Positions 1-64,000 of a stretch of DNA of 64,000 bases are shown piece by piece; the first letter of the stretch is position 1, and every line of letters begins with the position of its first letter. The DNA comes from Thiogranum sp. (lineage in GTDB: Bacteria; Pseudomonadota; Gammaproteobacteria; DSM-19610). A program made the position numbers and the translations under genes. The DNA lies in contig JASBSS010000018.1 in NCBI GenBank assembly GCA_030148805.1, positions 184,371 through 248,370 of the forward strand. The letters run 5' to 3'. The notes beneath the pieces were generated by a model that did no database searches, was not told the origin of the DNA, and saw only the letters and a list, made by a program, of their open reading frames with translations.

Positions 1-1171
1 GGGTTCCGGTTCCACTCATGGGAACCACCTGTCCGGAGACCGCGTCGGTCAGCGACCAGGCGCCGCCGGAGTAGGCCAACACATAATCCTTGGTGGTCAA
101 CTGATCGACATTGGCAGGATCCAGGCTCGCCGCGACCGACGCCGAACCGGAATTACGCGCGCTGGCGGAAACCTCGGGTTGCGCGAAGCTGAAAAAGTCG
201 CCGCCCATGCTGTTGTTCAGGTCCATACCGAGCCGGTGCTGGGCGTTGAAGGTCACCGCCAGGGTGGTCGCCACGCGTCCAAGGGCGTTCTGCGCCGGAT
301 TGAGCACCTGGTCGCGAACGTCGAGCACCGCGCCCAATCTGCCGCCGCTCAGGTTGCCGGTGATCACCGTATCGGCATTCGGGCCGGCGATGGCGACCTC
401 CACGCGCTGGGCGTCGAAATCATTGGTCACCGCCTTCAGCGGCGTGGCGAGAAAACGCGTGACCAGCGGCTGGCCGCTGCCGACGAACACGTTCACCGCG
501 CCGTCGTCCTGCTCTACCGTGCGCACCGAGACCAGGGCCGAGAGTTTGGTGATGAGAGTATCGCGCTTGTCCAGCAGGTCGTTGGGGATCTGCCCCGTCC
601 CCTGACCGGATGAATCGACAATGGCGCGGTTGGCCTCCGCGATGGCGCTGGTCAGCCCGTTGATATCCTTGGTGAGGTTGGCGATGCCGCCGTTGATTTC
701 CGCGCGCATCGCGTCGAGCTGGCCGTTGAGGTTGTGGAAGCGACTGGTCAGCGATTCGCCCTCCGAGAGCAGCAACTGGCGCGAGGGGATGGACGCGGGG
801 TCGTTGGAAACCTCGTGCACGGCCGCGAAAAAACTCTCCAGCCCGGCGTTGAGACCGGCCTTGGTGTCGCCGAGCAGATTGGAGATGCGGGCGGAGAACT
901 GCGCCAGACTGTCATATTGCGCGCTGGTGCTGGTGCTCGAGCGCAGCCGGTCGACGGCGAATTGGTCGAACATCCGGCTGATGCTCTCGATCTGCACCCC
1001 GTTGCCGATGTAACCCTGCCCGTTGAAACTCGGTTGCAGCGTGCCGAGTTCCACCCGCTGACGGGAAAAACCGTCGGTATTGGCGTTATTGATATTGTGT
1101 CCGGCCACCGAAATGGCGCGCTGGAACACCTGCAGCCCGGATGCGGCTGTGCCTAGCAACCCTACGGCCAT
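1..1171 (-). CDS. flgK: Flagellar hook-associated protein FlgK (HAP1), C-terminus cut by window edge
   Basis: FlgK forms the first hook-filament junction ring and is exported through the flagellar type III system. Only about 390 N-terminal codons are present; the gene runs off the left edge. The start at 1171 gives MAVGLLGTAASGLQ followed by the rod/hook N-terminal motif region with HNINNANTDGFSRQ, typical of axial proteins (the flg_bb_rod type heptad helix). A GGGGAGAT ribosome site lies just upstream. It is the last visible gene of the flgB-K operon, 55 bases after flgJ. No frameshift is seen. Identification is firm; total length is unknown. Confidence 0.93.
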   Translation of the reverse strand, partial: MAVGLLGTAASGLQVFQRAISVAGHNINNANTDGFSRQRVELGTLQPSFNGQGYIGNGVQIESISRMFDQFAVDRLRSSTSTSAQYDSLAQFSARISNLLGDTKAGLNAGLESFFAAVHEVSNDPASIPSRQLLLSEGESLTSRFHNLNGQLDAMRAEINGGIANLTKDINGLTSAIAEANRAIVDSSGQGTGQIPNDLLDKRDTLITKLSALVSVRTVEQDDGAVNVFVGSGQPLVTRFLATPLKAVTNDFDAQRVEVAIAGPNADTVITGNLSGGRLGAVLDVRDQVLNPAQNALGRVATTLAVTFNAQHRLGMDLNNSMGGDFFSFAQPEVSASARNSGSASVAASLDPANVDQLTTKDYVLAYSGGAWSLTDAVSGQVVPMSGTGT

Positions 1172-1226
1172 ATGCTCATCTCCCCGCGCTCGGCCTGACG
1201 AAACGACTCAATGATGGCGACATCCA

Positions 1227-2162
1227 TCAACCCCACGGCTCCTGCCCCGTGTCCACGGAGCCGCCGAGCGCATCGCGCAACCGGGCTCCGTTCATAATGG
1301 TCTGTATTTTCCGGTGGTACTCCGGGTCGGTGGCGTAACCGGCACGCGAAAGTTCGCGCGTGAACGCCGCCGGATCCGCCGCCTGGTCTAAGGCCTGGTG
1401 GTAACGCGGATTCGACTGGAGAAAATTCACATAATCCGAAAAACCCGCCGCCAGTGAGTCATAAGCACGAAACGGCGCGCGCTCCCTGCGCATCAAACCG
1501 TCCCGGAACTCGACGGTATCGGTCAAGGCCCGCTCACCCTGCCAGTCGCTGCCGGCTTTGATACCGAACAGATTGAAGCTGTTGCTCCCGTCGGGGTGAC
1601 GAATCATGCGCTGCCCCCAACCGGTCTCCAGCGCGGCCTGGGCGATCAGAACCTGTGGCGTCGTCCCCAGTTCAGCCGCCGCCTCGCTGGCGTGCGGCAG
1701 CAAATCGCGCACGAAGTCCTCCGGCGACTGCGGCTGCCAATCCTTGTCCACGCCGGCGCTCGCCAGCGGAAGCTGAGCGGCACTGGCGTCAAGACGTCGG
1801 TGTGGGGTTATTGCGCCGGCGCTCGCCGCGCCCCCGTGCGCGGTATTGGCGCCATCGGAGCCGGCGCGCGTCAACTGACGCACCATCATATCGGCAAGGC
1901 CCAGACTTCCGCTCTTGCTCAGATCCAGCGCGATCTGCTGGTCGTACATGGACTGATAGGTTTTTACGTGCTCGCTGTCCATGATGCCTTCGCCCAGGCT
2001 TGCCTCGCGCATGCTCTTGAGCATCATCTGGATGAACAAGGCCTCGAACTGGCCGGCGACCTTGCGCAAGCTCTGCTTGTCGTTGTTGGCCGCCTCGGCG
2101 CGTAACTGCGACAGACCTTGAAAGTCGGTATAGACGTCGGCGTATTGGGAAGCGATATCCAT
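1227..2162 (-). CDS. flgJ: FlgJ, rod-cap protein with peptidoglycan hydrolase domain
   Basis: 311 residues, the usual FlgJ length. Residues about 1-110 are the rod-binding/capping domain (FEALFIQMMLKSMR). The C-terminal half (about 155-305) is a glucosaminidase-type muramidase domain with the catalytic-type glutamate in AALETGWG and the NLFGIKA motif. FlgJ caps the growing rod in the periplasm and cuts the peptidoglycan so the rod can pass. Dual-domain FlgJ is normal in gammaproteobacteria. It follows flgI by 16 bases in the same operon. Confidence 0.96.
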   Translation of the reverse strand: MDIASQYADVYTDFQGLSQLRAEAANNDKQSLRKVAGQFEALFIQMMLKSMREASLGEGIMDSEHVKTYQSMYDQQIALDLSKSGSLGLADMMVRQLTRAGSDGANTAHGGAASAGAITPHRRLDASAAQLPLASAGVDKDWQPQSPEDFVRDLLPHASEAAAELGTTPQVLIAQAALETGWGQRMIRHPDGSNSFNLFGIKAGSDWQGERALTDTVEFRDGLMRRERAPFRAYDSLAAGFSDYVNFLQSNPRYHQALDQAADPAAFTRELSRAGYATDPEYHRKIQTIMNGARLRDALGGSVDTGQEPWG

Positions 2163-2178
2163 GGCGATGCGACCGGGC

Positions 2179-3279
2179 CTAGATCACCACCAACTCGGCG
2201 CGCAACGCACCGGCCTGTTTCAGCGCCTGCAAAATGGCCACGATGTCGGCCGGCGTGGCGCCAACCCGGTTCACGCCGTCGACGATGTCCTGCAAGGTCA
2301 CGATCGGCGGAATCATGAACGTATGGTTGCCCTTGAACTCGGCGCTGAGATCGCTTTGCTGGGTGACCACCGTCTGACCGCCGGTGGCGAAGGCGCCGGG
2401 CTGACTGGCCTGCTGATTCTCGGTGACCGTCACCACCAGGGTGCCGTGCGAAACCGCCGCCGGCATGATGCGCACGTTGGCGCCGATGACGACGGTGCCG
2501 GTACGCGAATTCACCACCACCCGCGCCGCCGCTTCGCCGGGGTTGACGACAATGTTTTCCACCAGCGAGGCGAAGGCCACCCGCTGCGTGGGCTCGGAGG
2601 GGGCGCTCACCCGGATCGAAACGGCGTCCACGGCGCTGGCGATCCCCGGTCCGACGGTCTCGTTGATCGCCTTCACCAACCGGTTGGCGGTGGTGAAATC
2701 CGAGCGGTTCAGATTGAGCGTGAACGAGTCGCCCTGCATGAAGGGATTGGGCACCACCCGCTCGACGGTGGCGCCATTGGGGATGGTGCCGACGCTGGGC
2801 ACGTTGACGGTGATGTTGGAACCGTCCGAACCCGAGGCGTTCAGACCGCTGACCAGCAGATCACCCTGGGCCACGGCGTACACGCGACCGTCGGCGCCCT
2901 TGAGGGGCGACATCAACAACGAGCCGCCGCGCAGGCTCTTGGCGTTGCCGATGGAGGAAACGGTGACATCGATCGTCTGACCAACCTTGGCAAAAGCCGG
3001 GAGATTGGCGTGAATCGCCACGGCCGCGATATTTTTCAGCCGCGGATTGGAACCCGGAGGCAGGACGATGCCGAACTGCTTCAACATGTTCTGCAGCGAC
3101 TGCACCGTGAACGGCGTCTGGCTGGTCTGGTCTCCACTGCCGTCCAGGCCGACCACCAGGCCATATCCGACCAGCTGGTTGTCGCGCACACCGGCGACGT
3201 GCGCCAGGTCCTTGATACGTTCGGCGTTGGCCAGGCCGGAGAGCAGCAGCAGGCCCACGAAGATCCATAAATTACGCAT
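2179..3279 (-). CDS. flgI: FlgI, flagellar P-ring protein
   Basis: Periplasmic P-ring subunit that, with FlgH, forms the bushing around the distal rod. The start at 3279 gives [15 protein letters not shown], a clear Sec signal peptide ending near LANA, then [13 protein letters not shown] and the invariant [15 protein letters not shown] start further upstream is possible but would add residues before the signal peptide; a GGAGCG site fits 3279. About 366 residues, as expected. C-terminus ends in the P-ring domain ([19 protein letters not shown]). Confidence 0.96.
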
Positions 3280-3302
3280 GTAAACGCTCCGCTCCCTTCG
3301 CA

Positions 3303-4019
3303 TCAGAATGGCCAGATGGGGCTGTTGAAAAAGCGCGCCAGCCAACCCATGCTGTTGCTGTCGTGCATGAAGCCCTTGCCGCTGTAGGCAATGCGCGCAT
3401 CACCTATCTGGGTAGACAGAATCGTGTTGTTGGGGTTGATATCCTGCGGACGGACAATACCCGAGATGCGGATATATTCCTCACCCTGGTTGAGGGTCAG
3501 CCATTTTTCGCCCCGCACCACCAGATTGCCGTTTGGCAGGACGTCGGCGATGGTAACGGTGATGGCGCCGCTCAGACTGTTGCTCTGGCTGGAATCGGCC
3601 TCGCCGTCGAAGGCGCGCGACGCCGACAAGCCGGACTCCAGCGTATTGTTCCTGTTGCTGCTCAGCGGCAGCGCGCCGGGCAGATTGAACGTCGGCGTGG
3701 CACCGAAAATCGTCGGCGCGGCCACCGTGGTGTCCTGGTTCTTGTCGGCGGTGGTCTTGGCGGACTTGGATGCCGAGGTGCTTTCGCTGAGTATCACCGT
3801 GATCACGTCGCCGACGTGGCGTGCCTTGACGTCCTCGAACAGCCGAATATCCCGGGCAGCGTGGTAGATCGAACCGTTCTCCTGTCTCTCGCTCTGGTAC
3901 GCCTGGGGCAGGGTGGCACGGTAGTCGCCACTGGGCGGTGGCGTGGTGGCGCAACCGGCCAGGAACAGCGCCGAGAACACGGCGCCGGCGAGCTTTTGTG
4001 GTAGTGAAAATACTTGCAT
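3303..4019 (-). CDS. flgH: FlgH, flagellar L-ring lipoprotein
   Basis: Outer-membrane L-ring protein. 238 residues with a signal peptide and lipobox LAGC (Cys23), and the family segment [17 protein letters not shown] (here [13 protein letters not shown]) followed by the conserved [19 protein letters not shown] and [15 protein letters not shown] stretches. Ends in FFNSPIWPF, close to the family C-terminus. It sits between flgG and flgI in the standard order. Confidence 0.96.
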
Positions 4020-4045
4020 GGCGGTTTCCTGTCAGCTTCTCTCTG

Positions 4046-4831
4046 TTACAGGTTGGTAGTCACATACTGCAACATGCGATCGGTTGTCTGTATGGCCTTG
4101 GAATTCATTTCATAGGCCCGTTGGGTTTCGATCATGCCCACCAGCTCCTCGACCACGTTGACATTCGAGGTCTCCAGCGAACCTTGCGCGACGGTTCCCA
4201 GGCCGTTCAGTCCGGGCGTACCGGTCGAAGGCGAACCGCTGGAGGCGGTTTCCTGATAGAGGTTCTGACCGATCGCCTGCAAACCTGCGGGATTGACAAA
4301 GTCGGCGAGCTGGATGTTGCCCACCTGGGTCGGTGACGGACTGCCCGGCACCGTCGCCGACACCACGCCGTCGGAACCGATGGTGATACCCGTGGCATTG
4401 TTGGGAATGGTGATGGCCGGCTGGATGACATAGCCGCTGGCGGTCACCAATTGTCCGGTCTGATCCATATGAAAGGAACCATCGCGGCTATAACCCAGGT
4501 TGCCGTCAGGCATCAGAACCTGGATGAACCCGCGCCCCTGAATGGCCACATCGAGGCTGTTGTTGGTCTGCACGATGTTACCCAGGGTGTGGATCTTTTC
4601 GGTCGCCACGGTACGCACACCGGTACCCAGCTGGAGCCCCGAGGGCAGCCGTGTGACCTGCGAGGACTGCGCGCCGACCTGGCGGACATTCTGATAGAGC
4701 AGATCCTCGAACACCGCGCGGTCACGCTTGAAACCCGTGGTATTGACGTTGGCAAGGTTGTTGGAAATCACGCTCATGCGCGTCTGCTGCGCTTCCAAGC
4801 CGGTTTTCGCCACCCATAATGCCTTGTTCAT
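4046..4831 (-). CDS. flgG: FlgG, distal rod protein
   Basis: 261 residues, almost exactly the family length. N-terminal [16 protein letters not shown] and [12 protein letters not shown] are the FlgG hallmarks; the C-terminus [20 protein letters not shown] forms the paired helix of rod proteins. It builds the distal rod in the periplasm after export by the flagellar type III apparatus. Separated from flgF by 24 bases. Confidence 0.97.
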
Positions 4832-4855
4832 TGCCTTACCTCGTATTGAATTGCG

Positions 4856-5596
4856 TTAACCCAGTTCCATGATCCGGGTGCCGCTCGCATCGTTGTCTTC
4901 GGCGGTCTTCATGATCTTGATCTGCATCTCGAAGCGGCGCGCGAGATCGATCATATTGACCATGGCTTCGATACTGTTGACGTTGCTCGACTCCAGCGCG
5001 CCACTGACCAGTTTGGCATTGGTGGCCGGTGGCGCCGGCGCGTTGTCGCGCATGCGCAGCAGACCATCGCCGCCCTTGACCATCTGCTCGTGGGGCGGCG
5101 ACACCAACTTGATGCGTCCGACCTCGGACAGGGTGTTGGGCTGCTGACCCACCGGACGCACGCTGATGGTGCCGTCGGCGCCGATCTCCAGTTTCTCGAA
5201 ATCCGGAATCACTATCGGGCCGGCGTCACCCAGCACCGGGTGATCGGCCCCGGTCATCAACTGACCGTTGACATTGACGTGCAGGTTGCCGGCGCGCGTA
5301 TACGCTTCGCTGCCGTCGGCCGACTGCACCGCGATCCAGCCGTCGCCATTGACCGCCACGTCCAGCGAACGGCCCGTGGTCTGGATCGTGCCTTTGTCGA
5401 AGGTGACGCCGATGTCCTCGGCGGTGGCGAAAGCCCGGGTCTCCAGACCGGGGCCGGCGATCATCTGGGTGCGGAAGTTGGCCAGATCCTGCTGAAAACC
5501 CACCGTATTGGCATTGGCCAGGTTGTGGGTGTTCAGCGCCTGGGCGTGCATCAGCTGCTTGCCGCCGTTGGCCACCACATACAGGACTCGATCCAT
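4856..5596 (-). CDS. flgF: FlgF, proximal rod protein
   Basis: 246 residues. MDRVLYVVANGGKQLMHAQA and HNLANANTVGFQQDL at the N-terminus, and VNMIDLARRFEMQIKIMKTAEDND at the C-terminus are typical of FlgF. A middle DUF3383-like/hook-basal beta domain (NGDGWIAVQ) matches FlgE/F/G. Part of the flgB-K operon; short gap of 19 bases to flgE. Confidence 0.96.
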   Translation of the reverse strand: MDRVLYVVANGGKQLMHAQALNTHNLANANTVGFQQDLANFRTQMIAGPGLETRAFATAEDIGVTFDKGTIQTTGRSLDVAVNGDGWIAVQSADGSEAYTRAGNLHVNVNGQLMTGADHPVLGDAGPIVIPDFEKLEIGADGTISVRPVGQQPNTLSEVGRIKLVSPPHEQMVKGGDGLLRMRDNAPAPPATNAKLVSGALESSNVNSIEAMVNMIDLARRFEMQIKIMKTAEDNDASGTRIMELG

Positions 5597-5615
5597 GCTT
5601 CAGCTCCCGTTCAGT

Positions 5616-7208
5616 TTACCGGATGTTGATGATGGTCTGGGTGATGGTGTCCGCCGTGGAGATCACCTGGGCGTTGGCCTGGAAGTTGCGCTGCGCGGTG
5701 ATCATGCCGACGAGTTCTTCAGTCAGATCCACATTGGAGCCTTCCAGCGCGCCGGACTGAATCAGACCGAGCGAGCCCGAACCCGGTTCGCCAATCAGCG
5801 GTGCCCCCGAGTCGAACGTCTCCGCCCAACTGGTATCGCCCAACTGCCGCAATCCCTGGCTGTTGTTGAAGTTGGCGATTGCCAGCTGTCCCAGCGTGCG
5901 CGACTGGCCGTTGGTGAAACGTGAGGTGATCACGCCGTTGTCGCTGATATCGATGCCGCTCAGCCGGCCGGTGGCGAAGCCGTCCTGATTCAGCGCGTTG
6001 ACGCTGAAGGGGCTGCCGTACTGGCTGGTGTTGTTGAAATCGATGTCGAAGGTCATGTTCTCCGAACCACCGCCGGGATCGAACGCCGGCACCACAATCG
6101 AGCTTGGGAAGGTCGTGTCCTGGATGGCACCGGTGCTGGAGAACTCCAGGGTGTTGGGCCCGGCGCGCTGGGTACCGTCGACGTAGACATGGGTCTCCCA
6201 TTGATTGGGAATACCCGTCTTGCGGAAATACAGCGTGGTCAGGTGCGCCGCGCCGAGTGAATCGTACACCGTCAGCGAAGTGGAGTTGTTGTAGGTGCTG
6301 GCGTCGGTCGGATCGAACGGGCTTTGCGTGGAACCGTCGGCGCTCGCCACCACCGAAGAGGCGCTTGCCGCCACGGTTTGCGAAGTCAGGCCGTTGGTAT
6401 CCACCCTCAGCGGCAACGCCGCCTGCGGACCACCGCCATCGGGGTCCCAGTTCATCGTCATGACGTCGGTGCCGATGTCGACGTTGTTGACGGTGGTCGG
6501 AGGCGTGGTGGAGGCCCCGCCGACCAGCAACTCGGCGTTCCACAGACTGCCGGTACCGGTGTAGGTGAATTGCAACGCACCGTTGTTCACCGTATTGCCG
6601 TAGCGGTCAACCAGATTGAACGTTCCGGTCGTGTAAGGGCTGTCGTTGGTATCCAGGATACCGCCGGTGGTCAAGGCGATGTTGGCCGTCGGCGAGAGAC
6701 CGCCGGGGACCGTGGCGGCGGCATTAAGATTGGCGTTGATGTCCACGGAAGACGTCGCCTGCGGCGCGATATCGGAGCGATCCAACTGCAGCGGCCCCAG
6801 GGCCCCGGTGATGTTCCCGGACTGGTCGGCGCCATAGACCGTCAGCTGCTGTTGCTGGCTGTTGACCACGAAGCCGTCGCGATCCACGCCAAATGCCCCG
6901 GCGCGACTATAGGCGTTCACACCATTGTCATTGAGAATGAAAAAACCCTGCCCGCTGATCGCCAGGTCGAGGTTGTTGTTGGTGAAGCCGACGTTACCCT
7001 GGGTGAACTGCTGGGCGACCGACGCCAGACGGACACCGGTACCGATGGCGTTGGCGGTGACCCCGAGGTTCGATGTGGCGAAGATATCGGCGAATTCGGC
7101 GCGCGATTGTTTGAAGCCGGTGGTACTGGCGTTGGCGACGTTGTTACCGATGATCCGCAGTTCCGCGGAAGAGGCGTTCAACCCACTTAGTGCTGTGCGA
7201 AATGGCAT
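5616..7208 (-). CDS. flgE: FlgE, flagellar hook protein
   Basis: 530 residues, longer than the enteric hook protein (about 400) because the surface-exposed middle domain (about residues 140-420) is expanded. N-terminal MPFRTALSGLNASSAELR and GNNVANASTTGFKQSRAEF and C-terminal ELVGMITAQRNFQANAQVI are the conserved helices that polymerise. Enlarged hook middle domains are common in non-enteric gammaproteobacteria. Follows flgD with a 25-base gap. Confidence 0.96.
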   Translation of the reverse strand: MPFRTALSGLNASSAELRIIGNNVANASTTGFKQSRAEFADIFATSNLGVTANAIGTGVRLASVAQQFTQGNVGFTNNNLDLAISGQGFFILNDNGVNAYSRAGAFGVDRDGFVVNSQQQQLTVYGADQSGNITGALGPLQLDRSDIAPQATSSVDINANLNAAATVPGGLSPTANIALTTGGILDTNDSPYTTGTFNLVDRYGNTVNNGALQFTYTGTGSLWNAELLVGGASTTPPTTVNNVDIGTDVMTMNWDPDGGGPQAALPLRVDTNGLTSQTVAASASSVVASADGSTQSPFDPTDASTYNNSTSLTVYDSLGAAHLTTLYFRKTGIPNQWETHVYVDGTQRAGPNTLEFSSTGAIQDTTFPSSIVVPAFDPGGGSENMTFDIDFNNTSQYGSPFSVNALNQDGFATGRLSGIDISDNGVITSRFTNGQSRTLGQLAIANFNNSQGLRQLGDTSWAETFDSGAPLIGEPGSGSLGLIQSGALEGSNVDLTEELVGMITAQRNFQANAQVISTADTITQTIINIR

Positions 7209-7233
7209 GTTGTTTCTCCTTCAGCCTGACCGC

Positions 7234-7911
7234 TTACAGGATCTGCCGGACTTCGCTGAAGTCCAGTGATCCGATACCGTCCAGATCGAGCAACAGCCCG
7301 CCGCTGTTGCTCAATGTGACACTACGAACGTCCGAAACCAGCAGGGTGTCGACACTCTGGTACTGACCGTCGACACTGGATTCGGCACTGAGAAAATAAT
7401 TGCCCGGCGAGGCGTACTGGCCGTCATCGCGCAGCCCGTCCCACTGGAAACTGGTGCTTCCGGCGGCCTGGGCTCCCAGATCCAGTCGCCGTACCACCTG
7501 ACCGGACTGATCGCGCACCGTCACCACCACGTCGCCGCTGGCGGCGGGCAGTTCGACGCTACCGCGGATGCCGCTGCCGGACTTCAGCGCCGCCACGCCC
7601 GTGGGCGCCAGCACCTGTCGGCCGACCAGGTTGGTCGCCTGCAGCGCCTGGTTGGAGACCAGCGATGCGCTCAGGCTGGAGAAATTCTTGTTCAGATCGC
7701 CGATGCCCTCTACGGTGGAGAACTGCGCGATCTGCGCCAGGAAGTCGCCGTTCTCCATCGGCTTCATCGGATCCTGGTTCTGCAACTGGGTGGTCATCAG
7801 CTTGAGGAAATCCTCCTGGCCGAGGCTTTTCTCCTTGCTGGCCTGCTTGGCCGTGAGGTCCTGCAAACTGCGAAACTCGGCCCCGCCGGCGGTATTCTGT
7901 GTATCGATCAT
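7234..7911 (-). CDS. flgD: FlgD, hook-cap/scaffold protein
   Basis: 225 residues. The N-terminal signature LGQEDFLKLMTTQLQNQDPMKPMENGDFLAQIAQFS (about residues 30-65) defines the family; the C-terminal part has FlgD Ig-like and tudor-like beta domains (VRDQSGQVVRRLDLG). It caps the growing hook and is needed for FlgE polymerisation. Between flgC and flgE as usual. Confidence 0.96.
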   Translation of the reverse strand: MIDTQNTAGGAEFRSLQDLTAKQASKEKSLGQEDFLKLMTTQLQNQDPMKPMENGDFLAQIAQFSTVEGIGDLNKNFSSLSASLVSNQALQATNLVGRQVLAPTGVAALKSGSGIRGSVELPAASGDVVVTVRDQSGQVVRRLDLGAQAAGSTSFQWDGLRDDGQYASPGNYFLSAESSVDGQYQSVDTLLVSDVRSVTLSNSGGLLLDLDGIGSLDFSEVRQIL

Positions 7912-7929
7912 GGTCTCATCCTCCAGGGA

Positions 7930-8349
7930 TTATTGCCCCAGTCGGAGCGTGGCAAGCATCAATTGCTTGGAGGTATTAAGAACTTCGACGTTGCTTTGAT
8001 AAGAGCGCGAAGCGGAAATCATGTTGGACATCTCGTCGATCATGTTGACGTTGGGCACAAACACATATCCCGCTTCGTTGGCCAGCGGATGTTGCGGCTC
8101 GTAGCGTTTCTCGATCGGCGCCCGGCTCTCGACGATTCCGTCGACCTTGACGCCGGCACCGACGTTGTTCTGGGCACCGTTCAACGATTGCATCACGGCG
8201 GAAAACACCGGCTGCCGGGCGTGATACGTACTGGCCTCGTCTGAACCCACGCTCTGCGCATTGGCGAGGTTGCTCGCGGTGACGTTCAAGCGTACCGACT
8301 GGGAACTCATCGCCGATCCGGCGATATCGAAGACATCAAATAGCGACAT
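7930..8349 (-). CDS. flgC: FlgC, proximal rod protein
   Basis: 139 residues, the standard length. MSLFDVFDIAGSAMSSQSVRLNVTASNLANAQ at the start (in two parts) and MIDEMSNMISASRSYQSNVEVLNTSKQ at the end are typical. Its start codon overlaps the flgB stop by one base, which points to translational coupling. Confidence 0.96.
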   Translation of the reverse strand: MSLFDVFDIAGSAMSSQSVRLNVTASNLANAQSVGSDEASTYHARQPVFSAVMQSLNGAQNNVGAGVKVDGIVESRAPIEKRYEPQHPLANEAGYVFVPNVNMIDEMSNMISASRSYQSNVEVLNTSKQLMLATLRLGQ

Positions 8350-8747
8350 TAGCCACCTCCGGTGATGGCCAGTTTGAGGCCCTTGAATTTACCGGTCAGG
8401 AAGGTCAGCGTGGACTGGTAGCGCACGGCATTCTCGGCGAATTCGGCCTGTTCCACCTGGCTGTTCACCGTATTGCCGTCCAACGAGGGCTGTACCGGCA
8501 CCCGATACATCAGCTGCGCGTCAGCCGATAGACCACCGCCGGCGCCGATATGCGCGGGGTTGGTGGTCCTCAGATGGACCTGCCCCGCGTCCGCGGCGGC
8601 GAGCACGCTGCGAAAATCGATATCCCGCGCCTTGAAACCGGGGGTGTCCGCATTGGCAAGGTTGGACGCGAGCACGCTGGAACGCTTGCCATACAGCATG
8701 AGCTGCGCCGGCATGTCCCCCAGGGCCTTGTCAAAACTGATTGCCAT
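8349..8747 (-). CDS. flgB: FlgB, proximal rod protein
   Basis: 132 residues starting at MAISFDKALGDMPAQ; the ATG at 8747 is preceded by an AGGAGG ribosome site 5 bases away, so a longer reading up to 8804 is rejected. NLANADTPGFKARDIDF is the family motif and the C-terminal helix has VRYQSTLTFL. First gene of the flgB-K operon; a sigma-54 type promoter lies 35-50 bases upstream. Confidence 0.96.
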   Translation of the reverse strand: MAISFDKALGDMPAQLMLYGKRSSVLASNLANADTPGFKARDIDFRSVLAAADAGQVHLRTTNPAHIGAGGGLSADAQLMYRVPVQPSLDGNTVNSQVEQAEFAENAVRYQSTLTFLTGKFKGLKLAITGGG

Positions 8748-8781
8748 CTTGCCTCCTGTGCGATCTTTCTGCACAGACATG

Positions 8782-8797
8782 AGCAACCACCGTGCCA
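8782..8797 (-). promoter_or_regulatory. Sigma-54 (RpoN) promoter of the flgB operon
   Basis: Reading the minus strand gives TGGCACggtggTTGCT, a full match to the -24/-12 consensus with GG-N10-GC spacing. The expected start of transcription is near 8771, about 24 bases before the flgB ATG. RpoN control by a FleQ/FleR type activator is the rule for class II/III rod and hook genes in polar flagellates. Confidence 0.88.
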
Positions 8798-8912
8798 ATG
8801 TCACGCGACCAAGTTAAATCAATGCGTTAACGGGGTTGCAGGTGACCGCCCAGGGGCTCTGGCGGCAACGGCTGACCGGCGAGCGGCAACGGGCGGCAAG
8901 GCCCGTGTCCGC

Positions 8913-9824
8913 CTATTTCTTCTGGTAGACCACGCCCGGCTTGCAGCGCAGCATGTGGAAGTCGTCCGAGTACTGGGAAATCGCCTCGGAAGCGCCAAGA
9001 AAGAGATAGCCACCGGGATTGAGGCAGGCGGCCATGCGTTTGAGAATGTCCACCTTCGATTCGGTGGAGAAATAGATCAGGACGTTGCGGCAGAAAATGA
9101 CGTCGAAACGCCCCAGAACGGCGTAGCTGGCGAGCAGATTGTTCTGCAGGAAACGCACCCGGTTGCGGACGTCCTCGCGCACCTGCCAACGCTCCTCCCA
9201 ATGCCCGGTGTCGCGCTTGAAATAACGTTGCTTGATGTCGGCGGGAAGCCCGCGTGCCAGGGCCATGGCATCGTAGTAACCCTGCTTGGCCTCGGCCAGC
9301 ACCGACGGCGAGATATCGGTGGCGGTAATGCGCATGTCACTGAAGGCCCCGGGGGCACGCGAGAGAAACTCCTGCAGCGTGATGCTGATGGAATAAGGCT
9401 CCTGACCGGTGGAACAGGCGGCCGACCAGATCGCGACGTTGCGCTGTTTGCGCTGCTGCAACTCGGGCAGCACCTGCTGGGTCAGCACGCTGAAGGGATA
9501 GTTGTCGCGAAACCAGAAGGTCTCGTTGGTGGTCATCGCCTCGATGACTTGTTCGCGCAATGCGCTGCCGGCGGCTTCGCGACGCAATCGGGTCACCAGA
9601 TCGCCCAGCGAGGCCATTCCGCTCGCGCTTACCAGGCGGCTGAGGCGGCTCTGGACCAGATAGTGCTTGTTTTCACCCAGCAGGATCCCGCAGACCTCTT
9701 CAAGGTAACGGCGAAAGTCCTCATATTCGTCGTGCTTGATACGTGCAAGTGACAACCGGTCAATTCCTTTTTCTCTTGCGGGCGGCACAGCTTGGGGCCG
9801 GACGGAACCGTCGCGCATACCCAC
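8913..9824 (-). CDS. cheR: CheR, chemotaxis protein methyltransferase
   Basis: 303 residues. Methylates glutamates on chemoreceptors using S-adenosylmethionine. The N-terminal helical domain (about 25-100) is followed by the SAM-binding core with AACSTGQEPYSI, TDISPSVLAEAK and DVIFCRNVLIYF. GTG at 9824 is used here; an in-frame ATG lies two codons on, and the conserved part begins about residue 28, so the exact start is open. It follows cheV by 42 bases and precedes flgB, a common order in Pseudomonas-like genomes. Confidence 0.93.
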   Translation of the reverse strand: MGMRDGSVRPQAVPPAREKGIDRLSLARIKHDEYEDFRRYLEEVCGILLGENKHYLVQSRLSRLVSASGMASLGDLVTRLRREAAGSALREQVIEAMTTNETFWFRDNYPFSVLTQQVLPELQQRKQRNVAIWSAACSTGQEPYSISITLQEFLSRAPGAFSDMRITATDISPSVLAEAKQGYYDAMALARGLPADIKQRYFKRDTGHWEERWQVREDVRNRVRFLQNNLLASYAVLGRFDVIFCRNVLIYFSTESKVDILKRMAACLNPGGYLFLGASEAISQYSDDFHMLRCKPGVVYQKK

Positions 9825-9866
9825 GCCGGCACCGCTTATGCCCGCTGTTTTCGCTGGGAAGGGTGT

Positions 9867-10823
9867 TCAGGCCGCGATGGTCGCATCCCGCCAGTTTTTC
9901 AGCCGTTGCAGAACGTGCTTGGCCAACACGTCCGGCTGAAACTTGGCGATGAAATCGTCGGCGCCCACCTTCTCGACCATCGCATTGTTGAACACCCCGC
10001 TCAGGGAAGTGTGCAACAGAATGTGCAGTTGATTCAAACGCGAGTCCTTGCGCACCTCGGTGGTGAAGGTATAGCCGTCCATCTCCGGCATCTCGATATC
10101 CGAAATCACCATGAAGATACGCTGATCCAGGGGCGTGCTCTCCTCGTCCGCCCAGCCCTGCAGACGCTCTAGCGCCTCCTTGCCGTCGTTGACCAGCACG
10201 CAGCCAATGCCCAGCTTTTCCAGCGTCCGCTTGATCTGGTTGCGCGCCACCGAGGAGTCATCGGCCACCAGCACCAGCGGCTGGCCCGGTCCCTGGCCCT
10301 CGTGCTCCTCGGCCTGGGCGACATATTCCTCGGAGACCTCCTCGTTCCAGCCGACGACTTCGGCGAGCACTTTCTCCACGTCGATGATCTGGACCAGTTC
10401 TCCGTCGACCCGGGTGACCGCGGTGAGATAGTTGTCGTCCCCGATGCCTTTAGGCGGCGGCAGGATCTCCTCCCAGTGCATGTTGACGATGCGATCGACG
10501 CCCCCGACCAGAAAACCCTGTACCAACTGGTTGTATTCGGTAACGATCACGAACGGATTTTCCTCGCTCTGCACCCCGTTGCCGCCGATGGCCTTGCTGA
10601 GATCCATCACCGAGACCGTGCGACCACGCATGTTGGCGATCCCGCAGACCACCGGGTGGGAATCGGGAATATGGGTCAGCGGCGGGCACTGGATCACTTC
10701 CTGCACCTTGAACACGTTGATGCCGAAAAGCTGGTCGTCAGACAAACGAAATAAGAGTAATTCGAGTCGATTGTGCCCTGCTAGTTGGGTTCGCATATCG
10801 ACTGTGGCCAAGACACCGCTCAT
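9867..10823 (-). CDS. cheV: CheV, CheW-like coupling protein with receiver domain
   Basis: 318 residues from the ATG at 10823, which has a clean AAGGAG site; upstream in-frame codons are probably not translated. The N-terminal CheW domain (about 15-165) carries FGINVFKVQEVI and GIANMRGRTVSVMDL; the C-terminal receiver (about 185-310) has the phospho-acceptor Asp in VISDIEMPEMDG. It couples receptors to CheA and is tuned by phosphorylation. Divergent from flgA. Confidence 0.94.
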   Translation of the reverse strand: MSGVLATVDMRTQLAGHNRLELLLFRLSDDQLFGINVFKVQEVIQCPPLTHIPDSHPVVCGIANMRGRTVSVMDLSKAIGGNGVQSEENPFVIVTEYNQLVQGFLVGGVDRIVNMHWEEILPPPKGIGDDNYLTAVTRVDGELVQIIDVEKVLAEVVGWNEEVSEEYVAQAEEHEGQGPGQPLVLVADDSSVARNQIKRTLEKLGIGCVLVNDGKEALERLQGWADEESTPLDQRIFMVISDIEMPEMDGYTFTTEVRKDSRLNQLHILLHTSLSGVFNNAMVEKVGADDFIAKFQPDVLAKHVLQRLKNWRDATIAA

Positions 10824-10866
10824 GGTGCGCTCCTTCATGGGTATGGCAAGGACAGAACTATGCAGG

Positions 10867-10894
10867 CTATCGGCCTGGCCGACACGAAACTTGA
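10867..10894 (-). promoter_or_regulatory. Candidate sigma-28 (FliA) promoter of cheV-cheR
   Basis: On the minus strand TCAAGTTT is followed after 12 bases by GCCGATAG. The FliA consensus is TAAAGTTT-N11-GCCGATAA, so both boxes are near-matches but the spacer is one base long. The predicted start is about 37 bases before the cheV ATG, which is a sensible leader. Confidence 0.6.
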
Positions 10895-10908
10895 CTACTA
10901 CCGGCGCT

Positions 10909-10924
10909 TGGCACGACCTTTGCT
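10909..10924 (+). promoter_or_regulatory. Sigma-54 (RpoN) promoter of flgA
   Basis: TGGCACgacctTTGCT matches the -24/-12 consensus with GG-N10-GC spacing. The expected start is near 10935, about 30 bases before the flgA ATG at 10964. It lies back to back with the sigma-28 type cheV promoter. Confidence 0.88.
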
Positions 10925-10963
10925 CAATGGAATGCAAGGCCCCAGTGCAACCCGGGAATTATC

Positions 10964-11680
10964 ATGCTTCAGCATACGATCAGATCTGTTTTCATGAACT
11001 TAGCGCTGCTGGGCAGCTTCGCCCAGGCGGCAGCGGCGGCAACCCAGTGGCAAGACCATGCCGCCATCCGCGCCGCCGCGCAGCAGTTCCTCGACTCCTA
11101 TATAGATAGCCAGCAACTCGGGCGCAGTGAAGTCACCCTGGGCACCCTCGACCCGCGGCTCCGGCTCAAAGCCTGCGCCGCGCCCCTCGAGGCTTCCATG
11201 CCCGCCGGCGGACGCAGCCTCGGCAATACCACCGTGGCGGTGCGCTGCAAGGACCCGGGAGGCTGGAAAATTCTGGTTTCCGCGCGCATAGACGTGTTCG
11301 GACCGGTGGTGGTGGCCCGCTATCCGCTGGCGCGGGGCAGCGTCATCCAGGCCCAGGACCTCGAACTGGTGGAGCGCAATCTGTCTCATCTGCCCTATGG
11401 CTATTATGGCGCGACCCAGCCCGTCGCCGGGCTTCTGGCCAAGCGGACCATTGCGGCGGCCAGCGTCATCACGCCGCCCATGCTGCAGGCCCCGAATCTG
11501 GTCAAGCGCGGCGAGCGCGTCAGCGTCATTGCCGAACGCGGCCCGTTGCAGATCCGCACCAGCGGCAAGGCGCTACGCGACGGCAAGTCGGGCGACCTGG
11601 TGCAGATCCGGGCCGACGGCTCCCAACGCGTGATCGACGGACGGGTTGTCGGCCAGGGCGTCGTAAAAGTGACGCTTTAG
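10964..11680 (+). CDS. flgA: FlgA, P-ring assembly chaperone
   Basis: 238 residues with a Sec signal peptide ending around AQAAAAA. The C-terminal SAF-type domain includes YPLARGSVIQAQDLELVERNL (in two parts) and KRTIAAASVI, ending with GQGVVKVTL as in the family. FlgA is a periplasmic chaperone for FlgI. It is first in flgA-flgM-flgN and is read from a sigma-54 type promoter. An in-frame ATG ten codons later is a possible alternative start. Confidence 0.93.
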   Translation: MLQHTIRSVFMNLALLGSFAQAAAAATQWQDHAAIRAAAQQFLDSYIDSQQLGRSEVTLGTLDPRLRLKACAAPLEASMPAGGRSLGNTTVAVRCKDPGGWKILVSARIDVFGPVVVARYPLARGSVIQAQDLELVERNLSHLPYGYYGATQPVAGLLAKRTIAAASVITPPMLQAPNLVKRGERVSVIAERGPLQIRTSGKALRDGKSGDLVQIRADGSQRVIDGRVVGQGVVKVTL

Positions 11681-11702
11681 TAGCAAGACCGATAAAAGCC
11701 TC

Positions 11703-11729
11703 TAAAGTTATTGAAAGCAGTGACGATAC
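11703..11729 (+). promoter_or_regulatory. Sigma-28 (FliA) promoter of flgM-flgN
   Basis: TAAAGTTA, then exactly 11 bases, then GACGATAC; consensus TAAAGTTT-N11-GCCGATAA. It lies 41 bases before flgM and after the flgA stop, giving flgMN a late promoter. FliA control of its own anti-sigma factor is known feedback in enterics and pseudomonads. Confidence 0.78.
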
Positions 11730-11769
11730 TGATACCGTATGCACTGTAACTCAAACTGAGGTAAGGCTA

Positions 11770-12090
11770 ATGGAAATTGATAACAACCGAATCGCTTCGC
11801 TGGCAACGCACACCAGTGGCCAGGGAGCACCGGTTGATCGGCGTAATTCCAGCGACGGCAACGCCGCGGGCGCCACGCCCACCCCACAGGCCGGCGACCA
11901 GATCCGCCTGACCGGCGACGCCCAGCGGCTCAAGTCGCTGGAACAGACGCTGGTCAGCCGCCCGGTTGTCGACAGCCAGCGGGTCAGCGCGGTGCGCGAT
12001 GCCATCGCCAATGGCACCTTCACGGTCGAGCCCGGACGCATCGCCGAAAAGCTACTCGGGCTGGAACAAGCGCTGAGCGGAACGAGGTAA
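11770..12090 (+). CDS. flgM: FlgM, anti-sigma-28 factor
   Basis: 106 residues. The N-terminal part is Ser/Gly/Ala/Pro rich and probably disordered; the C-terminal helices contain RLKSLEQTLVSRPVVDSQRVSAVRDAI-type sequence (family signature VDxxRVxxIRxAI) and end in ANGTFTVEPGRIAEKLL. It holds FliA inactive until the hook is complete, then is exported. Next to flgN with a 6-base gap. Confidence 0.92.
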   Translation: MEIDNNRIASLATHTSGQGAPVDRRNSSDGNAAGATPTPQAGDQIRLTGDAQRLKSLEQTLVSRPVVDSQRVSAVRDAIANGTFTVEPGRIAEKLLGLEQALSGTR

Positions 12091-12096
12091 CCCGAT

Positions 12097-12576
12097 ATGC
12101 AGGCTGAAGCGGACAAGCAGCAGGCACTTCAAACGGTATTGGCCGCCGAGGCGGCCTGCAGCGGACAGCTACTGGCCTGCCTGGCCTCCGAGCGGGCGGC
12201 GTTGGTGCAGCGCGACATGCCGCGGGTCGAGCAGACTACTGCCGAAAAACTTCAACTTTCTCAACAGCTTGAAGCGTTGGAACGGCAACGCGAGGCACTC
12301 GTGACCGGGCTGGGCTTTGGCGCCGACAGCCTGGACGAATGCTACGGCCGGCTGCCCCAGGCAAACGATTGCCGGCGGTTGTGGCAACTCATCATCGACA
12401 ACCTGCGCGCCTGCCGGGACGGGAATCTGACCAATGGCGGGATTCTCGAAGCCAGTCGGCAACATGTGGAACAGGCCCTGGCGATCCTGCGGGGCCAAAC
12501 CGGCGCTCCGGAAGTCTACCGTCCGGACGGCGACACCAACGCCACCTTGGGACAGCGGGTGCTCGGCAAGGTGTAA
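12097..12576 (+). CDS. flgN: FlgN-family export chaperone
   Basis: 159 residues, mostly helical coiled coil. FlgN is a cytoplasmic chaperone for the hook-associated proteins FlgK and FlgL. The assignment rests on position just after flgM, length, and helical content with the C-terminal segment LRACRDGNLTNGGILEASRQ, which resembles FlgN proteins (ARECQRQNQxNGxLI type). Confidence 0.88.
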   Translation: MQAEADKQQALQTVLAAEAACSGQLLACLASERAALVQRDMPRVEQTTAEKLQLSQQLEALERQREALVTGLGFGADSLDECYGRLPQANDCRRLWQLIIDNLRACRDGNLTNGGILEASRQHVEQALAILRGQTGAPEVYRPDGDTNATLGQRVLGKV

Positions 12577-12730
12577 CCCACCGCGCTCCGGCTCAAGCCC
12601 GCGGCGCATTCGCCGATTTTCTGGCAACGGATCGCCCTCCCCCGCGCTCGCGCACTGACCCACCATCGCCAAGCCTATCGGCGTGCCCGGGACCGCCGGC
12701 AATCCCGTTGCAGCGAGGCGCGCTTATCTG

Positions 12731-13201
12731 ATGACACCGTTTAAACGACAGTTTCTGGCCGACCGGCGGAGACGCTATGGCTCCCAGGATGGGACGGCGA
12801 CACCCCCCATCTCCGGCATTCCCACCCCGATTCGCCACGCTCAGCGGCGCAGGAACTTCCGCGTAACGCTCGACCAGGGTGCGCACCTTGGGATCCGCAC
12901 GGCCTTCAACGGCGAGATCGTCCACGGGGAAGCCTGCGATCTTTCGACTACGGGCATCGGCGGATATCTCCGTACCCGTAAACTCCCCACCCCGGGCAAA
13001 GGTCTGTCCCTGTGTCTGCTACTGCCGGGAGGTCAGACGCTCACCCTGCCGGCGGAAATACGTTATGCGCGCCGCCAACCCGGCCGCCAGTGCTTGCATA
13101 TCGGCGCCCGCTTCGCCGCCGTGACCGGTGGACAAGAGCGGCAGATCGCCCGCTTCCTTGCCGCCCAACAACGCAAACGCCGCCGCTTCGATCCCCGCTG
13201 A
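12731..13201 (+). CDS. PilZ-domain protein (c-di-GMP binding), flagellar cluster
   Basis: 156 residues from the ATG at 12731. A PilZ domain spans about residues 38-145: RRRNFR supplies the RxxxR motif and DLSTTGIGG the D/NxSxxG motif, both needed to bind c-di-GMP. PilZ proteins beside flgN are usually YcgR-type flagellar brakes, but the YcgR N-terminal domain is not visible; a GTG at 12683 would add only 16 residues. A short or rearranged YcgR-like protein is my best call. Confidence 0.75.
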   Translation: MTPFKRQFLADRRRRYGSQDGTATPPISGIPTPIRHAQRRRNFRVTLDQGAHLGIRTAFNGEIVHGEACDLSTTGIGGYLRTRKLPTPGKGLSLCLLLPGGQTLTLPAEIRYARRQPGRQCLHIGARFAAVTGGQERQIARFLAAQQRKRRRFDPR

Positions 13202-13294
13202 ACCTTCCCCGCGCGCATCAAGGCCGCCGGCGGCGGCAAATCCCATCCACAGATTGAAAAGACCGTGGATTTGTGTCAGATTGGCGACCGTTGT

Positions 13295-13370
<76 letters not shown>

Positions 13371-13399
13371 ATCTCATACCAGCCACGTTACAGGCCCGC

Positions 13400-14857
13400 A
13401 TTACGAATACCCGCGAAAGCCCAGCCTGGGAGCTGGCTCTGCCCGAACTGCGGGTGGATCTGATCAATGCGCAGTACGAGCTGCAATCCGCCGGATTTCC
13501 GGTCCTGGTGCTGATTGGCGCCGACGACCGGCTGGCCGCGGACGACCTGATCGACACCCTGAACGAATGGATGGACGCCCGCTATATCGATACCCGCTGG
13601 TTTGGACCGCGGCGGCCGGAGGAACGCGCCTACCCGCCCTTCTGGCGCTACTGGCGGGAACTGCCGGCGAGCGGACGCATTGGCCTGTTCGCCAGCGCGT
13701 GGGCGACCCATCCGGTCAGCGAAAGGGTGTTCGGCCAACTCAGCGCGGCGGACTTCCAACGACGGCTGGAGCACATCAGACAGCTGGAAAAGGCGCTGGT
13801 GGAAGACGGGACGTTGCTGCTCAAGTTCTGGCTGCATCTGCCCGCCGACGAGCAACGCAGACGCGCCCGCGCGGCGCACAAGCACAAAGACAAATACTGG
13901 AAATTCGATGAAGAGGACAGGAGGGCCTATCAGGTCCTCGACCGGGCCCTGCCATTGTGCCGGCAACTCATCGAGGCGACCGACACCGAAGACTGCCCCT
14001 GGCAGTTGGTAACCACCAGCGATCGACGCCAGGCCAACTTTTCCATCGCCAGCGCGTTGCTGGCCTCGCTCCGCCAGCGGCTCGGGCGGACGCCGGAAGA
14101 GACCATCGCGCCCCCTGCACAACCCACAATCCCCAGCGCGGGAAAAAGCCCCCTGGATAGCGTGAATTTGACCGCGCGCCTGGACTATGCCGCCTACAAG
14201 TCAAAGCTGCTCAAGCAACAACGTAAAATCCGCCGCCGCTCGGCCAAGGCCGCGCGGCGTGGACTGAGCAGCGTGCTGGTGTTCGAAGGTTGGGACGCGG
14301 CTGGCAAGGGGGGCGCCATCCGCCGCCTGACCCGGGCGATGTCGGCGCGCCACTATCGGGTGATCCCCATTTCCGCGCCCAGCGACGAGGAATTGGCGCA
14401 TCATTATCTTTGGCGCTTCTGGCGCCGGCTGCCGCGCGCCGGCGGTCTGGTGATTTTCGACCGCAGTTGGTACGGTCGGGTCCTGGTCGAACGGGTTGAA
14501 GGGCTCGCCAGCGAAGCCGCCTGGCGGCGCGCCTATCAGGAAATCAACGATTTCGAAGCGCAATTGGTTGAAAGCGGGATCAATCTGCAGAAATTCTGGC
14601 TGCATCTGGACGCCGACGAGCAACTGAGGCGTTTTCAAGCGCGCGAACAGACCCCCTATAAAAAGTACAAAATCACTACGGAAGATTACCGCAATCGGAG
14701 CAAGCGGGAACAATATGTGCATGCCATCAACGACATGATTGCACAGACCTCGACGCCAGCGACCCCATGGCATTTGATTCCGGCAAACGACAAACGCTGG
14801 GCGCGGGTGCGTATCGCGCGCGAGGTCAGCCGCGGCTTGAAGCGGCAACTGAGCTGA
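13400..14857 (+). CDS. pap: Two-domain PPK2 polyphosphate:AMP phosphotransferase
   Basis: About 485 residues made of two PPK2 domains, the class II architecture that phosphorylates AMP to ADP with polyphosphate. The second domain (from about residue 275) is intact: Walker A GWDAAGKGG, then APSDEELAHHYLWRFW and the Walker B-type FDRSWYGR. The first domain keeps the fold (WMDARYIDTRWFG, KFWLHL) but its Walker A position reads GADDRLAADD, so it cannot bind nucleotide normally; a catalytically silent first domain is known in this class. The open frame runs back through the tRNA; I place the start after it. ATT 13400 is used here; GTG 13454 is the other option and is the nearest conventional start codon. 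Confidence 0.85.
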   Translation: MTNTRESPAWELALPELRVDLINAQYELQSAGFPVLVLIGADDRLAADDLIDTLNEWMDARYIDTRWFGPRRPEERAYPPFWRYWRELPASGRIGLFASAWATHPVSERVFGQLSAADFQRRLEHIRQLEKALVEDGTLLLKFWLHLPADEQRRRARAAHKHKDKYWKFDEEDRRAYQVLDRALPLCRQLIEATDTEDCPWQLVTTSDRRQANFSIASALLASLRQRLGRTPEETIAPPAQPTIPSAGKSPLDSVNLTARLDYAAYKSKLLKQQRKIRRRSAKAARRGLSSVLVFEGWDAAGKGGAIRRLTRAMSARHYRVIPISAPSDEELAHHYLWRFWRRLPRAGGLVIFDRSWYGRVLVERVEGLASEAAWRRAYQEINDFEAQLVESGINLQKFWLHLDADEQLRRFQAREQTPYKKYKITTEDYRNRSKREQYVHAINDMIAQTSTPATPWHLIPANDKRWARVRIAREVSRGLKRQLS

Positions 14858-14907
14858 GCGGCTGCGCCTCGCAGCCGCTCATAGAACCGTTCACGGGGGA
14901 AGGAACA

Positions 14908-15375
14908 ATGACCGACGGCGATTACGGGACCCTGATAGAAATCCTGCTGGTGGAAGACAATCCCGGCGACGTGCTCCTGACCGTGGAAGCCCTCAAGGAT
15001 GCCAAGGTGCGCAACCGGTTGCACGTCACCCGGGATGGCGTCGAGGCGATGGCTTTTCTGCGACTCGAAGGACCTTACGCCGACAAACCGCGGCCGGACA
15101 TCATCCTGCTGGATCTGAATATGCCAAAAAAGGACGGTCGTGAAGTACTCACCGAACTGAAGGCCGATCCTGCCTTAAAGAGCATTCCGGTGGTCGTGTT
15201 GACCACCTCGAAAGCCGAAGAGGACATTCTGAGATCCTATAACCTGCACGCCAATTGCTATATCTCAAAACCGGTGGACCTGGAGCAGTTTCTCAAGGTC
15301 ATCAAGTCGATCGAGGACTTCTGGCTGACAATTGTCGCGTTGCCGAACAGCGAAAGTACTGGCGGCAGGGCATAG
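14908..15375 (+). CDS. Rcp1-type single-domain response regulator
   Basis: 155 residues from the ATG at 14908 (GGGGGAAGGAACA just upstream). A bare CheY-like receiver: acidic pair in LVEDNPGD, phospho-acceptor Asp in ILLDLNMPKKDG, Thr in VVLTTS and Lys in SKPVD. The ExNPGD pattern is typical of regulators paired with phytochrome-like kinases (Rcp1 family). The next gene is a histidine kinase, its likely partner. It has no output domain, so it probably works through protein contacts. Confidence 0.9.
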   Translation: MTDGDYGTLIEILLVEDNPGDVLLTVEALKDAKVRNRLHVTRDGVEAMAFLRLEGPYADKPRPDIILLDLNMPKKDGREVLTELKADPALKSIPVVVLTTSKAEEDILRSYNLHANCYISKPVDLEQFLKVIKSIEDFWLTIVALPNSESTGGRA

Positions 15376-15412
15376 CTACACGGTGAAACAGACGTTCTTC
15401 AGAGCCACCGGC

Positions 15413-17641
15413 ATGCGCGAAAAGTCTCCGCTCGCCCTGATGCTGTTGGCCAGCGGGTTTTCGCTGCTGCTGGGACTTTCGGTACTGATCGGCTGGTATA
15501 CGCATAACGTCACCCTGATCCAGGTCCGGCCCAATTTCGTCCCCATGCAGTACAACACCGCCCTGGGTTTTCTGCTTGGCGGCATCGGCCTGGGCGCTAT
15601 CGCCTACCAGCGCACGCGACTGGCGCGGCTCTGCGGCATGATTGTCGCCGGCATCGGCGCACTCACGCTGTTCGAATATCTCACCGGGATCAATCTGGGG
15701 ATCGACGAGTTGCTGATGCAGCACTATGTCACGGTGAAGACCTCCAACCCCGGCCGCATGGCCCCCAACACGGCCCTGTCGTTCACCATCACCGGTGTTT
15801 TTCTCGCCTTGCACGCCAAACGTCTTGGATCGGCTCCCCGCAGCATGGTGGCGGGTGTGTTTGGATCGGTGATCCTGGCATTGGGAATGGTTCCGTTGTT
15901 CGGATACCTCACCGGCGTCGAGACCGCTTACGGCTGGGGTTATCTGACCCGCGTAGCCGTGCACACCGCGGTCGGCTTCATTGCGCTGGGCATTGGCGTC
16001 ATCGGCTTCACCTGGAAGACCAGCCTGCAGGAAGACGAGGGCACCCCGCGCTGGGTCCCGATCTTCGCCGGCATCAGTATTCTTACCGTCAGCGTTCTTC
16101 TTTGGCAGGCGCTGACCGCGGATGATGTCAAAAATTTCCGCGACAATACGCAGCTGGAGGCGGCGGGCTATAGCTCGATTATCGAGACCGCGATCAAGAA
16201 CCGTGTCGCGACGCTGACGCACTTGTCCGAATCCTTGGCAAGCCCTCGACCGTCACGCAAGCAATGGGAAATGGACGCCGGGCTGATCAGCAAACAACCT
16301 GGCTATCACGCCATCGCCTGGATCGATCCCGCGCGACGGACGCGCTGGATTGTCAGTGACGCGCCTACATCCAATGTTCCGGCCTCGCTTTCACCGTCGC
16401 AACAGAAACTGCTGGAGCAGGTATACGCACAGCGTAGCGCCAGTCTGAGCAAACCACTCACACTCGACGACGGCAGCATCGGTTTTTTTACCTATGCGCC
16501 CATTTTCCATAACGATACGTTCAACGGCTTCGTTCTCGGAGTCTTCCGTTTACAAGAGCTGATCGACGTGATCCTTCCGTCTCAGGTGACCTCAGACTAC
16601 ACCTTGGCCCTGTTCGACGGAAAAGACGAAATCTATCGGCGCGGCGACGAGCGGCTGCTGACCCACCTGCAGGGTATCACCGTGATACCGCTTCCCGGCT
16701 ACGCCTGGGAGATGCATATCAGCCCGAGCCAGGCGCTGATCAGTCGACAGGACTCCGCGTTGCCGGAAGTGGTGCTGGGTCTGGGCTTCGTAATGGCGCT
16801 GCTGTTGGCGCTTTCCATCCATTTCGCTCACAGAGCCCGCCTCAACGCGGCCCGCGCGCTCGAAACCAACCGCATGCTGGAAGAGGAGATCGCCGTTAGA
16901 AAACAAGTCGAGTCCGATCTGGAGAACCACGCGCGCTCATTGGCGCGCTCCAACACCGAACTGGAACAGTTCGCCTACGTTGCCTCCCACGACCTCCAGG
17001 AACCGCTGCGGATGGTGACCAGTTACATGCAGCTGCTGGAAAAACGTTACAAGGACAAGTTGGACGAGGATGCGAACGTGTTTATCGGCTACGCCGTGGA
17101 TGGCGCGGCGCGCATGAAGCTTCTGATCACCGGGCTGCTGACCTACTCGCGCGCCGGCAAGCAGGGGCAGACGGTCGGCTCGGTGGATATGGAGGAGGTG
17201 CTGCGATCGGCAAACGGGAATCTACAGGGGTTGATCGAAGAGGCGCAGGGCGAAGTGACACATGATCCCCTGCCAAAAGTCGTCGGCGACCCCACGCAAC
17301 TGCTCCAGTTGCTCCAGAACCTGATAGGAAATGCGCTGAAGTTCCGCGGCGAGGCACCGGCCCGGGTGCACGTGGGAGCCAGTGAGCAGGGCCGGCATTG
17401 GCTATTCTCCGTCAGCGACCAGGGAATAGGCATTTCCGCCGAGTTCCATCATCGAATCTTCGCGCTGTTCCAGCGTCTCCATGACCGCGAGGCTTACGAG
17501 GGCACCGGCATCGGATTGGCGCTATGCAAGAAAATCGTCGAGTCGCACGGAGGCAGAATCTGGCTGGATTCCGAGCCCGGACAGGGATGCACTTTCTATT
17601 TCACCTTATCCAAACAAGTGGACCCCCATGCTGACACCTAA
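15413..17641 (+). CDS. Membrane hybrid-type sensor histidine kinase (CHASE-like sensor, phytochrome-like HisKA)
   Basis: About 742 residues. The first 220 hold about seven membrane helices of an integral sensor region; a CHASE-like extracytoplasmic domain follows (about 230-450), then one more membrane helix, a coiled coil, a HisKA box with phospho-accepting His in ASHDLQEPLRM, and a HATPase domain with NLIGNALKF, DQGIGI and GTGIGLALCKK. The kinase core matches the bacteriophytochrome-associated class. ATG 15413 is chosen because the first helix starts just after it; GTG 15383 is possible. It overlaps the next gene by 14 bases, so the trio 14908-18947 is one operon. Confidence 0.88.
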   Translation: MREKSPLALMLLASGFSLLLGLSVLIGWYTHNVTLIQVRPNFVPMQYNTALGFLLGGIGLGAIAYQRTRLARLCGMIVAGIGALTLFEYLTGINLGIDELLMQHYVTVKTSNPGRMAPNTALSFTITGVFLALHAKRLGSAPRSMVAGVFGSVILALGMVPLFGYLTGVETAYGWGYLTRVAVHTAVGFIALGIGVIGFTWKTSLQEDEGTPRWVPIFAGISILTVSVLLWQALTADDVKNFRDNTQLEAAGYSSIIETAIKNRVATLTHLSESLASPRPSRKQWEMDAGLISKQPGYHAIAWIDPARRTRWIVSDAPTSNVPASLSPSQQKLLEQVYAQRSASLSKPLTLDDGSIGFFTYAPIFHNDTFNGFVLGVFRLQELIDVILPSQVTSDYTLALFDGKDEIYRRGDERLLTHLQGITVIPLPGYAWEMHISPSQALISRQDSALPEVVLGLGFVMALLLALSIHFAHRARLNAARALETNRMLEEEIAVRKQVESDLENHARSLARSNTELEQFAYVASHDLQEPLRMVTSYMQLLEKRYKDKLDEDANVFIGYAVDGAARMKLLITGLLTYSRAGKQGQTVGSVDMEEVLRSANGNLQGLIEEAQGEVTHDPLPKVVGDPTQLLQLLQNLIGNALKFRGEAPARVHVGASEQGRHWLFSVSDQGIGISAEFHHRIFALFQRLHDREAYEGTGIGLALCKKIVESHGGRIWLDSEPGQGCTFYFTLSKQVDPHADT

Positions 17642-18947
17642 GCCCAGCGACGAGAGAAAGGGCGATACCCTGAACCTGCTTCTGGTCGAGGACAATCCCG
17701 GCGATGCACGCCTGGTGCAGGAAAGTCTTCGCGATGAACGATCCGGCGATTTCCGACTCAGTCGGGCCACGCACCTGCAAGAGGCGCTGGGGAAACTCTC
17801 GCAGATGGATTATGACGCGGTATTGCTCGATCTATCGCTACCGGACAGCCGGGGACTGGACACCTTTCTGCGCATACGAGACACGACGGACAAAGTACCC
17901 GTGGTGATATTCACCGGACTCGACGACCGGGAGATAGCCATCCAAGCGGTCCAGGAAGGCGCACAGGACTATCTGGTCAAAGGTGAAGTGAACGACGGAT
18001 CTCTCACCCGGGCCATTCACTATGCCGTCGAACGCCATAGAATCACCCATCTTCTTCAGCAGACCGAAGAACGCCTGGACAGCTTTCTAGAGCACACCTA
18101 TGACCTGGTGCAAATCGCGAATGCGGAGGGCAGTCTGCGCTTTGTTAATCGATCCTGGATGGACACACTCGGCCACAGCGCCGATGACATTTGCAGGCTC
18201 AGCTATCTGGACGTCGTGGACCCGGATAGCAAAGAACACTGGAAAGAGATTTTCCAACGCGCCAGCGGCGGCTCGTCCAGCCCACTCGTCAGCGTCACGT
18301 TCCGAAATACCGAGGGCGAGAAGATATTCCTCGAAGGCGGCGTCTACGCAAGTTCACCACACGGTGGCAAGCGAACCATCAGCGCGGTGCTTAGAAACAT
18401 CACCGAGCGTCAACTGGAAGAAGAGCGGATAAAATACCTCGCGCATCATGACGGGCTTACCGGCCTTCCGAACCGGCGACTGTTCAACGATCGGCTTGAG
18501 CAGCTACTCATCCGTTCCTCGTTGCGCAACCGCAGCCTGGCCGTTTTGTTTCTCGACCTCGACCATTTCAAACCGGTCAACGACAACCACGGCCATCAGA
18601 CCGGCGACCTGCTGCTGATGACCGTGGCCGAGAGACTGAAGGAGTGTCTGCGCGAAGGAGACACTGTCGCTCGCATCGGCGGCGACGAATTCGCCATCAT
18701 TCTGGCCGACATCGCCCAAGCGGCCGACGTCTCGCTGGTGGCGCAGAAAATAAAAACCGCGCTATCGCAAACCTGTCAGCTGAAAGAGCTGAATCTTTCG
18801 ATCCAGGCCAGTATCGGTATCAGCGTCTTCCCGGAGGACGGCACCACCGCCAAGGCCCTGCTCAATCGCGCCGATCAGGCGATGTATGAGGTAAAAGCGG
18901 CCGGCAGAAACCATTACCAGCGTTATTCGCCGCAGGACGACAATTGA
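17628..18947 (+). CDS. Response regulator with PAS and GGDEF domains (diguanylate cyclase)
   Basis: 439 residues. Receiver (about 12-135) with LVEDNPGD and Asp in AVLLDLSLPDSRG; a PAS domain (about 145-260, LEHTYDLVQIAN); then GGDEF (about 270-435) with DGLTGLPNR and the intact active site RIGGDEF. An RxxD inhibitory site (REGD) lies five residues before it, so product feedback is likely. It makes c-di-GMP from two GTP when phosphorylated, probably by the adjacent kinase. The start at 17628 lies inside the kinase stop region, indicating coupling. Confidence 0.9.
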   Translation: MLTPKPSDERKGDTLNLLLVEDNPGDARLVQESLRDERSGDFRLSRATHLQEALGKLSQMDYDAVLLDLSLPDSRGLDTFLRIRDTTDKVPVVIFTGLDDREIAIQAVQEGAQDYLVKGEVNDGSLTRAIHYAVERHRITHLLQQTEERLDSFLEHTYDLVQIANAEGSLRFVNRSWMDTLGHSADDICRLSYLDVVDPDSKEHWKEIFQRASGGSSSPLVSVTFRNTEGEKIFLEGGVYASSPHGGKRTISAVLRNITERQLEEERIKYLAHHDGLTGLPNRRLFNDRLEQLLIRSSLRNRSLAVLFLDLDHFKPVNDNHGHQTGDLLLMTVAERLKECLREGDTVARIGGDEFAIILADIAQAADVSLVAQKIKTALSQTCQLKELNLSIQASIGISVFPEDGTTAKALLNRADQAMYEVKAAGRNHYQRYSPQDDN

Positions 18948-18976
18948 CTTCGGTCGATCGCAACCGCTCCGGCGGA

Positions 18977-19132
18977 TTAATTGACCATCATCACGGGAAT
19001 CAGACCGACCAGGCCGAACAGGATCAGGTAGAAGGCGACGATGTAACTCAACAGGCGCGGCCAGATGAGAATCGCGATCCCCGAGAGCAACGAAATCAGC
19101 GGGGGTCCGAACATTACGTAACTCATTTCCAT
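18977..19132 (-). CDS. Small membrane protein, DUF3096-like (51 residues)
   Basis: Reading the minus strand from ATG 19132 gives a 51-residue protein: MEMSYVMFGPPLISLLSG, then a hydrophobic helix, WPRLLSYIVAFYLIL and a second helix, ending PVMMVN and TAA. A GAGGAAG ribosome site sits 5 bases upstream. The pattern PLISLxxGIxIL...PRLLxYIVAxYLIxxGLxGL matches DUF3096 proteins as I know them. It follows nuoN by 18 bases on the same strand and may be co-transcribed. Function is unknown. It is easily missed because of its size. Confidence 0.82.
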   Translation of the reverse strand: MEMSYVMFGPPLISLLSGIAILIWPRLLSYIVAFYLILFGLVGLIPVMMVN

Positions 19133-19150
19133 AGTGCTTCCTCAAGCGGA

Positions 19151-20533
19151 TCAATACTGCAACTGCTGGAGTATCCCCTGCGCCAGCACGCCAATCAATA
19201 GCGTGGCGAGGAAACCCACCAACCACACGATCGTGGCGAATTTTCCGCCGGTGGGTGTGGAACCCCCGGCCTCGCCGACCGGGCGATACATCGGCACTAT
19301 GATGCGAAGATACACCGCCAAGGACAACACACTGTTGATGATGCCGATCACCGCCAGCCACAGATAGCCGGCCTCTATCGAGGCACCGAACAACAGGAAC
19401 TTCGCGGCAAACCCCGCCAGGGGTGGAATCCCGGTCAAGGAAAACAGAAAGGTGCTCATCGCGACCCCCGTCCAAAGGCGCCGACGACCCAGACCACGCA
19501 GCTCCTCGCGGGAGGTTCCCGCCTGAGTGACGATGGCGAAGGCGCCCAGATTCATCGCGCTGTAAGCTGCGGCGAAGACCACCAATGCCGGCAGAGCCAG
19601 GGTGCTCGCCGTCAGCGCGATAACAGCCAACAGAAAATATCCCGCCTGAGCGACCGACGAGTAGGCCAGGAGACGCACGACATTTTCCTGCACCAGCGCC
19701 GCCAGATACGCAACCGTCATGGTCACGGCCGCCACCAGTGCGAGGATTCCCTGCCAGCCGCTGCTCTCGGGCAGCTCGGTTACCACCTGTGCCAGCGCGA
19801 ACAAAGCGCCGATTTTCGGCACCACCGACAAGTAGGCGGCGACACTCACCGGCGCGCCCTCGTAGGCATCCGGCGCCCAGAAATGAAACGGCACCAGCGA
19901 GGCTTTGTAGCCCAGGCCCACCAGCACGCCGACCAGTCCCAGGGCCGCGGCATACGGTGCCTGCTGTAAACCGCCAAGCGCGCCGAGCAGGGTGGTGCCG
20001 GTTATGCCGAACCAGTAGCTGAGGCCGAATATCATCACCGCGCCGCAGACCGATGCATAGATAAGGAATTTCATCGCCGCTTCTGTCGCCCGTGCGTCGC
20101 GCGGCCAGGCCACCAGGGCGAAGCCGGCCAGCCCCGAGAGCAGCAGCCCCAGCACCAAAAGCATCGTGTCGCCACTGCCCGCCAGAATCAGGGCGCCGAA
20201 GGTGCTGAAGCAAAGCAGGCTGTAGACCGTGCCCTCGCGCGGGCTGGCGGCCAGCTCACCGCGCGCCAGCAAGGCCGCGAGCAGCGTCGCCGGCAACAAC
20301 ACCAGCTTGGCCCACACGCTCAGCGCGTTGACGCGGTAGGTTCCGTCGAACACCGAGCTGTCGTGACCCAGCAGCGGCACGCTCAGCACGCTCGCCAACA
20401 ACAGCCCTGCCAGCACGACGACAAAGCCGGCACGCGGGCGGCGCAACATCTCGCACACCAGTGAGGCCACCGCCGTCAGCAGCAATACGATTTCCGGCCA
20501 CATCAGGGCCAGGTCGTGCGCCATCTCCTGCAT
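19151..20533 (-). CDS. nuoN: NuoN-like proton-pumping subunit of a complex I-like enzyme
   Basis: 460 residues, all membrane helices. Antiporter-type (Mrp/NuoL/M/N) fold with the channel lysines in YKASLVPFHFWAPDAYEGAP and the LLAYSSVAQAGYFL helix; the acidic residue of TM5 is less clear. NuoN sits next to NuoK in the membrane arm and carries a proton channel. Last of the large subunits in this operon, after nuoM by 54 bases. Confidence 0.9.
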   Translation of the reverse strand: MQEMAHDLALMWPEIVLLLTAVASLVCEMLRRPRAGFVVVLAGLLLASVLSVPLLGHDSSVFDGTYRVNALSVWAKLVLLPATLLAALLARGELAASPREGTVYSLLCFSTFGALILAGSGDTMLLVLGLLLSGLAGFALVAWPRDARATEAAMKFLIYASVCGAVMIFGLSYWFGITGTTLLGALGGLQQAPYAAALGLVGVLVGLGYKASLVPFHFWAPDAYEGAPVSVAAYLSVVPKIGALFALAQVVTELPESSGWQGILALVAAVTMTVAYLAALVQENVVRLLAYSSVAQAGYFLLAVIALTASTLALPALVVFAAAYSAMNLGAFAIVTQAGTSREELRGLGRRRLWTGVAMSTFLFSLTGIPPLAGFAAKFLLFGASIEAGYLWLAVIGIINSVLSLAVYLRIIVPMYRPVGEAGGSTPTGGKFATIVWLVGFLATLLIGVLAQGILQQLQY

Positions 20534-20587
20534 CGTTCAGTCTGCCTCCGGGTCGGCGCTAAAGGGACAAAGAAAAGACATGGGCGC

Positions 20588-22057
20588 TCAAAAACTCAGC
20601 GTACTGGTAGTGCGATGAATCACCTGCAGCACCCAGGCCGGCGCCACGCCGAGCGCGACAATCAACAGCGTCAACGGCGTCAGCACCAAAAGCTCGCGCG
20701 TCCCCAGGTCCGGCATTCGCTCCCATTGGGCAGGCAGTGGCCCCAGGAACACCTTGCCGATGGCGCGCAGGTACAGACCCGCGGTCACGACGATGCCGAG
20801 CACCACCACCGCTGCCGCGGGCGCCACGCCCAGGGTGGCGAGGAATATCTGAAACTCCGCCGGAAAATGCGCCAGCCCCGGCAAACCGAGGGAGGCAAAA
20901 GCCGCCAGAATGAAAAACCAGCCCAGCCTCGGAACTTGTTGAAGCAGACCGCCGAAGCGCTCCATTTCGCGGGTGTTGGCCCGCTCTTGCAGGCTGCCCA
21001 CCAGAAAGAACAGCGCCCCGGTCACCAGGCCGTGGCTGACCATCTGCAGCACCGATCCATCCAGCGCCAGCGTGCGCAGCGCCGGATCGGCGGCGAGCGC
21101 GGCGGCGGCCACGCCCACAATGATATAACCCATGTGGTTGACCGAAGTGTAGGCGACGAGACGCTTGAGGTCGGTCTGCGCCAGGGCGACAAACGCGCCG
21201 TAAAGCGCGCTGAGTACGCCCACGACCATCACCACCCAGGCCGCTGCGCGCATGGCCTCAGGGGTCATTTGCAGGGCAAAGCGTATCAACCCATAGGTGC
21301 CGAACTTGAGCATCACGCCCGCGAGAACGACACTTCCCGCGGCGGGGGCCTGCACGTGGGCGGCCGGCAACCAGGTGTGGAAGGGGAAAACCGGCGTCTT
21401 CACCGCAAAGGTAAACAGCATGGCCGCCAAGGCCCACATGGCGGCGCTCCCGCTCAACGGCGGCTGCGCGATCCAGGCCCGCATATCGAAAGTGGAAACC
21501 TCCGCGCCAAGGTAGAACGCGAGAATGGCGAGCAGCAGCGGCAGGCTGCCCAACAGGGTATAGAGGAAAAACATCAGCGCCGCCCGCTGGCGGTCCTCGT
21601 GCCCCCAACCTGCGATGAGAAAATACATCGACACCAGGGACACCTCGAAAAACACATAAAACAGCAAGGCGTCCAAAGCCAGGAAGACGCCGAGCGAGGC
21701 GGTCTCGAGCAGCAGCATCAACACCACATAGGCGTGGGGTCGTTCGCGCACGCGGACCGAGTAGATCAGCGTGAGCAGAAACAACGCGGCGGTGAGCAGC
21801 ACCAGGGGCAGACTGATTCCGTCGACGCCGACACGATAGCTGGCCCCGATCGCCGGCATCCAGTCAATCTGCTCCACCTGGGAAAACCCATCCGCTTGCA
21901 CCCCCCTCACCCACATCCACAGCGTGCCTGCCAGGGTCAATGTGGCGGTGCCTATCCCCAGGGCGTGAACCATCGGAGCGCGCGCCCTGGGCATGGCGAG
22001 GATGACAGCGGCGCCCAACAGCGGCATGAACAAGCTCAAGGAAACCAGCGGAAACAC
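20588..22057 (-). CDS. nuoM: NuoM-like proton-pumping subunit
   Basis: 489 residues, about 14 membrane helices. The key charged positions of NuoM are present: Glu in FFEVSLVSMYFLI, Lys in FAVKTPVFPFHTWLP, and Lys in GVMLKFGTYGL; also AQTDLKRLVAYTSVNHMGY. The proton path therefore looks functional. Lies 32 bases after nuoL in the operon. Only one nuoM is present. Confidence 0.93.
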   Translation of the reverse strand: MFPLVSLSLFMPLLGAAVILAMPRARAPMVHALGIGTATLTLAGTLWMWVRGVQADGFSQVEQIDWMPAIGASYRVGVDGISLPLVLLTAALFLLTLIYSVRVRERPHAYVVLMLLLETASLGVFLALDALLFYVFFEVSLVSMYFLIAGWGHEDRQRAALMFFLYTLLGSLPLLLAILAFYLGAEVSTFDMRAWIAQPPLSGSAAMWALAAMLFTFAVKTPVFPFHTWLPAAHVQAPAAGSVVLAGVMLKFGTYGLIRFALQMTPEAMRAAAWVVMVVGVLSALYGAFVALAQTDLKRLVAYTSVNHMGYIIVGVAAAALAADPALRTLALDGSVLQMVSHGLVTGALFFLVGSLQERANTREMERFGGLLQQVPRLGWFFILAAFASLGLPGLAHFPAEFQIFLATLGVAPAAAVVVLGIVVTAGLYLRAIGKVFLGPLPAQWERMPDLGTRELLVLTPLTLLIVALGVAPAWVLQVIHRTTSTLSF

Positions 22058-22089
22058 GTTCTATTCTCCTTTGTCAGTCGCCGCGCAGG

Positions 22090-23925
22090 TCAAGGCGCGG
22101 CACCCGGGCCGACCCACCAGCCCAGTGCGGCCAGTACCCCAAGCATCAACGCACCTGCGGCCGTCGTCAGCGCCAGCTCGCGGTGCACCAGACCGCTGTG
22201 CAGGCCCCGCAGGCGCACCCCCAGGGTCCGGCTGGCGTGCGCCAGGGCTAAAATCAGCCGATCGATGACACCTTCGTCACCGCAGCGAGTGACACGGCCA
22301 ACCAACAGCCCCATACGGCCTATGGCCAGCACCGTCGCATACAACAGATCTTCGAGACGTTGGCACCGCCGCGCCAGCCCCAGGGCCGGATGCACCACCC
22401 AGTGGGTCATGCCTCCGGAGATGGCGAAACCCTGCCGCGCCCAACGCCACAGCGGCCCCGACAGACGCTTGCCGCCGAGCCAGCCGCCGAGCAACAAACC
22501 GCTGAGTGCCGCCCCCAGACCCATGACGCTGGCCAGGGTGCTTTCCGGGGGTACGCTTTCGAGCAGGGACTCGATAGCGGAGAAATACAGTTTCAGGGTC
22601 GCGGCGAAAAGCACCAGTCCGGCCAGGCCCGAGCCCATCCACACCAGGCCGGCAAGTCGGTGCGGCCGGGCTTCCCCGCGCCACAGGAGCCGCAACGCCC
22701 GCGCCATATAAGCGCCCGTCAGCAGGGTACCGGCCAGCGCCAACCCGCCCAGCAGTCCGGGATGGGGCGAAACCAGAGTCGCGGCAATGACTGCGTCCTT
22801 GGAGAAATAACCGCTCAATGGCGGGATGCCGGCAAGCGCCAGTGCGGCAAGGGCGAAACCGCCATAGGTGGCCTTGCGCTCCCGCCCTACGCCCCGCAAC
22901 GCCTTAAACTCGGTGGATTCGCGGCTGTGTTGAAACACACCGGCGGCGAGAAACAGCGCGCTTTTTATCGCCGCGTGAGCGATCAAATGCAGCAGCGCCG
23001 CCACGGGCGCACCCGCGCCCACCGCGATCAGCATCAGCCCGTACTGACTGGAAGTCGAGGCGGCCAACAGGCGTTTGAGATCGGTTTCCGCCAACGCGAT
23101 AAGACCGGTGACCACCGTAGTGACACCGCCGACCAGCGCCACCAGCAGCAGGATCTCATCAGGCAGCAACGGCGCGCTGCGGATCAACAAAATCGCGCCG
23201 GCGGCCACCAGGGTGGCCGAGTGCAGCAAGGCGGAAACCGGCGTCGGCCCCGCCATCGCCCGCTGCAACCAATCGTGAAGCGGTGTCTGCGCCGATTTGC
23301 CCATCGCCGCCAGCAGCAGCATCAGGCCGACGAACGGCGCGGCAGCGCCTGCGTGTTGCAGACTGGTGGCGATTTCACTGCTGCCACTGGCTAGAATCAG
23401 CGCGAAAGCCGCCAGGTACAGTCCCATATCGGCGCTGCGCGTATAAAGAAACGCACGGTTGGCGGCCGCCGCCACGCCGGGACGCTGATACCAGAATCCG
23501 ATCAGCAGATAACTGCTCAGACCGATCAGCTCCCAGGCAGCCAGCAGCAACAACCAGTCGGCGGCCAGCACCAAAGCCTGCATGGCGGCGATGAAAAAAC
23601 ACAGGATGGAAAAAAAACGCGACCGCTGCGGATCGTCCCGAGAATAGCCGACCGCGTACAGCACGACAAAGAACGCCACGCCGGCGACCACCAGCGACAA
23701 CAGCGCCTGCAACGGTTCCCCACCGAGTCGCAGCGGCATGGCGGGCAGGCCAGGGAGTGTCAGTTCAGGCGCCGCGCCAGCGGCGACCGCCACCAGCAGC
23801 CAGACACTAGCCGCCAGGCCCGCGGCCACGCTCAGCAATGCCAGCACCGCCGGTGCCCGGTTGAGCAAGCCAATCGAAAGAGCACCGGCGAGCGGGATGA
23901 GGGTGACCCATGCCAGCGGATTCAT
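22090..23925 (-). CDS. nuoL: NuoL-like proton-pumping subunit
   Basis: 611 residues. Conserved NuoL features: Glu in LLAAWELIGLSSYLLIGFWY, Lys in GKSAQTPLHDWL, the AMAGPTPVSALLHSATLVAAG helix and DLKRLLAASTSSQ. About 16 helices with a C-terminal extension that could be the lateral HL helix. Residue conservation supports working proton transfer. Start overlaps the nuoK stop by 4 bases. Confidence 0.93.
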   Translation of the reverse strand: MNPLAWVTLIPLAGALSIGLLNRAPAVLALLSVAAGLAASVWLLVAVAAGAAPELTLPGLPAMPLRLGGEPLQALLSLVVAGVAFFVVLYAVGYSRDDPQRSRFFSILCFFIAAMQALVLAADWLLLLAAWELIGLSSYLLIGFWYQRPGVAAAANRAFLYTRSADMGLYLAAFALILASGSSEIATSLQHAGAAAPFVGLMLLLAAMGKSAQTPLHDWLQRAMAGPTPVSALLHSATLVAAGAILLIRSAPLLPDEILLLVALVGGVTTVVTGLIALAETDLKRLLAASTSSQYGLMLIAVGAGAPVAALLHLIAHAAIKSALFLAAGVFQHSRESTEFKALRGVGRERKATYGGFALAALALAGIPPLSGYFSKDAVIAATLVSPHPGLLGGLALAGTLLTGAYMARALRLLWRGEARPHRLAGLVWMGSGLAGLVLFAATLKLYFSAIESLLESVPPESTLASVMGLGAALSGLLLGGWLGGKRLSGPLWRWARQGFAISGGMTHWVVHPALGLARRCQRLEDLLYATVLAIGRMGLLVGRVTRCGDEGVIDRLILALAHASRTLGVRLRGLHSGLVHRELALTTAAGALMLGVLAALGWWVGPGAAP

Positions 23926-24233
23926 CCCTTGAGCTCCCGCGCCTCTTCCATCTCGACCGAACCACGGGTGCGAAAGCGGGCGGTAGCCACCGCGAACCCG
24001 ACAGCCATCTCCAGCGCCATCACCGTCATCACGATCAACACGAACATCTGACCGGCATAGCTCTCGGCATGCAAAAACCGCCAGAACGCCACCAGGTTGA
24101 CCAGCGCACCGGCCAGTATCAGCTCGATGCCCATCATCAACATCACCAGGTTGGTCTGTGACAACACGCCATACAGACCGACGCCGAACAACGCGGCTCC
24201 CGTGAGCAGGGCCAGTAACAGCTCAGGATTCAT
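23922..24233 (-). CDS. nuoK: NuoK-like subunit
   Basis: 103 residues from MNPELLLALLTG. Three helices; the two buried glutamates of NuoK that form part of the central axis are kept, in MGIELILAG and MALEMAVGFA. Unusual C-terminal tail RTRGSVEMEEARELKG. ATG 24233 is preferred to 24242 because it matches the family N-terminus; it overlaps the nuoJ stop. Confidence 0.93.
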   Translation of the reverse strand: MNPELLLALLTGAALFGVGLYGVLSQTNLVMLMMGIELILAGALVNLVAFWRFLHAESYAGQMFVLIVMTVMALEMAVGFAVATARFRTRGSVEMEEARELKG

Positions 24234-24747
24234 GCGAGCCACCCTGCTCGGGAACCTTTACCGCCACCGCCGTGGCGGCGATCATGGCGGTAAGAATGGT
24301 GATCCCCGCGGTCTCGAAAACGAGCATGGAACGCCCCAACAGTTCGCGACCCAACTGGCGGATCTGCTCGTCCGCCGCGGCCGCCTCGGTCGCGCTCGCC
24401 AGTCCCTCCCACTGGGTATAGGCGGCGATCCCCGTCACCAGGACCACGCCGCCCAGGCCAGCGAGGAGGGACAGCCGCTTCTGATGGCTCATGTCCATAC
24501 CGCCGAGCCCCCCCGGGTCCATCATGAACATCACCATGAAAATCGCCATGATGCTCATCTCCGTGGCCATCATCATGATCTGTAGCACGCCGAGGAATTC
24601 CGCCTGCATCGCCAGGAACAGCGCACCGAGAGCGGTCTGGGAGAACAGCAGCGCAAGGGCCGAGCGCATCATCGACGAGGTACGAAACACGCCCACGGCG
24701 AAAACCACCGCCGCGAGTCCGAAAAAGCCGATGAAAAACGTTTGCAT
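24223..24747 (-). CDS. nuoJ: NuoJ-like subunit
   Basis: 174 residues from MQTFFIGFFGLAAVVFAVGV. Family segment QAEFLGVLQIMMMATEMSIMAIF aligns (in two parts) with NuoJ AEFVAVIQVLVYAGAIVVLF, although the YAGA bulge that forms the pi-helix is replaced by MATE. A longer in-frame start upstream lies inside nuoH and is rejected. Start and nuoH stop overlap as TGATG. Confidence 0.9.
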   Translation of the reverse strand: MQTFFIGFFGLAAVVFAVGVFRTSSMMRSALALLFSQTALGALFLAMQAEFLGVLQIMMMATEMSIMAIFMVMFMMDPGGLGGMDMSHQKRLSLLAGLGGVVLVTGIAAYTQWEGLASATEAAAADEQIRQLGRELLGRSMLVFETAGITILTAMIAATAVAVKVPEQGGSHES

Positions 24748-25643
24748 CACAACCCCGCCAACACCATCACGCCGACGACAAAGATGTTGAGCAGCGCCAA
24801 CGGAATGCCCAGCTTCCAGCACCAGGCCAGCAGCTGCTCTTCGCGCAGCCGCGGCAGGTAATAGCCCGCCAGCAACATCGACGCGGCGACCGCCAGCACC
24901 TTGGTCGCCCCCCACGCCCAGGGCGGCAACCAGGGCCCCTGCCATCCGCCGAGGTAGAAGACGGTCGTGGCCGCGGCCAAAGAGACCACCAGCACCATAC
25001 GTCCCAGCCGCAGTACCGCCAGGCGCGCGCCGGTATACTCCGCCTCCACGCCGGCGGCGAGCTCACCGGCGGCAATGGGTCGATCAAAAGGCGGCAGAAA
25101 GCAAACCGCCAGACTGGCGATATAAAACAGCACGAAACCCAGTGGCTGGTAGAAGATGTTCCACCAGCCTTCCTGGGAGACCACAATGACCGTGGTCAGC
25201 AGGGATTCGGCGCGTATCGCCACCGCCGTGATCGGCATCACGATCAACATGGAATAGGCGATCACCTGCCCCAGAAAACGCCAGCCCGCCACCATGGCGT
25301 AGGCACCATCCGGACCCCAGCCGGCCATCAGCAGCGCCACCAGCACATAAGCCAGCGCCGCATTGACAAACAGGGCGCCGCTGGCCAGGTCGACCAGCAC
25401 CAGCGTCGGCGACAAGGGCAAAACAGCCGCCGCCAGCAGTCCCGCCGACAACAACAGGACCGGCGCGGTTTCGAACAACAGGCGGTCGGGTTTGCGCGCC
25501 ACCACCGATTCGCGCGCCAGCAGCGCGATGCCGGCCAACAGCGGCGCGGCCGGGGCGAAGCTTCCGCGCGTCAGCCGGTCTTCCAGCAACGCCACGGCGT
25601 AGATACCGGCCAGCAGACCCAGGCCCAATAGCACCGCGTTCAC
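24747..25643 (-). CDS. nuoH: NuoH-like subunit with altered quinone-site region
   Basis: 298 residues, somewhat short. The central loop PFDRPIAAGELAAGVEAEYTG corresponds to the NuoH PFDxPEAExELVAGYxTEYSG motif and is kept in outline. However the first cytoplasmic loop, which normally carries RxGPNRVG next to the quinone chamber, reads EDRLTRGSFAPAAPLL and lacks GPNRVG. NuoH joins the peripheral and membrane arms in normal complex I. The loss fits the degenerate partner encoded upstream. Confidence 0.88.
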   Translation of the reverse strand: MNAVLLGLGLLAGIYAVALLEDRLTRGSFAPAAPLLAGIALLARESVVARKPDRLLFETAPVLLLSAGLLAAAVLPLSPTLVLVDLASGALFVNAALAYVLVALLMAGWGPDGAYAMVAGWRFLGQVIAYSMLIVMPITAVAIRAESLLTTVIVVSQEGWWNIFYQPLGFVLFYIASLAVCFLPPFDRPIAAGELAAGVEAEYTGARLAVLRLGRMVLVVSLAAATTVFYLGGWQGPWLPPWAWGATKVLAVAASMLLAGYYLPRLREEQLLAWCWKLGIPLALLNIFVVGVMVLAGL

Positions 25644-27364
25644 GAGGCACTCCCCCAGGGAGACAGATCCAAGGAACAGACGCAGGTGAGCGCATCGCCC
25701 AACTCCTGCTGTCGCAGCAGATGCGGCAACTGACCCAGCAGCGCCCGCGATGGCGGCTGGAGCTTGACGGCGGTCACGCGCCCCCCGCTGGCGGTGAGGT
25801 GCAGGCGCGCCTCCCCGCGCGGCGTCTCCACGACCGCCGTTGCCTCGCCGGCGTACGCTTCGGACGGCGTGCCTGGCGGAAAAGGATTTGCGTCGCTGTG
25901 CTCCTGAGACCTTGTGGCCGCGACCAGCGCCACACTCTGGCGCAGCTCATCCAGTCGCAGACAGAGCCGCTGCCAGGCGTCCGCGCCCTCCCGGCACAAT
26001 GGCTCGAACGCCAGCTCACCGTAGGCCGGATCCTGAGTGCGCGCGTCGATGGGCATGGCGCAGGCGCGCGCCACGGGACCGCGCAGACTCGCCTGTTGCG
26101 CCATCACGCCGAGCCCGGACAAACGCGCCCGGAGCAGGCGATTGCGCCGCACTTGCCTCTCCAGGCGCGCCAGCGCTTTGTCCAACACCCTGAGATCGGT
26201 CGCCGCGCCGCGCAGACAGGCGAGCTGCAGCTGCCGCGCGCGCTGTTGCAGCCAGCCGAAACCCGTCTGGCACCCCAACAGGGCCAGCCAACCCAGGTGA
26301 CTGGCCACGCGCTCGCGCTCGAGCAACGCGACGCAGCGGCGCGCGCTGGGCATAGGCACCGTCGCACCAAGCGCCGCGAGGGCACGCAGCGCCAACAGCC
26401 GATAGGAGACGGGCGTCAAAGGGTCCAAAGCCGAGACGGCTCGCAACAGATCCCCGCTGGCGAATCCGCCCTCCGGAGGCCGCAAACAGGCAGCCGGTAT
26501 CGTCTCCGCCTTCACCCCGGCCACGCTGTCGCCGTCCAGCGTGAGGGTCAGCGACAGTCCGCCCGGCAGCCCGGGGAACAGCGGTCCAAAGGGCACCTCG
26601 ATCCAGTCCATGGGGAGACCGTCCGGACTGCGCGGGAGGTCTTTGGTGACATTGACCATCGACATGAACGACATGCCGCCGTGTCCCTCGTGTCCCTCGT
26701 GTCCCTCGTGTCCCTCGTGTCCCTCGTGTCCCTCGTGATTCTCGTGATTCTCGTGATTCTCGTGATTCTCGTGATTCTCGTGACTCCCGTGACTCCCGTG
26801 ACTCCCGTGACTCCCGTGACTCCCGTGACTCCCGTGACTCCCGTGACTCCCGTGACGGCCGTTATCGCCCTCGCCATGATCCGGCTGATGGCGGCCATCA
26901 GACTCACCCGCGTCATCCCCTTCGCCGTCGGACGCCGAATCCGGCATCAGTAGTGGCGCGCAGAAGGTCTCGACCTGCTGCTGATAGCCGTGCCGGCAAA
27001 ACCAAGCGCGCAACTGCCCGAGCCCATTGAGCAAGCCGCTCTGCGACAAACCGGCTTGCGCTCCGATTGGCAACCCTGCCGGCGCGGTCTCGCCGAGCAG
27101 CAGACACCCCCGTGGACGCATCATCTGCGCATAGGAGACCAGGGCCGCATCCGCCAACGCCGCAGGCAGTTCACCGACAATCAGCAGCACGTTGGCATGC
27201 CGCGGCGTGGCCGCCAGGCGCAATCCCGCGGCGCCAAGTTCCAGACCGTAAGCCGCGGCCACGTCGGGCCCGGGAATTACCAGTGCACACAGATCACGCG
27301 CCGTGGCGCGCAGCAACCATTGCCCCATTCCCTGCCATCGTCCCTGACGCGCGCCGTAACTCAC
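25640..27364 (-). CDS. NuoB-NuoD-like fusion with histidine-rich repeat linker, no Fe-S or quinone ligands
   Basis: 574 residues from GTG 27364. Residues about 1-135 align with NuoB (GLRLAATPRHANVLLIVGE against the NuoB xLRASPRQADVMxVAGT stretch) but all four cysteines for cluster N2 are missing: the CC pair, the GTC position (GEL here) and PGCPP. Residues about 170-230 are 8 GSH, 5 ENH and 6 EGH triplets. Residues about 231-574 resemble NuoD (VPFGPLFPGLPGGLSLTL against GPQHPSTHGVLRL), with the quinone-ligand His lost. A C-terminal stretch VVETPRGEARLHL resembles NuoD EAPRGEFGVYL. No NuoC-like domain is seen. It abuts nuoA and overlaps nuoH by 4 bases. The family relationship is clear by pattern; the function is unknown. 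Confidence 0.8.
   Translation of the reverse strand: MSYGARQGRWQGMGQWLLRATARDLCALVIPGPDVAAAYGLELGAAGLRLAATPRHANVLLIVGELPAALADAALVSYAQMMRPRGCLLLGETAPAGLPIGAQAGLSQSGLLNGLGQLRAWFCRHGYQQQVETFCAPLLMPDSASDGEGDDAGESDGRHQPDHGEGDNGRHGSHGSHGSHGSHGSHGSHGSHGSHENHENHENHENHENHEGHEGHEGHEGHEGHEGHGGMSFMSMVNVTKDLPRSPDGLPMDWIEVPFGPLFPGLPGGLSLTLTLDGDSVAGVKAETIPAACLRPPEGGFASGDLLRAVSALDPLTPVSYRLLALRALAALGATVPMPSARRCVALLERERVASHLGWLALLGCQTGFGWLQQRARQLQLACLRGAATDLRVLDKALARLERQVRRNRLLRARLSGLGVMAQQASLRGPVARACAMPIDARTQDPAYGELAFEPLCREGADAWQRLCLRLDELRQSVALVAATRSQEHSDANPFPPGTPSEAYAGEATAVVETPRGEARLHLTASGGRVTAVKLQPPSRALLGQLPHLLRQQELGDALTCVCSLDLSPWGSAS
26681..26851 (-). repeat. In-frame 9-bp minisatellite encoding a His-rich linker (19 units)
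   Basis: On the plus strand there are 6 copies of GTGTCCCTC, then 5 of GTGATTCTC, then 8 of GTGACTCCC, with no interruptions. Read on the minus strand they encode GSH x8, ENH x5 and EGH x6. Each block is identical at the base level, which suggests recent slippage copying. Because units are 9 bp, gain or loss keeps the frame and only changes linker length. One histidine occurs every three residues, a pattern found in metal-binding proteins. Confidence 0.97.
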
Positions 27365-27727
27365 TTAGTGTCTCCGCAACGCGCCCTGGCTCCAGCCATA
27401 GAGCAAACCGAGAAACAAGATAGCCAGAAATACCCCCATATCCAGTAGCGCCACCAGCCCTTCCTCCTTGAACACCACGGCCCAGGGATACATGTAAGCC
27501 ATCTCCATATCGAAGGCGAGAAACAGCAACGCGTAACCCAGATAGTGCGCGTGATAGCGCACCCAGGCGGGCTCTACGCTCAGGCGCCCCGAGGTCGCGG
27601 GGACGTTTTTTCCCGCTTCCTCGCGCGTGCGACCGAGAGCACGGGCAAAGGCGTACAGGCTAAGCGTCAGGCCGATCGCTCCGATCAGCAACGCGAACAG
27701 GACAAGGTACTGTTGCAGGGCACTCAT
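27365..27727 (-). CDS. nuoA: NuoA-like subunit
   Basis: 120 residues from MSALQQYLVLFALL; ATG 27727 has a GGGAG site 7 bases away, so the longer frame to 27775 is rejected. FDMEMAYMYPWAVVF matches the NuoA FDVExxYLYPWAV motif with its glutamate. The loop that usually reads YESGxxP is altered to ATSGRLSVEP. First gene of the complex I-like operon, directly next to the fusion gene (stop and GTG start adjacent). Confidence 0.92.
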   Translation of the reverse strand: MSALQQYLVLFALLIGAIGLTLSLYAFARALGRTREEAGKNVPATSGRLSVEPAWVRYHAHYLGYALLFLAFDMEMAYMYPWAVVFKEEGLVALLDMGVFLAILFLGLLYGWSQGALRRH

Positions 27728-27975
27728 GTTATTCTCCCGATGTGCGCAAAGGCACCGGCAACAGCATCCAAGCATACGCTCGCCTGCATGAAGGGAAATA
27801 ACATGTGTTAACTGCCGGACCGCTCAAGCGACGCCATCCCGCGGGAGCGCCCTGGGGAGGGAACCAGGCGGCGACCGGAGCGCCGTCAGCCCACTTCGCG
27901 GACAAGCAGCGGGCGGCGGAAAAATTCCCGGCGTTGGAAAGGCCCCGGTGCTACCGCATCAGCGAAAGATCGAAA
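27728..27975 (-). promoter_or_regulatory. Leader region of the complex I-like operon
   Basis: About 250 bases with no convincing gene between nuoA and the preceding 111-residue gene. It must hold any nuoA promoter unless the two are co-transcribed. I see a short inverted repeat TAACA-TG-TGTTA at 27799-27810 but no clear -35/-10 pair or terminator. Confidence 0.35.
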
Positions 27976-28311
27976 TCAGATATGCGAGACCAAGCGCACG
28001 TCGGGAATGCTGACGCGCAGCGCTTCCGTGATCTCGAAGCGAATACCGGTGACCGGACGAATGGATACCCAAAGCAGATTCAGCGCCAGATTCAACTCCG
28101 CGAACACCACCTGGTCACCGAAGCGCGACAGGATGGCGTGGATGTCCTGCATCGTCTGCTGGATACGCAGTTGCGGTCGCAGACGCAACCCGGGGATGAT
28201 GAGCATGAAGTCCGACAGCGCCTTGCCGTTCTCGTCCACAATGGGCGCGCGCTTACGCAACGGCTCGGTGGCGTCCAGCAAAGGAAACAACGACACGCGT
28301 GGCAGGTTCAT
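27976..28311 (-). CDS. Conserved-looking 111-residue protein of unknown function
   Basis: Starts MNLPRVSLFPLLDATEPL and contains DFMLIIPGLRLRP, a helix QQTMQDIHAILSRFGDQVVFAELNLALNLLWVSI (written here in parts: QQTMQDIHAIL, then VVFAELNLALNLLWVSI) and ends VSIPDVRLVSHI. No membrane helix, Cys motif or signal peptide. The mixture of residues reads as a real folded alpha/beta protein rather than a GC-rich shadow, and the competing plus-strand frame is Arg/Gln rich. It lies upstream of nuoA on the same strand, so it could belong to that operon. I do not recognise the family. Confidence 0.65.
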   Translation of the reverse strand: MNLPRVSLFPLLDATEPLRKRAPIVDENGKALSDFMLIIPGLRLRPQLRIQQTMQDIHAILSRFGDQVVFAELNLALNLLWVSIRPVTGIRFEITEALRVSIPDVRLVSHI

Positions 28312-28450
28312 GAGTACCGACTATAACCGAATCCCCCAACACCCTCTAGGTTAAGAGTCACCGAACCTGCTGTCAGGGGAAGCCTACCCCCAAGGCCCCA
28401 AAAACTCGACACCCTGGCAAAGAACTTTCCAACGGTTCGTGACGGTGGTC

Positions 28451-28479
28451 TTGACAGATGCCTCACTATCTAATATTCT
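28451..28479 (+). promoter_or_regulatory. Sigma-70 promoter of the arsR-rhodanese operon
   Basis: TTGACA at 28451-28456, a 17-base spacer, and TATTCT at 28474-28479. The -35 box is perfect and the -10 matches four of six positions. The start of transcription should lie near 28486, about 33 bases before the gene. Confidence 0.82.
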
Positions 28480-28486
28480 TTAGATA
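28467..28486 (+). promoter_or_regulatory. Operator: 7-bp inverted repeat enclosing the -10 box
   Basis: TATCTAA-tattct-TTAGATA is a perfect 7-bp inverted repeat whose 6-base centre is exactly the -10 box. A further TTAGAT half-site follows at 28488-28493. AT-rich dyads of this kind are bound by BigR/SqrR-type ArsR repressors. Binding here would block RNA polymerase, so autorepression is the likely mode. Confidence 0.8.
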
Positions 28487-28518
28487 ATTAGATTATTTAA
28501 GAGCACCCCCTGAAAGCG

Positions 28519-29181
28519 ATGACTTCAGCCCGCGAAATCAAAGACACGCTCTATCAACAGGTGGCCCGAGTGGGCAAGGCGTTGTCGAGTCCCAAGCGCC
28601 TTGAGCTGGTCGAACTGCTGTGCCAGGGAGAGATGCACGTCGAACAACTGGCCACCGAGGCGGGCATCAGCCTGAAGCTCGCCAGTGCGCATTTAAAGGA
28701 ACTGCGCTTGGCACAGCTGGTTGCCCTGCGGCGCGACGGCAGAAGGGTGTTCTATTCCTTGGTGGACGACCAGGTGGCCGATCTTTGGGTGGCCCTGCGT
28801 GCCTGCGCCGAAAACCGGCTGCTGGAATTGCGCAGCGCGCTGGGCGAAGTCGTCTCCCACCCGCACGAACTCTCGCCGCTCAACGGCAAGTCATTGCTCA
28901 ACCAGGCCCGGCGCGGCGAGCTGACGGTGATCGACGTACGCCCGGCGAATGAATACGCGCAGGCTCATCTACCCTATGCGCGCAGTATGCCGCTCGCTGA
29001 GCTCAAGCAGCGGCTCGACGAACTCCCCCCCGATCGGCCGGTGGTCGCCTATTGCCGCGGGCCTTTCTGTCTGCTGGCAAAAGACGCGGTCACGCTGCTG
29101 GCACAGGCCGGCGTGAACGCCACCAGGCTGGAAGACGGGGTGGCGGAATGGCGCGCACGCGGCTTACCGCTGGCGCAGTGA
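28519..29181 (+). CDS. ArsR-family repressor fused to a rhodanese domain (sulfide/persulfide sensor candidate)
   Basis: 220 residues. Winged-helix ArsR domain (about 10-100) with EAGISLKLASAHLKELRLA; two cysteines, Cys35 in ELLCQGE and Cys96 in LRACAEN, sit where the BigR/SqrR redox pair is found. The C-terminal rhodanese domain (about 122-218) has IDVRPANEYAQAH and the active-site loop CRGPFC (Cys179 as nucleophile). Such a fusion could take sulfane sulfur on the rhodanese and release DNA through the Cys pair. First gene of an operon with a persulfide dioxygenase and an MFS transporter. Confidence 0.9.
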   Translation: MTSAREIKDTLYQQVARVGKALSSPKRLELVELLCQGEMHVEQLATEAGISLKLASAHLKELRLAQLVALRRDGRRVFYSLVDDQVADLWVALRACAENRLLELRSALGEVVSHPHELSPLNGKSLLNQARRGELTVIDVRPANEYAQAHLPYARSMPLAELKQRLDELPPDRPVVAYCRGPFCLLAKDAVTLLAQAGVNATRLEDGVAEWRARGLPLAQ

Positions 29182-29217
29182 CCATCACAAGACGCGACGA
29201 ATCCTGCGGAGGTCTTT

Positions 29218-29961
29218 ATGTTCTTCAAACAAATGGCAGCGGAAAACGCCACGCTTTCTTATCTTTTTGGCTGCGGCGGCAAGGGTAAAGCGGTAGCGGT
29301 GGATGTGGCGCGCGGCGACGAAACGCGTTTCATCGAGGAGGCGTCACGGCAGAACGTGACCATCACCCACGTCATCGACACCCACGTGCACGCCGATCAT
29401 TATTCCGGCGGACGCCAACTGGCGGAGAAGGTCGGCGCGCCCTACTGTCTGCACGAACACATGCAGGGGCGGACCGGTTTCGCCTTCGCGGCGCTGCGCG
29501 ACGGCGATGTCATCGATGTCGGCAACGTCAAGATAGAGGTGATGCACACGCCGGGGCACACCCTGGACAGTATCTGTCTGCTGGTCACCGACCGGCGCCG
29601 GGGCGAGGCGCCCTGGTTCGTCATCACTGGCGACAGCCTGTTTGTCGGCGCCATCGGGCGCCCCGATCTCGCCGGAAAGGAACGCGAGATGGCGGCGCAG
29701 CTCTATGACAGTCTGCACCAACGCCTGCTGACCCTGCCCGACGAGGTGGAGATCTTTCCCGGGCACCAGGCGGGCAGCGTCTGTGGCGCCGGACTGTCGG
29801 GCAAACCCTCTTCCACGCTCGGTTTCGAGAAACGCTGGAATCCGGCCTTGTCGCTGAGCAAAGAGGCGTTCATCGAGCAGCTCACCGCCGAGATACCGCC
29901 GCGACCGGCGGAAATGGACCGTATCGTGGCGGCCAATCTCGGCCTTACCGAGGCCGGCTAG
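29218..29961 (+). CDS. Metallo-beta-lactamase fold persulfide dioxygenase (ETHE1/Blh-like)
   Basis: 247 residues. Motif THVHADH (His56, His58, Asp60, His61), His114 in TPGHT, Asp139 in TGDSLF and His183 in PGH. ETHE1-type enzymes oxidise glutathione persulfide to sulfite with one iron held by two His and one Asp; His56, His114 and Asp139 would be the ligands. The GDSLFVGAIGRPDL stretch is characteristic of the ETHE1/Blh branch rather than glyoxalase II. Co-operonic with the sulfide-type repressor, which supports the role. Confidence 0.88.
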   Translation: MFFKQMAAENATLSYLFGCGGKGKAVAVDVARGDETRFIEEASRQNVTITHVIDTHVHADHYSGGRQLAEKVGAPYCLHEHMQGRTGFAFAALRDGDVIDVGNVKIEVMHTPGHTLDSICLLVTDRRRGEAPWFVITGDSLFVGAIGRPDLAGKEREMAAQLYDSLHQRLLTLPDEVEIFPGHQAGSVCGAGLSGKPSSTLGFEKRWNPALSLSKEAFIEQLTAEIPPRPAEMDRIVAANLGLTEAG

Positions 29962-29963
29962 CC

Positions 29964-31274
29964 GTGTCGGTGTCGACGCCGTCGAATCCGCCTGTCTACC
30001 GCTACGGTATCCGCGACAATCTGGCGCAATTCTCTCACCAGCTGATCCAGGTGTTCCTGGTCGGGCTCACCCTGGGCATGATGCGTACGGTGGTTCCCGC
30101 CCTGGCGGAGAGCGAATTTGGCGTGCCGCGTGGCTCGTTCGTCCTTCTGGTGGCCTTCGTCGTCGCCTTCGGGTTCGTCAAAGGCGCCATGAATTTCGTC
30201 GCCGGGCGGCTTTCGGAGCGGCTGGGACGCCTCAAGGTCCTGTTGTTCGGCTGGTTGCTGGCCCTGCCCATTCCCGTGATGATCCTCTACGCGCCCGACT
30301 GGAACTGGATTGTCGCCGCCACGGTACTGCTCGGCATCAACCAGGGCCTGACCTGGTCGATGACCCAGACCGCGAAACTCGATATCACCCGACCCGAACA
30401 GCGTGGCCTCACCATCGGGTTCAACGAGTTCTCCGGTTATCTGGGCGTGGCGGCGGCCGGCATTATCACGGGCTATCTGGCGACCGCCTTCGGCCCGCGA
30501 CAGGGGCTGTTCATTTTCGGGCTGGCCACGATCCTGGTCGCGTTGCTGCTGACCCTGCTGTGGGTGAAAGAAACCCTCCACTGGGCCCAGGCCGAAGGCG
30601 CGCGTCACGCCGCGGGACAAGCCAGCGGACCGCGGGCACGCTTCCCCGGCAACATTCCCGATCACCCCGACACCTGGCAGGTCTTCACACTGATGTCGTG
30701 GCGCGACAAACGCATGTTCGCCTTCAGCCAGGCCGGCCTGGTGGAGAAGTTCGTCGATGCCCTGGTCTGGGTCTACTACCCGGTCTATTTCTACCAACAG
30801 GGCCTGAGCCTGGCGGCCATCGGCTGGCTGGTCGGGGTCTACGGTTTTGTCTGGGGCGGCTCGCAGTTCCTTACCGGCAAACTCTCCGATCACCTCGGTC
30901 GTCGCTGGCCCAATATTCTCGGCATGTGGATCTGCGGCGGCGGCGTCGCCCTGACCTTGCTCGGCAGCGGCATCGCCTGGTGGCTGCTGTCGGCCGCCGT
31001 CACCGGTTTCGGCATGGCGCTGCTCTATCCCAATCTGTCGGCCGCGGTGGCCGACATCGCCCACCCCAACTGGCGCGGCTCTGCCATCGGCATCTACCGC
31101 TTCTGGCGCGACCTCGGCTATGGCATCGGTGCCCTGCTGCTCGGCCTGGCCTCCCAGGTCAGCGGCGCGCTGAGCACCGGTTTCTGGCTGGTCGCCGCGG
31201 CGATGCTGCTCTCAGGCCTGCTGCTTTGGATCTGGGGCGAGGAGACCCACCCGCGACTCAACCCGGCTGATTGA
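29964..31274 (+). CDS. MFS transporter in the persulfide operon
   Basis: 436 residues from GTG 29964, two bases after the dioxygenase stop. About 12 membrane helices with MFS loop motifs: GRLSERLGRLKVLLFGW after helix 2 and GKLSDHLGRRWPNILG in the second half. Substrate is not readable from sequence. Context suggests sulfite, thiosulfate or another product of persulfide oxidation, which is inference. Confidence 0.85.
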   Translation: MSVSTPSNPPVYRYGIRDNLAQFSHQLIQVFLVGLTLGMMRTVVPALAESEFGVPRGSFVLLVAFVVAFGFVKGAMNFVAGRLSERLGRLKVLLFGWLLALPIPVMILYAPDWNWIVAATVLLGINQGLTWSMTQTAKLDITRPEQRGLTIGFNEFSGYLGVAAAGIITGYLATAFGPRQGLFIFGLATILVALLLTLLWVKETLHWAQAEGARHAAGQASGPRARFPGNIPDHPDTWQVFTLMSWRDKRMFAFSQAGLVEKFVDALVWVYYPVYFYQQGLSLAAIGWLVGVYGFVWGGSQFLTGKLSDHLGRRWPNILGMWICGGGVALTLLGSGIAWWLLSAAVTGFGMALLYPNLSAAVADIAHPNWRGSAIGIYRFWRDLGYGIGALLLGLASQVSGALSTGFWLVAAAMLLSGLLLWIWGEETHPRLNPAD

Positions 31275-31281
31275 GGCGCGC

Positions 31282-31302
31282 GCGGCCGCGGACAGCGGCC
31301 GC
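31282..31302. terminator. Hairpin between convergent MFS and nrdB genes
   Basis: GCGGCCGC-ggaca-GCGGCCGC, an 8-bp GC-only stem with a 5-base loop. It lies between two convergent stop codons and could stop transcription from both sides, although no T-run follows on either strand. Confidence 0.5.
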
Positions 31303-31316
31303 CGCTTGGCATCAGA

Positions 31317-32450
<1,134 letters not shown>

Positions 32451-32469
32451 GTTCTATCTCCTCAGGTGG

Positions 32470-35307
32470 TTACTGACAGGCTTCGCAGTCGGGGTTGTCG
32501 AGCGCGCAGAGCGACGGCTCGTTCCCGGCGCGCTCTGGGGTCTGCGCGGCCCCGTTGTCGGTGCTTTTTTCCAGGTGGGTGGCCCCCAGGGTGCGCAGAT
32601 AATAAGTGGTCTTCAGGCCGCGCACCCAGGCGAGCTTGTAGAGACGATCCAGCGCGGGGCCGTCCGGTTTGGCGAGATAAAGGTTCAGCGATTGCGCCTG
32701 ATCGAGCCACTTCTGGCGCCGGCTGGCCGCCTCGATCAGCCAGCGCGAATCGATTTCAAAGGCGCAGGCATATTTGGCCTTCAACTCGGGCGGCACCCGG
32801 TCGATCGCCGCGATCGACCCGTCGTAGTATTTCAGATCGTTGATCATCACCTCATCCCACAACCCATGCTGTTTCAGATCCTCCACCAGCCAGGGGTTGA
32901 TCACCGTGAACTCGCCCGAGAGATTGGATTTGACGAACAGGTTCTGGTAGCTGGGCTCGATCGATTGCGACACGCCGCAGATGTTGGAGATCGTCGCCGT
33001 CGGCGCGATGGCCAGGCAATTGGAATTGCGCATCCCCACGCGCTGCACGCGTTCGCGCAACCGGTCCCAGTCCAGGCTGGTCGAGGTGTCGACTTCCAGG
33101 TACCCCCCGCGTTCCTGGCGCAACAATTCCAGGGAGTCGATCGGCAGGATACCGCGGCTCCACAACGACCCGTCGAAGCTCGGATAACGGCCGCGCTCCG
33201 CGGCCAGATCGGTCGACGCCTCGATGGCGAAATACGCCAGCGCCTCCATCGATCGATCGGCGAAGTCGACGGCCTGTTCCGAGGCGTAGGCGATACCCAG
33301 CCGATGCAGTGCGTCCTGAAAACCCATCAGCCCCAGACCGACGGGCCGGTGACGCAGATTCGAATAGCGTGCCTGTGGCACGCTGTAATAGTTGTAGTCG
33401 ATGACGTTGTCCAGCATGCGCATCGCCATGGCGACGGTGCCGCGCAGCTTCTCCAGGTTCAATCCCTGCTCGTCGACGTGCGCCAGCAGATTGATCGAGC
33501 CGAGATTACAGACCGCGATTTCCCGGTCGTTGGTATGCAAGGTGATCTCGGTGCAAAGATTCGAGCTGTGCACCACGCCCTGATGCTGATTGGTGTAACG
33601 CAGATTGCAGGCGTCCTTGAAGGTGATCCAGGGATGTCCGGTCTCGAACAGTTGTCCCAGCAGCTTGCGCCACAACGACACCGCCGGCAGGCGTTTCCAG
33701 ACCCGTAGTTCGCCGCGCTCGGCGCGCGCCTCGTACGCCTCGTAGGCTTCGCGGAATGCGCGCCCGCTGAGATCGTGCAGCTCGGGCACTTCGTCGGGCG
33801 AGAACAAGGTCCACTCGCGCTCCTCGGCGACCCGCTGCATGAACAGATCGGGTATCCAGTTGGCCGTGTTCATGTCGTGGGTACGGCGCCGTTCATCGCC
33901 GGTGTTCTTGCGCAGATCCAGGAATTCCTCGATATCGATATGCCAGGTTTCCAGATACGCGCAGACCGCGCCCTTGCGCTTGCCCCCCTGATTGACCGCC
34001 ACCGCGGTGTCATTGGCGACCTTCAAAAAAGGCACCACGCCCTGGGAACGCCCATTGGTCCCCTTGATGTGGGCTCCCAGACCACGCACCCGGGTCCAGT
34101 CGTTGCCCAGGCCGCCGGCGAATTTCGACAACAGCGCGTTGTCCTTGATCGCGCCATAGATCCCGTCCAGATCGTCCGGCACCGTGGTCAGATAGCACGA
34201 CGACAACTGCGGACGCAACGTGCCGCTGTTGAACAGCGTCGGCGTCGAGCTCATGAAATCGAATGAAGACAGCAAATGATAGAATTCGATCGCGCGCTGC
34301 TCGCGCTCCAGCTCGTTGATGGCAAGGCCCATGGCGACGCGCATGAAAAACGTCTGCGGCAGCTCGAGACGCCGCGACTGGTGATGCAGAAAGTAGCGAT
34401 CGTAGAGCGTTTGCAGCCCCAGATAGTTGAACTGCCGGTCGCGCTCGGGCTCGAGCGCGTCGGCGAGCGCATCCAGATCGAAGCGACCGAGCTCGGGGTC
34501 GAGCAACTCAAGTTCTATGCCCCGCCGGATCCCCTGGGCGAACAGGCTGGGATAAAGCGCGGCGGCATCGGTTTCCAAAGCGTGGCCGTCGCCGACGCCC
34601 GCGTGAACCTCCGCGCACAGGGAATTGAGCAGCAGGCGGGCCGCCACGTAGGAATAGTTGGGCTCCTGATCAATCAGCGTGCGCGCGCTCAACGTCAAGG
34701 CCGCGCCGACATCGGCACGCGCGATGCCGTCGTAGAGATTGCGCCGGGCCTGGCGCAACAGATCGTCGGCGCTAACGTCAGCCAGTCCCGCGCACGCCTG
34801 GCCGATCACCTCTCGCAGCCAGGCATCGTCCAGGAGCGACTGCTCGCCGTTGCTCTCTTGCACCCGCAAGCCCGCTGGCTCGGCCGCACCGGTCTGGGTC
34901 TGCTCGCTCGCCCGCAGCCGGGCGTGCTCTTCGCGATACAACACATAAGCGCGTGCCACCTTGTGGTGGCCGTTGCGCATCAGCGCCAGCTCCACCTGGT
35001 CCTGGATGTCCTCGATGTGAACGGTGCCGCCATCGGGCAGGCGCCGAAACAATCCGTCCATCACTTCGGCGCTCAGCTCGCGCACCGCAGTGTGCACCCG
35101 GCTCGAGGCCGCGGCCTTGCCGCCCTCCACGGCCAGGAACGCTTTGGTCATGGCCACCTGGATCTTGGCCGGATCGAAACGGGTTGATTTGCCGTTGCGG
35201 CGTATCACCTGATAACGGACGCTGTCTGCGCTCGCCGCCGTGGTGACGGCGGCGGTGGCCGCGCTCGCCGGCAGCCGCGGTGAACTGCGATTTGGTTCAA
35301 TCTGCAT
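32470..35307 (-). CDS. nrdA: Ribonucleotide reductase class Ia large subunit
   Basis: 945 residues, longer than E. coli NrdA (761). The N-terminal ATP-cone (about 35-130: VIRRNGKSTRFDPAKI, HIEDIQDQVE) is the allosteric activity site. Catalytic parts: SSCYLTT, the NLCTEITL loop and CNLGSINL, and a C-terminal Cys pair in CALDNPDCEACQ for re-reduction. Reduces ribonucleoside diphosphates or triphosphates to deoxy forms with NrdB and oxygen. A B12 riboswitch precedes it; the extra length lies between the ATP-cone and the catalytic barrel. Confidence 0.95.
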   Translation of the reverse strand: MQIEPNRSSPRLPASAATAAVTTAASADSVRYQVIRRNGKSTRFDPAKIQVAMTKAFLAVEGGKAAASSRVHTAVRELSAEVMDGLFRRLPDGGTVHIEDIQDQVELALMRNGHHKVARAYVLYREEHARLRASEQTQTGAAEPAGLRVQESNGEQSLLDDAWLREVIGQACAGLADVSADDLLRQARRNLYDGIARADVGAALTLSARTLIDQEPNYSYVAARLLLNSLCAEVHAGVGDGHALETDAAALYPSLFAQGIRRGIELELLDPELGRFDLDALADALEPERDRQFNYLGLQTLYDRYFLHHQSRRLELPQTFFMRVAMGLAINELEREQRAIEFYHLLSSFDFMSSTPTLFNSGTLRPQLSSCYLTTVPDDLDGIYGAIKDNALLSKFAGGLGNDWTRVRGLGAHIKGTNGRSQGVVPFLKVANDTAVAVNQGGKRKGAVCAYLETWHIDIEEFLDLRKNTGDERRRTHDMNTANWIPDLFMQRVAEEREWTLFSPDEVPELHDLSGRAFREAYEAYEARAERGELRVWKRLPAVSLWRKLLGQLFETGHPWITFKDACNLRYTNQHQGVVHSSNLCTEITLHTNDREIAVCNLGSINLLAHVDEQGLNLEKLRGTVAMAMRMLDNVIDYNYYSVPQARYSNLRHRPVGLGLMGFQDALHRLGIAYASEQAVDFADRSMEALAYFAIEASTDLAAERGRYPSFDGSLWSRGILPIDSLELLRQERGGYLEVDTSTSLDWDRLRERVQRVGMRNSNCLAIAPTATISNICGVSQSIEPSYQNLFVKSNLSGEFTVINPWLVEDLKQHGLWDEVMINDLKYYDGSIAAIDRVPPELKAKYACAFEIDSRWLIEAASRRQKWLDQAQSLNLYLAKPDGPALDRLYKLAWVRGLKTTYYLRTLGATHLEKSTDNGAAQTPERAGNEPSLCALDNPDCEACQ

Positions 35308-35374
35308 GGATGACCCCCTGTCAGCTGTTTCGTTTGGGGGCCTGCGGGAAAATCCAGGGGAGGGAACCGACCGC

Positions 35375-35403
35375 GGTCACGGGGCCGGATCCACCCTGTG
35401 ACC
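35375..35403 (-). promoter_or_regulatory. Strong hairpin in the nrdA leader
   Basis: Stem GGTCAC/GTGACC continued inward by GGG/CCC, between the riboswitch and the nrdA ribosome site. No U-run follows, so it is probably part of an expression platform rather than a classic terminator. Confidence 0.5.
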
Positions 35404-35424
35404 TTGACGCGAGGCCCGGGCGAA

Positions 35425-35442
35425 GGAATCCGCGAGGATTCC
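35425..35442 (-). promoter_or_regulatory. Perfect hairpin just 3' of the cobalamin aptamer
   Basis: GGAATCC-tcgc-GGATTCC: 7-bp stem with a 4-base loop. It immediately follows the aptamer on the transcript and may compete or stack with its closing stem. Confidence 0.5.
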
Positions 35443-35444
35443 CG

Positions 35445-35572
35445 CTCCGGCAGGTATTCGGACTTGGAGGCGTGGCCGGCGACAACCGACCGCAACCTCT
35501 ACACCGCTGCGCGACAGTCCCGGATTCTCACCGGGTTCCCCTGCTGCAACCACAAGATGTAGTGGTTGACCG
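35445..35572 (-). ncRNA. Cobalamin (B12) riboswitch upstream of nrdAB
   Basis: The minus strand reads CAGGGGAAcccGGTGAGAAT, then CCGGGACTGTCGCGCAGCGGTGTA (in parts: CCGGGACTG, CGCGCAGCGGTGTA) and ends near CAAGTCCGAATACCTGCC. These are the conserved GGGAA-GGTGA-AATCC-CTG core, the CGCAxCxGTxA segment and the terminal AGTCxGAAxACCTGCC. Stem boundaries are approximate. When cobalamin binds it should turn off nrdAB. B12-riboswitch control of a class Ia reductase is known in Streptomyces, where a B12-dependent class II enzyme takes over. Confidence 0.92.
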
Positions 35573-35622
35573 AAGCTATGGCACAAAATAGCGTAGATTT
35601 CGCGCCATGACAACCACCATTT

Positions 35623-36528
35623 TCAGGGATGTTCCCCGCCCCCGCCCGCGGCGCGCGCCAAACGGATGAATTCCTGCACATAGGGGGCAGCGGCCTCCAT
35701 CTGGCGTACCGCGGCGTACAAGGTCCCGGTCATGCCGCGGCGCCCCAGCGGACGGGTGTCGCACTGTGCCGAGGAAGCGGATTCGCGCAACACCCAGTCG
35801 GGCAACACCGAGACCCCGCGGCCACTGGCCACCAGCAAGAGGATCACCGCGGTCAGCTCCGCCTGACGAACGGCGGCCGGCTCGACGCCGGCAGGTTGGA
35901 GAAACCGGCTGAAGACATCCAGTCGCTGGCGACTGACCGGATAGGTAATCAGCGTTTCCTGAGCCAGGTCGCCGGCCTGGACAAATCGCTTGCGCGTCAG
36001 TGGGTGACCGGGCGCCATCACCAGCCGTGACTCGTAGCGAAACAGTTCGGCGAACAGCAGATCCTCGCGCGCCAGCGGATCCGAGCTGATCACCAGATCC
36101 ACCTCCCCGGTCTGCAGCGCCGCCATGGCGGTGAAGCTCACCCCGAAACGGATGTCGATTTCGATCTCGGGCCAGTGCTGACGGAAACGACTGAGCACAG
36201 GCGCCAGCCATTCAAAACAGGCGTGACACTCGATGGCGATATGCAAGCGCCCGAGTTCGCCGCGGGCGGAACGCCGCAAATCCTGATCGGCGCTTTCCAT
36301 CAGTGGCAGCACCTGCTGGGCAAGTTCGAGCAACCGTCGACCGGCCACGGTCAGGCGCAGGGGCTTGTTGTTGCGCAAATAAAGCGGGGTGTCGTAGTGA
36401 TGTTCCAACGCCTTGATCTGATGCGAGAGCGCCGACTGGGTCACGTGCAGGCGTTCGGCGGCTTTCACCAGGCTGCCGGTTTCGTGAATGCTCAGCAGAC
36501 TGCGGAGGTGACGAAGTTCCAGAATCAT
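35623..36528 (-). CDS. metR: MetR, LysR-type regulator of methionine synthesis
   Basis: 301 residues from [22 protein letters not shown] 36528 matches the MetR N-terminus (MIEVKHLKTL in E. coli) better than the ATG at 36543. Winged helix at about 1-65 ([21 protein letters not shown]), then the effector domain with [16 protein letters not shown], which is a MetR hallmark. MetR uses homocysteine as co-inducer and activates metE. Divergent from metE with a 94-base gap. Confidence 0.94.
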
Positions 36529-36538
36529 ATTAGCTAGT

Positions 36539-36573
36539 CTCATATTTATTATGAGTAATATGAATTTTACTCA
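36539..36573. promoter_or_regulatory. MetR operator region with nested inverted repeats
   Basis: Two palindromes overlap: CTCATA-tttat-TATGAG (36539-36555) and TGAGTAA-N8-TTACTCA (36552-36573). The second ends with TGAATTTTACTCA, one mismatch from the MetR consensus TGAANNNNNTTCA. It lies 50 bases before the metE ATG and 11-45 bases before metR, so one protein could control both genes. Confidence 0.75.
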
Positions 36574-36622
36574 ATTTTTTGGCATCCGCATACTGTCCGG
36601 GATCTTTCTTCCAGGAGTCCCC

Positions 36623-38935
36623 ATGACGCTGCTACACAATCCCGGCTTCCCGCGCATCGGCGCCCACCGCGAACTCAAGTACGCGCTCGAGGCCTATTGG
36701 CGCGGCGCCTGCGACGAATCTGAGCTGGAACAAACCGGCGCCGCGTTGCGCGCCCGTCACTGGCGGGCGCAGGCGGCCAAAGGTCTGGACCTGCTTCCGG
36801 TCGGCGATTTTTCCTGGTACGACACAGTGCTGGATCTGAGCACCGCGCTGGGCGCGATTCCCCGGCGTTTCGGCTGGTCCGGCGGCGAGGTCGACCTCGA
36901 CACCTACTTTCGCCTGGCGCGCGGCCGCGCCGCCAACGGCGAAGCGGTCGCGGCCTGCGAAATGACCAAATGGTTCGATACCAATTACCACTACATCGTG
37001 CCGGAGGTGCAAACCGGGCAGACCTTCGCTCTCTCCTCGCACCGGCTTTACCGTCAGATCGAGGAAGCACAACGCCTGGGTTACAAAGTCAAACCCACGC
37101 TGCCCGGACCCTTGACCTGGTTGTGGCTGGCGAAAAGCCCTCAGCCCGGATTCGACAAACTGAGTCTGCTCGAAGCGCTGTTGCCGGTCTATGGCGAATT
37201 GTTGCAGGGCATCGCGTCGCTGGGCGTCGAGTGGGTACAGATCGACGAACCGATTCTCGCCCTCGACCTGCCGCCGCAGTGGCAACAGGCTTTTGAGCAA
37301 AGCTATCACCGGCTGGGCACCCCCGGCCTGAGCAAATTGCTGGCCGTCTATTTCGGCCCCCTGCAGGAGAATCTCGGGGTCGCCTGTACCCTACCGGTCG
37401 AGGGGCTGCACCTGGACGCGGTGCGCGGGGGCGACGAACTCTCCCGGATCCTGGACCGGCTGTCTCCCTATCAGGTGTTGTCGCTGGGCATCGTCGACGG
37501 GCGCAACGTCTGGCGCACCGATCTCGAACGTGCGTTGCAGCGCCTGGAGGAGCCAAGCCGGCGTCTCGGCGAACGCCTCTGGCTGGCGCCGTCGTGCTCG
37601 CTGCAACATGTCCCGGTGGACCTGGCGGCGGAACGCCAGCTCGACGCCGGGCTGCGCACCTGGCTGGCTTTTGCCCTGCAGAAACTCGAAGAGCTGGCAC
37701 TGCTGCGCCAGGCGCTCGACAGCGGTCGCGACAGTGTGCGCGGCGAGCTGCAGGCCGCGCGCGAAGCCATGGCGATACGCCGCGCGACCTGGCAGCGCCC
37801 CACCGGCGACGGCGCATCGAATCGCGTCCCCGACGGCAGGCTGACCGAACGCACCAGCCCTTACCCCCAGCGGGCCCAGGCGCAACGCCAGGCACTGAAG
37901 CTGCCGCCGTTTCCGACCACGACCATTGGGTCTTTCCCGCAAACCGCGCAGATCCGCCGCGCCCGGCGCGATTTTCATCAGGGTACGCTTGACGAGGCCG
38001 CCTATCGGGAGACCGTCCAGGCGGAAATCCGCCGCGCCATCCAGGCCCAGGAAGCGCTCGGGCTCGACCTGCTGGTGCATGGCGAGGCCGAGCGCAACGA
38101 CATGGTGGAGTATTTCGGCGAACAACTGGCCGGCTTCGCCGTCACCCGCAATGGCTGGGTGCAGTCTTATGGCTCGCGCTGCGTCAAGCCGCCGATACTC
38201 TACGGCGACGTCCGCCGTCCGAAAGCCATGACCCTGGAATGGAGCCGTTACGCGCAGTCTCTCACCGATAAACCCGTCAAAGGCATGCTCACCGGTCCGG
38301 TGACACTGCTCAACTGGTCGTTCGTGCGCGACGACCAGCCGCGCGCGGACACCTGTCTGCAAATCGCCCTGGCGTTACGCCAGGAGGTGCTCGATCTCGA
38401 AGCCGCCGGGATTACCGCCATTCAGATCGACGAAGCGGCTTTGCGCGAAGGCTTACCGTTGCGTCGGACGCAGTGGCAAAACTACCTGGATTGGGCGGTG
38501 CGGGCGTTTCGTGCCACCGCTGCCGGAGTGGCCGACAGCACGCAGATTCACACCCACATGTGTTACTCGGAATTCAGCGACATCATGGCTGCGATCGCCG
38601 CCATGGACGCCGATGTCATCACTATCGAAACGTCACGCTCGGATATGCAACTGCTGGAGACTTTCCAGCGCTTCGCCTACCCCAATCAGATCGGTCCCGG
38701 CGTCTACGACATCCACTCGCCGAACATTCCCGAGACCGCACACATGGTGGCTCTACTGGAGAAAGCCGCGCACGTCATACCCGCCGAGCGCCTCTGGGTA
38801 AATCCGGACTGTGGACTGAAAACCCGCGCCTGGCCGGAAGTCGAGGCCGCACTCGGCAATATGGTGCGCGCCGCGCATATCCTGCGTACGCACAAGGCCG
38901 GCGCGCAGGCAGACCCAGGGGCGAGCGGGAAGTAA
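36623..38935 (+). CDS. metE: MetE, cobalamin-independent methionine synthase
   Basis: 770 residues. Moves the methyl group of 5-methyl-tetrahydropteroyl-tri-glutamate to homocysteine, no B12 needed. ATG 36623 follows AGGAG by 5 bases and begins [23 protein letters not shown]. Two barrel halves; the C-terminal one holds the zinc ligands in [12 protein letters not shown] (His, Cys) and NPDCGLKTR (Cys). A poly-variable linker at about 400-430 joins the halves. Activated by the adjacent MetR. Confidence 0.96.
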
Positions 38936-38941
38936 ACTAAA

Positions 38942-38961
38942 CGCCCGGTAATAACCGGGCG
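38942..38961 (+). terminator. Hairpin terminator after metE
   Basis: CGCCCGGT-aata-ACCGGGCG, an 8-bp perfect stem with a 4-base loop, 7 bases after the metE stop. It is not followed by a T-run, so it may act with Rho or only protect the 3' end. Confidence 0.6.
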
Positions 38962-38989
38962 CAAACAGCGGATGGCGAGCGGCCTGCGC

Positions 38990-39019
38990 GGCGGGCTGCT
39001 TTGGCGGCGGGCTGCTTTG
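38990..39019. repeat. Short tandem duplication
   Basis: GGCGGGCTGCTTTG occurs at 38990-39003 and again at 39006-39019 (16-base period). It lies between metE and the tRNA gene, outside any gene. Confidence 0.8.
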
Positions 39020-39139
39020 ACAGTGCGCTGTCAGGCCCGGTGACCTCGGTCCAGGAGACTCGGCACGAGAATGCTCCGACGGGCGGCAAGTGGTTGCGCC
39101 GGTGCGGCTCTGCTAAAGTAAGCCCCCTCAACACCGCCT

Positions 39140-39216
39140 GTCCCGGTAGCTCAGCTGGATAGAGCAAGCGCCTCCTAAGCGCTAGGTCGGAGGTTCGACT
39201 CCTCTCCGGGACACCA
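39140..39216 (+). tRNA. tRNA-Arg (anticodon CCT)
   Basis: 77 bases with acceptor GTCCCGG/CCGGGAC, D stem GCTC/GAGC, anticodon stem AGCGC/GCGCT and loop CTCCTAA (anticodon CCT, codon AGG), T stem GGAGG/CCTCT, and encoded CCA. A minus-strand frame over it is a tRNA artefact. Confidence 0.97.
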
Positions 39217-39222
39217 TTCAAA

Positions 39223-41427
39223 TCAGATTTTGCGCTTTACTTCGATGATATTGGGTAACTGTCCAAGACGACTGAGTATACGGCTCAGTTGACCGATATC
39301 GGTAACCTCGATGTGCAGTTCCATGCGCGCGATCAGATCGGCGCGATCGGTATGCGTATTCACGCTCATGACGTTAACCCGGTCATTGGCCAGCAGCGAG
39401 GAGACATCGCGCAACAGTCCGGGCCGATCATAGGCCTGCAGCACAATCTCCACCGGGAAAACGCGATCCGGTACCGGGCCCCATTCCACGTCGATCAGCC
39501 GGTCGCGGTCGTCTTGCTTGAGACGCAACACATTGGCGCAGTCGCGCCGATGGATGGTGACACCGCGCCCGCGGGTGATGTAGCCGATGATCGGGTCATC
39601 GGGCACCGGGTGGCAACAACGCGCGGCAGTGGTCAACAGATTGCCGACACCGAGAATTCTGAAGTCGTTGCTGTCGGCGTGCGGGCGTAACCGCCGACTC
39701 GGCACCGCCAGTGATTCCCGGTCGTCGCTTTCGTTGAGGCTGAGCACGGTGCTGACCACCTGACCGGCCTGCAGGTCGCCGCCGCCGAGCGCCGCCATCA
39801 TGCCTTCAACATCGCTGAAATTGAGTTTCTGCATAACCGGTTCGAGGGCCACGTCCTTGAGACCCAAGCGATGGAATTCACGCTCCAGCGTCTGACGCCC
39901 GGCACTGATATTGATATCGCGATCCTGCTGCTTGAACCAGTGACGCACTTTGGCGCGCGCCCGCGAAGTCCTCAGGTAACCCAGGTGCGGGTTGAGCCAG
40001 TCGCGACTGGGCGAGGCCTGACGGCCGGTCAGCACCTCGACCTGCTGGCCGGTCGCCAACTCATGGGACAGGGGCACGATCCGCCCGTTGACTTTGACGC
40101 CGCGGCAGCGATGGCCGACATCAGTATGGATATGATAGGCGAAATCCAGCGCCGTCGACCCGGCCGGCATGTCGATAACATTGCCCTGAGGGGTCAGCAC
40201 ATAGACCCGCTCTTGCACCGATTCGGATTTGAAGCGGTCGACGAATTCGTCGGCCGACGGTTCTTCGTCTTTCCACTCCAGCAATTGGCGCAGCCAGACG
40301 ATCTTGTGCTCGAAGCCGGCGTCATAACGTCCACCCTCCTTATAACGCCAGTGCGCGGCGATGCCCAGCTCGGCGTGCTCGTGCATGTCGCGGGTACGGA
40401 TCTGCACCTCAATGGCCTTGCCTTCCGGGCCGATCACAGCGGTGTGCAGTGAACGGTAATTGTTCGCCTTCGGGTTGGCAATATAGTCATCGAACTCGTG
40501 CTGCACGTGATGCCAGAGGCCGTGCACAATACCCAGCACCAGGTAGCACTCGCCCGGATTGTCGACCAGCACGCGCACCGCCTGCAGGTCGAAAACCTCA
40601 TGAAAGTCGATGTTCTTGCGCCGCATTTTGCGCCAGATACTGTAGATGTGTTTGGGCCGACCGGTGATCTCCGCGTTGATTCCGGCCTGCTCGAACGCCG
40701 CCCGCAGGCGCTCCTTGACCAGCTCGATGTGCCGTTCACGATCGATGCGCCGGCCGTCCAGCAGGGCGGCGATGCGGTGATAGGCCTCGGCGTCCAGATA
40801 ACGCAACGCCAGATCCTCTAGCTCCCACTTCACCTGCCAGATGCCCAGCCGGTTGGCCAGCGGCGCATAGATCTCAAGTGTTTCGCGAGCAATGCGCCGC
40901 TGGCGAGTTTCGTCCAGATGGCGCAGGGTGCGCATGTTGTGCAGACGATCGGAGAGTTTGATCAGCACCACGCGGACGTCTTCGGCCATTGCCAGCAGCA
41001 GCTTGCGGACGCTTTCGGCGTGCTGCGAGCTGGCGCCTTTGCCGGCCGGCAGCTCACGCATTTCGCCAATATGGCCCATCTTGGTAACGCCATCGACCAG
41101 CGCAGCGACCGACTCGCCAAACCTCTCTTTGACCGTCTCCAGGGTGATGCTGGTGTCCTCGACGACATCGTGCAGCAGGGCCGCGGCGACCGACTCGGCA
41201 TCCAATTTGAGATGGTGGACGATTTCCGCCACCGCCAGGCAGTGCACCAAGTATGGCTCGCCCGAGGCGCGCGCCTGACCGCGGTGGGCATCGCGCGCGC
41301 ACTCCAGCGCGCGGCGGATCAGTTGCGCGCCATCCGGCTCGCGCTCGGCGCTCACCAGGCGCAACCAGGATTCCAGATCCGGCGGCTGTCCAGAGGCGGG
41401 AGTATGACTGTCAGCGCGTGCGACCAT
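39223..41427 (-). CDS. relA: RelA/SpoT-family (p)ppGpp synthetase with intact HD domain
   Basis: 734 residues: HD domain (about 40-190), synthetase domain (about 235-350, with YSIWRKMRRKN and NYRSLHTAV), TGS (RVYVLTPQGNVIDMPAGSTALDFAY-type, in parts) and a C-terminal ACT domain (PVEIVLQAYDRPGLLRDVSSLL, in parts). LESWL near the start is like RelA, but ALLHDVVEDT shows a complete HD metal site, unlike the degenerate HD of enteric RelA. It may therefore both make and break (p)ppGpp. Whether it is the relA or spoT orthologue needs a tree; the symbol is tentative. Confidence 0.9.
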   Translation of the reverse strand: MVARADSHTPASGQPPDLESWLRLVSAEREPDGAQLIRRALECARDAHRGQARASGEPYLVHCLAVAEIVHHLKLDAESVAAALLHDVVEDTSITLETVKERFGESVAALVDGVTKMGHIGEMRELPAGKGASSQHAESVRKLLLAMAEDVRVVLIKLSDRLHNMRTLRHLDETRQRRIARETLEIYAPLANRLGIWQVKWELEDLALRYLDAEAYHRIAALLDGRRIDRERHIELVKERLRAAFEQAGINAEITGRPKHIYSIWRKMRRKNIDFHEVFDLQAVRVLVDNPGECYLVLGIVHGLWHHVQHEFDDYIANPKANNYRSLHTAVIGPEGKAIEVQIRTRDMHEHAELGIAAHWRYKEGGRYDAGFEHKIVWLRQLLEWKDEEPSADEFVDRFKSESVQERVYVLTPQGNVIDMPAGSTALDFAYHIHTDVGHRCRGVKVNGRIVPLSHELATGQQVEVLTGRQASPSRDWLNPHLGYLRTSRARAKVRHWFKQQDRDINISAGRQTLEREFHRLGLKDVALEPVMQKLNFSDVEGMMAALGGGDLQAGQVVSTVLSLNESDDRESLAVPSRRLRPHADSNDFRILGVGNLLTTAARCCHPVPDDPIIGYITRGRGVTIHRRDCANVLRLKQDDRDRLIDVEWGPVPDRVFPVEIVLQAYDRPGLLRDVSSLLANDRVNVMSVNTHTDRADLIARMELHIEVTDIGQLSRILSRLGQLPNIIEVKRKI

Positions 41428-41468
41428 ACGCCATAGTTTAGTCCTACGCCGCCTGTCAGGCTACGTGC

Positions 41469-42068
41469 TCAGAGGACAGGTACGGCGAGATCCGCCTGCA
41501 GCTCGGCGAGCAGATCGCTCAGGGCAGCTTGCATGGCCTGTGCCGTCGCATACATACGGGATTCCCGTAGCGGACGCCGCTGTGCATAGTCGCGGGTCCA
41601 TAGTGGCTGCGTCGATGATGACGAGCGGAGGCTGAACTGCATGGCGACTTCGACGTACGCCGTGCCGTCCTCGGCGCGGACCTCCTCGAACTTCAGCAAT
41701 CGTGCCGACAGCCGCCAGGCGGCATCCAGCGTGTCACCGCCGGCCACGCTGTCCGCCACGCCGCTGTCGCGCAACCAGGATATCATTACCTGGTGCACCA
41801 GCCGCGGCGGCTCCTCCACCCAGAATTCATAGTGATAGCGCTGCAGTTGCAGTGGCCGGTCGGGCGCGGTATAGAGCATCGCCCGGGCGCTGTGCAGCGG
41901 ATCGGCGCGGATGTCGTCCACGGCCAAGCCGCCGGTCAGCAGCGGGCGCGCCAACGTGTGTTCGGGTTGCAGGCGCTGAAAGCGGTAAAAGCGGTCTTCC
42001 GGCACGGGCGCGGCGGACATACAGCCGCCGAGCGCCAGCGCCAAGGCACAGCCAACTATTCTATTCAC
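41469..42068 (-). CDS. ABC-transport auxiliary lipoprotein (PqiC/LptE-type) of an MCE system
   Basis: 199 residues with signal peptide and lipobox LGGC (Cys16), so probably on the outer-membrane inner leaflet. The body has EPPRLVHQVMISWLRDSGVA and LLKFEEVRAEDG, like the ABC-type transport auxiliary (DUF330/PqiC) family. Last gene of the MCE operon; its start overlaps the MCE gene by 8 bases. Confidence 0.85.
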   Translation of the reverse strand: MNRIVGCALALALGGCMSAAPVPEDRFYRFQRLQPEHTLARPLLTGGLAVDDIRADPLHSARAMLYTAPDRPLQLQRYHYEFWVEEPPRLVHQVMISWLRDSGVADSVAGGDTLDAAWRLSARLLKFEEVRAEDGTAYVEVAMQFSLRSSSSTQPLWTRDYAQRRPLRESRMYATAQAMQAALSDLLAELQADLAVPVL

Positions 42069-43008
42069 GACGGCCTCCAGGGTCGGTGGGCGCCGGAGCG
42101 TTCAGCAGGCGCGCGGGGTTTTCGCGAATCTGGCGGCTGAACTCGCTGGCGTTGCGGGCGGTATTATCCAGATTCTGCAAGACAGCATCGCTGTGGCGTG
42201 CCACTTGCTGCAGCGTTCGGCGTAAATCGACCACCGCCCTGGCCAGTTCCGGCTGACTGGTGGTGACCAGCGCATCGAGTTTAGCGAGCAACCGCCCGGC
42301 CTCGTCGCTGACTGTCGCCAGGGTGCCGCCCAGCGCGTGGAAATCGGCCGCCGCACCGTCGACATTGTCCAGCACCCGACGCGCCTGTGCCGCGGTCCCG
42401 GCGTTGATAACCCCCGACAGGTGAGTGGCGCTGACATCGAGTTTATCCACCAGCGTCTGCAAGCCGGTGAGAATCGCGGGCAGGCGGTTGTCCAGTTCTC
42501 CGCCTACGCTTTGCATGGTGCGCCCCAGGTTTTCCAGCAGCGGGCGAAGCGTGCCGGCGCTGAGTTGGCCCAACTCGCCGGCCAGACTACCCAGAGTCGC
42601 AAACAGATCACCACCCGGGCGACTGCTCAGCGTCGCGCCCGGCACCAGAAATTCGGTGGATTGCCCGTCGCTGATGTTTAGGACAAAATCGGCCAGCAGA
42701 CTTTCAGAATAGATAGCGGTGATGCTGTCTACCGGGATACGCCAATCCTTACGGATGTGCATTTCGACCCGGTACTGTAGATGCCGCCCGGTCCGCTCAG
42801 GTTCAATGGCGGCAATACGCCCGATGCGGTAGCCCTCGTAAGTGACCGCCGTGCCCGCCGAGAGACCGGCGACATTAGCGTAGCGGGTGTAATAAACGTC
42901 GCCATCACCCGCACCGCCGAGCAGATGGAACATGGCAAACAGCAACACGGCCAATCCGGCCAGCACAAACAGGCCTACCGCGAAGTAATTGACCGTATCG
43001 CGTTTCAT
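42061..43008 (-). CDS. MCE-domain (MlaD-like) substrate-binding protein
   Basis: 315 residues. One N-terminal membrane helix, an MCE domain (about 40-120: YYTRYANVAGLSAGTAVTYEGYRIG in parts) and a long helical C-terminal tail (LQTLVDKLDVSATHLSGVI and further repeats). MCE proteins form hexameric rings in the periplasm and carry lipids between membranes. Its tail is longer than enteric MlaD and probably forms a needle or coiled coil. Confidence 0.92.
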   Translation of the reverse strand: MKRDTVNYFAVGLFVLAGLAVLLFAMFHLLGGAGDGDVYYTRYANVAGLSAGTAVTYEGYRIGRIAAIEPERTGRHLQYRVEMHIRKDWRIPVDSITAIYSESLLADFVLNISDGQSTEFLVPGATLSSRPGGDLFATLGSLAGELGQLSAGTLRPLLENLGRTMQSVGGELDNRLPAILTGLQTLVDKLDVSATHLSGVINAGTAAQARRVLDNVDGAAADFHALGGTLATVSDEAGRLLAKLDALVTTSQPELARAVVDLRRTLQQVARHSDAVLQNLDNTARNASEFSRQIRENPARLLNAPAPTDPGGRRE

Positions 43009-43014
43009 CGCGGC

Positions 43015-43842
43015 CTAGTCCGTGCCGCCGGTGAGGCGGCGCAGGTATTGCTCGGCGTCGAGCGGCTGTTGTTCAGCCGTGCGGGTCAGCAGGTTACGCA
43101 AGCGCGGTATCGTCGAATCGCGCACCTGCGCGACGCTTCCGGTCATCAGGACACGGCCCCGATCGAGCACCGTAATCCGGTCGGCGATCTTGAAAGCACT
43201 TTCCAGTTCGTGAGTCACCACCACCAAGGTGATTTCGGTAGCCTCGCGGATGCGCAGAATCAGGTTGTCCAGGTCGGCTGCGACGATCGGATCGAGACCC
43301 GCCGAAGGCTCGTCGAAAAACACCAGCCCGGGGTCCATCACCAGCGCACGCGCCAGCGCGGCACGTTTGAGCATGCCGCCGGACAGTTGCGCGGGCATCA
43401 GATGCTCGAATCCCGCCAGGTTGACCATTTCCAGTTTCATGCGGCTGATGATCTGCATGGTGTTGGGGGCGAGCCGGGTATGTTCGCGCAACGGCAGGCA
43501 GACGTTTTCGCCGACGCTCATGGAATTGAACAGTGCTCCGCCCTGGAACGCCACGCCGATTTTTTTGCGCAATGCCGTCCACTGCCGGCCGCTCAGCGCG
43601 GCGATATCCCGCCCGTACAGCCGCACCATACCGTTGCACGGCCGATGCAGACCCAGCAGGCAACGCAATAGGGTCGATTTACCCGATCCGCTGCCGCCCA
43701 TAATCACCATGATTTCGCCCCGCCTGACTTGCAGCGAGACGTCCTCCAGCACGCGGTGCGCACCGTAACCTGCCGACACATGCTCGACCTCAATAATTGC
43801 CTCGTCGCTGGCCGCTGGGTAGGCTTCCATCGCCGTCATCAC
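43015..43842 (-). CDS. MlaF-like ABC transporter ATPase
   Basis: 275 residues. Walker A GGSGSGKST, signature LSGGM and Walker B LVFFDEPSAGLD with H-loop VVVTHELES. The C-terminal tail resembles MlaF/Mkl proteins of MCE transporters. Stop is six bases before the MCE gene; start overlaps the permease stop by 4 bases. Confidence 0.94.
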   Translation of the reverse strand: MMTAMEAYPAASDEAIIEVEHVSAGYGAHRVLEDVSLQVRRGEIMVIMGGSGSGKSTLLRCLLGLHRPCNGMVRLYGRDIAALSGRQWTALRKKIGVAFQGGALFNSMSVGENVCLPLREHTRLAPNTMQIISRMKLEMVNLAGFEHLMPAQLSGGMLKRAALARALVMDPGLVFFDEPSAGLDPIVAADLDNLILRIREATEITLVVVTHELESAFKIADRITVLDRGRVLMTGSVAQVRDSTIPRLRNLLTRTAEQQPLDAEQYLRRLTGGTD

Positions 43843-44642
43843 AAGATAAGGAAAAAGGTAAAAAGCATATCCGCGACGACGATAGCGCTGATGCTCAGCA
43901 CTACCGAGCGCGTCGTCGCCCGCCCCACGCCCTCGGCGCCTTTGCTGGCGTTGAAGCCGTTGGTGGTCGCCACCACCGCGATGAGTACGCCAAATACCAG
44001 GCTTTTCACCAGGCCCTGCCAGAGATCGGCCGGAGTCAGTGCGCTCCCGACCCGTTCCAGGTAGGTAGCGAAACTGATATCGAGCTCGCGCATACTGATC
44101 AAACCGCCGCCGAGCATCGCCATGCTGTCGGCCAAGAGCGTCAACAGCGGCATCATCACCACAAATGCCACCAGAATGGGCGACACCAGATAGCGCACCG
44201 GAGCCACGCCCATCACCCGCAAGGCGTCGATCTCCTGCGCCATCTGCATGGTACCGATGCGCGCGGCGATGGCGGACCCGGAACGCCCCGCCACCACTAT
44301 ACCGGCCATCAGGACGCCGAATTCGCGCGTTACGGACACCGCCAGGCCGGTGATAACCTGTGATTCGGCACCGAATTCGCGCAGCGTGTAGATGCCCTGC
44401 ATGGCCATCATGGCGCCGTTGGCAAACGACAGAATCGAGAGCACGGGAATAGCCATGACCCCGACTTCAACCATTTCGTTGGCCATCGCCCGGAGCCGGA
44501 CCGGCTGCTGCCACCAGCGCCCGAGAACCAGCCAGTACAGGCTTTCCGCCAGCAACAGCGCCCCGTAGCCGAAGTCCTCGACACCACCGGCGGCGCGTTG
44601 CCCGAGACGCTCGGTGAAACCGCGCAGGCCGCCCGGATTCAT
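43839..44642 (-). CDS. MlaE-like ABC transporter permease
   Basis: 267 residues from MNPGGLRGFTERLGQRA. Five to six helices; the family motif TREFGVLMAGIVVAGRSGSAIAA and the EIDALRVMGVAPVRYLV coupling helix are clear. Start 44642 is one base after the STAS gene stop, so translation is coupled. Confidence 0.92.
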   Translation of the reverse strand: MNPGGLRGFTERLGQRAAGGVEDFGYGALLLAESLYWLVLGRWWQQPVRLRAMANEMVEVGVMAIPVLSILSFANGAMMAMQGIYTLREFGAESQVITGLAVSVTREFGVLMAGIVVAGRSGSAIAARIGTMQMAQEIDALRVMGVAPVRYLVSPILVAFVVMMPLLTLLADSMAMLGGGLISMRELDISFATYLERVGSALTPADLWQGLVKSLVFGVLIAVVATTNGFNASKGAEGVGRATTRSVVLSISAIVVADMLFTFFLIL

Positions 44643-44643
44643 C

Positions 44644-44976
44644 TCAGGCACCGGCCTCCAACCGCGCTTCCAACGAAGCATAGATGGGAAACACCTGGTC
44701 CAGCCGCGCCAGGCGCAACACGTTCATCGCCGCCTCACTGACTCCGGCCAGCGCGAATTCAAGATTGTTGGAGCGCGCGTATTGAAAGCCTTCCACCAGA
44801 CTGGCGACACCGGAACTATCAATGTACTCGACGCGCGACATATCCACCATCACGCTGTGCATCTTCTTCAGTGCTTTCATGATCACTTTGCGTGCTTCGG
44901 GCGAGCGGCTCAAATCCACTTCGCCGGCGAGCATCACCACCAGAAACCCCTGCCTTTTCTCTACCGGAAAACTCAT
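44644..44976 (-). CDS. STAS-domain protein (anti-sigma antagonist / MlaB-like)
   Basis: 110 residues, one STAS domain. The phosphorylatable serine is in VEYIDSSGVASLVEG. It sits between a RsbW-like kinase gene and the MlaE-like permease. Two roles are possible: anti-anti-sigma switch in the partner-switching module, or the MlaB-type subunit that binds MlaF. Sequence alone favours a classical phosphorylatable STAS; the position suggests that it may do both. Confidence 0.88.
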   Translation of the reverse strand: MSFPVEKRQGFLVVMLAGEVDLSRSPEARKVIMKALKKMHSVMVDMSRVEYIDSSGVASLVEGFQYARSNNLEFALAGVSEAAMNVLRLARLDQVFPIYASLEARLEAGA

Positions 44977-44985
44977 CCCCTTCTC

Positions 44986-45408
44986 CTACTGCGTAAGGTA
45001 TTTTTTCATCTGGTACAAATTGCCCCCGCCCGGCGGCGGCTCGAGAAACCCGCATTCATCCATCAGACTGCCGATGAGATGAACGCCCAGCCCGCCCGGC
45101 CTGACATCGTCCAGGTCGCGCGAACGCACCTGGTGCACGTCGACGCTGTGCGCGTAGTCGCGCAATTGCACTACCAGCGCTCCGGGCTCGTGACAGACGC
45201 GGATCTCTATGCGCCCGTCGGGATCCATGCCGTAACCGTGCTGGATAATATTCATGCACGCTTCGTTGACCGCCAGCACCAGGGCATCGGTGGTCTCAGC
45301 GTCCAGCCCAACCATGGTGGCTGCATCGCGCATTACGCAGCGCAGCAGCTTCAAGCGACTGGGCCGCGAACAAAAGCGCATAAATAGCAGTTCTTCACTG
45401 TCGCACAT
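44986..45408 (-). CDS. RsbW/SpoIIAB-like anti-sigma serine kinase
   Basis: 140 residues, a HATPase fold with VNEACMNIIQHGYG (N box) and GGLGVHLIGSLMDE (G box). Such kinases bind a sigma factor or output protein and phosphorylate the STAS partner. Co-operonic with a STAS gene and a PP2C phosphatase; it overlaps the phosphatase by 14 bases. Confidence 0.9.
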   Translation of the reverse strand: MCDSEELLFMRFCSRPSRLKLLRCVMRDAATMVGLDAETTDALVLAVNEACMNIIQHGYGMDPDGRIEIRVCHEPGALVVQLRDYAHSVDVHQVRSRDLDDVRPGGLGVHLIGSLMDECGFLEPPPGGGNLYQMKKYLTQ

Positions 45409-47116
45409 GCGATCCGCAATCCTCGATAATCACCAGCGTAAGATCATCCTCGACCCCACCGTTGCTGTTTCGCGCCGCTGCGGCGATCGCCTGCGCGCGC
45501 TTGCCTAGCGGCAGGTGCGCGTGCTGCAACAACAGCCGCATCAAGCCGTCGTGCTCCAGTCGCCGGTCACCGACATAGGCTTCCAGCAGACCGTCGGTAT
45601 AGAGATACAGGCAGCCGCCGCGCAGCTCGAAGGTATCGCTGGGAAACAGGCTGTCGGGATTGACGCCGAGCGGCGGGGCCTGGGCCGGATACTCGGCAAT
45701 CAGCGCCCCACCACCCAGGTGCAGCGCGGGCAGATGACCGGCGCTGGAGAGCGTCACCCGGCCGCTTGAAGGATCGAGCACACCGGCCAGCATGGTCACG
45801 AACATACCGCGCACCGAAGTCTCGAAAATCTCCCGGTTGAGCATGGCCAGCAATTTTCCCGGCTCCTGGATGCCTTTGCCCAGGCAGCGGAACAGACTCG
45901 CCGTCTTGGCCATTAACAGCGCCGCGTGCATGCCTTTTCCCGAGACATCGGCCAGGCAGAAGGCGACGCGACCATCGGTAAGCTGATAGTAGTCGTAGAA
46001 GTCGCCGGAGACTGCGCGGGCGGAAAGATTGAGTCCGCTGATACCGGGCAATAGCATGCTCGCCGGCAGCAGGCTTTTCTGCACCTCGCGCGCCAGTTGC
46101 AGTTCGCGCTGCAGCTCGCCGGCAATCTGGTTGCGCTCGGCGAGCGTCTGCTCCAGTCTCCAGGTAAGTTCCTGATAGCTGAGATTCTCCTCGGCCAGGC
46201 GCAGATTGGCCTCGCGCAACACACCTTCGAACGGTATCTGCTCGCCCACGCGCATGCCCATGGCGGTAGCCGCTTCGGCCAGCGACTCGGAGACGCTCTG
46301 CAGGAGGGCGTCACATTGTTCCGCCGCGACAGCGAAGTTTGTCATCAGTAAGGTGCGTGTCTGTTGAATCGCCTCGCGTTTATCGTCACAGCGATAAACC
46401 GCGGCCATCCAGTCGGCACAGGCAGCCACCTGGCGCAGGCTAAGGCCCTGTTGCGGTGTGTCCTCTGCAGGGCCCTCGTGGTGATAACCCATGGCAGCGC
46501 CGAGATCCGACGGCAAGCCCCAATTGGTCGCAAGCATCAGCCCGACTTGATCGTGGCTGGTATGGAACAGCTCGAGCTCCAATTCGCGGCGCGCTTCGGG
46601 GGTGGCCCGCGCCAGCGCCTGCCAATGCCCGACCTGCTGCGGATTCAAGTACAGCATGACCAGCAGCCCGAAGTCCTGCAGGAGCCCGACGGTAAAGCAT
46701 TCGTCGGCATCCAGTGCCGCCACAGCCGCCAGGCTGCGCGCGCTGACCGCACGCCGTAGTGCGTCTTCCCAGTAGGCCTCGATATCGAAACCGGGGATCG
46801 ACTCAGCGCGCAACGCATCGCGCATGGAAATACACAGCATCAAATTACGTAACGCACGGTTACCGAGTATGGCGACCGCGCGGGGTACCGAACGCACCTG
46901 ACTGACCAGACCGAAATAAGCGGAATTGGCTACCCGTAGCAGCTCGGCGGTGAGGATAGGGTCATTGGTGACTATCGCGGCCAGATCACCGCTGTCTACA
47001 CCATCGCGGGAACAGGCCTGAACGATGCGAATCGCGCCCTTGGGAGGCGCCGGCAAGTCTGACGGCCTGATTCCGGTCGCTGTGACGGCGTCTTCCATAA
47101 GCGATTGATTCTGCAT
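45395..47116 (-). CDS. HDOD-PP2C (SpoIIE/RsbU-type) phosphatase
   Basis: 573 residues. HDOD domain (about 20-260) with VANSAYFGL and LLQDFGLLVMLYL; a coiled-coil linker (about 300-345, RLEQTLAERNQIAG); then a PP2C phosphatase (about 350-570) with GDFYDYYQL, DVSGKGMHAAL and LTLVIIED at the metal sites. It should remove phosphate from the STAS protein. ATG 47116 is used, with ATG 47152 as alternative; neither has a strong ribosome site. Confidence 0.88.
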   Translation of the reverse strand: MQNQSLMEDAVTATGIRPSDLPAPPKGAIRIVQACSRDGVDSGDLAAIVTNDPILTAELLRVANSAYFGLVSQVRSVPRAVAILGNRALRNLMLCISMRDALRAESIPGFDIEAYWEDALRRAVSARSLAAVAALDADECFTVGLLQDFGLLVMLYLNPQQVGHWQALARATPEARRELELELFHTSHDQVGLMLATNWGLPSDLGAAMGYHHEGPAEDTPQQGLSLRQVAACADWMAAVYRCDDKREAIQQTRTLLMTNFAVAAEQCDALLQSVSESLAEAATAMGMRVGEQIPFEGVLREANLRLAEENLSYQELTWRLEQTLAERNQIAGELQRELQLAREVQKSLLPASMLLPGISGLNLSARAVSGDFYDYYQLTDGRVAFCLADVSGKGMHAALLMAKTASLFRCLGKGIQEPGKLLAMLNREIFETSVRGMFVTMLAGVLDPSSGRVTLSSAGHLPALHLGGGALIAEYPAQAPPLGVNPDSLFPSDTFELRGGCLYLYTDGLLEAYVGDRRLEHDGLMRLLLQHAHLPLGKRAQAIAAAARNSNGGVEDDLTLVIIEDCGSHVRQ

Positions 47117-47220
47117 CCGGGGTGCGGGGTCAAGTATCCATACACCCGGCATAGCGGCCGATCCGCTCGGATCTAGAGCGGCCTATAGTGTCGATTCTCT
47201 GCGCATTTTTCCGAGCCCCG

Positions 47221-48108
47221 CTAGGTGAGCGCCTGCAGCGTGGCGGGGAATTGCTCCGCGGCTTCCTCGAAGGCGAAAAACAGTTCGTCCTCGCTCAGGC
47301 CCACGGTGTCGAGCAGCGTCTGCGGCAACTGAATGTCGGCCCGCGGCGAAGCCATGAAATTGCCCTGCTCGGATTCGTTCACCAGATGGTTGGCGAGATA
47401 CAGAAGATGAGCTTCCATACACGCCTGTTGGGCCATCTCCGGCTGATGGTGCCAGTCGATTGCCTCGACCAGTGAGGACGGTAACTGCCACTGCTCCATC
47501 AGGTTGGCCGCGAGGCGGGCGTGACTGAAGCCGAAGCACTCCAGCTCCGACTGGTAGAGCACTTCCTCATCACCCGCGGCGATGAGCAGTATGTCGCGCA
47601 TCGCGTCCGGTCGCTGATGATAGAGCACCAGGCTGCCGAGATCGTGCATCAGCCCCGCGACAAACAGTCGCTCCGGATGCAATACATTGGCACGCACAGC
47701 GAGCGTGCGCGCCAGCAATCCCGTGTATACGCTGTGCCGCCAGAAGGTGTCCATCTTCACCAACTCGTTGGGGATATTGGCAAAGGTTTTTACCGCCGAG
47801 ATCGACAGCACCAACTGGTACAGCTCGGTGGTGCCGATTATGGTGACCGCACGGCTGACGGTGTCTATTTTGCGGCTGAAGTTATAAAAAGAGCTGTTTG
47901 CCATGCGCAACAGGCGGGCGGTGAGGTTGGGATCGACACTGACCACTTTGGAAATTTCCGCCGCCCCGGTACTGGGCAAATGGATCAGCTCGAACAGGCG
48001 CATGCAAACGTCCGGCGGTGACACCAGGCCTTCGACATCGCTCAGCAGCGCGGTGATCGAGCCGCCTTGGGCGGTCGGGTTTGCAACGGGGGTGTTTTGA
48101 CTGCTCAT
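47221..48108 (-). CDS. HDOD-domain protein
   Basis: 295 residues, a single HDOD domain (PDVCMRLFELIHLP, RMANSSFYNF, VAGLMHDLGSLVLYH). The HD-like metal residues are partly present in HDLGSL. HDOD proteins act in signalling together with PP2C and c-di-GMP proteins. It is upstream of the HDOD-PP2C gene on the same strand with a gap of about 105 bases, and shares its domain; both may act in one pathway. Confidence 0.88.
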   Translation of the reverse strand: MSSQNTPVANPTAQGGSITALLSDVEGLVSPPDVCMRLFELIHLPSTGAAEISKVVSVDPNLTARLLRMANSSFYNFSRKIDTVSRAVTIIGTTELYQLVLSISAVKTFANIPNELVKMDTFWRHSVYTGLLARTLAVRANVLHPERLFVAGLMHDLGSLVLYHQRPDAMRDILLIAAGDEEVLYQSELECFGFSHARLAANLMEQWQLPSSLVEAIDWHHQPEMAQQACMEAHLLYLANHLVNESEQGNFMASPRADIQLPQTLLDTVGLSEDELFFAFEEAAEQFPATLQALT

Positions 48109-48279
48109 AGGTCTATCCCACGGTTTTTGTTACAGCCTTTAACGACCCTCGGCAGGAAAACTGGAGCGCGGCCGCTGCGCATTTTGCTGACTCGATCACA
48201 TATGCAAAAGTTGCGCTGTGCTATCAATATCACCCGGACGCTAACCCAATTACCCAACCAGACCCGGAGTGGTGCAGTC

Positions 48280-50571
48280 ATGTCAGATACCGCCAACGAA
48301 AATGTAGTCAGTCTCGATGACTACGGACAAATGCGGCGCGGGCTGGGTAACGGTCCCGGCACCAAAGCGCTGCGACAAATCCGCGAACTCGCCAACAGCC
48401 GACTTAAACAACACGTCGGACGCATGATGGAAAAAGTCGACGACGCGTTATTTGCCCGTGCGGAAAAAGCCGAAAATAACATGGCGCAGACGACCTACTT
48501 TGACGCCATGCGCGAAATGCGCATTATCCGCGAAGACATCGAGGAAGATTTTACTGTCGGCTTTAACCTGCGCTTCAACCAGGGCGTGCCACGCCAGGCC
48601 GGCAGCGCTCGCAGTGCCGGCCTCAATTTCGAGGACGATACCTCGCTCGGTCTGGTCGGCAAGGACGATATGGAAGAGGATCTGGCCATCGCCAACATGG
48701 TGACCAAAACCCGCGGCACCTGCACCCAGTCTCTGTACTCGCTGGACAAGCGCATCGGCTTTCTGATCCGCGACCCCGATCTGGAGCACTGGCAGAACCC
48801 GCTCGGACCGGAAGCGATCTGCGACGCCTTCCGCGAAGCGGCCCGGCGTATCGAAACCGGCCTGGAAATCCGTCTGGTGATTTTCAAATTGTTCGACCAA
48901 CACGTGATCTGCCACATGGACGAGCTGTACAAGGAGATCAACCAAAGCCTGGTCAAACTCGGCGTGTTGCCGGAGATCCGTACCACGGTGCGCAAATCCA
49001 ACCAACCCGCCGGTCATCCCGGTGGCCTGCCCGCCCCGGCGGGCGCCGGCGCCGATCAGGCTCTGTCGGGGACCGGCGAGCCCGGCGGCGATGCGGGCGT
49101 CGCCGGCACCGGATATGCGCCCGGCGCGAGCGGCGGTTATATCGCGGGCGGTTACGGCCCTGCCGGGTACGCTGGCGCGGGTGCACCGGGCGGATACGCC
49201 GGCGCGCAGTCCTCGTTGGCGGCGCTGACCTTTCTGCAGCAGGGCGGCAGCGGCGAGCAGCGGGGTCCGGGCGGTGGGTTCGACGTCGACGCGGCCGCCA
49301 TGGCCTCCGGACAAGTCAACATCCTCCACGGCATCAAGGGCTCGCCGGTACTCCAGGAGTTGGGTAAAGCCGGCGATATGACCATCGATATCGTCGCCAT
49401 GCTGTTCGACTACATACTGGACGAGCCGACCATTCCGGACGCCATGCGCGCGCTGATCGGACGCCTGCAGATTCCGGTATTGAAAGTCGCGCTATTGGAA
49501 CGCGAATTTTTCACCCGTAAATCGCACCCGGCGCGCCAGTTGCTCAACCGACTGGCGTCGAACGCCGTCAGCTGGAGTGAAAAGCAAGGCTACGACGACC
49601 CGCTGTATCGCAAAATCGAATCGATCGTACAGACCATTCTCGACAAATTCGAGGACGACACCGGTCTGTTCGAGACCCTGCTCAACGAGCTGGACGAGTT
49701 CCTCGCCCGGGAAGAGGAGCGCGCCGAGCTGCGCACCGAGCGCTCGGTCAAGGTCATGGAGGGCCGCGAACGGCTCGCCGTGGCCGAGGCCAGCACGCTG
49801 GAAGAGATCGAACCGCGGGTCAGCGAAGACGTCAGCCTGGATTTCATCCGCGAGTTCGTCACCGGGCATTGGAAAAACCTGTTGTTGCTCATCTGCACCC
49901 GTCAGGGTAAGGACAGCGAGGCGTGGAACCACGCCGTAGCCACCATGGACGAGTTGATCTGGAGTGTCAAACCCAAACATACACTGGAAGACCGCAAACG
50001 CTTGGTGGCCATGCAGCCGGCCTTGCTGAACAGCCTGCGCCTGGGCATGGAACGCCTGTCGGTCGTTGCCAGCGAACGCGACGATTTCATCGCCAGGCTG
50101 GTACGCGCCCACGGCAGAACAGCCGTCAACAGCGATGAGCGTTCGCAAGCACCCGAGCCGACGACGGAGCAGCCCGCCGGCGACGATGTTGCGCGGCAAA
50201 CTGTCACGAGCGTAGCGCCGGTCGAGGAGAAGCCGGTGCAAGCGCAAAACAAAACCCCGGGGGCGGCGGAAAAAACCCGCCGCGCGGAACCGGTCAATGA
50301 CGCCTGCGCCCGGCAAGTCGAGGCACTGCGCACCGGTGCCTGGCTGGAAGTCACTGACGATGAAGGCGTGGCCATACGCGCCAAACTGAGCTGGATCAGC
50401 CCGATTACCGGCACTTACTTGCTCACCGACAGACAGGGTCTGAAAGCCGGCAACTACACCCGTGACGAACTGACCGGTCTGGTACGCAGAGCGCGGGTTC
50501 GCATTCTCAACAGTGTTCCGCTGATGGACCGTGCGGTGGGTACCGTACTCAAGCAATACCAGAAGCAGTAA
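48280..50571 (+). CDS. DUF1631-family protein
   Basis: 763 residues from MSDTANENVVSLDDYGQM; ATG 48280 has GGAG 10 bases upstream, and the extension to 48067 is not supported. Helical N-terminal domain, then a glycine/alanine-rich linker at about 245-305 (GGYIAGGYGPAGY), a long helical middle and a C-terminal PilZ-like barrel (about 670-763, WLEVTDDEGVAIRAKLSWI). DUF1631 proteins are widespread in gammaproteobacteria and of unknown function; a link to c-di-GMP is plausible from the C-terminal domain. Sits divergent from the HDOD gene. Confidence 0.86.
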   Translation: MSDTANENVVSLDDYGQMRRGLGNGPGTKALRQIRELANSRLKQHVGRMMEKVDDALFARAEKAENNMAQTTYFDAMREMRIIREDIEEDFTVGFNLRFNQGVPRQAGSARSAGLNFEDDTSLGLVGKDDMEEDLAIANMVTKTRGTCTQSLYSLDKRIGFLIRDPDLEHWQNPLGPEAICDAFREAARRIETGLEIRLVIFKLFDQHVICHMDELYKEINQSLVKLGVLPEIRTTVRKSNQPAGHPGGLPAPAGAGADQALSGTGEPGGDAGVAGTGYAPGASGGYIAGGYGPAGYAGAGAPGGYAGAQSSLAALTFLQQGGSGEQRGPGGGFDVDAAAMASGQVNILHGIKGSPVLQELGKAGDMTIDIVAMLFDYILDEPTIPDAMRALIGRLQIPVLKVALLEREFFTRKSHPARQLLNRLASNAVSWSEKQGYDDPLYRKIESIVQTILDKFEDDTGLFETLLNELDEFLAREEERAELRTERSVKVMEGRERLAVAEASTLEEIEPRVSEDVSLDFIREFVTGHWKNLLLLICTRQGKDSEAWNHAVATMDELIWSVKPKHTLEDRKRLVAMQPALLNSLRLGMERLSVVASERDDFIARLVRAHGRTAVNSDERSQAPEPTTEQPAGDDVARQTVTSVAPVEEKPVQAQNKTPGAAEKTRRAEPVNDACARQVEALRTGAWLEVTDDEGVAIRAKLSWISPITGTYLLTDRQGLKAGNYTRDELTGLVRRARVRILNSVPLMDRAVGTVLKQYQKQ

Positions 50572-50577
50572 GCCGGA

Positions 50578-51303
50578 TCAGAACGCCCGCGCCAGCTTCT
50601 GGTACCCCACCAGCATCCCCATCAGCAGCGGTTGATGCAACAGATAGATCGCCAGGCTGTGACGCCCCGCTGCGGCTAGCCAAAGAAGGGGCCGATGATC
50701 ACTGTGCGGTTGCACACGCCGCGCCAGTCGCTGCAACGGCGGGCCGAAGAAAATGCCCAGCAGAACGACACCGAACCAGGGCAACAAGGGGACGTAGTCC
50801 TCAGTCAGCGGTTTGTGCGTCATCAGGCCAATCCAGCGCCGCCCGGGCTCGTCAAACCAGGGCGCCTGATAAAGATTGCCGAGGATAATCAGCGTCACCC
50901 CCGCCCCGAGAGCCCACCAGGCGCTACGCGCGAACAACAGCCCCAGCACGCTGGCCAGGGCAATGAAATGCAATACGCCGAAAAACACCCACCGCTCACC
51001 GAACAACCACCAGGTGCCGGCGCTGACCAACAACGCGGCGGCAATAATTCTCGTCAGACGCAACAGGTAGCGGCACGCATCGAGGCCGCGGCGCGTGGCC
51101 AGCACCAGACTCACACCGACCAGCAACAGAAAAGAACTGAGGATCAGCGTACGCGCGTTAAGCCAGAAGGGGTCGTGATAAAAATCGAAGTCGACGAGAC
51201 GGAAATAGGCCAAATCGAAACAGAAATGAAATACCACCATCATCAGTATGGCCACACCGCGCAGCGCATCGATCAGCAGCAGACGCTCGCTTGCAGCGGC
51301 CAT
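50578..51303 (-). CDS. DUF1624 / heparan-alpha-glucosaminide N-acetyltransferase-like membrane protein
   Basis: 241 residues with about 7 helices. N-terminal LLIDALRGVAILMMVVFHFCFDL (in parts) contains the catalytic-type His of the acyltransferase family, and HSLAIYLLHQPLLMG lies near the end. Substrate is unknown. It converges on the DUF1631 gene and shares the strand of fumC with a 9-base gap, so the two are likely co-transcribed. Confidence 0.85.
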   Translation of the reverse strand: MAAASERLLLIDALRGVAILMMVVFHFCFDLAYFRLVDFDFYHDPFWLNARTLILSSFLLLVGVSLVLATRRGLDACRYLLRLTRIIAAALLVSAGTWWLFGERWVFFGVLHFIALASVLGLLFARSAWWALGAGVTLIILGNLYQAPWFDEPGRRWIGLMTHKPLTEDYVPLLPWFGVVLLGIFFGPPLQRLARRVQPHSDHRPLLWLAAAGRHSLAIYLLHQPLLMGMLVGYQKLARAF

Positions 51304-51312
51304 CGGCTCTAT

Positions 51313-52692
51313 TCAACCGCCGGGAGAGGTTAACCCGGCCGGATCCAGCAGCCGCTCGAGTGCTTCCCGGTCGAGGTCGGTCATTTCCAGAGCCACATCG
51401 ATAACCGGCCGGCCTTCGGCATAGGCGCGCTTGGCGATCGCCGCGCCCTGCTCGTAGCCGATGACACGGTTCAGCGCCGTCACCAGCACCGGGTTGCGGC
51501 GCAACGGCGCTTCGATGTTTTCACGATTGACGCTAAAACCGGCGATGGCTTTCTGTTCCAACGCCACGGCCGCGCCGGCCAGCAACTCGATGCTGTGCAG
51601 CAGATTGGTGGCGACCAGCGGCAACATGACATTGAGTTGAAAATTACCCGACTGCCCGGCCACCGTAATGGCTGCATCGTTGCCGATCACCTGAGCGCAA
51701 ACCATGGCCACGGCCTCCGGGATCACCGGGTTGACCTTGCCCGGCATGATGCTGCTGCCCGGCTGCAGCACGGGCAGGGCAATCTCTCCGAGACCCGCCA
51801 GCGGCCCCGAGTTCATCCAGCGCAGATCGTTGCTGATTTTCATCAGGCTCACCGCCAGGGTTTTCAGCTGACCGCTCGAGGCCACGGCGGCGTCCTGGGT
51901 GGACAGGGCGACAAAATAATTGTCGCTGGTAGAAAAACTCACCCCGGTGCGCTGCGTCAATAGCGCCGCAGCCCGCGCGCCCGCTTGCGGATGAGCGTTG
52001 ATGCCGGTGCCGACGGCGGTACCGCCGAGCGCCAGTTGCCGTAACAGCGGCATCGACGCCAAGATACCGCGGCGCGCATTACCTATCTGCGTCGACCAGG
52101 CCCCTAATTCCTGATCCAGACGCAGCGGCATGGCGTCCATCAGGTGGGTGCGACCGGTTTTTACCACCCCCGCCAACTCCCCCGCCCGTTTGCCGATCGT
52201 GGTCTCCAGCGCCGTCAACGCCGGTAATAAGGCGTTTTCTATCTGCAGACAAGCGCTGACGTGGATAGTCGCGGGAATGACATCATTGGAGCTCTGGCCG
52301 CAGTTGACGTGATCGTTGGGATGAATGTCGAGACCACTGCGCTCGGCGGCGAGGTGCGCAATGACCTCGTTGGCATTCATATTGGTACTGGTACCCGAGC
52401 CGGTCTGGAACCGGTCGACCGGAAACTGCTCCAGGTGGCGCCCTGCCGCTATCTCGTCGGCGACCACCTGAATAGCCTCGCCTATCTCCGGTTGCAGCAA
52501 TCCCAACTCGGCGTTAACCGCGGCGCAGGCGGATTTAATCAGGCCCAAAGCACGGAGGAAGGCCGGCGGCATAGGCTGACCGCTGATCGTAAAATTTTCC
52601 ACCGCGCGCTGCGTCTGGGCGCCGTAGAGGGCATCGGCCGGCACCCGCAGTTCGCCGAGGCTGTCTTTTTCCATCCGAAATTGCTCTTTCAT
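51313..52692 (-). CDS. fumC: Fumarate hydratase class II
   Basis: 459 residues. Interconverts fumarate and malate. The superfamily signature GSSIMPGKVNPVIPE, the catalytic SS loop region and THLMDAMPLRL are present; the iron-free class II type. Start ATG 52692 gives MKEQFRMEKDSLGELRVPADALYGAQTQR (in parts); ATG 52674 is an alternative. Confidence 0.95.
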   Translation of the reverse strand: MKEQFRMEKDSLGELRVPADALYGAQTQRAVENFTISGQPMPPAFLRALGLIKSACAAVNAELGLLQPEIGEAIQVVADEIAAGRHLEQFPVDRFQTGSGTSTNMNANEVIAHLAAERSGLDIHPNDHVNCGQSSNDVIPATIHVSACLQIENALLPALTALETTIGKRAGELAGVVKTGRTHLMDAMPLRLDQELGAWSTQIGNARRGILASMPLLRQLALGGTAVGTGINAHPQAGARAAALLTQRTGVSFSTSDNYFVALSTQDAAVASSGQLKTLAVSLMKISNDLRWMNSGPLAGLGEIALPVLQPGSSIMPGKVNPVIPEAVAMVCAQVIGNDAAITVAGQSGNFQLNVMLPLVATNLLHSIELLAGAAVALEQKAIAGFSVNRENIEAPLRRNPVLVTALNRVIGYEQGAAIAKRAYAEGRPVIDVALEMTDLDREALERLLDPAGLTSPGG

Positions 52693-52774
52693 TCCTGCCT
52701 GCACCCAAAAGAAGTTCCGCCAATACGGTACAGCTCAGCGCCACGGGCGTCTACAGGGATGGCCGCGGAATTCA

Positions 52775-52798
52775 GGCCCGAGAGTTCACTTTCGGGCC
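52775..52798. other. Stable hairpin in the fumC-nosL gap
   Basis: GGCCCGAGAG-TTCA-CTTTCGGGCC, a 10-bp stem with one G-T wobble. It lies between the nosL stop and the fumC start, both on the minus strand. No T-run; possibly a transcript boundary between nos and fumC. The remaining 200 bases hold no gene that I can support. Confidence 0.5.
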
Positions 52799-52917
52799 GG
52801 CGAGACCACCTTGGCTGCGTCAGACTCCCTGGGGTGTTGAGGAAACTGCCGAGCCGCGATGATCGATTGCCGGTTAAGTTTTGTGGAAGGGGCCTTTTCG
52901 GCAGGATAAACGGCAAG

Positions 52918-53421
52918 CTAATCCACGGGTGCCAGTATGTCTTGCCGCGGGATGGCGTTGAAATCGACGACGGTACCGCCGTGGCGTTGGGCGAACAACC
53001 GCGCATCGGCGCGCTTAGCGAACGGCACCAACTCCGGCGCCTGCATGCCGCCGGCACGATCGCTACCAAGCACATAGAACGCCGCGCGGGCATCGATCCA
53101 GGTGCCGGGTTCCGGTGCATCCCAGCTGGCGCGCCCCATATCCGTGACATAAATCGCCGCAATGTTCTTTGGTTCGCCCGGCAGCAGGGTAAACGCCACC
53201 GTATCCCGCACGGAGGTGAACCAAAGTGGCCGCTCCTCGCCGGTCAGGAAGATCTGGCCTTTGGGCCCCTTATGCTCGACAACCGTCATGTTGCAGAAAT
53301 AACCGATGGCGTCGCGTGTCAATTCCTGCGGTGCGGGGGCCTCGAACGACGTCTTGTCCGCGCAGCCGCCTAGCGCAACGGCGACGAGCAGGAAAGCGGC
53401 AAGGCTGCGCCCACGCTGCAC
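52918..53421 (-). CDS. nosL: NosL copper chaperone lipoprotein
   Basis: 167 residues from GTG 53421. Lipobox LGGC, then the NosL copper site region with CNMTVVEHKGPKGQIF (Cys, Met, His), and further WFTSVRDTVAFTL. NosL brings Cu(I) to apo-NosZ in the periplasm. Last gene of nosRZDFYL; directly abuts nosY. Confidence 0.94.
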   Translation of the reverse strand: MQRGRSLAAFLLVAVALGGCADKTSFEAPAPQELTRDAIGYFCNMTVVEHKGPKGQIFLTGEERPLWFTSVRDTVAFTLLPGEPKNIAAIYVTDMGRASWDAPEPGTWIDARAAFYVLGSDRAGGMQAPELVPFAKRADARLFAQRHGGTVVDFNAIPRQDILAPVD

Positions 53422-54249
53422 TTACAATTCCCGCCGCTGAAACAGCGCCATGGTGGTGGCCAGCGGAACCACAACCCACAACGTCATCAGACCCAGCAAC
53501 AGCGACACGGCGAAACCGGAACGCGCGGCTACACCCGCGATCCCGGCGGCCTGCCCGACGCTATCGAAGGCCGTCAGGTTCAATATCCTGTAGGTGTCGG
53601 TGGGGCTCGCGAGCATCAACGCCGAGAACAAGCCTGGCCCTATCTGTTGGGCATGATCGGCAAGCAGCACTCCCAGCAGGGCAAGATCGTAGAGGACCAC
53701 GACGATCAGCCACAACACCACCGCCGCGCCGGCGGCCGTGCTACGTTCGCGCACCAGCACGCTTATCAGGTAACCCAGCGCGATAAACGCCGCGCCGAGC
53801 AGCAGCGAGCTGCTCATCATGGTGAGGTAAGCCTGCCAACCCGCTGTGCCGCTGTCGCTAACCAGCACCGTAAAGAGCGCCGCGGCGCCGTAACCCACGG
53901 CGACAGCCGTCAGCAGGATCATCATATGACCGAAGAACTTACCCAGCACCACCTGCCAGCGCGCCACCGGGTAAGTCAGCAGCAGCAACATCGTGCCGCG
54001 CTCGAACTCACCGACCAGCGCGTCGAACGAAAGCAGTAGGGCGATCAGCGGCACCAGGTAGACGCTCAGGCTGGTGAGGCTGACAACACTGATCTCCAGG
54101 GCGCCGGCGCCAACCGTGCCGGTCGGCGCGGAACCCACCAGCAACAGCGCCAGCGCGGTGCCCCCCAGGAGCATGATGGCGGCCGCGACCCAGCGGTTGC
54201 GCAGACCGTCGAGATATTCGTTTACCGCCAATATCCATAGCGCGTTCAT
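53422..54249 (-). CDS. nosY: NosY, ABC permease of the Nos maturation complex
   Basis: 275 residues with about six membrane helices; start WILAVNEYLDGLRNRWV is typical of NosY. With NosF and NosD it forms the NosDFY complex for CuZ site assembly. Overlaps nosF by 4 bases. Confidence 0.94.
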   Translation of the reverse strand: MNALWILAVNEYLDGLRNRWVAAAIMLLGGTALALLLVGSAPTGTVGAGALEISVVSLTSLSVYLVPLIALLLSFDALVGEFERGTMLLLLTYPVARWQVVLGKFFGHMMILLTAVAVGYGAAALFTVLVSDSGTAGWQAYLTMMSSSLLLGAAFIALGYLISVLVRERSTAAGAAVVLWLIVVVLYDLALLGVLLADHAQQIGPGLFSALMLASPTDTYRILNLTAFDSVGQAAGIAGVAARSGFAVSLLLGLMTLWVVVPLATTMALFQRREL

Positions 54250-55181
54250 TGCGGCTGCACGTTCTCCATGTAGTGGCTATAGATATCATCGAGCCGCGGC
54301 GGCATGACATCCACGTCTTCGACGACCTCGCCAAGAGCGGCGATTTGCCGCAGCACCACCATCTTGGAAGCCCCGAGGCAGAACAGGTCGATGCGGTGCT
54401 CATCGCGCCTGTGTATTTTCCCCATTGCGGCGAGGCTCTCGGCCACCCGCGCCCCACTCCCGGACCTCACCCCGAGTCTGACCACAATCGGCAAACCGGC
54501 CTGCCGGGATAACTCGGCCTGCGTGCCGCAGGCGACAATGGCGCCCATTTTCATGATCGCGATGCGATCGGCGCGCGCCTCGACTTCGTTCAGCGAATGC
54601 GACGAGGTCAGCGAGGTGGTGCCTGAACGGCTCAGCGTGTCGATCAGGCCATAGAAGTGCCTGCGCAGCGAGGGGTCCAGTCCGCTGGTCGGCTCGTCCA
54701 GAAACAGCAGTTGCGGCTTGCCAAGCATCGCCTGGGCGAGACCGAGACGCTGCCGCATGCCCTTGGAGTAGGTGCGCACCGGCCGGTCGGCAGCCCTGTC
54801 GAGGCCGACTTGCTCGAATATCGAACGGCACTCGGCCGGCGCGATACCCTTGAGCCGTGCATAAAACGCCAGCACTTCACGGCCCTTCATGGCGCTGTGA
54901 AAAGCGACACTCTCGGGAAGATAGCCGAGTGCGCGGCGTCGCCCGGCGCCGGCCGTCGCCGGGTCGGCGCCGAGCACGCGCACCCGCCCCGCGCTGGGAC
55001 GGGTCAGACCCAACATCAGTTTCATCAACGTCGTCTTGCCGGCGCCGTTGTGCCCGATCAGCACCATATGCTCGCCGGCTCGAACCGACAGGTCGACATC
55101 GCGCACTACGGTTTTGTCACCATAGCGCTTGACCGCGCCCGCCACGTCGATGACCTTTTCCACGGCCGCCGCGTTAACCAT
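54246..55181 (-). CDS. nosF: NosF, ABC ATPase of the Nos maturation complex
   Basis: 311 residues. Walker A GHNGAGKTT, signature YSKGM and Walker B LLFLDEPTSGLD. ATP hydrolysis powers NosDFY. Overlaps nosD by 8 bases and nosY by 4. Confidence 0.95.
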   Translation of the reverse strand: MVNAAAVEKVIDVAGAVKRYGDKTVVRDVDLSVRAGEHMVLIGHNGAGKTTLMKLMLGLTRPSAGRVRVLGADPATAGAGRRRALGYLPESVAFHSAMKGREVLAFYARLKGIAPAECRSIFEQVGLDRAADRPVRTYSKGMRQRLGLAQAMLGKPQLLFLDEPTSGLDPSLRRHFYGLIDTLSRSGTTSLTSSHSLNEVEARADRIAIMKMGAIVACGTQAELSRQAGLPIVVRLGVRSGSGARVAESLAAMGKIHRRDEHRIDLFCLGASKMVVLRQIAALGEVVEDVDVMPPRLDDIYSHYMENVQPQ

Positions 55182-56469
55182 GCCGGGGCTCGTGCTGCAC
55201 GGGCACGCGCATCAGCGGTGCGCTGTCGGTCACGCCACCCGGATGCAAAGACGGAAACTCGGACTGCGCCCAGCGGAGCACCTGCACGGCCGGACTGTTG
55301 AGCAGCAGTTTTGCCAGGGGATGCGCCCAGACAATTTGGTCGACCAGGTCGTTGGGGCGGTAAGGCCGATCCGCGATGCCGTCGTCATCGAGATCGAACG
55401 CCGGGTTGTCGCTCCAGTAGTTGCCGCGCCCGTTCAGCGACCATTCGATATAGCGCGTGCCGACATATTTTACCTGCGTGCGGTTGTTGACGAAGGCATT
55501 TGCATAGACCTCGTTGCGTTCAGAGCCGGCGGTAAAATGGATCCCGATCCGGCAATCGGCAAAATAGTTGTCGTGAATACGGTTGACGTTGGCGTTGTAG
55601 ATGAACAGACATTTTTCCGCCCCCCCGGTGACGCGATTGCCCACGATCTCGGAGTGATTGGCATAGTTCAGAAACAGCCCCCGGTCACGGTCACCCACCG
55701 AAACATTAGCGCTCACCTTTAGCCGGTGGGAATACATCAATGCAAAACCGACGTGGTTGCCCATCGAGCGGTTAGCGCTGACCTCGCTGTCATTGGTATA
55801 CATGTAGTGAATCGCAAAACGCAGGTCCCGCAAGCGATTACCGAGAAACCGGTTATTCCGGCTGGTGGTGACGAAGATACCGTCGCGCCCGTAGCGGATG
55901 TCATTGTCTTCGACCACGGAACCTGGGGAATTCCACAACTGCACACCATTGCCGCGGTCGTTTACGTGCGGATTGGTACTGCCGATGATGTCGTTGCCGC
56001 GCACCCGCGCATTCTCCGGTCCCTTGAGATATACACCAATCAGATTGCCGCGCAGGTGGTTGCCTTCGATTACGGCGCCGTCACCCTCAGCCGTGACGAA
56101 TATGGCGCTGTCCTCGGTGGCCAGACTGTCACCGGAATTGCGCACCGTAACCCCGCGCACGACCACCTTGGGCGCGGCCACGGTTATGACCCGCCCCACA
56201 CCCTGCCCATCGATAACACTGGCCGCGGTGCCGATCAGCTCAACCGAGCGGTCGATGACCACCGCTCCCGCATAAAGCCCCGGCCCAAGCAGGAGCCGAT
56301 CACCGGCACCGGCCTTCTCAATGGCGCTCTGCAACGAACCGGCGCCCGGTGGTACCACCCGGTCGCCGGCGCACGCCGAGGAGAGCAGACCGAGCGCCAG
56401 GATAAACAGGAACCCGCCGGTCAGACACCAACCGAACGGCGGGCGCCGGTATACCGCGCTACACGGCAA
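55174..56469 (-). CDS. nosD: NosD, periplasmic beta-helix protein
   Basis: 431 residues from TTG 56469, or up to 456 from 56544. NosD is a parallel beta-helix that docks on NosFY and helps insert copper. Repeats such as RGNDIIGSTNP, NRFLGNRL and MYTNDSEVSANRSMG are the carbohydrate/NosD (CASH-type) helix turns. No ATG lies near the signal peptide FLFILALGLLSSACA; the chosen TTG lies after the nosZ stop, while the longer frame would overlap nosZ by 60 bases. Confidence 0.88.
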   Translation of the reverse strand: MPCSAVYRRPPFGWCLTGGFLFILALGLLSSACAGDRVVPPGAGSLQSAIEKAGAGDRLLLGPGLYAGAVVIDRSVELIGTAASVIDGQGVGRVITVAAPKVVVRGVTVRNSGDSLATEDSAIFVTAEGDGAVIEGNHLRGNLIGVYLKGPENARVRGNDIIGSTNPHVNDRGNGVQLWNSPGSVVEDNDIRYGRDGIFVTTSRNNRFLGNRLRDLRFAIHYMYTNDSEVSANRSMGNHVGFALMYSHRLKVSANVSVGDRDRGLFLNYANHSEIVGNRVTGGAEKCLFIYNANVNRIHDNYFADCRIGIHFTAGSERNEVYANAFVNNRTQVKYVGTRYIEWSLNGRGNYWSDNPAFDLDDDGIADRPYRPNDLVDQIVWAHPLAKLLLNSPAVQVLRWAQSEFPSLHPGGVTDSAPLMRVPVQHEPRHG

Positions 56470-56483
56470 AGAGCGGCGCCAGC

Positions 56484-58400
56484 CTATGCCGGTTCCACCA
56501 GCATACGCCCGCGCATTTCCATATGCAGGGCATGACAGAACCACTGGCAGTAGTACCAGTGGACGCCCGGACGGTCCGCGGTAAAAGTCACCGAGGAGGT
56601 CGCCTGCGGTCCGATCTCCATGGCGATGCCATAATTGGCTAGCGTGAAACCGTGCGTCAGGTCGTCGATCTGGTCATTGTTGCTGACGTGGACCGTAACC
56701 TCATCCCCCTGCTTCACCGTGAACTTCTCCATGCTGAAGTTGGGCGCTATCGACCACATGTAGACACGTACCTTATTACCGTCGCGGATCACCTTGGAAT
56801 CCGTATACAGGGTCACGCCGTCTTTCTTCGCTTGGGCTGTCGCTGCGGCCCACATCGGGTCATCCTTGGTCCACAACGAATGCGGATTGACAATATCGGC
56901 GCGCACAATGATACAGTCGTGCGGTTCGGCGAACGTAGGGCCGTCGTGCGCAATCTTCATTTTCTTATCGCTGATATTGATCAACTGATCGTTCTCCGGC
57001 TTCAGCGGACCGACATTGATAAAACGGTCCTTGGAGAACTTGTTCAGCGATACCAGCCATTTGCCGTCGGCCTCCTTGGTCTCGCCCATTGATGTATGGT
57101 TGTGACCGGGCTGATAGTGCACGTCGAGCTTTTCCAGGATCGGGTTGACGTCCTTGCCACTGTAGGCCTCGACCGCCTTCCGGATATTCCATTTGGCGAC
57201 CTGACTGTCCAGGAACAACGTGGTAAAGGCGTTGCCCTTGCCGTCAAACGCCGTGTGCAACGGCCCCAGCCCAAGCTCGGGTTCGGCAGCCACTACATCG
57301 CGGGGTTTGATCTTGTCGTTGAACAGATCCGGCAGACGTCTCACGTCCAGCACCGTAACGGTGGGCGACAGCTTGCCGTTGATCACCACATAGCGACCGT
57401 CCGGCGCGGTGTTACAGCCGTGCGGGCTGTTGGATACCGGGATGTAACGGGTGTATTTTGAACCCTTGCGACCGTCAATCACCGGCACACCACCCATTTC
57501 CTTATAGTCACCGCTCTTCACCGCAGCCTCGATACGCTTGATATCGAACACCACGACCCAGTCCTGCTCGTTGGCCGTCATCTCGGCAAGGTTGACGCCT
57601 TCCTCGCCGTTATAGCAGGTAGAGAGCGCATACAGCCCCTGGTAGTCGGCGTCACAGTTATCCAGATTGCCGTCGACTATGACCTGCCAGGCCACTTTCA
57701 TCGTATCGCCATCGAGCGCGGTGAAAATCGCGTGGTATTTTTTCGGATCGTCGAGATCGCGGCCGTCGTTGGGCATCGGCACGCGATGCTCGCCATTGGC
57801 AAAAATGTATCCGGTGCGGGGATATTTCTGCGGGCGCAGCCCGTGAATATCCGCGGCATTCGGAATCTCGGTGATCTTGTCGCACTTCATGACATCACAG
57901 CGAACCCGCGCAACGCGGGTGTTCGCCTTATCGTTCATAAACAGATAGCGACCGTCGTAGGTACCGTCGGTAAACGACATGTGGGGATGGTGCAGATCAC
58001 CGTTCAGCCATGAGCCGCCCCGGCTTTCGAGGAACTTCGTGGTGTCCGGCAACAGCCCCTCGGTGAGGATCTTGCGGCTTTCATTGGTCATACCCCAACC
58101 GGTGGCACTGCAGCGGTTGAAGATTGGCACGCGCATCAGCTCGCGCATCGAGGGAACGCCCATAATACGCAGCTCGCCCGACTGGCCACCGCTCCAGAAG
58201 CCGTAGTAATCGTCCAGGTCACCGGGTGCAACGCTGGCGCTGGCATCTTGCGAAGCCTGTGCCTCCCGGGGCAACAGCAGGGAGCTGCCGGCCACTCCGG
58301 CCATACCACTGGCACTTACCAGCGCCGCGAGCTTGGCCGAACCGCCCAGCAGCTCCCTGCGGGTCATACCCGCCTTTTTGTCATCGTCTTTTGTCATCAC
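56484..58400 (-). CDS. nosZ: Nitrous oxide reductase (clade I, TAT-exported)
   Basis: 638 residues. Reduces N2O to N2 in the periplasm using electrons from cytochrome c or cupredoxin. The twin-arginine signal MTRRELLGG at the start, His ligands of the CuZ beta-propeller (e.g. HHPHMSF and HGCNTAP), and the C-terminal CuA site [18 protein letters not shown] (CxxxCxxxHxxM) are all present. TAT export marks clade I. ATG 58400 has AGGAG 7 bases upstream. A palindromic repeat separates it from nosR. Confidence 0.97.
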
Positions 58401-58448
58401 CTATCTCCTCTTGATATAAGGGAAGCTCTGATTACTTTGTATTCCGTC

Positions 58449-58508
58449 ATTCCGGCGTAAGCCGGAATCCAGGGGGCTCAATAACCTGGCTACCGGCCTG
58501 CGCCGGTA
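58449..58508. repeat. REP-like palindromic element between nosR and nosZ
   Basis: Two hairpins: ATTCCGGC-gtaa-GCCGGAAT (58449-58468) and TACCGGC-ctgc-GCCGGTA (58491-58508). A further GGCCGGTATGAC follows at 58521-58534. The GTCATTCCGGCGxAAGCCGGAAT core is a common extragenic repeat type in proteobacteria. It lies inside the nos transcript and may protect RNA or reduce read-through. Confidence 0.82.
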
Positions 58509-58551
58509 TGACGCATCGATAGGCCGGTATGACAAATTGACCAGAGTTTTC

Positions 58552-60843
58552 CTAGTCCGCTTCCAAAATCACCTCTGTCTGTGCCTTGCGTTGCTTCTTG
58601 ATTGCCTCCAGCCTCACCGCGGCGTCCGATGCACCGCCACCGGAGACCCTCGCCTGACGTTCGCGTTTCAGCCGCCGCTGGATAAGGACAGGGCAAGCAT
58701 GGTCATCGGAATACAACACCTGGCAATGCAGGCAGTACAGGCACTCGTTGACATTGATATTGCCTTCCGGGTGTATGGACTGAACCATGCACTCGTTGGC
58801 GCATCGCTGGCAGGGCGCCCCGCATTCCTTGTAGCGTTTCAGCCACTGGAACATACGCAGCCGGCCGGGGATCGCCAGGGCGGCGCCCAGCGGACACAGG
58901 TATCTGCAGTAAAAACGCTCGATAAACAGACCAGGCACCAATACCGCCAGCGCGAACAGCACGAACGGCCAGTCACGCACGAATTTGAGGATAATGGCCG
59001 TCTTGAACGGTTCGACTTCGGCAAGGCGTTCCGCCCAGTTAAGCGAGTGCAGGGATACCCCGAACAGGACGAGAAATATCAGGTACTTCAGCGCCCAAAG
59101 GCGTTCATGCAAGCCCCACGGCAGCCTGATCTGTGGAATACTGACCAGCTTGGCGAGCCGATTGAGTAATTCCTGTAAGGCACCGAAGGGGCACAACCAG
59201 CCGCAATAAGGCCCGCGCGCCCAGAACAACAGCGCTGCCGCAACCGATCCCCAGAGGACGAAAATCAGCGGCTCCATGAGAAAATAGCTCCAGTCAAAGC
59301 CGCTGACCAGGGCGTTGAATACCGCCAGGATATTAACCACCGACAACTGGGCGTTGGCATACCAGCCGATGCCGAACAGCGTAAAAATCAGAAAGCCGAC
59401 GCGTAGCCGGTCGGTCAACCTGGGATACTTCACTAACCCGTTCTGGAAGAAAAAAATCAGCGTTAAAAGGCCAAGCGCGCTCAGCAGAATCACCACTTCG
59501 GGCAGCTTGGCAAGCCACATTTTTTTCCATAAAGGCGCATCCGCTGCATCGACGCCCAGCCATGACAGCAGCCCCTTGCGGGCGGATTCTTCCGGTTCGA
59601 TAAAGGACAGGTATTTCCGCGGCGGGTTGTAGCTCAGGGTGAACGTCTGAAAAGCTTTTTTCCTCGCTCCGGTGGCCCGCCCCACCAGCAGTTCCAGCTT
59701 CCATGGCAACGCCGGATCGAAACCCTGGTCGTTCGGCAACAGAAAAAGATCGACATCTTTCAGGGCGGGTGCGCCTTCAGCCGCCAGGCCGCGCAGGCGT
59801 TTGTGCTGAAAGTCATGAAAACGAATCGACGCATCGCCCTGCACCAGTTGAAAACGGTCAAAAATCCCACCCCGCACATAGCCCGATCCCTTGAACGAAT
59901 AACGGCCGTCGCCGGCCAGCAGGAGGGCTTGCTGCCCCGGCTTCAGGCGCCCGGCAAGGTTCCGGTACTCGGCTTCACCGAGCAGGCTGCGCCCTATGGC
60001 GGGAATAGAAACCACTGCGGCATAGAGTTCGATAAAGCGCTCGTCGGGGGAGCCCGGTTCGTGACGTTTCGCCGCCAACGGGTCAGCCGAGTGCGCAAAT
60101 GCCTGGTTAACCTCCTGCACGGTCAGCCTGAGTTGTTGTACTGACCCGTCGCCCAGCAGTCCGGCCCAGTCCTCGACATTACCGGCCTTGGCGTTGATCA
60201 CGGCGCGCGGACCGGTGCGCTTACGTTCCGGTGTCAGGCCGCCGAGATGATGCGCTCGTGCGACCTTGATCGCGCTGCGCACGATCGTGTCATCCATTAC
60301 CATTATCGTGACCGTGGCGCCACTGACCACGTCGACCTGATGCTCTGCGATCTCGTTACGCACCAAGGCGCTGACATTCAGGCCGTTGTAGTCGTCGAGC
60401 ACAGCAACGATGCGTTTTTCCGGTATACCGATCAACACGATCGGCTCGTGATGCTCGACCAGCAGCACCTTGCGGATGACGCTTTGCCGGTCGATCGCGA
60501 CCAGCTGATGGATCGGCTTACCGGAATAACCCGTGGTATTGACGAAGTCGCTGGTTAAAAACACCAACCCCACCTGTTGATCCCCCTGGAAAGCCGGCGC
60601 CACCGGGGGACTGCCCTGGAGGCTGCCGATGCGATCGGCCCCGGGAAATACCGTCGCTGGATCAGCACCTTCCAGAAAGTGCGCCAAACGAGAGTCGGCC
60701 GCCACAGCGGTGGCGAACAGAATTTGCACTGGCAGCACAACTGTAATCAGCAACAACGCGCGATACACAAAGCGACCGCGCACGCCGGCGACCGGTGTCG
60801 CCAAGCTTGCTCCCTCAGCATCATTGTGCTCCAGACTATTCAC
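58552..60843 (-). CDS. nosR: NosR, electron-transfer and regulatory protein for N2O reduction
   Basis: 763 residues from GTG 60843. A periplasmic FMN-binding domain (about 60-240) has SGATVT, where the Thr is the covalent flavin site in this family; then about six membrane helices; CGWLCPFGALQE and CRYLCPLGAAL; and C-terminal Fe-S cysteines in CGAPCQRCANEC and ECLYCLHC. It supplies electrons to NosZ. First gene of nosRZDFYL, read from an FNR-type promoter. Confidence 0.95.
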   Translation of the reverse strand: MNSLEHNDAEGASLATPVAGVRGRFVYRALLLITVVLPVQILFATAVAADSRLAHFLEGADPATVFPGADRIGSLQGSPPVAPAFQGDQQVGLVFLTSDFVNTTGYSGKPIHQLVAIDRQSVIRKVLLVEHHEPIVLIGIPEKRIVAVLDDYNGLNVSALVRNEIAEHQVDVVSGATVTIMVMDDTIVRSAIKVARAHHLGGLTPERKRTGPRAVINAKAGNVEDWAGLLGDGSVQQLRLTVQEVNQAFAHSADPLAAKRHEPGSPDERFIELYAAVVSIPAIGRSLLGEAEYRNLAGRLKPGQQALLLAGDGRYSFKGSGYVRGGIFDRFQLVQGDASIRFHDFQHKRLRGLAAEGAPALKDVDLFLLPNDQGFDPALPWKLELLVGRATGARKKAFQTFTLSYNPPRKYLSFIEPEESARKGLLSWLGVDAADAPLWKKMWLAKLPEVVILLSALGLLTLIFFFQNGLVKYPRLTDRLRVGFLIFTLFGIGWYANAQLSVVNILAVFNALVSGFDWSYFLMEPLIFVLWGSVAAALLFWARGPYCGWLCPFGALQELLNRLAKLVSIPQIRLPWGLHERLWALKYLIFLVLFGVSLHSLNWAERLAEVEPFKTAIILKFVRDWPFVLFALAVLVPGLFIERFYCRYLCPLGAALAIPGRLRMFQWLKRYKECGAPCQRCANECMVQSIHPEGNINVNECLYCLHCQVLYSDDHACPVLIQRRLKRERQARVSGGGASDAAVRLEAIKKQRKAQTEVILEAD

Positions 60844-60882
60844 ATGGCTCTTATGGACGTAGTATTAAACAAGCTGGGTACC

Positions 60883-60888
60883 AGTATA
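60883..60888 (-). promoter_or_regulatory. -10 box of the nosR promoter
   Basis: TATACT on the minus strand, 23 bases from the FNR-type box, the spacing of a class II FNR-activated promoter. Start expected near 60876. Confidence 0.65.
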
Positions 60889-60911
60889 GAGCATGTCATG
60901 GAGGTATCGAC

Positions 60912-60925
60912 TTGACATCTATCAA
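60912..60925. promoter_or_regulatory. FNR/DNR-type box between nosR and the ferritin-like gene
   Basis: TTGACATCTATCAA, nine of ten matches to TTGAT-N4-ATCAA. A -10-like TATACT lies 23 bases away toward nosR and CATAAT (60948-60953) lies 22 bases away toward the ferritin-like gene. Both are at class II spacing, so one box could activate both genes under anoxia or NO. Confidence 0.82.
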
Positions 60926-60964
60926 GCTGTCGAGGACCTGATACCGCCATAATGAGAGATAGCG

Positions 60965-61897
60965 ATGCTGACAGCAAACGTTCAATCGGCCGATGACCTG
61001 ATGTCGATCGCCTTGTGCGCTGAGCACGAGGCCGTTCGTCGGTACACCCTTCTGGCGGCAAACATGCGCGAACACCGCAATGAAGCCGCCGCATCATTGT
61101 TTGAGCGCATGATCAGGGAAGAACGCGAGCATGAGCGGCTGATTGAGCAATGGGCACAGGTCGAGGGCATCGAGCTGCGCACGGATATCAGACCGATCGT
61201 CTGGGAGGATCCGCAAGTAGCAACCGTTTATGACAGCGACGCAACGGATCCGGCCCATAGCAGCCCGTACCGCGCCCTGGCTTTCGCGGTTCACAACGAG
61301 GAGCGGGCCTTTCGCTTTTACACCCACGTTGCCGCCAACGCGGCGGATGAAGCGGTACGGGAATACGCCGAGATCCTGGCCCGCGAAGAGCTTGGTCATG
61401 CCGCCCTGCTGCGCGCCATGCGTCGCCGCGCCTGGCACACCGAGCAGGAAAGCGCCGGTGAGGAGCCCGACCTGGACCCCGGTTCCATCCACTGTCTGGC
61501 GGATTTGCTGAGCGTCGCGGCGAGCATCGAACACTGCCTCTCGGCGTTTATCACCGCTGTGTCCGCGGACTACCCCGAGCTGCAAAAACTCAGCACCACG
61601 GTACACCAGTCTTTGACCGATATCGAAACACAATTGCACTCTAGCGGGGAGCCCACTTCAGCCATTAGCGACACGATAAAGGCCATAAACACGTATGCCG
61701 ACACGGCTGAAAAACGCGCCGCTGCAACGAGCTCCCTGCAACGGCTCTGCTCGGACAGTGATCGCTGCTTCGCATTTTATGATGCCGTGGTGACGCGCAC
61801 TAAGGATGAAGCGGTCATGCTAGCCGCTCAGCGGCTGTCGGAATCGGCGCTGGATCGCATCAAGGTGTTGCGGCACACGCTGGCGACGCCCCCTTAA
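60965..61897 (+). CDS. Ferritin-like (rubrerythrin-related) di-iron protein
   Basis: 310 residues. Iron-type motifs: Glu in CAEHEAVRRY, REEREHERLIEQ, then HNEERAFRFY and AREELGHAALLRAM, which fit the EExxH pairs of a four-helix ferritin-like bundle; a second helical part follows (about 185-310) without clear ligands. No rubredoxin Cys4 motif, so not a classical rubrerythrin. Possible roles are iron or peroxide handling, or NO-stress defence given the shared FNR box. Function not established. Confidence 0.75.
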   Translation: MLTANVQSADDLMSIALCAEHEAVRRYTLLAANMREHRNEAAASLFERMIREEREHERLIEQWAQVEGIELRTDIRPIVWEDPQVATVYDSDATDPAHSSPYRALAFAVHNEERAFRFYTHVAANAADEAVREYAEILAREELGHAALLRAMRRRAWHTEQESAGEEPDLDPGSIHCLADLLSVAASIEHCLSAFITAVSADYPELQKLSTTVHQSLTDIETQLHSSGEPTSAISDTIKAINTYADTAEKRAAATSSLQRLCSDSDRCFAFYDAVVTRTKDEAVMLAAQRLSESALDRIKVLRHTLATPP

Positions 61898-61975
61898 CGG
61901 CGGGCCCGTTGCGCAGGGGAGCCCGTAACGATGACTCGTGCCGCGTAGTTCCGGCTCTGTCATTTTTCCCGGGTA

Positions 61976-62458
61976 TTAGGCGTGCGCGCGGATGGCGCGC
62001 TTGGCGCCGTCGCCTTCGGGTGTCTGATCGGTAGTAGCCAACGGTCGCGGCCTGGCGATACCGAACCCCTGGGCGTAGTCGACGCCGATTGTTTTGAGTA
62101 GCTCCAGTATTTTTTTGTTTTCAACGAATTCCGCCACGGTTTTTTTACCCATGACGTGACCGATGTCGTTGATTGATTTCACCATGGCCAGGTCGATGGG
62201 ATCATCAATAATACCCTTCACGAAAGTGCCATCGATTTTCAGGTAATCCACCGGCAATTCCTTCAAGTAGGAAAACGAAGACAAGCCGCTACCAAAGTCA
62301 TCCAGAGCGAAATGGCAGCCTCTGACCTTCAGCTTGTTGATAAACTCCTTCGCCGTAGACAGATTGGCTATTGCGGCTGTTTCCGTAATTTCAAAACAAA
62401 TCTGTTGCGGTGAAACTGTCATGGTATCGAGCAACTGTTCGACGAACTCGACGAAACG
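61976..62458 (-). pseudogene. C-terminal EAL part of a broken GGDEF-EAL gene
   Basis: Continues in the same frame as the gene at 62459-63958 after one TAA codon. It keeps the EAL core: TETAAIANL, DDFGSGLSSFSYLKEL, DYLKIDG, TVAEFVEN (usually AEGVE) and YAQGFGI. With the stop codon read as Glu the sequence would be GQSICN-E-RFVEFVEQ, a normal EAL helix. It could be made separately only by a weak internal start (TTG 62434). Probably non-functional, or a sequencing error. Confidence 0.8.
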
Positions 62459-63958
62459 TTAATTGCATATCGACTGCCCGGATAGGTTGATCATGGTTTT
62501 CTGTCGTGCCGAGAGCGCAGAGTTGCGTTCCAGCCACTGGACCGTATTTCCGACCACCCAACGGTCGATGGCGCTCATCAGATGATAGCGTTCAGCCGCC
62601 GGGATGAAAGCGCAGGGTGGCACCAATTCGCCGTCGGGGTTCACCATACGCACCAGCACTTCGATATGCCCGTCGTCCTCCTGCCCGGCGGCAAGTGGAA
62701 TAACCTTTTGATAAAACAGACGGAAATGACCCTGTTCCAAGGCACTGTTGATGCGACCAACCCATTCCATCTCACCGAGATAACCGGCGACCTCCCGATC
62801 GTCGGTCGCTGCCACGTGCACCCGGTTGCGCCCGGATTGCTTGGCGTACAGGCAGGCCATATCGGCAGTGCTCAGAACACGGGTGAAATCATCAACCTTG
62901 GCATTGATCGGAACGATACCGATGCTGAGACCCGGAGAGAATATTTTCTGTTCCCACTCGAACCGGTATTCCGCCACCTGTTCGCGGATATTTTCCGCCA
63001 CTCGGATGGCTGCCTGCAGCGGACAGTTTTTTATCAGCACGCCGAATTCGTCACCGCCGAGACGGGCGACAATATCGCTGTTGCGCAGCGAGTTGTTAAA
63101 CATCAGTGTCAACTGACACAATAATTTGTCGCCGGCCATATGACCGCAGGTGTCATTGACGATCTTGAACTGATCGAGATCGATATACAGTAGCGCATGG
63201 GAGGAATTGTTTTTTTGTGCGGAGTCGACCAGTGCCTTCAGTTCACCCTCAAAGACGCGGCGGTTCAGCAGTCCGGTCAGTGAGTCGTGACAGGCCTGAT
63301 AGCTTATTTTGTGGTTTTTGGCGGCTGCATGCCGTATCACCGATAGGCTTATCAGACCACTGAACAGCAGCGTACAGGCGGTCAGAATGAATAGGGTCTG
63401 CCTGGTTTCCCTGTAGTGCAGGGCTGACTTGGTGGTGGCGCGCCTTACATTGTCTTTTTCCAGCTGCACCAATTCGTCAAGTACATCAAGAACTTTCAGC
63501 TGGTGACTGGTTGCCGTCTTAACCGCTGCCTGTATCTGCTCGGCTGACGCGTCGTCAATCAGAAGTTCAGCGGCCCGATCGTTGAACGGCTGCGCAATAC
63601 GGGTCATCTCGGTCAGGCGTTGATTGATCACGCGCTCTCTGACGCCCATGTGTGTATTGAGCAGCGAATCGCGCGCCACTCGGTAGGCTCCTGCATAACC
63701 GTTGAACCGCATCAACTGCTCGTCCCGAAAAAACGGATCGTCATTGAGCTGCATGGCCTGCAGGCTGAGCGCACGCAGACGAATGGCATCGCGCATAGTC
63801 GCTGCCGCTTCGATTTTTGCGTTGGTTTCGTCGACCAGAGTCGACATGTGCCCGTTCAAAGCTTTGAGCTCGCTGAGGGCGATGAAAACGACGATAAACA
63901 TCAACAACAGCACAGACCCGAAGCCGAGGCTCGTGATTAACTTGATGCTGTCTCTCAT
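62459..63958 (-). CDS. Membrane GGDEF protein with truncated EAL domain
   Basis: 499 residues. N-terminal helix, periplasmic four-helix sensor (about 30-190), second membrane helix (about 195-212), then GGDEF with DSLTGLLNRR and active site RLGGDEF and the I-site RNSD five residues before it. EAL begins with EVLVRMVNPDGE (Glu kept, Ala to Val) and ends at INLSGQSICN-stop, less than half of the domain. It can still make c-di-GMP; hydrolysis is lost unless the stop is read through. Confidence 0.85.
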   Translation of the reverse strand: MRDSIKLITSLGFGSVLLLMFIVVFIALSELKALNGHMSTLVDETNAKIEAAATMRDAIRLRALSLQAMQLNDDPFFRDEQLMRFNGYAGAYRVARDSLLNTHMGVRERVINQRLTEMTRIAQPFNDRAAELLIDDASAEQIQAAVKTATSHQLKVLDVLDELVQLEKDNVRRATTKSALHYRETRQTLFILTACTLLFSGLISLSVIRHAAAKNHKISYQACHDSLTGLLNRRVFEGELKALVDSAQKNNSSHALLYIDLDQFKIVNDTCGHMAGDKLLCQLTLMFNNSLRNSDIVARLGGDEFGVLIKNCPLQAAIRVAENIREQVAEYRFEWEQKIFSPGLSIGIVPINAKVDDFTRVLSTADMACLYAKQSGRNRVHVAATDDREVAGYLGEMEWVGRINSALEQGHFRLFYQKVIPLAAGQEDDGHIEVLVRMVNPDGELVPPCAFIPAAERYHLMSAIDRWVVGNTVQWLERNSALSARQKTMINLSGQSICN

Positions 63959-64000
63959 CGCAACTTCGCTGCGCGCCCTCTAACGTGTCTAAAACCACCA
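63959..64000. other. Right edge, upstream of the GGDEF-EAL gene
   Basis: Only 42 bases; it should hold part of that gene's leader, but no promoter can be named with confidence. Confidence 0.3.

Follow-up and report, generated by a model that had tools for sequence, protein, structure and literature searches.

What could an operon derived from complex I do when the parts that carry electrons appear to be missing? The question is raised by positions 19151–27727 (minus strand) of the window, by which we mean the whole 64,000-nucleotide stretch of Thiogranum sp. DNA that was analysed, where genes are found in the order nuoA - [NuoB-NuoD fusion] - H-J-K-L-M-N. By reading, a nos cluster apparently also lies in the window. 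The operon has the following parts:

27365..27727, minus strand: NuoA-like subunit, 120 aa (PF00507, E 1.5e-24)
25640..27364, minus strand: NuoB-NuoD-like fusion, 574 aa (profile searches)
26945..27364, minus strand: NuoB-like part of the fusion, residues 1-140, N2 cysteines absent (family profile against NDUFS7, E 8.7e-7)
26675..26929, minus strand: His-rich linker of the fusion, about residues 146-230, with 9-base tandem repeats
26657..26668, minus strand: FMSM motif of the fusion, residues 233-236, ahead of the NuoD-like part (present in 191/191 fusions)
25643..26617, minus strand: NuoD-like part of the fusion, residues 250-574, with the GPxHP His, the second His and the quinone-site Tyr replaced
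24747..25643, minus strand: NuoH-like subunit, canonical QRxGP loop absent (PF00146, E 1.3e-52)
24223..24750, minus strand: NuoJ-like subunit, 9.7% Met (PF00499, E 3e-21)
24520..24594, minus strand: NuoJ helix 53-77, the third helix (TM3), its limits taken from a low-confidence model
23922..24242, minus strand: NuoK-like subunit, Glu40 and Glu78 retained (PF00420, E 1.4e-18)
22090..23925, minus strand: NuoL-like proton-channel subunit (PF00361, E 2.4e-56)
20588..22057, minus strand: NuoM-like proton-channel subunit (TIGR01972, E 6e-148, over the cut-off)
19151..20533, minus strand: NuoN-like proton-channel subunit (TIGR01770, E 1.3e-83, under the cut-off)

The original prediction held that the operon keeps A, H, J, K, L, M and N with their channel residues, and this is borne out by the profile matches and by the Glu and Lys retained: Glu132, Lys210, Lys321, Lys376 and Asp377 in NuoL, Glu138, Lys220, Lys251 and Glu401 in NuoM, Lys210, Lys240 and Lys378 in NuoN, and both canonical Glu of NuoK, together with the canonical Asp73/Glu75 of NuoA. 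The absence of nuoC, E, F, G and I that it described is likewise seen, as tblastn with own C, E, F, G and I sequences gave no match in the window, where no intact nuoB, C or I was found beside the operon. Among 80 loci from relatives, the same search detected NuoC/E/F/G in 0/80 and NuoI in 1/80 (L097, where it adjoins another group of H, J, L, M and N genes). Both halves of the predicted fusion are supported by profiles, and the NuoD half also by structure. Its proposed loss of the N2 cysteines and of the GPxHP His agrees with an alignment of 191 fusions, in which no Cys column exceeds 12% in the NuoB-like part before the insert, the frequent Cys columns sitting in the insert itself; GPxHP is retained in 1/190, and the quinone-site His/Tyr positions of NuoD are occupied by Phe in 186/191 and Pro in 174/191. 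NuoH, as predicted, lacks the quinone-side loop of canonical complex I. Electron-path residues are lost in nearly all members of the operon family and the proton-channel Glu/Lys are retained; as judged from sequence, the operon has no NADH, flavin, Fe-S or quinone parts.

The survey of gene order in relatives, covering the best 80 of 149, revealed that the operon is conserved in several phyla, with members in Pseudomonadota (including Halomonas and Alcanivorax), Actinomycetota (including Rubrobacter), Chloroflexota and Trueperaceae. All eight genes are present in 58/80 loci, and some copies of the operon are carried by plasmids that were typed as conjugative. In a NuoH tree its members group into a single long-branched clade (100/100 support), separate from the canonical NuoH of fusion-bearing genomes. 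J and K are better conserved in the operon family than in the canonical set, and the shift for NuoJ is the largest of the seven subunits: in the canonical set NuoJ is the least conserved membrane subunit (55.1%; N 55.5%), versus 77.2% in gammaproteobacterial members.

A near-full nuo set, a finding of the kind that the original prediction counted as support, was found elsewhere in the assembly, along with a second copy of the operon encoding a 607-aa fusion (contig C28). This copy was initially read as a paralogue, but the surrounding block mirrors the window (relA, metE, nrdA, nrdB and a stretch matching window positions 14180-14843, at 69-83% nucleotide identity) and the bin may therefore be mixed, with this copy as the orthologous locus in another species. 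A search of the assembly for rpoB did not find the gene. The fusion reading frames are free of stops in both copies.

That such a complex I-derived machine might work with another input, or as an ion-conducting module, had been suggested beforehand, and our results support this; the likely copper input described below was not foreseen. It emerges from three further features: a metal-binding insert, Met-rich J and K subunits together with FMSM, and nearby copper-resistance genes. The insert in the fusion usually consists of heavy-metal-binding domains (HMBDs) like those of copper ATPases, whereas the window copy has a His-rich repeat (22 His in the measured 91 residues) at the position occupied by at least one such domain in most relatives. 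PF19335 was detected on 115/120 homologues among the matches listed, and the HMBD core was recognised by motif in 171/195 fusions, a set with a few duplicates. In profile searches, the HMBD segment of relatives matches the Cu-ATPases 8ovl and 3rfu near their N-terminus (E about 1e-6). The HMBD cores and the His-rich linker of the window copy offer potential Cu(I) ligands, an assignment that speaks to ligand presence only, and by analogy with complex I they would face the cytoplasm. The insert may be dispensable, because a recognisable HMBD is absent from some fusions and a few have short linkers poor in His and Met, such as the 31 residues with 3 His and 2 Met in P0001.

Methionine is enriched in J and K, the subunits that flank the E-channel. 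Its content is 9.3% in J and 8.7% in K, versus 3.95% and 3.96% in the canonical sequences of genomes that bear the fusion, and is below canonical in L, M, N and NuoA. Conserved Met columns gained and lost number 15/2 in J, 8/2 in K, 1/8 in L, 9/10 in M and 4/8 in N, one gained column each in K and A being the start Met. TM3 of NuoJ carries Met59, 60, 61, 65, 68, 72, 74, 76 and 77, of which Met74 alone is shared with canonical sequences, and in the operon family Met replaces the canonical Tyr of this helix; a single-chain model places the helix at 53-77 with low confidence (pLDDT 61). NuoK has family-specific Met34, 66, 72, 75 and 79, and conserved Met runs along most of TM3 in both subunits. 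In NuoA, family-specific Met74, Met76 and Met79 flank Asp73/Glu75, at a frequency of 1.00 in 70 family rows versus 0-0.2 in 13 canonical rows. NuoJ TM3 is the gating helix of the complex I E-channel (PMC10212512), and we infer from the aligned sequences a membrane Met ladder across J, K and A.

Core copper-resistance genes lie near the operon in 28/80 loci versus 0/16 canonical control genomes, a comparison in which the loci are not independent and kinship is uncorrected; in the other 52/80 no core copper marker is within reach. The initial control windows held less non-operon sequence than the fusion loci, and downstream extensions were then added, giving a mean flank of 8.7 kb in both sets (assuming a 15.2-kb control operon); still no copper marker exceeded the threshold in the 16 extended controls. 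None was found in the 28-kb stretch around the window operon. In a second set, which partly overlaps the 80 loci, 2/18 fusion windows had a copper marker, no different from 0/16 controls (p 0.49). Copper genes are present on 2/4 plasmids with the operon, and none were seen on the other two. Where copper genes occur they are of the efflux and detoxification type (CsoR, Cu-ATPase, CopA oxidase, CopB, Cus), and in Rubrobacteraceae and Chloroflexota csoR and a Cu-ATPase gene, in some cases with copZ, adjoin the operon on the same strand. The copper oxidase TIGR01480 scores over its cut-off in 12/13 fusion genomes versus 71/261 others. Generic CueR/MerR/CsoR boxes upstream of nuoA were no more frequent than in shuffled sequence (0, 0, 0, 0 and 2 of 71). 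A pattern picked after inspecting Rubrobacter upstream sequences, [AT]TA..GGG..GGGTA[AT], has 3 matches about 80-136 bp upstream of nuoA (L032, L040, L069) among 9 distinct places in 1.35 Mb, and is a lead only.

Taken with the loss of the electron path, these features make a non-redox role in copper handling likely. More specifically, we see an even chance that the operon encodes an exporter of Cu(I)/Ag(I) that derives from complex I and is powered by protons. The eight proteins would form one putative complex, in which the insert (HMBDs, with His repeats instead in the window copy) would gather cytoplasmic Cu(I) and pass it to FMSM at the former quinone chamber. Cu(I) would then reach the periplasm by way of the former E-channel, moving along the Met ladder of NuoJ TM3, NuoK TM2/TM3 and the NuoA helix, and the usual partners there (the multicopper oxidase CopA, CopB and cupredoxins) could take over. 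Inward protons through L, M, N and the retained Glu/Lys axis would power the step, opposite in direction to complex I, whose redox work pushes protons outward. It is equally a balanced proposition that, in this branch of the superfamily, a pump that used redox energy to move protons has come to use protons to move copper, with the quinone chamber recast as a copper dock and the E-channel as a Met ladder.

The same sequence facts would fit a copper-gated proton conduit, in which Cu(I) bound to the insert and the Met helices would switch the L/M/N channels open or shut, with no metal crossing the membrane, so as to tune pH or membrane potential during copper stress. Three full antiporter-like subunits exceed the need of one metal ion, and the canonical Glu/Lys axis is retained; however, a gate would need few ligands, and Met along most of two helices better suits a path, so we regard this as unlikely. 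Transport could instead be inward, feeding cuproenzymes, or of another soft metal such as Ag or Hg. Met ligands do not distinguish Cu(I) from Ag(I), the sequence gives no direction, and NosZ, which the apparent nos cluster would supply, requires copper; the neighbouring copper genes, where present, serve efflux and detoxification, and this explanation seems distinctly improbable.

Slightly less credible again is a pump of the Ehr/Mbx type that runs on redox energy, with its electron partner encoded elsewhere or with Cu(I)/Cu(II) as electron carrier. A PDB search gave MbhL, from a group 4 hydrogenase (6cfw, E 1.1e-29), as the nearest match to the NuoD-like part. The N-terminal Ni-Fe CxxC of MbhL aligns to a Cys-free stretch of the fusion, the C-terminal pair lying outside the alignment; this resembles Ehr complexes, which also lack Ni-Fe ligands (PMC6349859). 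An FAD-type oxidoreductase family occurs in 6/80 flanks and, by reading only, a ferredoxin-like ORF in 2/80. However, the small-subunit Fe-S ligands, quinone-site residues, NuoH loop and NuoC/E/F/G are missing too, and among identified clusters no redox gene other than copper oxidases is found in more than 6/80 flanks. Ehr complexes have a small subunit whose Fe-S clusters can relay electrons. A role in energy-coupled CO2 hydration, as in DAB, or in taking up another non-metal substrate is very improbable: Thiogranum is known as autotrophic, and DAB shows a NuoL-like subunit put to non-redox use (PMC13144422), but no carbonic-anhydrase-like domain was detected among the eight genes by domain search. 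The Halomonas, Alcanivorax and Rubrobacter members, moreover, belong to mostly heterotrophic genera. A decaying complex I duplicate would explain the lost redox parts, yet is scarcely conceivable given the separate NuoH clade, the eight-gene set retained across phyla, the better conserved J and K and the stop-free fusion frames.

The operon can be compared with several known systems. With complex I the operon shares A, H, J, K, L, M, N, the NuoB/NuoD-like halves and the channel residues; it differs in lacking C, E, F, G, I, the N2 cysteines, the quinone-site His/Tyr and the NuoH loop, and in having a fused B-D, a metal-binding insert and Met-rich J and K. Mbh/Mbx/Hyf and Ehr complexes are close to the NuoD-like half, but here the NuoB-like half is also without Fe-S ligands, and NuoA, a complex I-like full NuoL/M/N set and the insert are present. 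As in the operon, Mrp antiporters have antiporter-like subunits and a NuoK-like subunit without redox cofactors; their subunit set lacks NuoH/NuoD-like parts, whereas the operon has NuoA, NuoH and NuoB/NuoD-like parts. CopA (P1B ATPase) resembles the fusions of relatives in the HMBD segment near its N-terminus, and CusA (HME-RND) in the proposed Met ladder, though the membrane folds and energy-coupling parts of both are unrelated to those of the operon. The CusA ladder is thought to carry Cu(I) (PMC7558416). DAB2, also a non-redox machine thought to couple protons to other work via a NuoL-like subunit (PMC13144422), consists of two subunits with a carbonic-anhydrase-like partner.

It is still debated how the quinone site of complex I is coupled to proton channels far from it. 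A relative with the coupling and channel parts, and a metal site in place of the redox site, would split this problem in two and allow the coupling machinery to be tested in the absence of quinone chemistry. If the proposal is correct, this would be the first known complex I relative to move a transition metal, and a new class of copper transporters with members in several phyla, some of them on plasmids typed as conjugative. Among the papers listed by searches of open-access PMC, we found no description of this eight-gene system. The operon is currently annotated as NADH dehydrogenase subunits or hydrogenase, and a second complex I may therefore be attributed to genomes that lack one.

The following features of the window are considered here, the first and last being our presumptive readings of the genes:

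13265–14857: long ORF, which we take to be a two-domain polyphosphate kinase 2
19151–27727, minus strand: eight-gene operon of nuoA, a NuoB-NuoD-like fusion, nuoH, nuoJ, nuoK, nuoL, nuoM and nuoN
27976–28311, minus strand: short ORF upstream of nuoA, without a Pfam match and with 79% nucleotide identity beside the second operon copy
28519–29958, divergent from the operon: ArsR-rhodanese fusion regulator, then a metallo-beta-lactamase-fold protein, possibly sulphur-stress genes
53422–60843: presumed nitrous oxide reductase cluster (nosZ, nosR, nosD, nosF, nosY); NosZ is a copper enzyme

The original prediction, that the operon lacks nuoC, E, F, G and I, was borne out: canonical NuoB, C, E, F, G and I of the same assembly, used as tblastn queries, had no match in the window, and thus no intact nuoB, nuoC or nuoI lies by the operon there. 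The assembly does hold a canonical nuo set elsewhere: it runs from B to N at the very start of contig C23, so that anything before B is cut off. At E 0.001 or better the fusion had 684 protein relatives, 120 of them listed; among genomes scanned at one per species, 149 encoded a relative, and the best 80 were kept as loci. These best 80 of 149 come from Gamma-, Beta- and Alphaproteobacteria, Rubrobacteraceae, Chloroflexota and one Trueperaceae MAG, and the gene set recurs in 58 of them, complete and in constant order save for apparent swaps of neighbours with overlapping ORF starts; in the remaining 22, at least one gene went undetected, mostly where the fetched stretch ends. None of the 80 loci showed NuoC, E, F or G; a single one had NuoI, in company with another set of H, J, L, M and N. 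The canonical control stretches, 29 in all, yielded each of B, C, E, F, G and I in 26–29 cases.

Operons carrying the fusion are called the family below. The fusion itself occurred in 13 of 274 single genomes sampled from the class and in 3 of 299 sampled from the phylum, own genome included in each, and canonical NuoD was present as well in 16 of the 17 fusion genomes examined for it. Plasmids carry the operon in Paracoccus, Thioclava, two Sulfitobacter and Rubrobacter marinus. In a tree of NuoH sequences (22 from the family, 14 canonical), the two groups split with 100/100 support and long branches, which indicates that the family is an old lineage rather than a recent duplicate.

In the fusion alignment (191 sequences; 186 distinct among the 190 other than the window's), the loss of the N2 cysteines from the NuoB half and of the GPxHP His from the NuoD half, first read in the window, extends to nearly all of the family: before the insert between the halves no Cys column exceeds 12%, and the His is Phe in 186/191, the GPxHP pattern being kept in 1/190. 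A second His is Pro in 190/191 and the quinone-site Tyr is Pro in 174/191, the functional roles of these three NuoD-half residues being those we presume. The one common Cys column of that half (66%, position 326) is Leu in the window. NuoH, as also read in the window, is without the canonical quinone-side loop (68 family rows). Copper oxidases aside, the commonest redox type among identified recurrent flank genes is an FAD-type oxidoreductase, at 6/80 loci. Judged by its residues, the family is without an electron path and has an intact proton axis.

The insert carries PF19335 heavy-metal-binding domains (HMBD) in 115 of the 120 relatives listed from the 684; by motif count, one to ten copies occur in 171 of 195 fusions and none in 24, with a few duplicates in the set. 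In the family profile, this segment matches copper ATPases 8ovl and 3rfu (E about 1e-6). The window fusion has no HMBD; its linker of 91 residues contains 22 His and stems from tandem repeats of 9 bases. Certain fusions have short, ligand-poor linkers. The motif FMSM precedes the NuoD half in 191/191 fusions.

Methionine is enriched in NuoJ (median 9.3% in 57 family sequences vs 3.95% in 8 canonical) and NuoK (8.7% in 62 vs 3.96% in 11), is equal to canonical in H and lower in L, M, N and A; sequences beyond length limits or unrecognised by BLAST were dropped, leaving 8 canonical J of 16 genomes. Conserved Met columns gained/lost number 15/2 in J, 8/2 in K, 4/1 in A, 6/3 in H, 1/8 in L, 9/10 in M and 4/8 in N, the A and K gains each including one start Met. 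About half of the NuoJ gains sit in the third helix, where the canonical Tyr is Met in the family; in complex I the bulge of this helix, as described in one account, gates the E-channel (PMC10212512). The NuoK gains surround conserved Glu78 and those of NuoA surround Asp73/Glu75. NuoJ is the least conserved membrane subunit of the canonical set (55.1%; N 55.5%), and its conservation in gammaproteobacterial family members is 77.2%.

At thresholds of our choosing, at least one core copper marker lay in the fetched stretches of 28/80 loci (Cu-ATPase 16, CopB 11, CsoR 9, CopA oxidase 7, CusA 3, CusB 3) vs 0/16 canonical control genomes of equal mean flank, 8.7 kb (Fisher p 0.005, loci not independent). 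Cu-ATPase loci numbered 16 vs about 0.8 expected from the rate in 17 fusion-bearing genomes, again with non-independent loci. The 28 include Rubrobacteraceae, Chloroflexota, Halomonadaceae, Alcanivoracaceae, Marinobacter, Rhodanobacter and Alphaproteobacteria. One locus (L035) holds a Cu-ATPase, csoR, the eight-gene operon and a copper oxidase, in this order on a single strand; another (L036) runs csoR, Cu-ATPase, HMA chaperone, then operon. The Sulfitobacter faviae plasmid has, after the operon and an IS element, genes annotated as multicopper oxidase, CopB, cupredoxin, CueR and heavy-metal ATPase; the S. dubius plasmid is similar. Copper oxidase TIGR01480 exceeds its cut-off in 12/13 fusion genomes vs 71/261 others (p 3e-6, relatedness uncorrected). 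Counting against a copper link, a second fusion set had copper genes in 2/18 windows (p 0.49 vs controls), and no copper marker turned up in the 28 kb examined around the operon of the window. On the Paracoccus and Thioclava plasmids, no copper gene is named in flanks of up to 15 kb on either side of the operon.

The family thus has no electron path but keeps the proton axis, its fusion has a metal-binding insert, its coupling subunits are rich in Met and copper genes are frequent neighbours; from this we infer a copper route. Cu(I) would enter at the fusion insert, be handed to FMSM in what was once the quinone chamber, travel the old E-channel on methionines and exit to the periplasm, with proton influx via L, M and N driving the Cu(I) step; the metal, direction and assembly of this predicted pump are putative. 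CusA, as portrayed in one study, offers a precedent for a proposed Met ladder with proton drive (PMC7558416), and DAB2, in another, for putting a NuoL-like subunit to work outside redox chemistry (PMC13144422). A survey of complex I variants across genomes has, in its main text, no words beginning copper, metal or Ehr (PMC12361115), and among the matches listed from open-access PMC literature no description of the present system was found. The family departs from complex I, Ehr, Mrp and DAB in at least one tested feature each.

A second operon, with a 607-aa fusion, lies in the same assembly on contig C28 (184000–203999). Its surroundings mirror the window (relA, metE, nrdA, nrdB and a stretch matching window 14180–14843), and this block may be a mixed bin or a large duplication.

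At three actinobacterial loci, a CsoR-operator-like G-tract motif, a pattern picked post hoc, stands about 80–136 bp upstream of nuoA (L032:4668, L040:4383, L069:9552, the last from R. marinus) and recurs before the Cu-ATPase of L032. Two gene families without a Pfam or NCBIfam match lie near the operon at 12/80 and 10/80 loci (L088:9890-10399, L089:10334-11608), in Halomonadaceae, Alcanivoracaceae and others. On Rhodobacterales plasmids (L106–L108, L188), a sigma-70 factor gene is upstream of the operon in 3/4 records, and a DUF6629 gene and a separate annotated proton-conducting transporter subunit are nearby.
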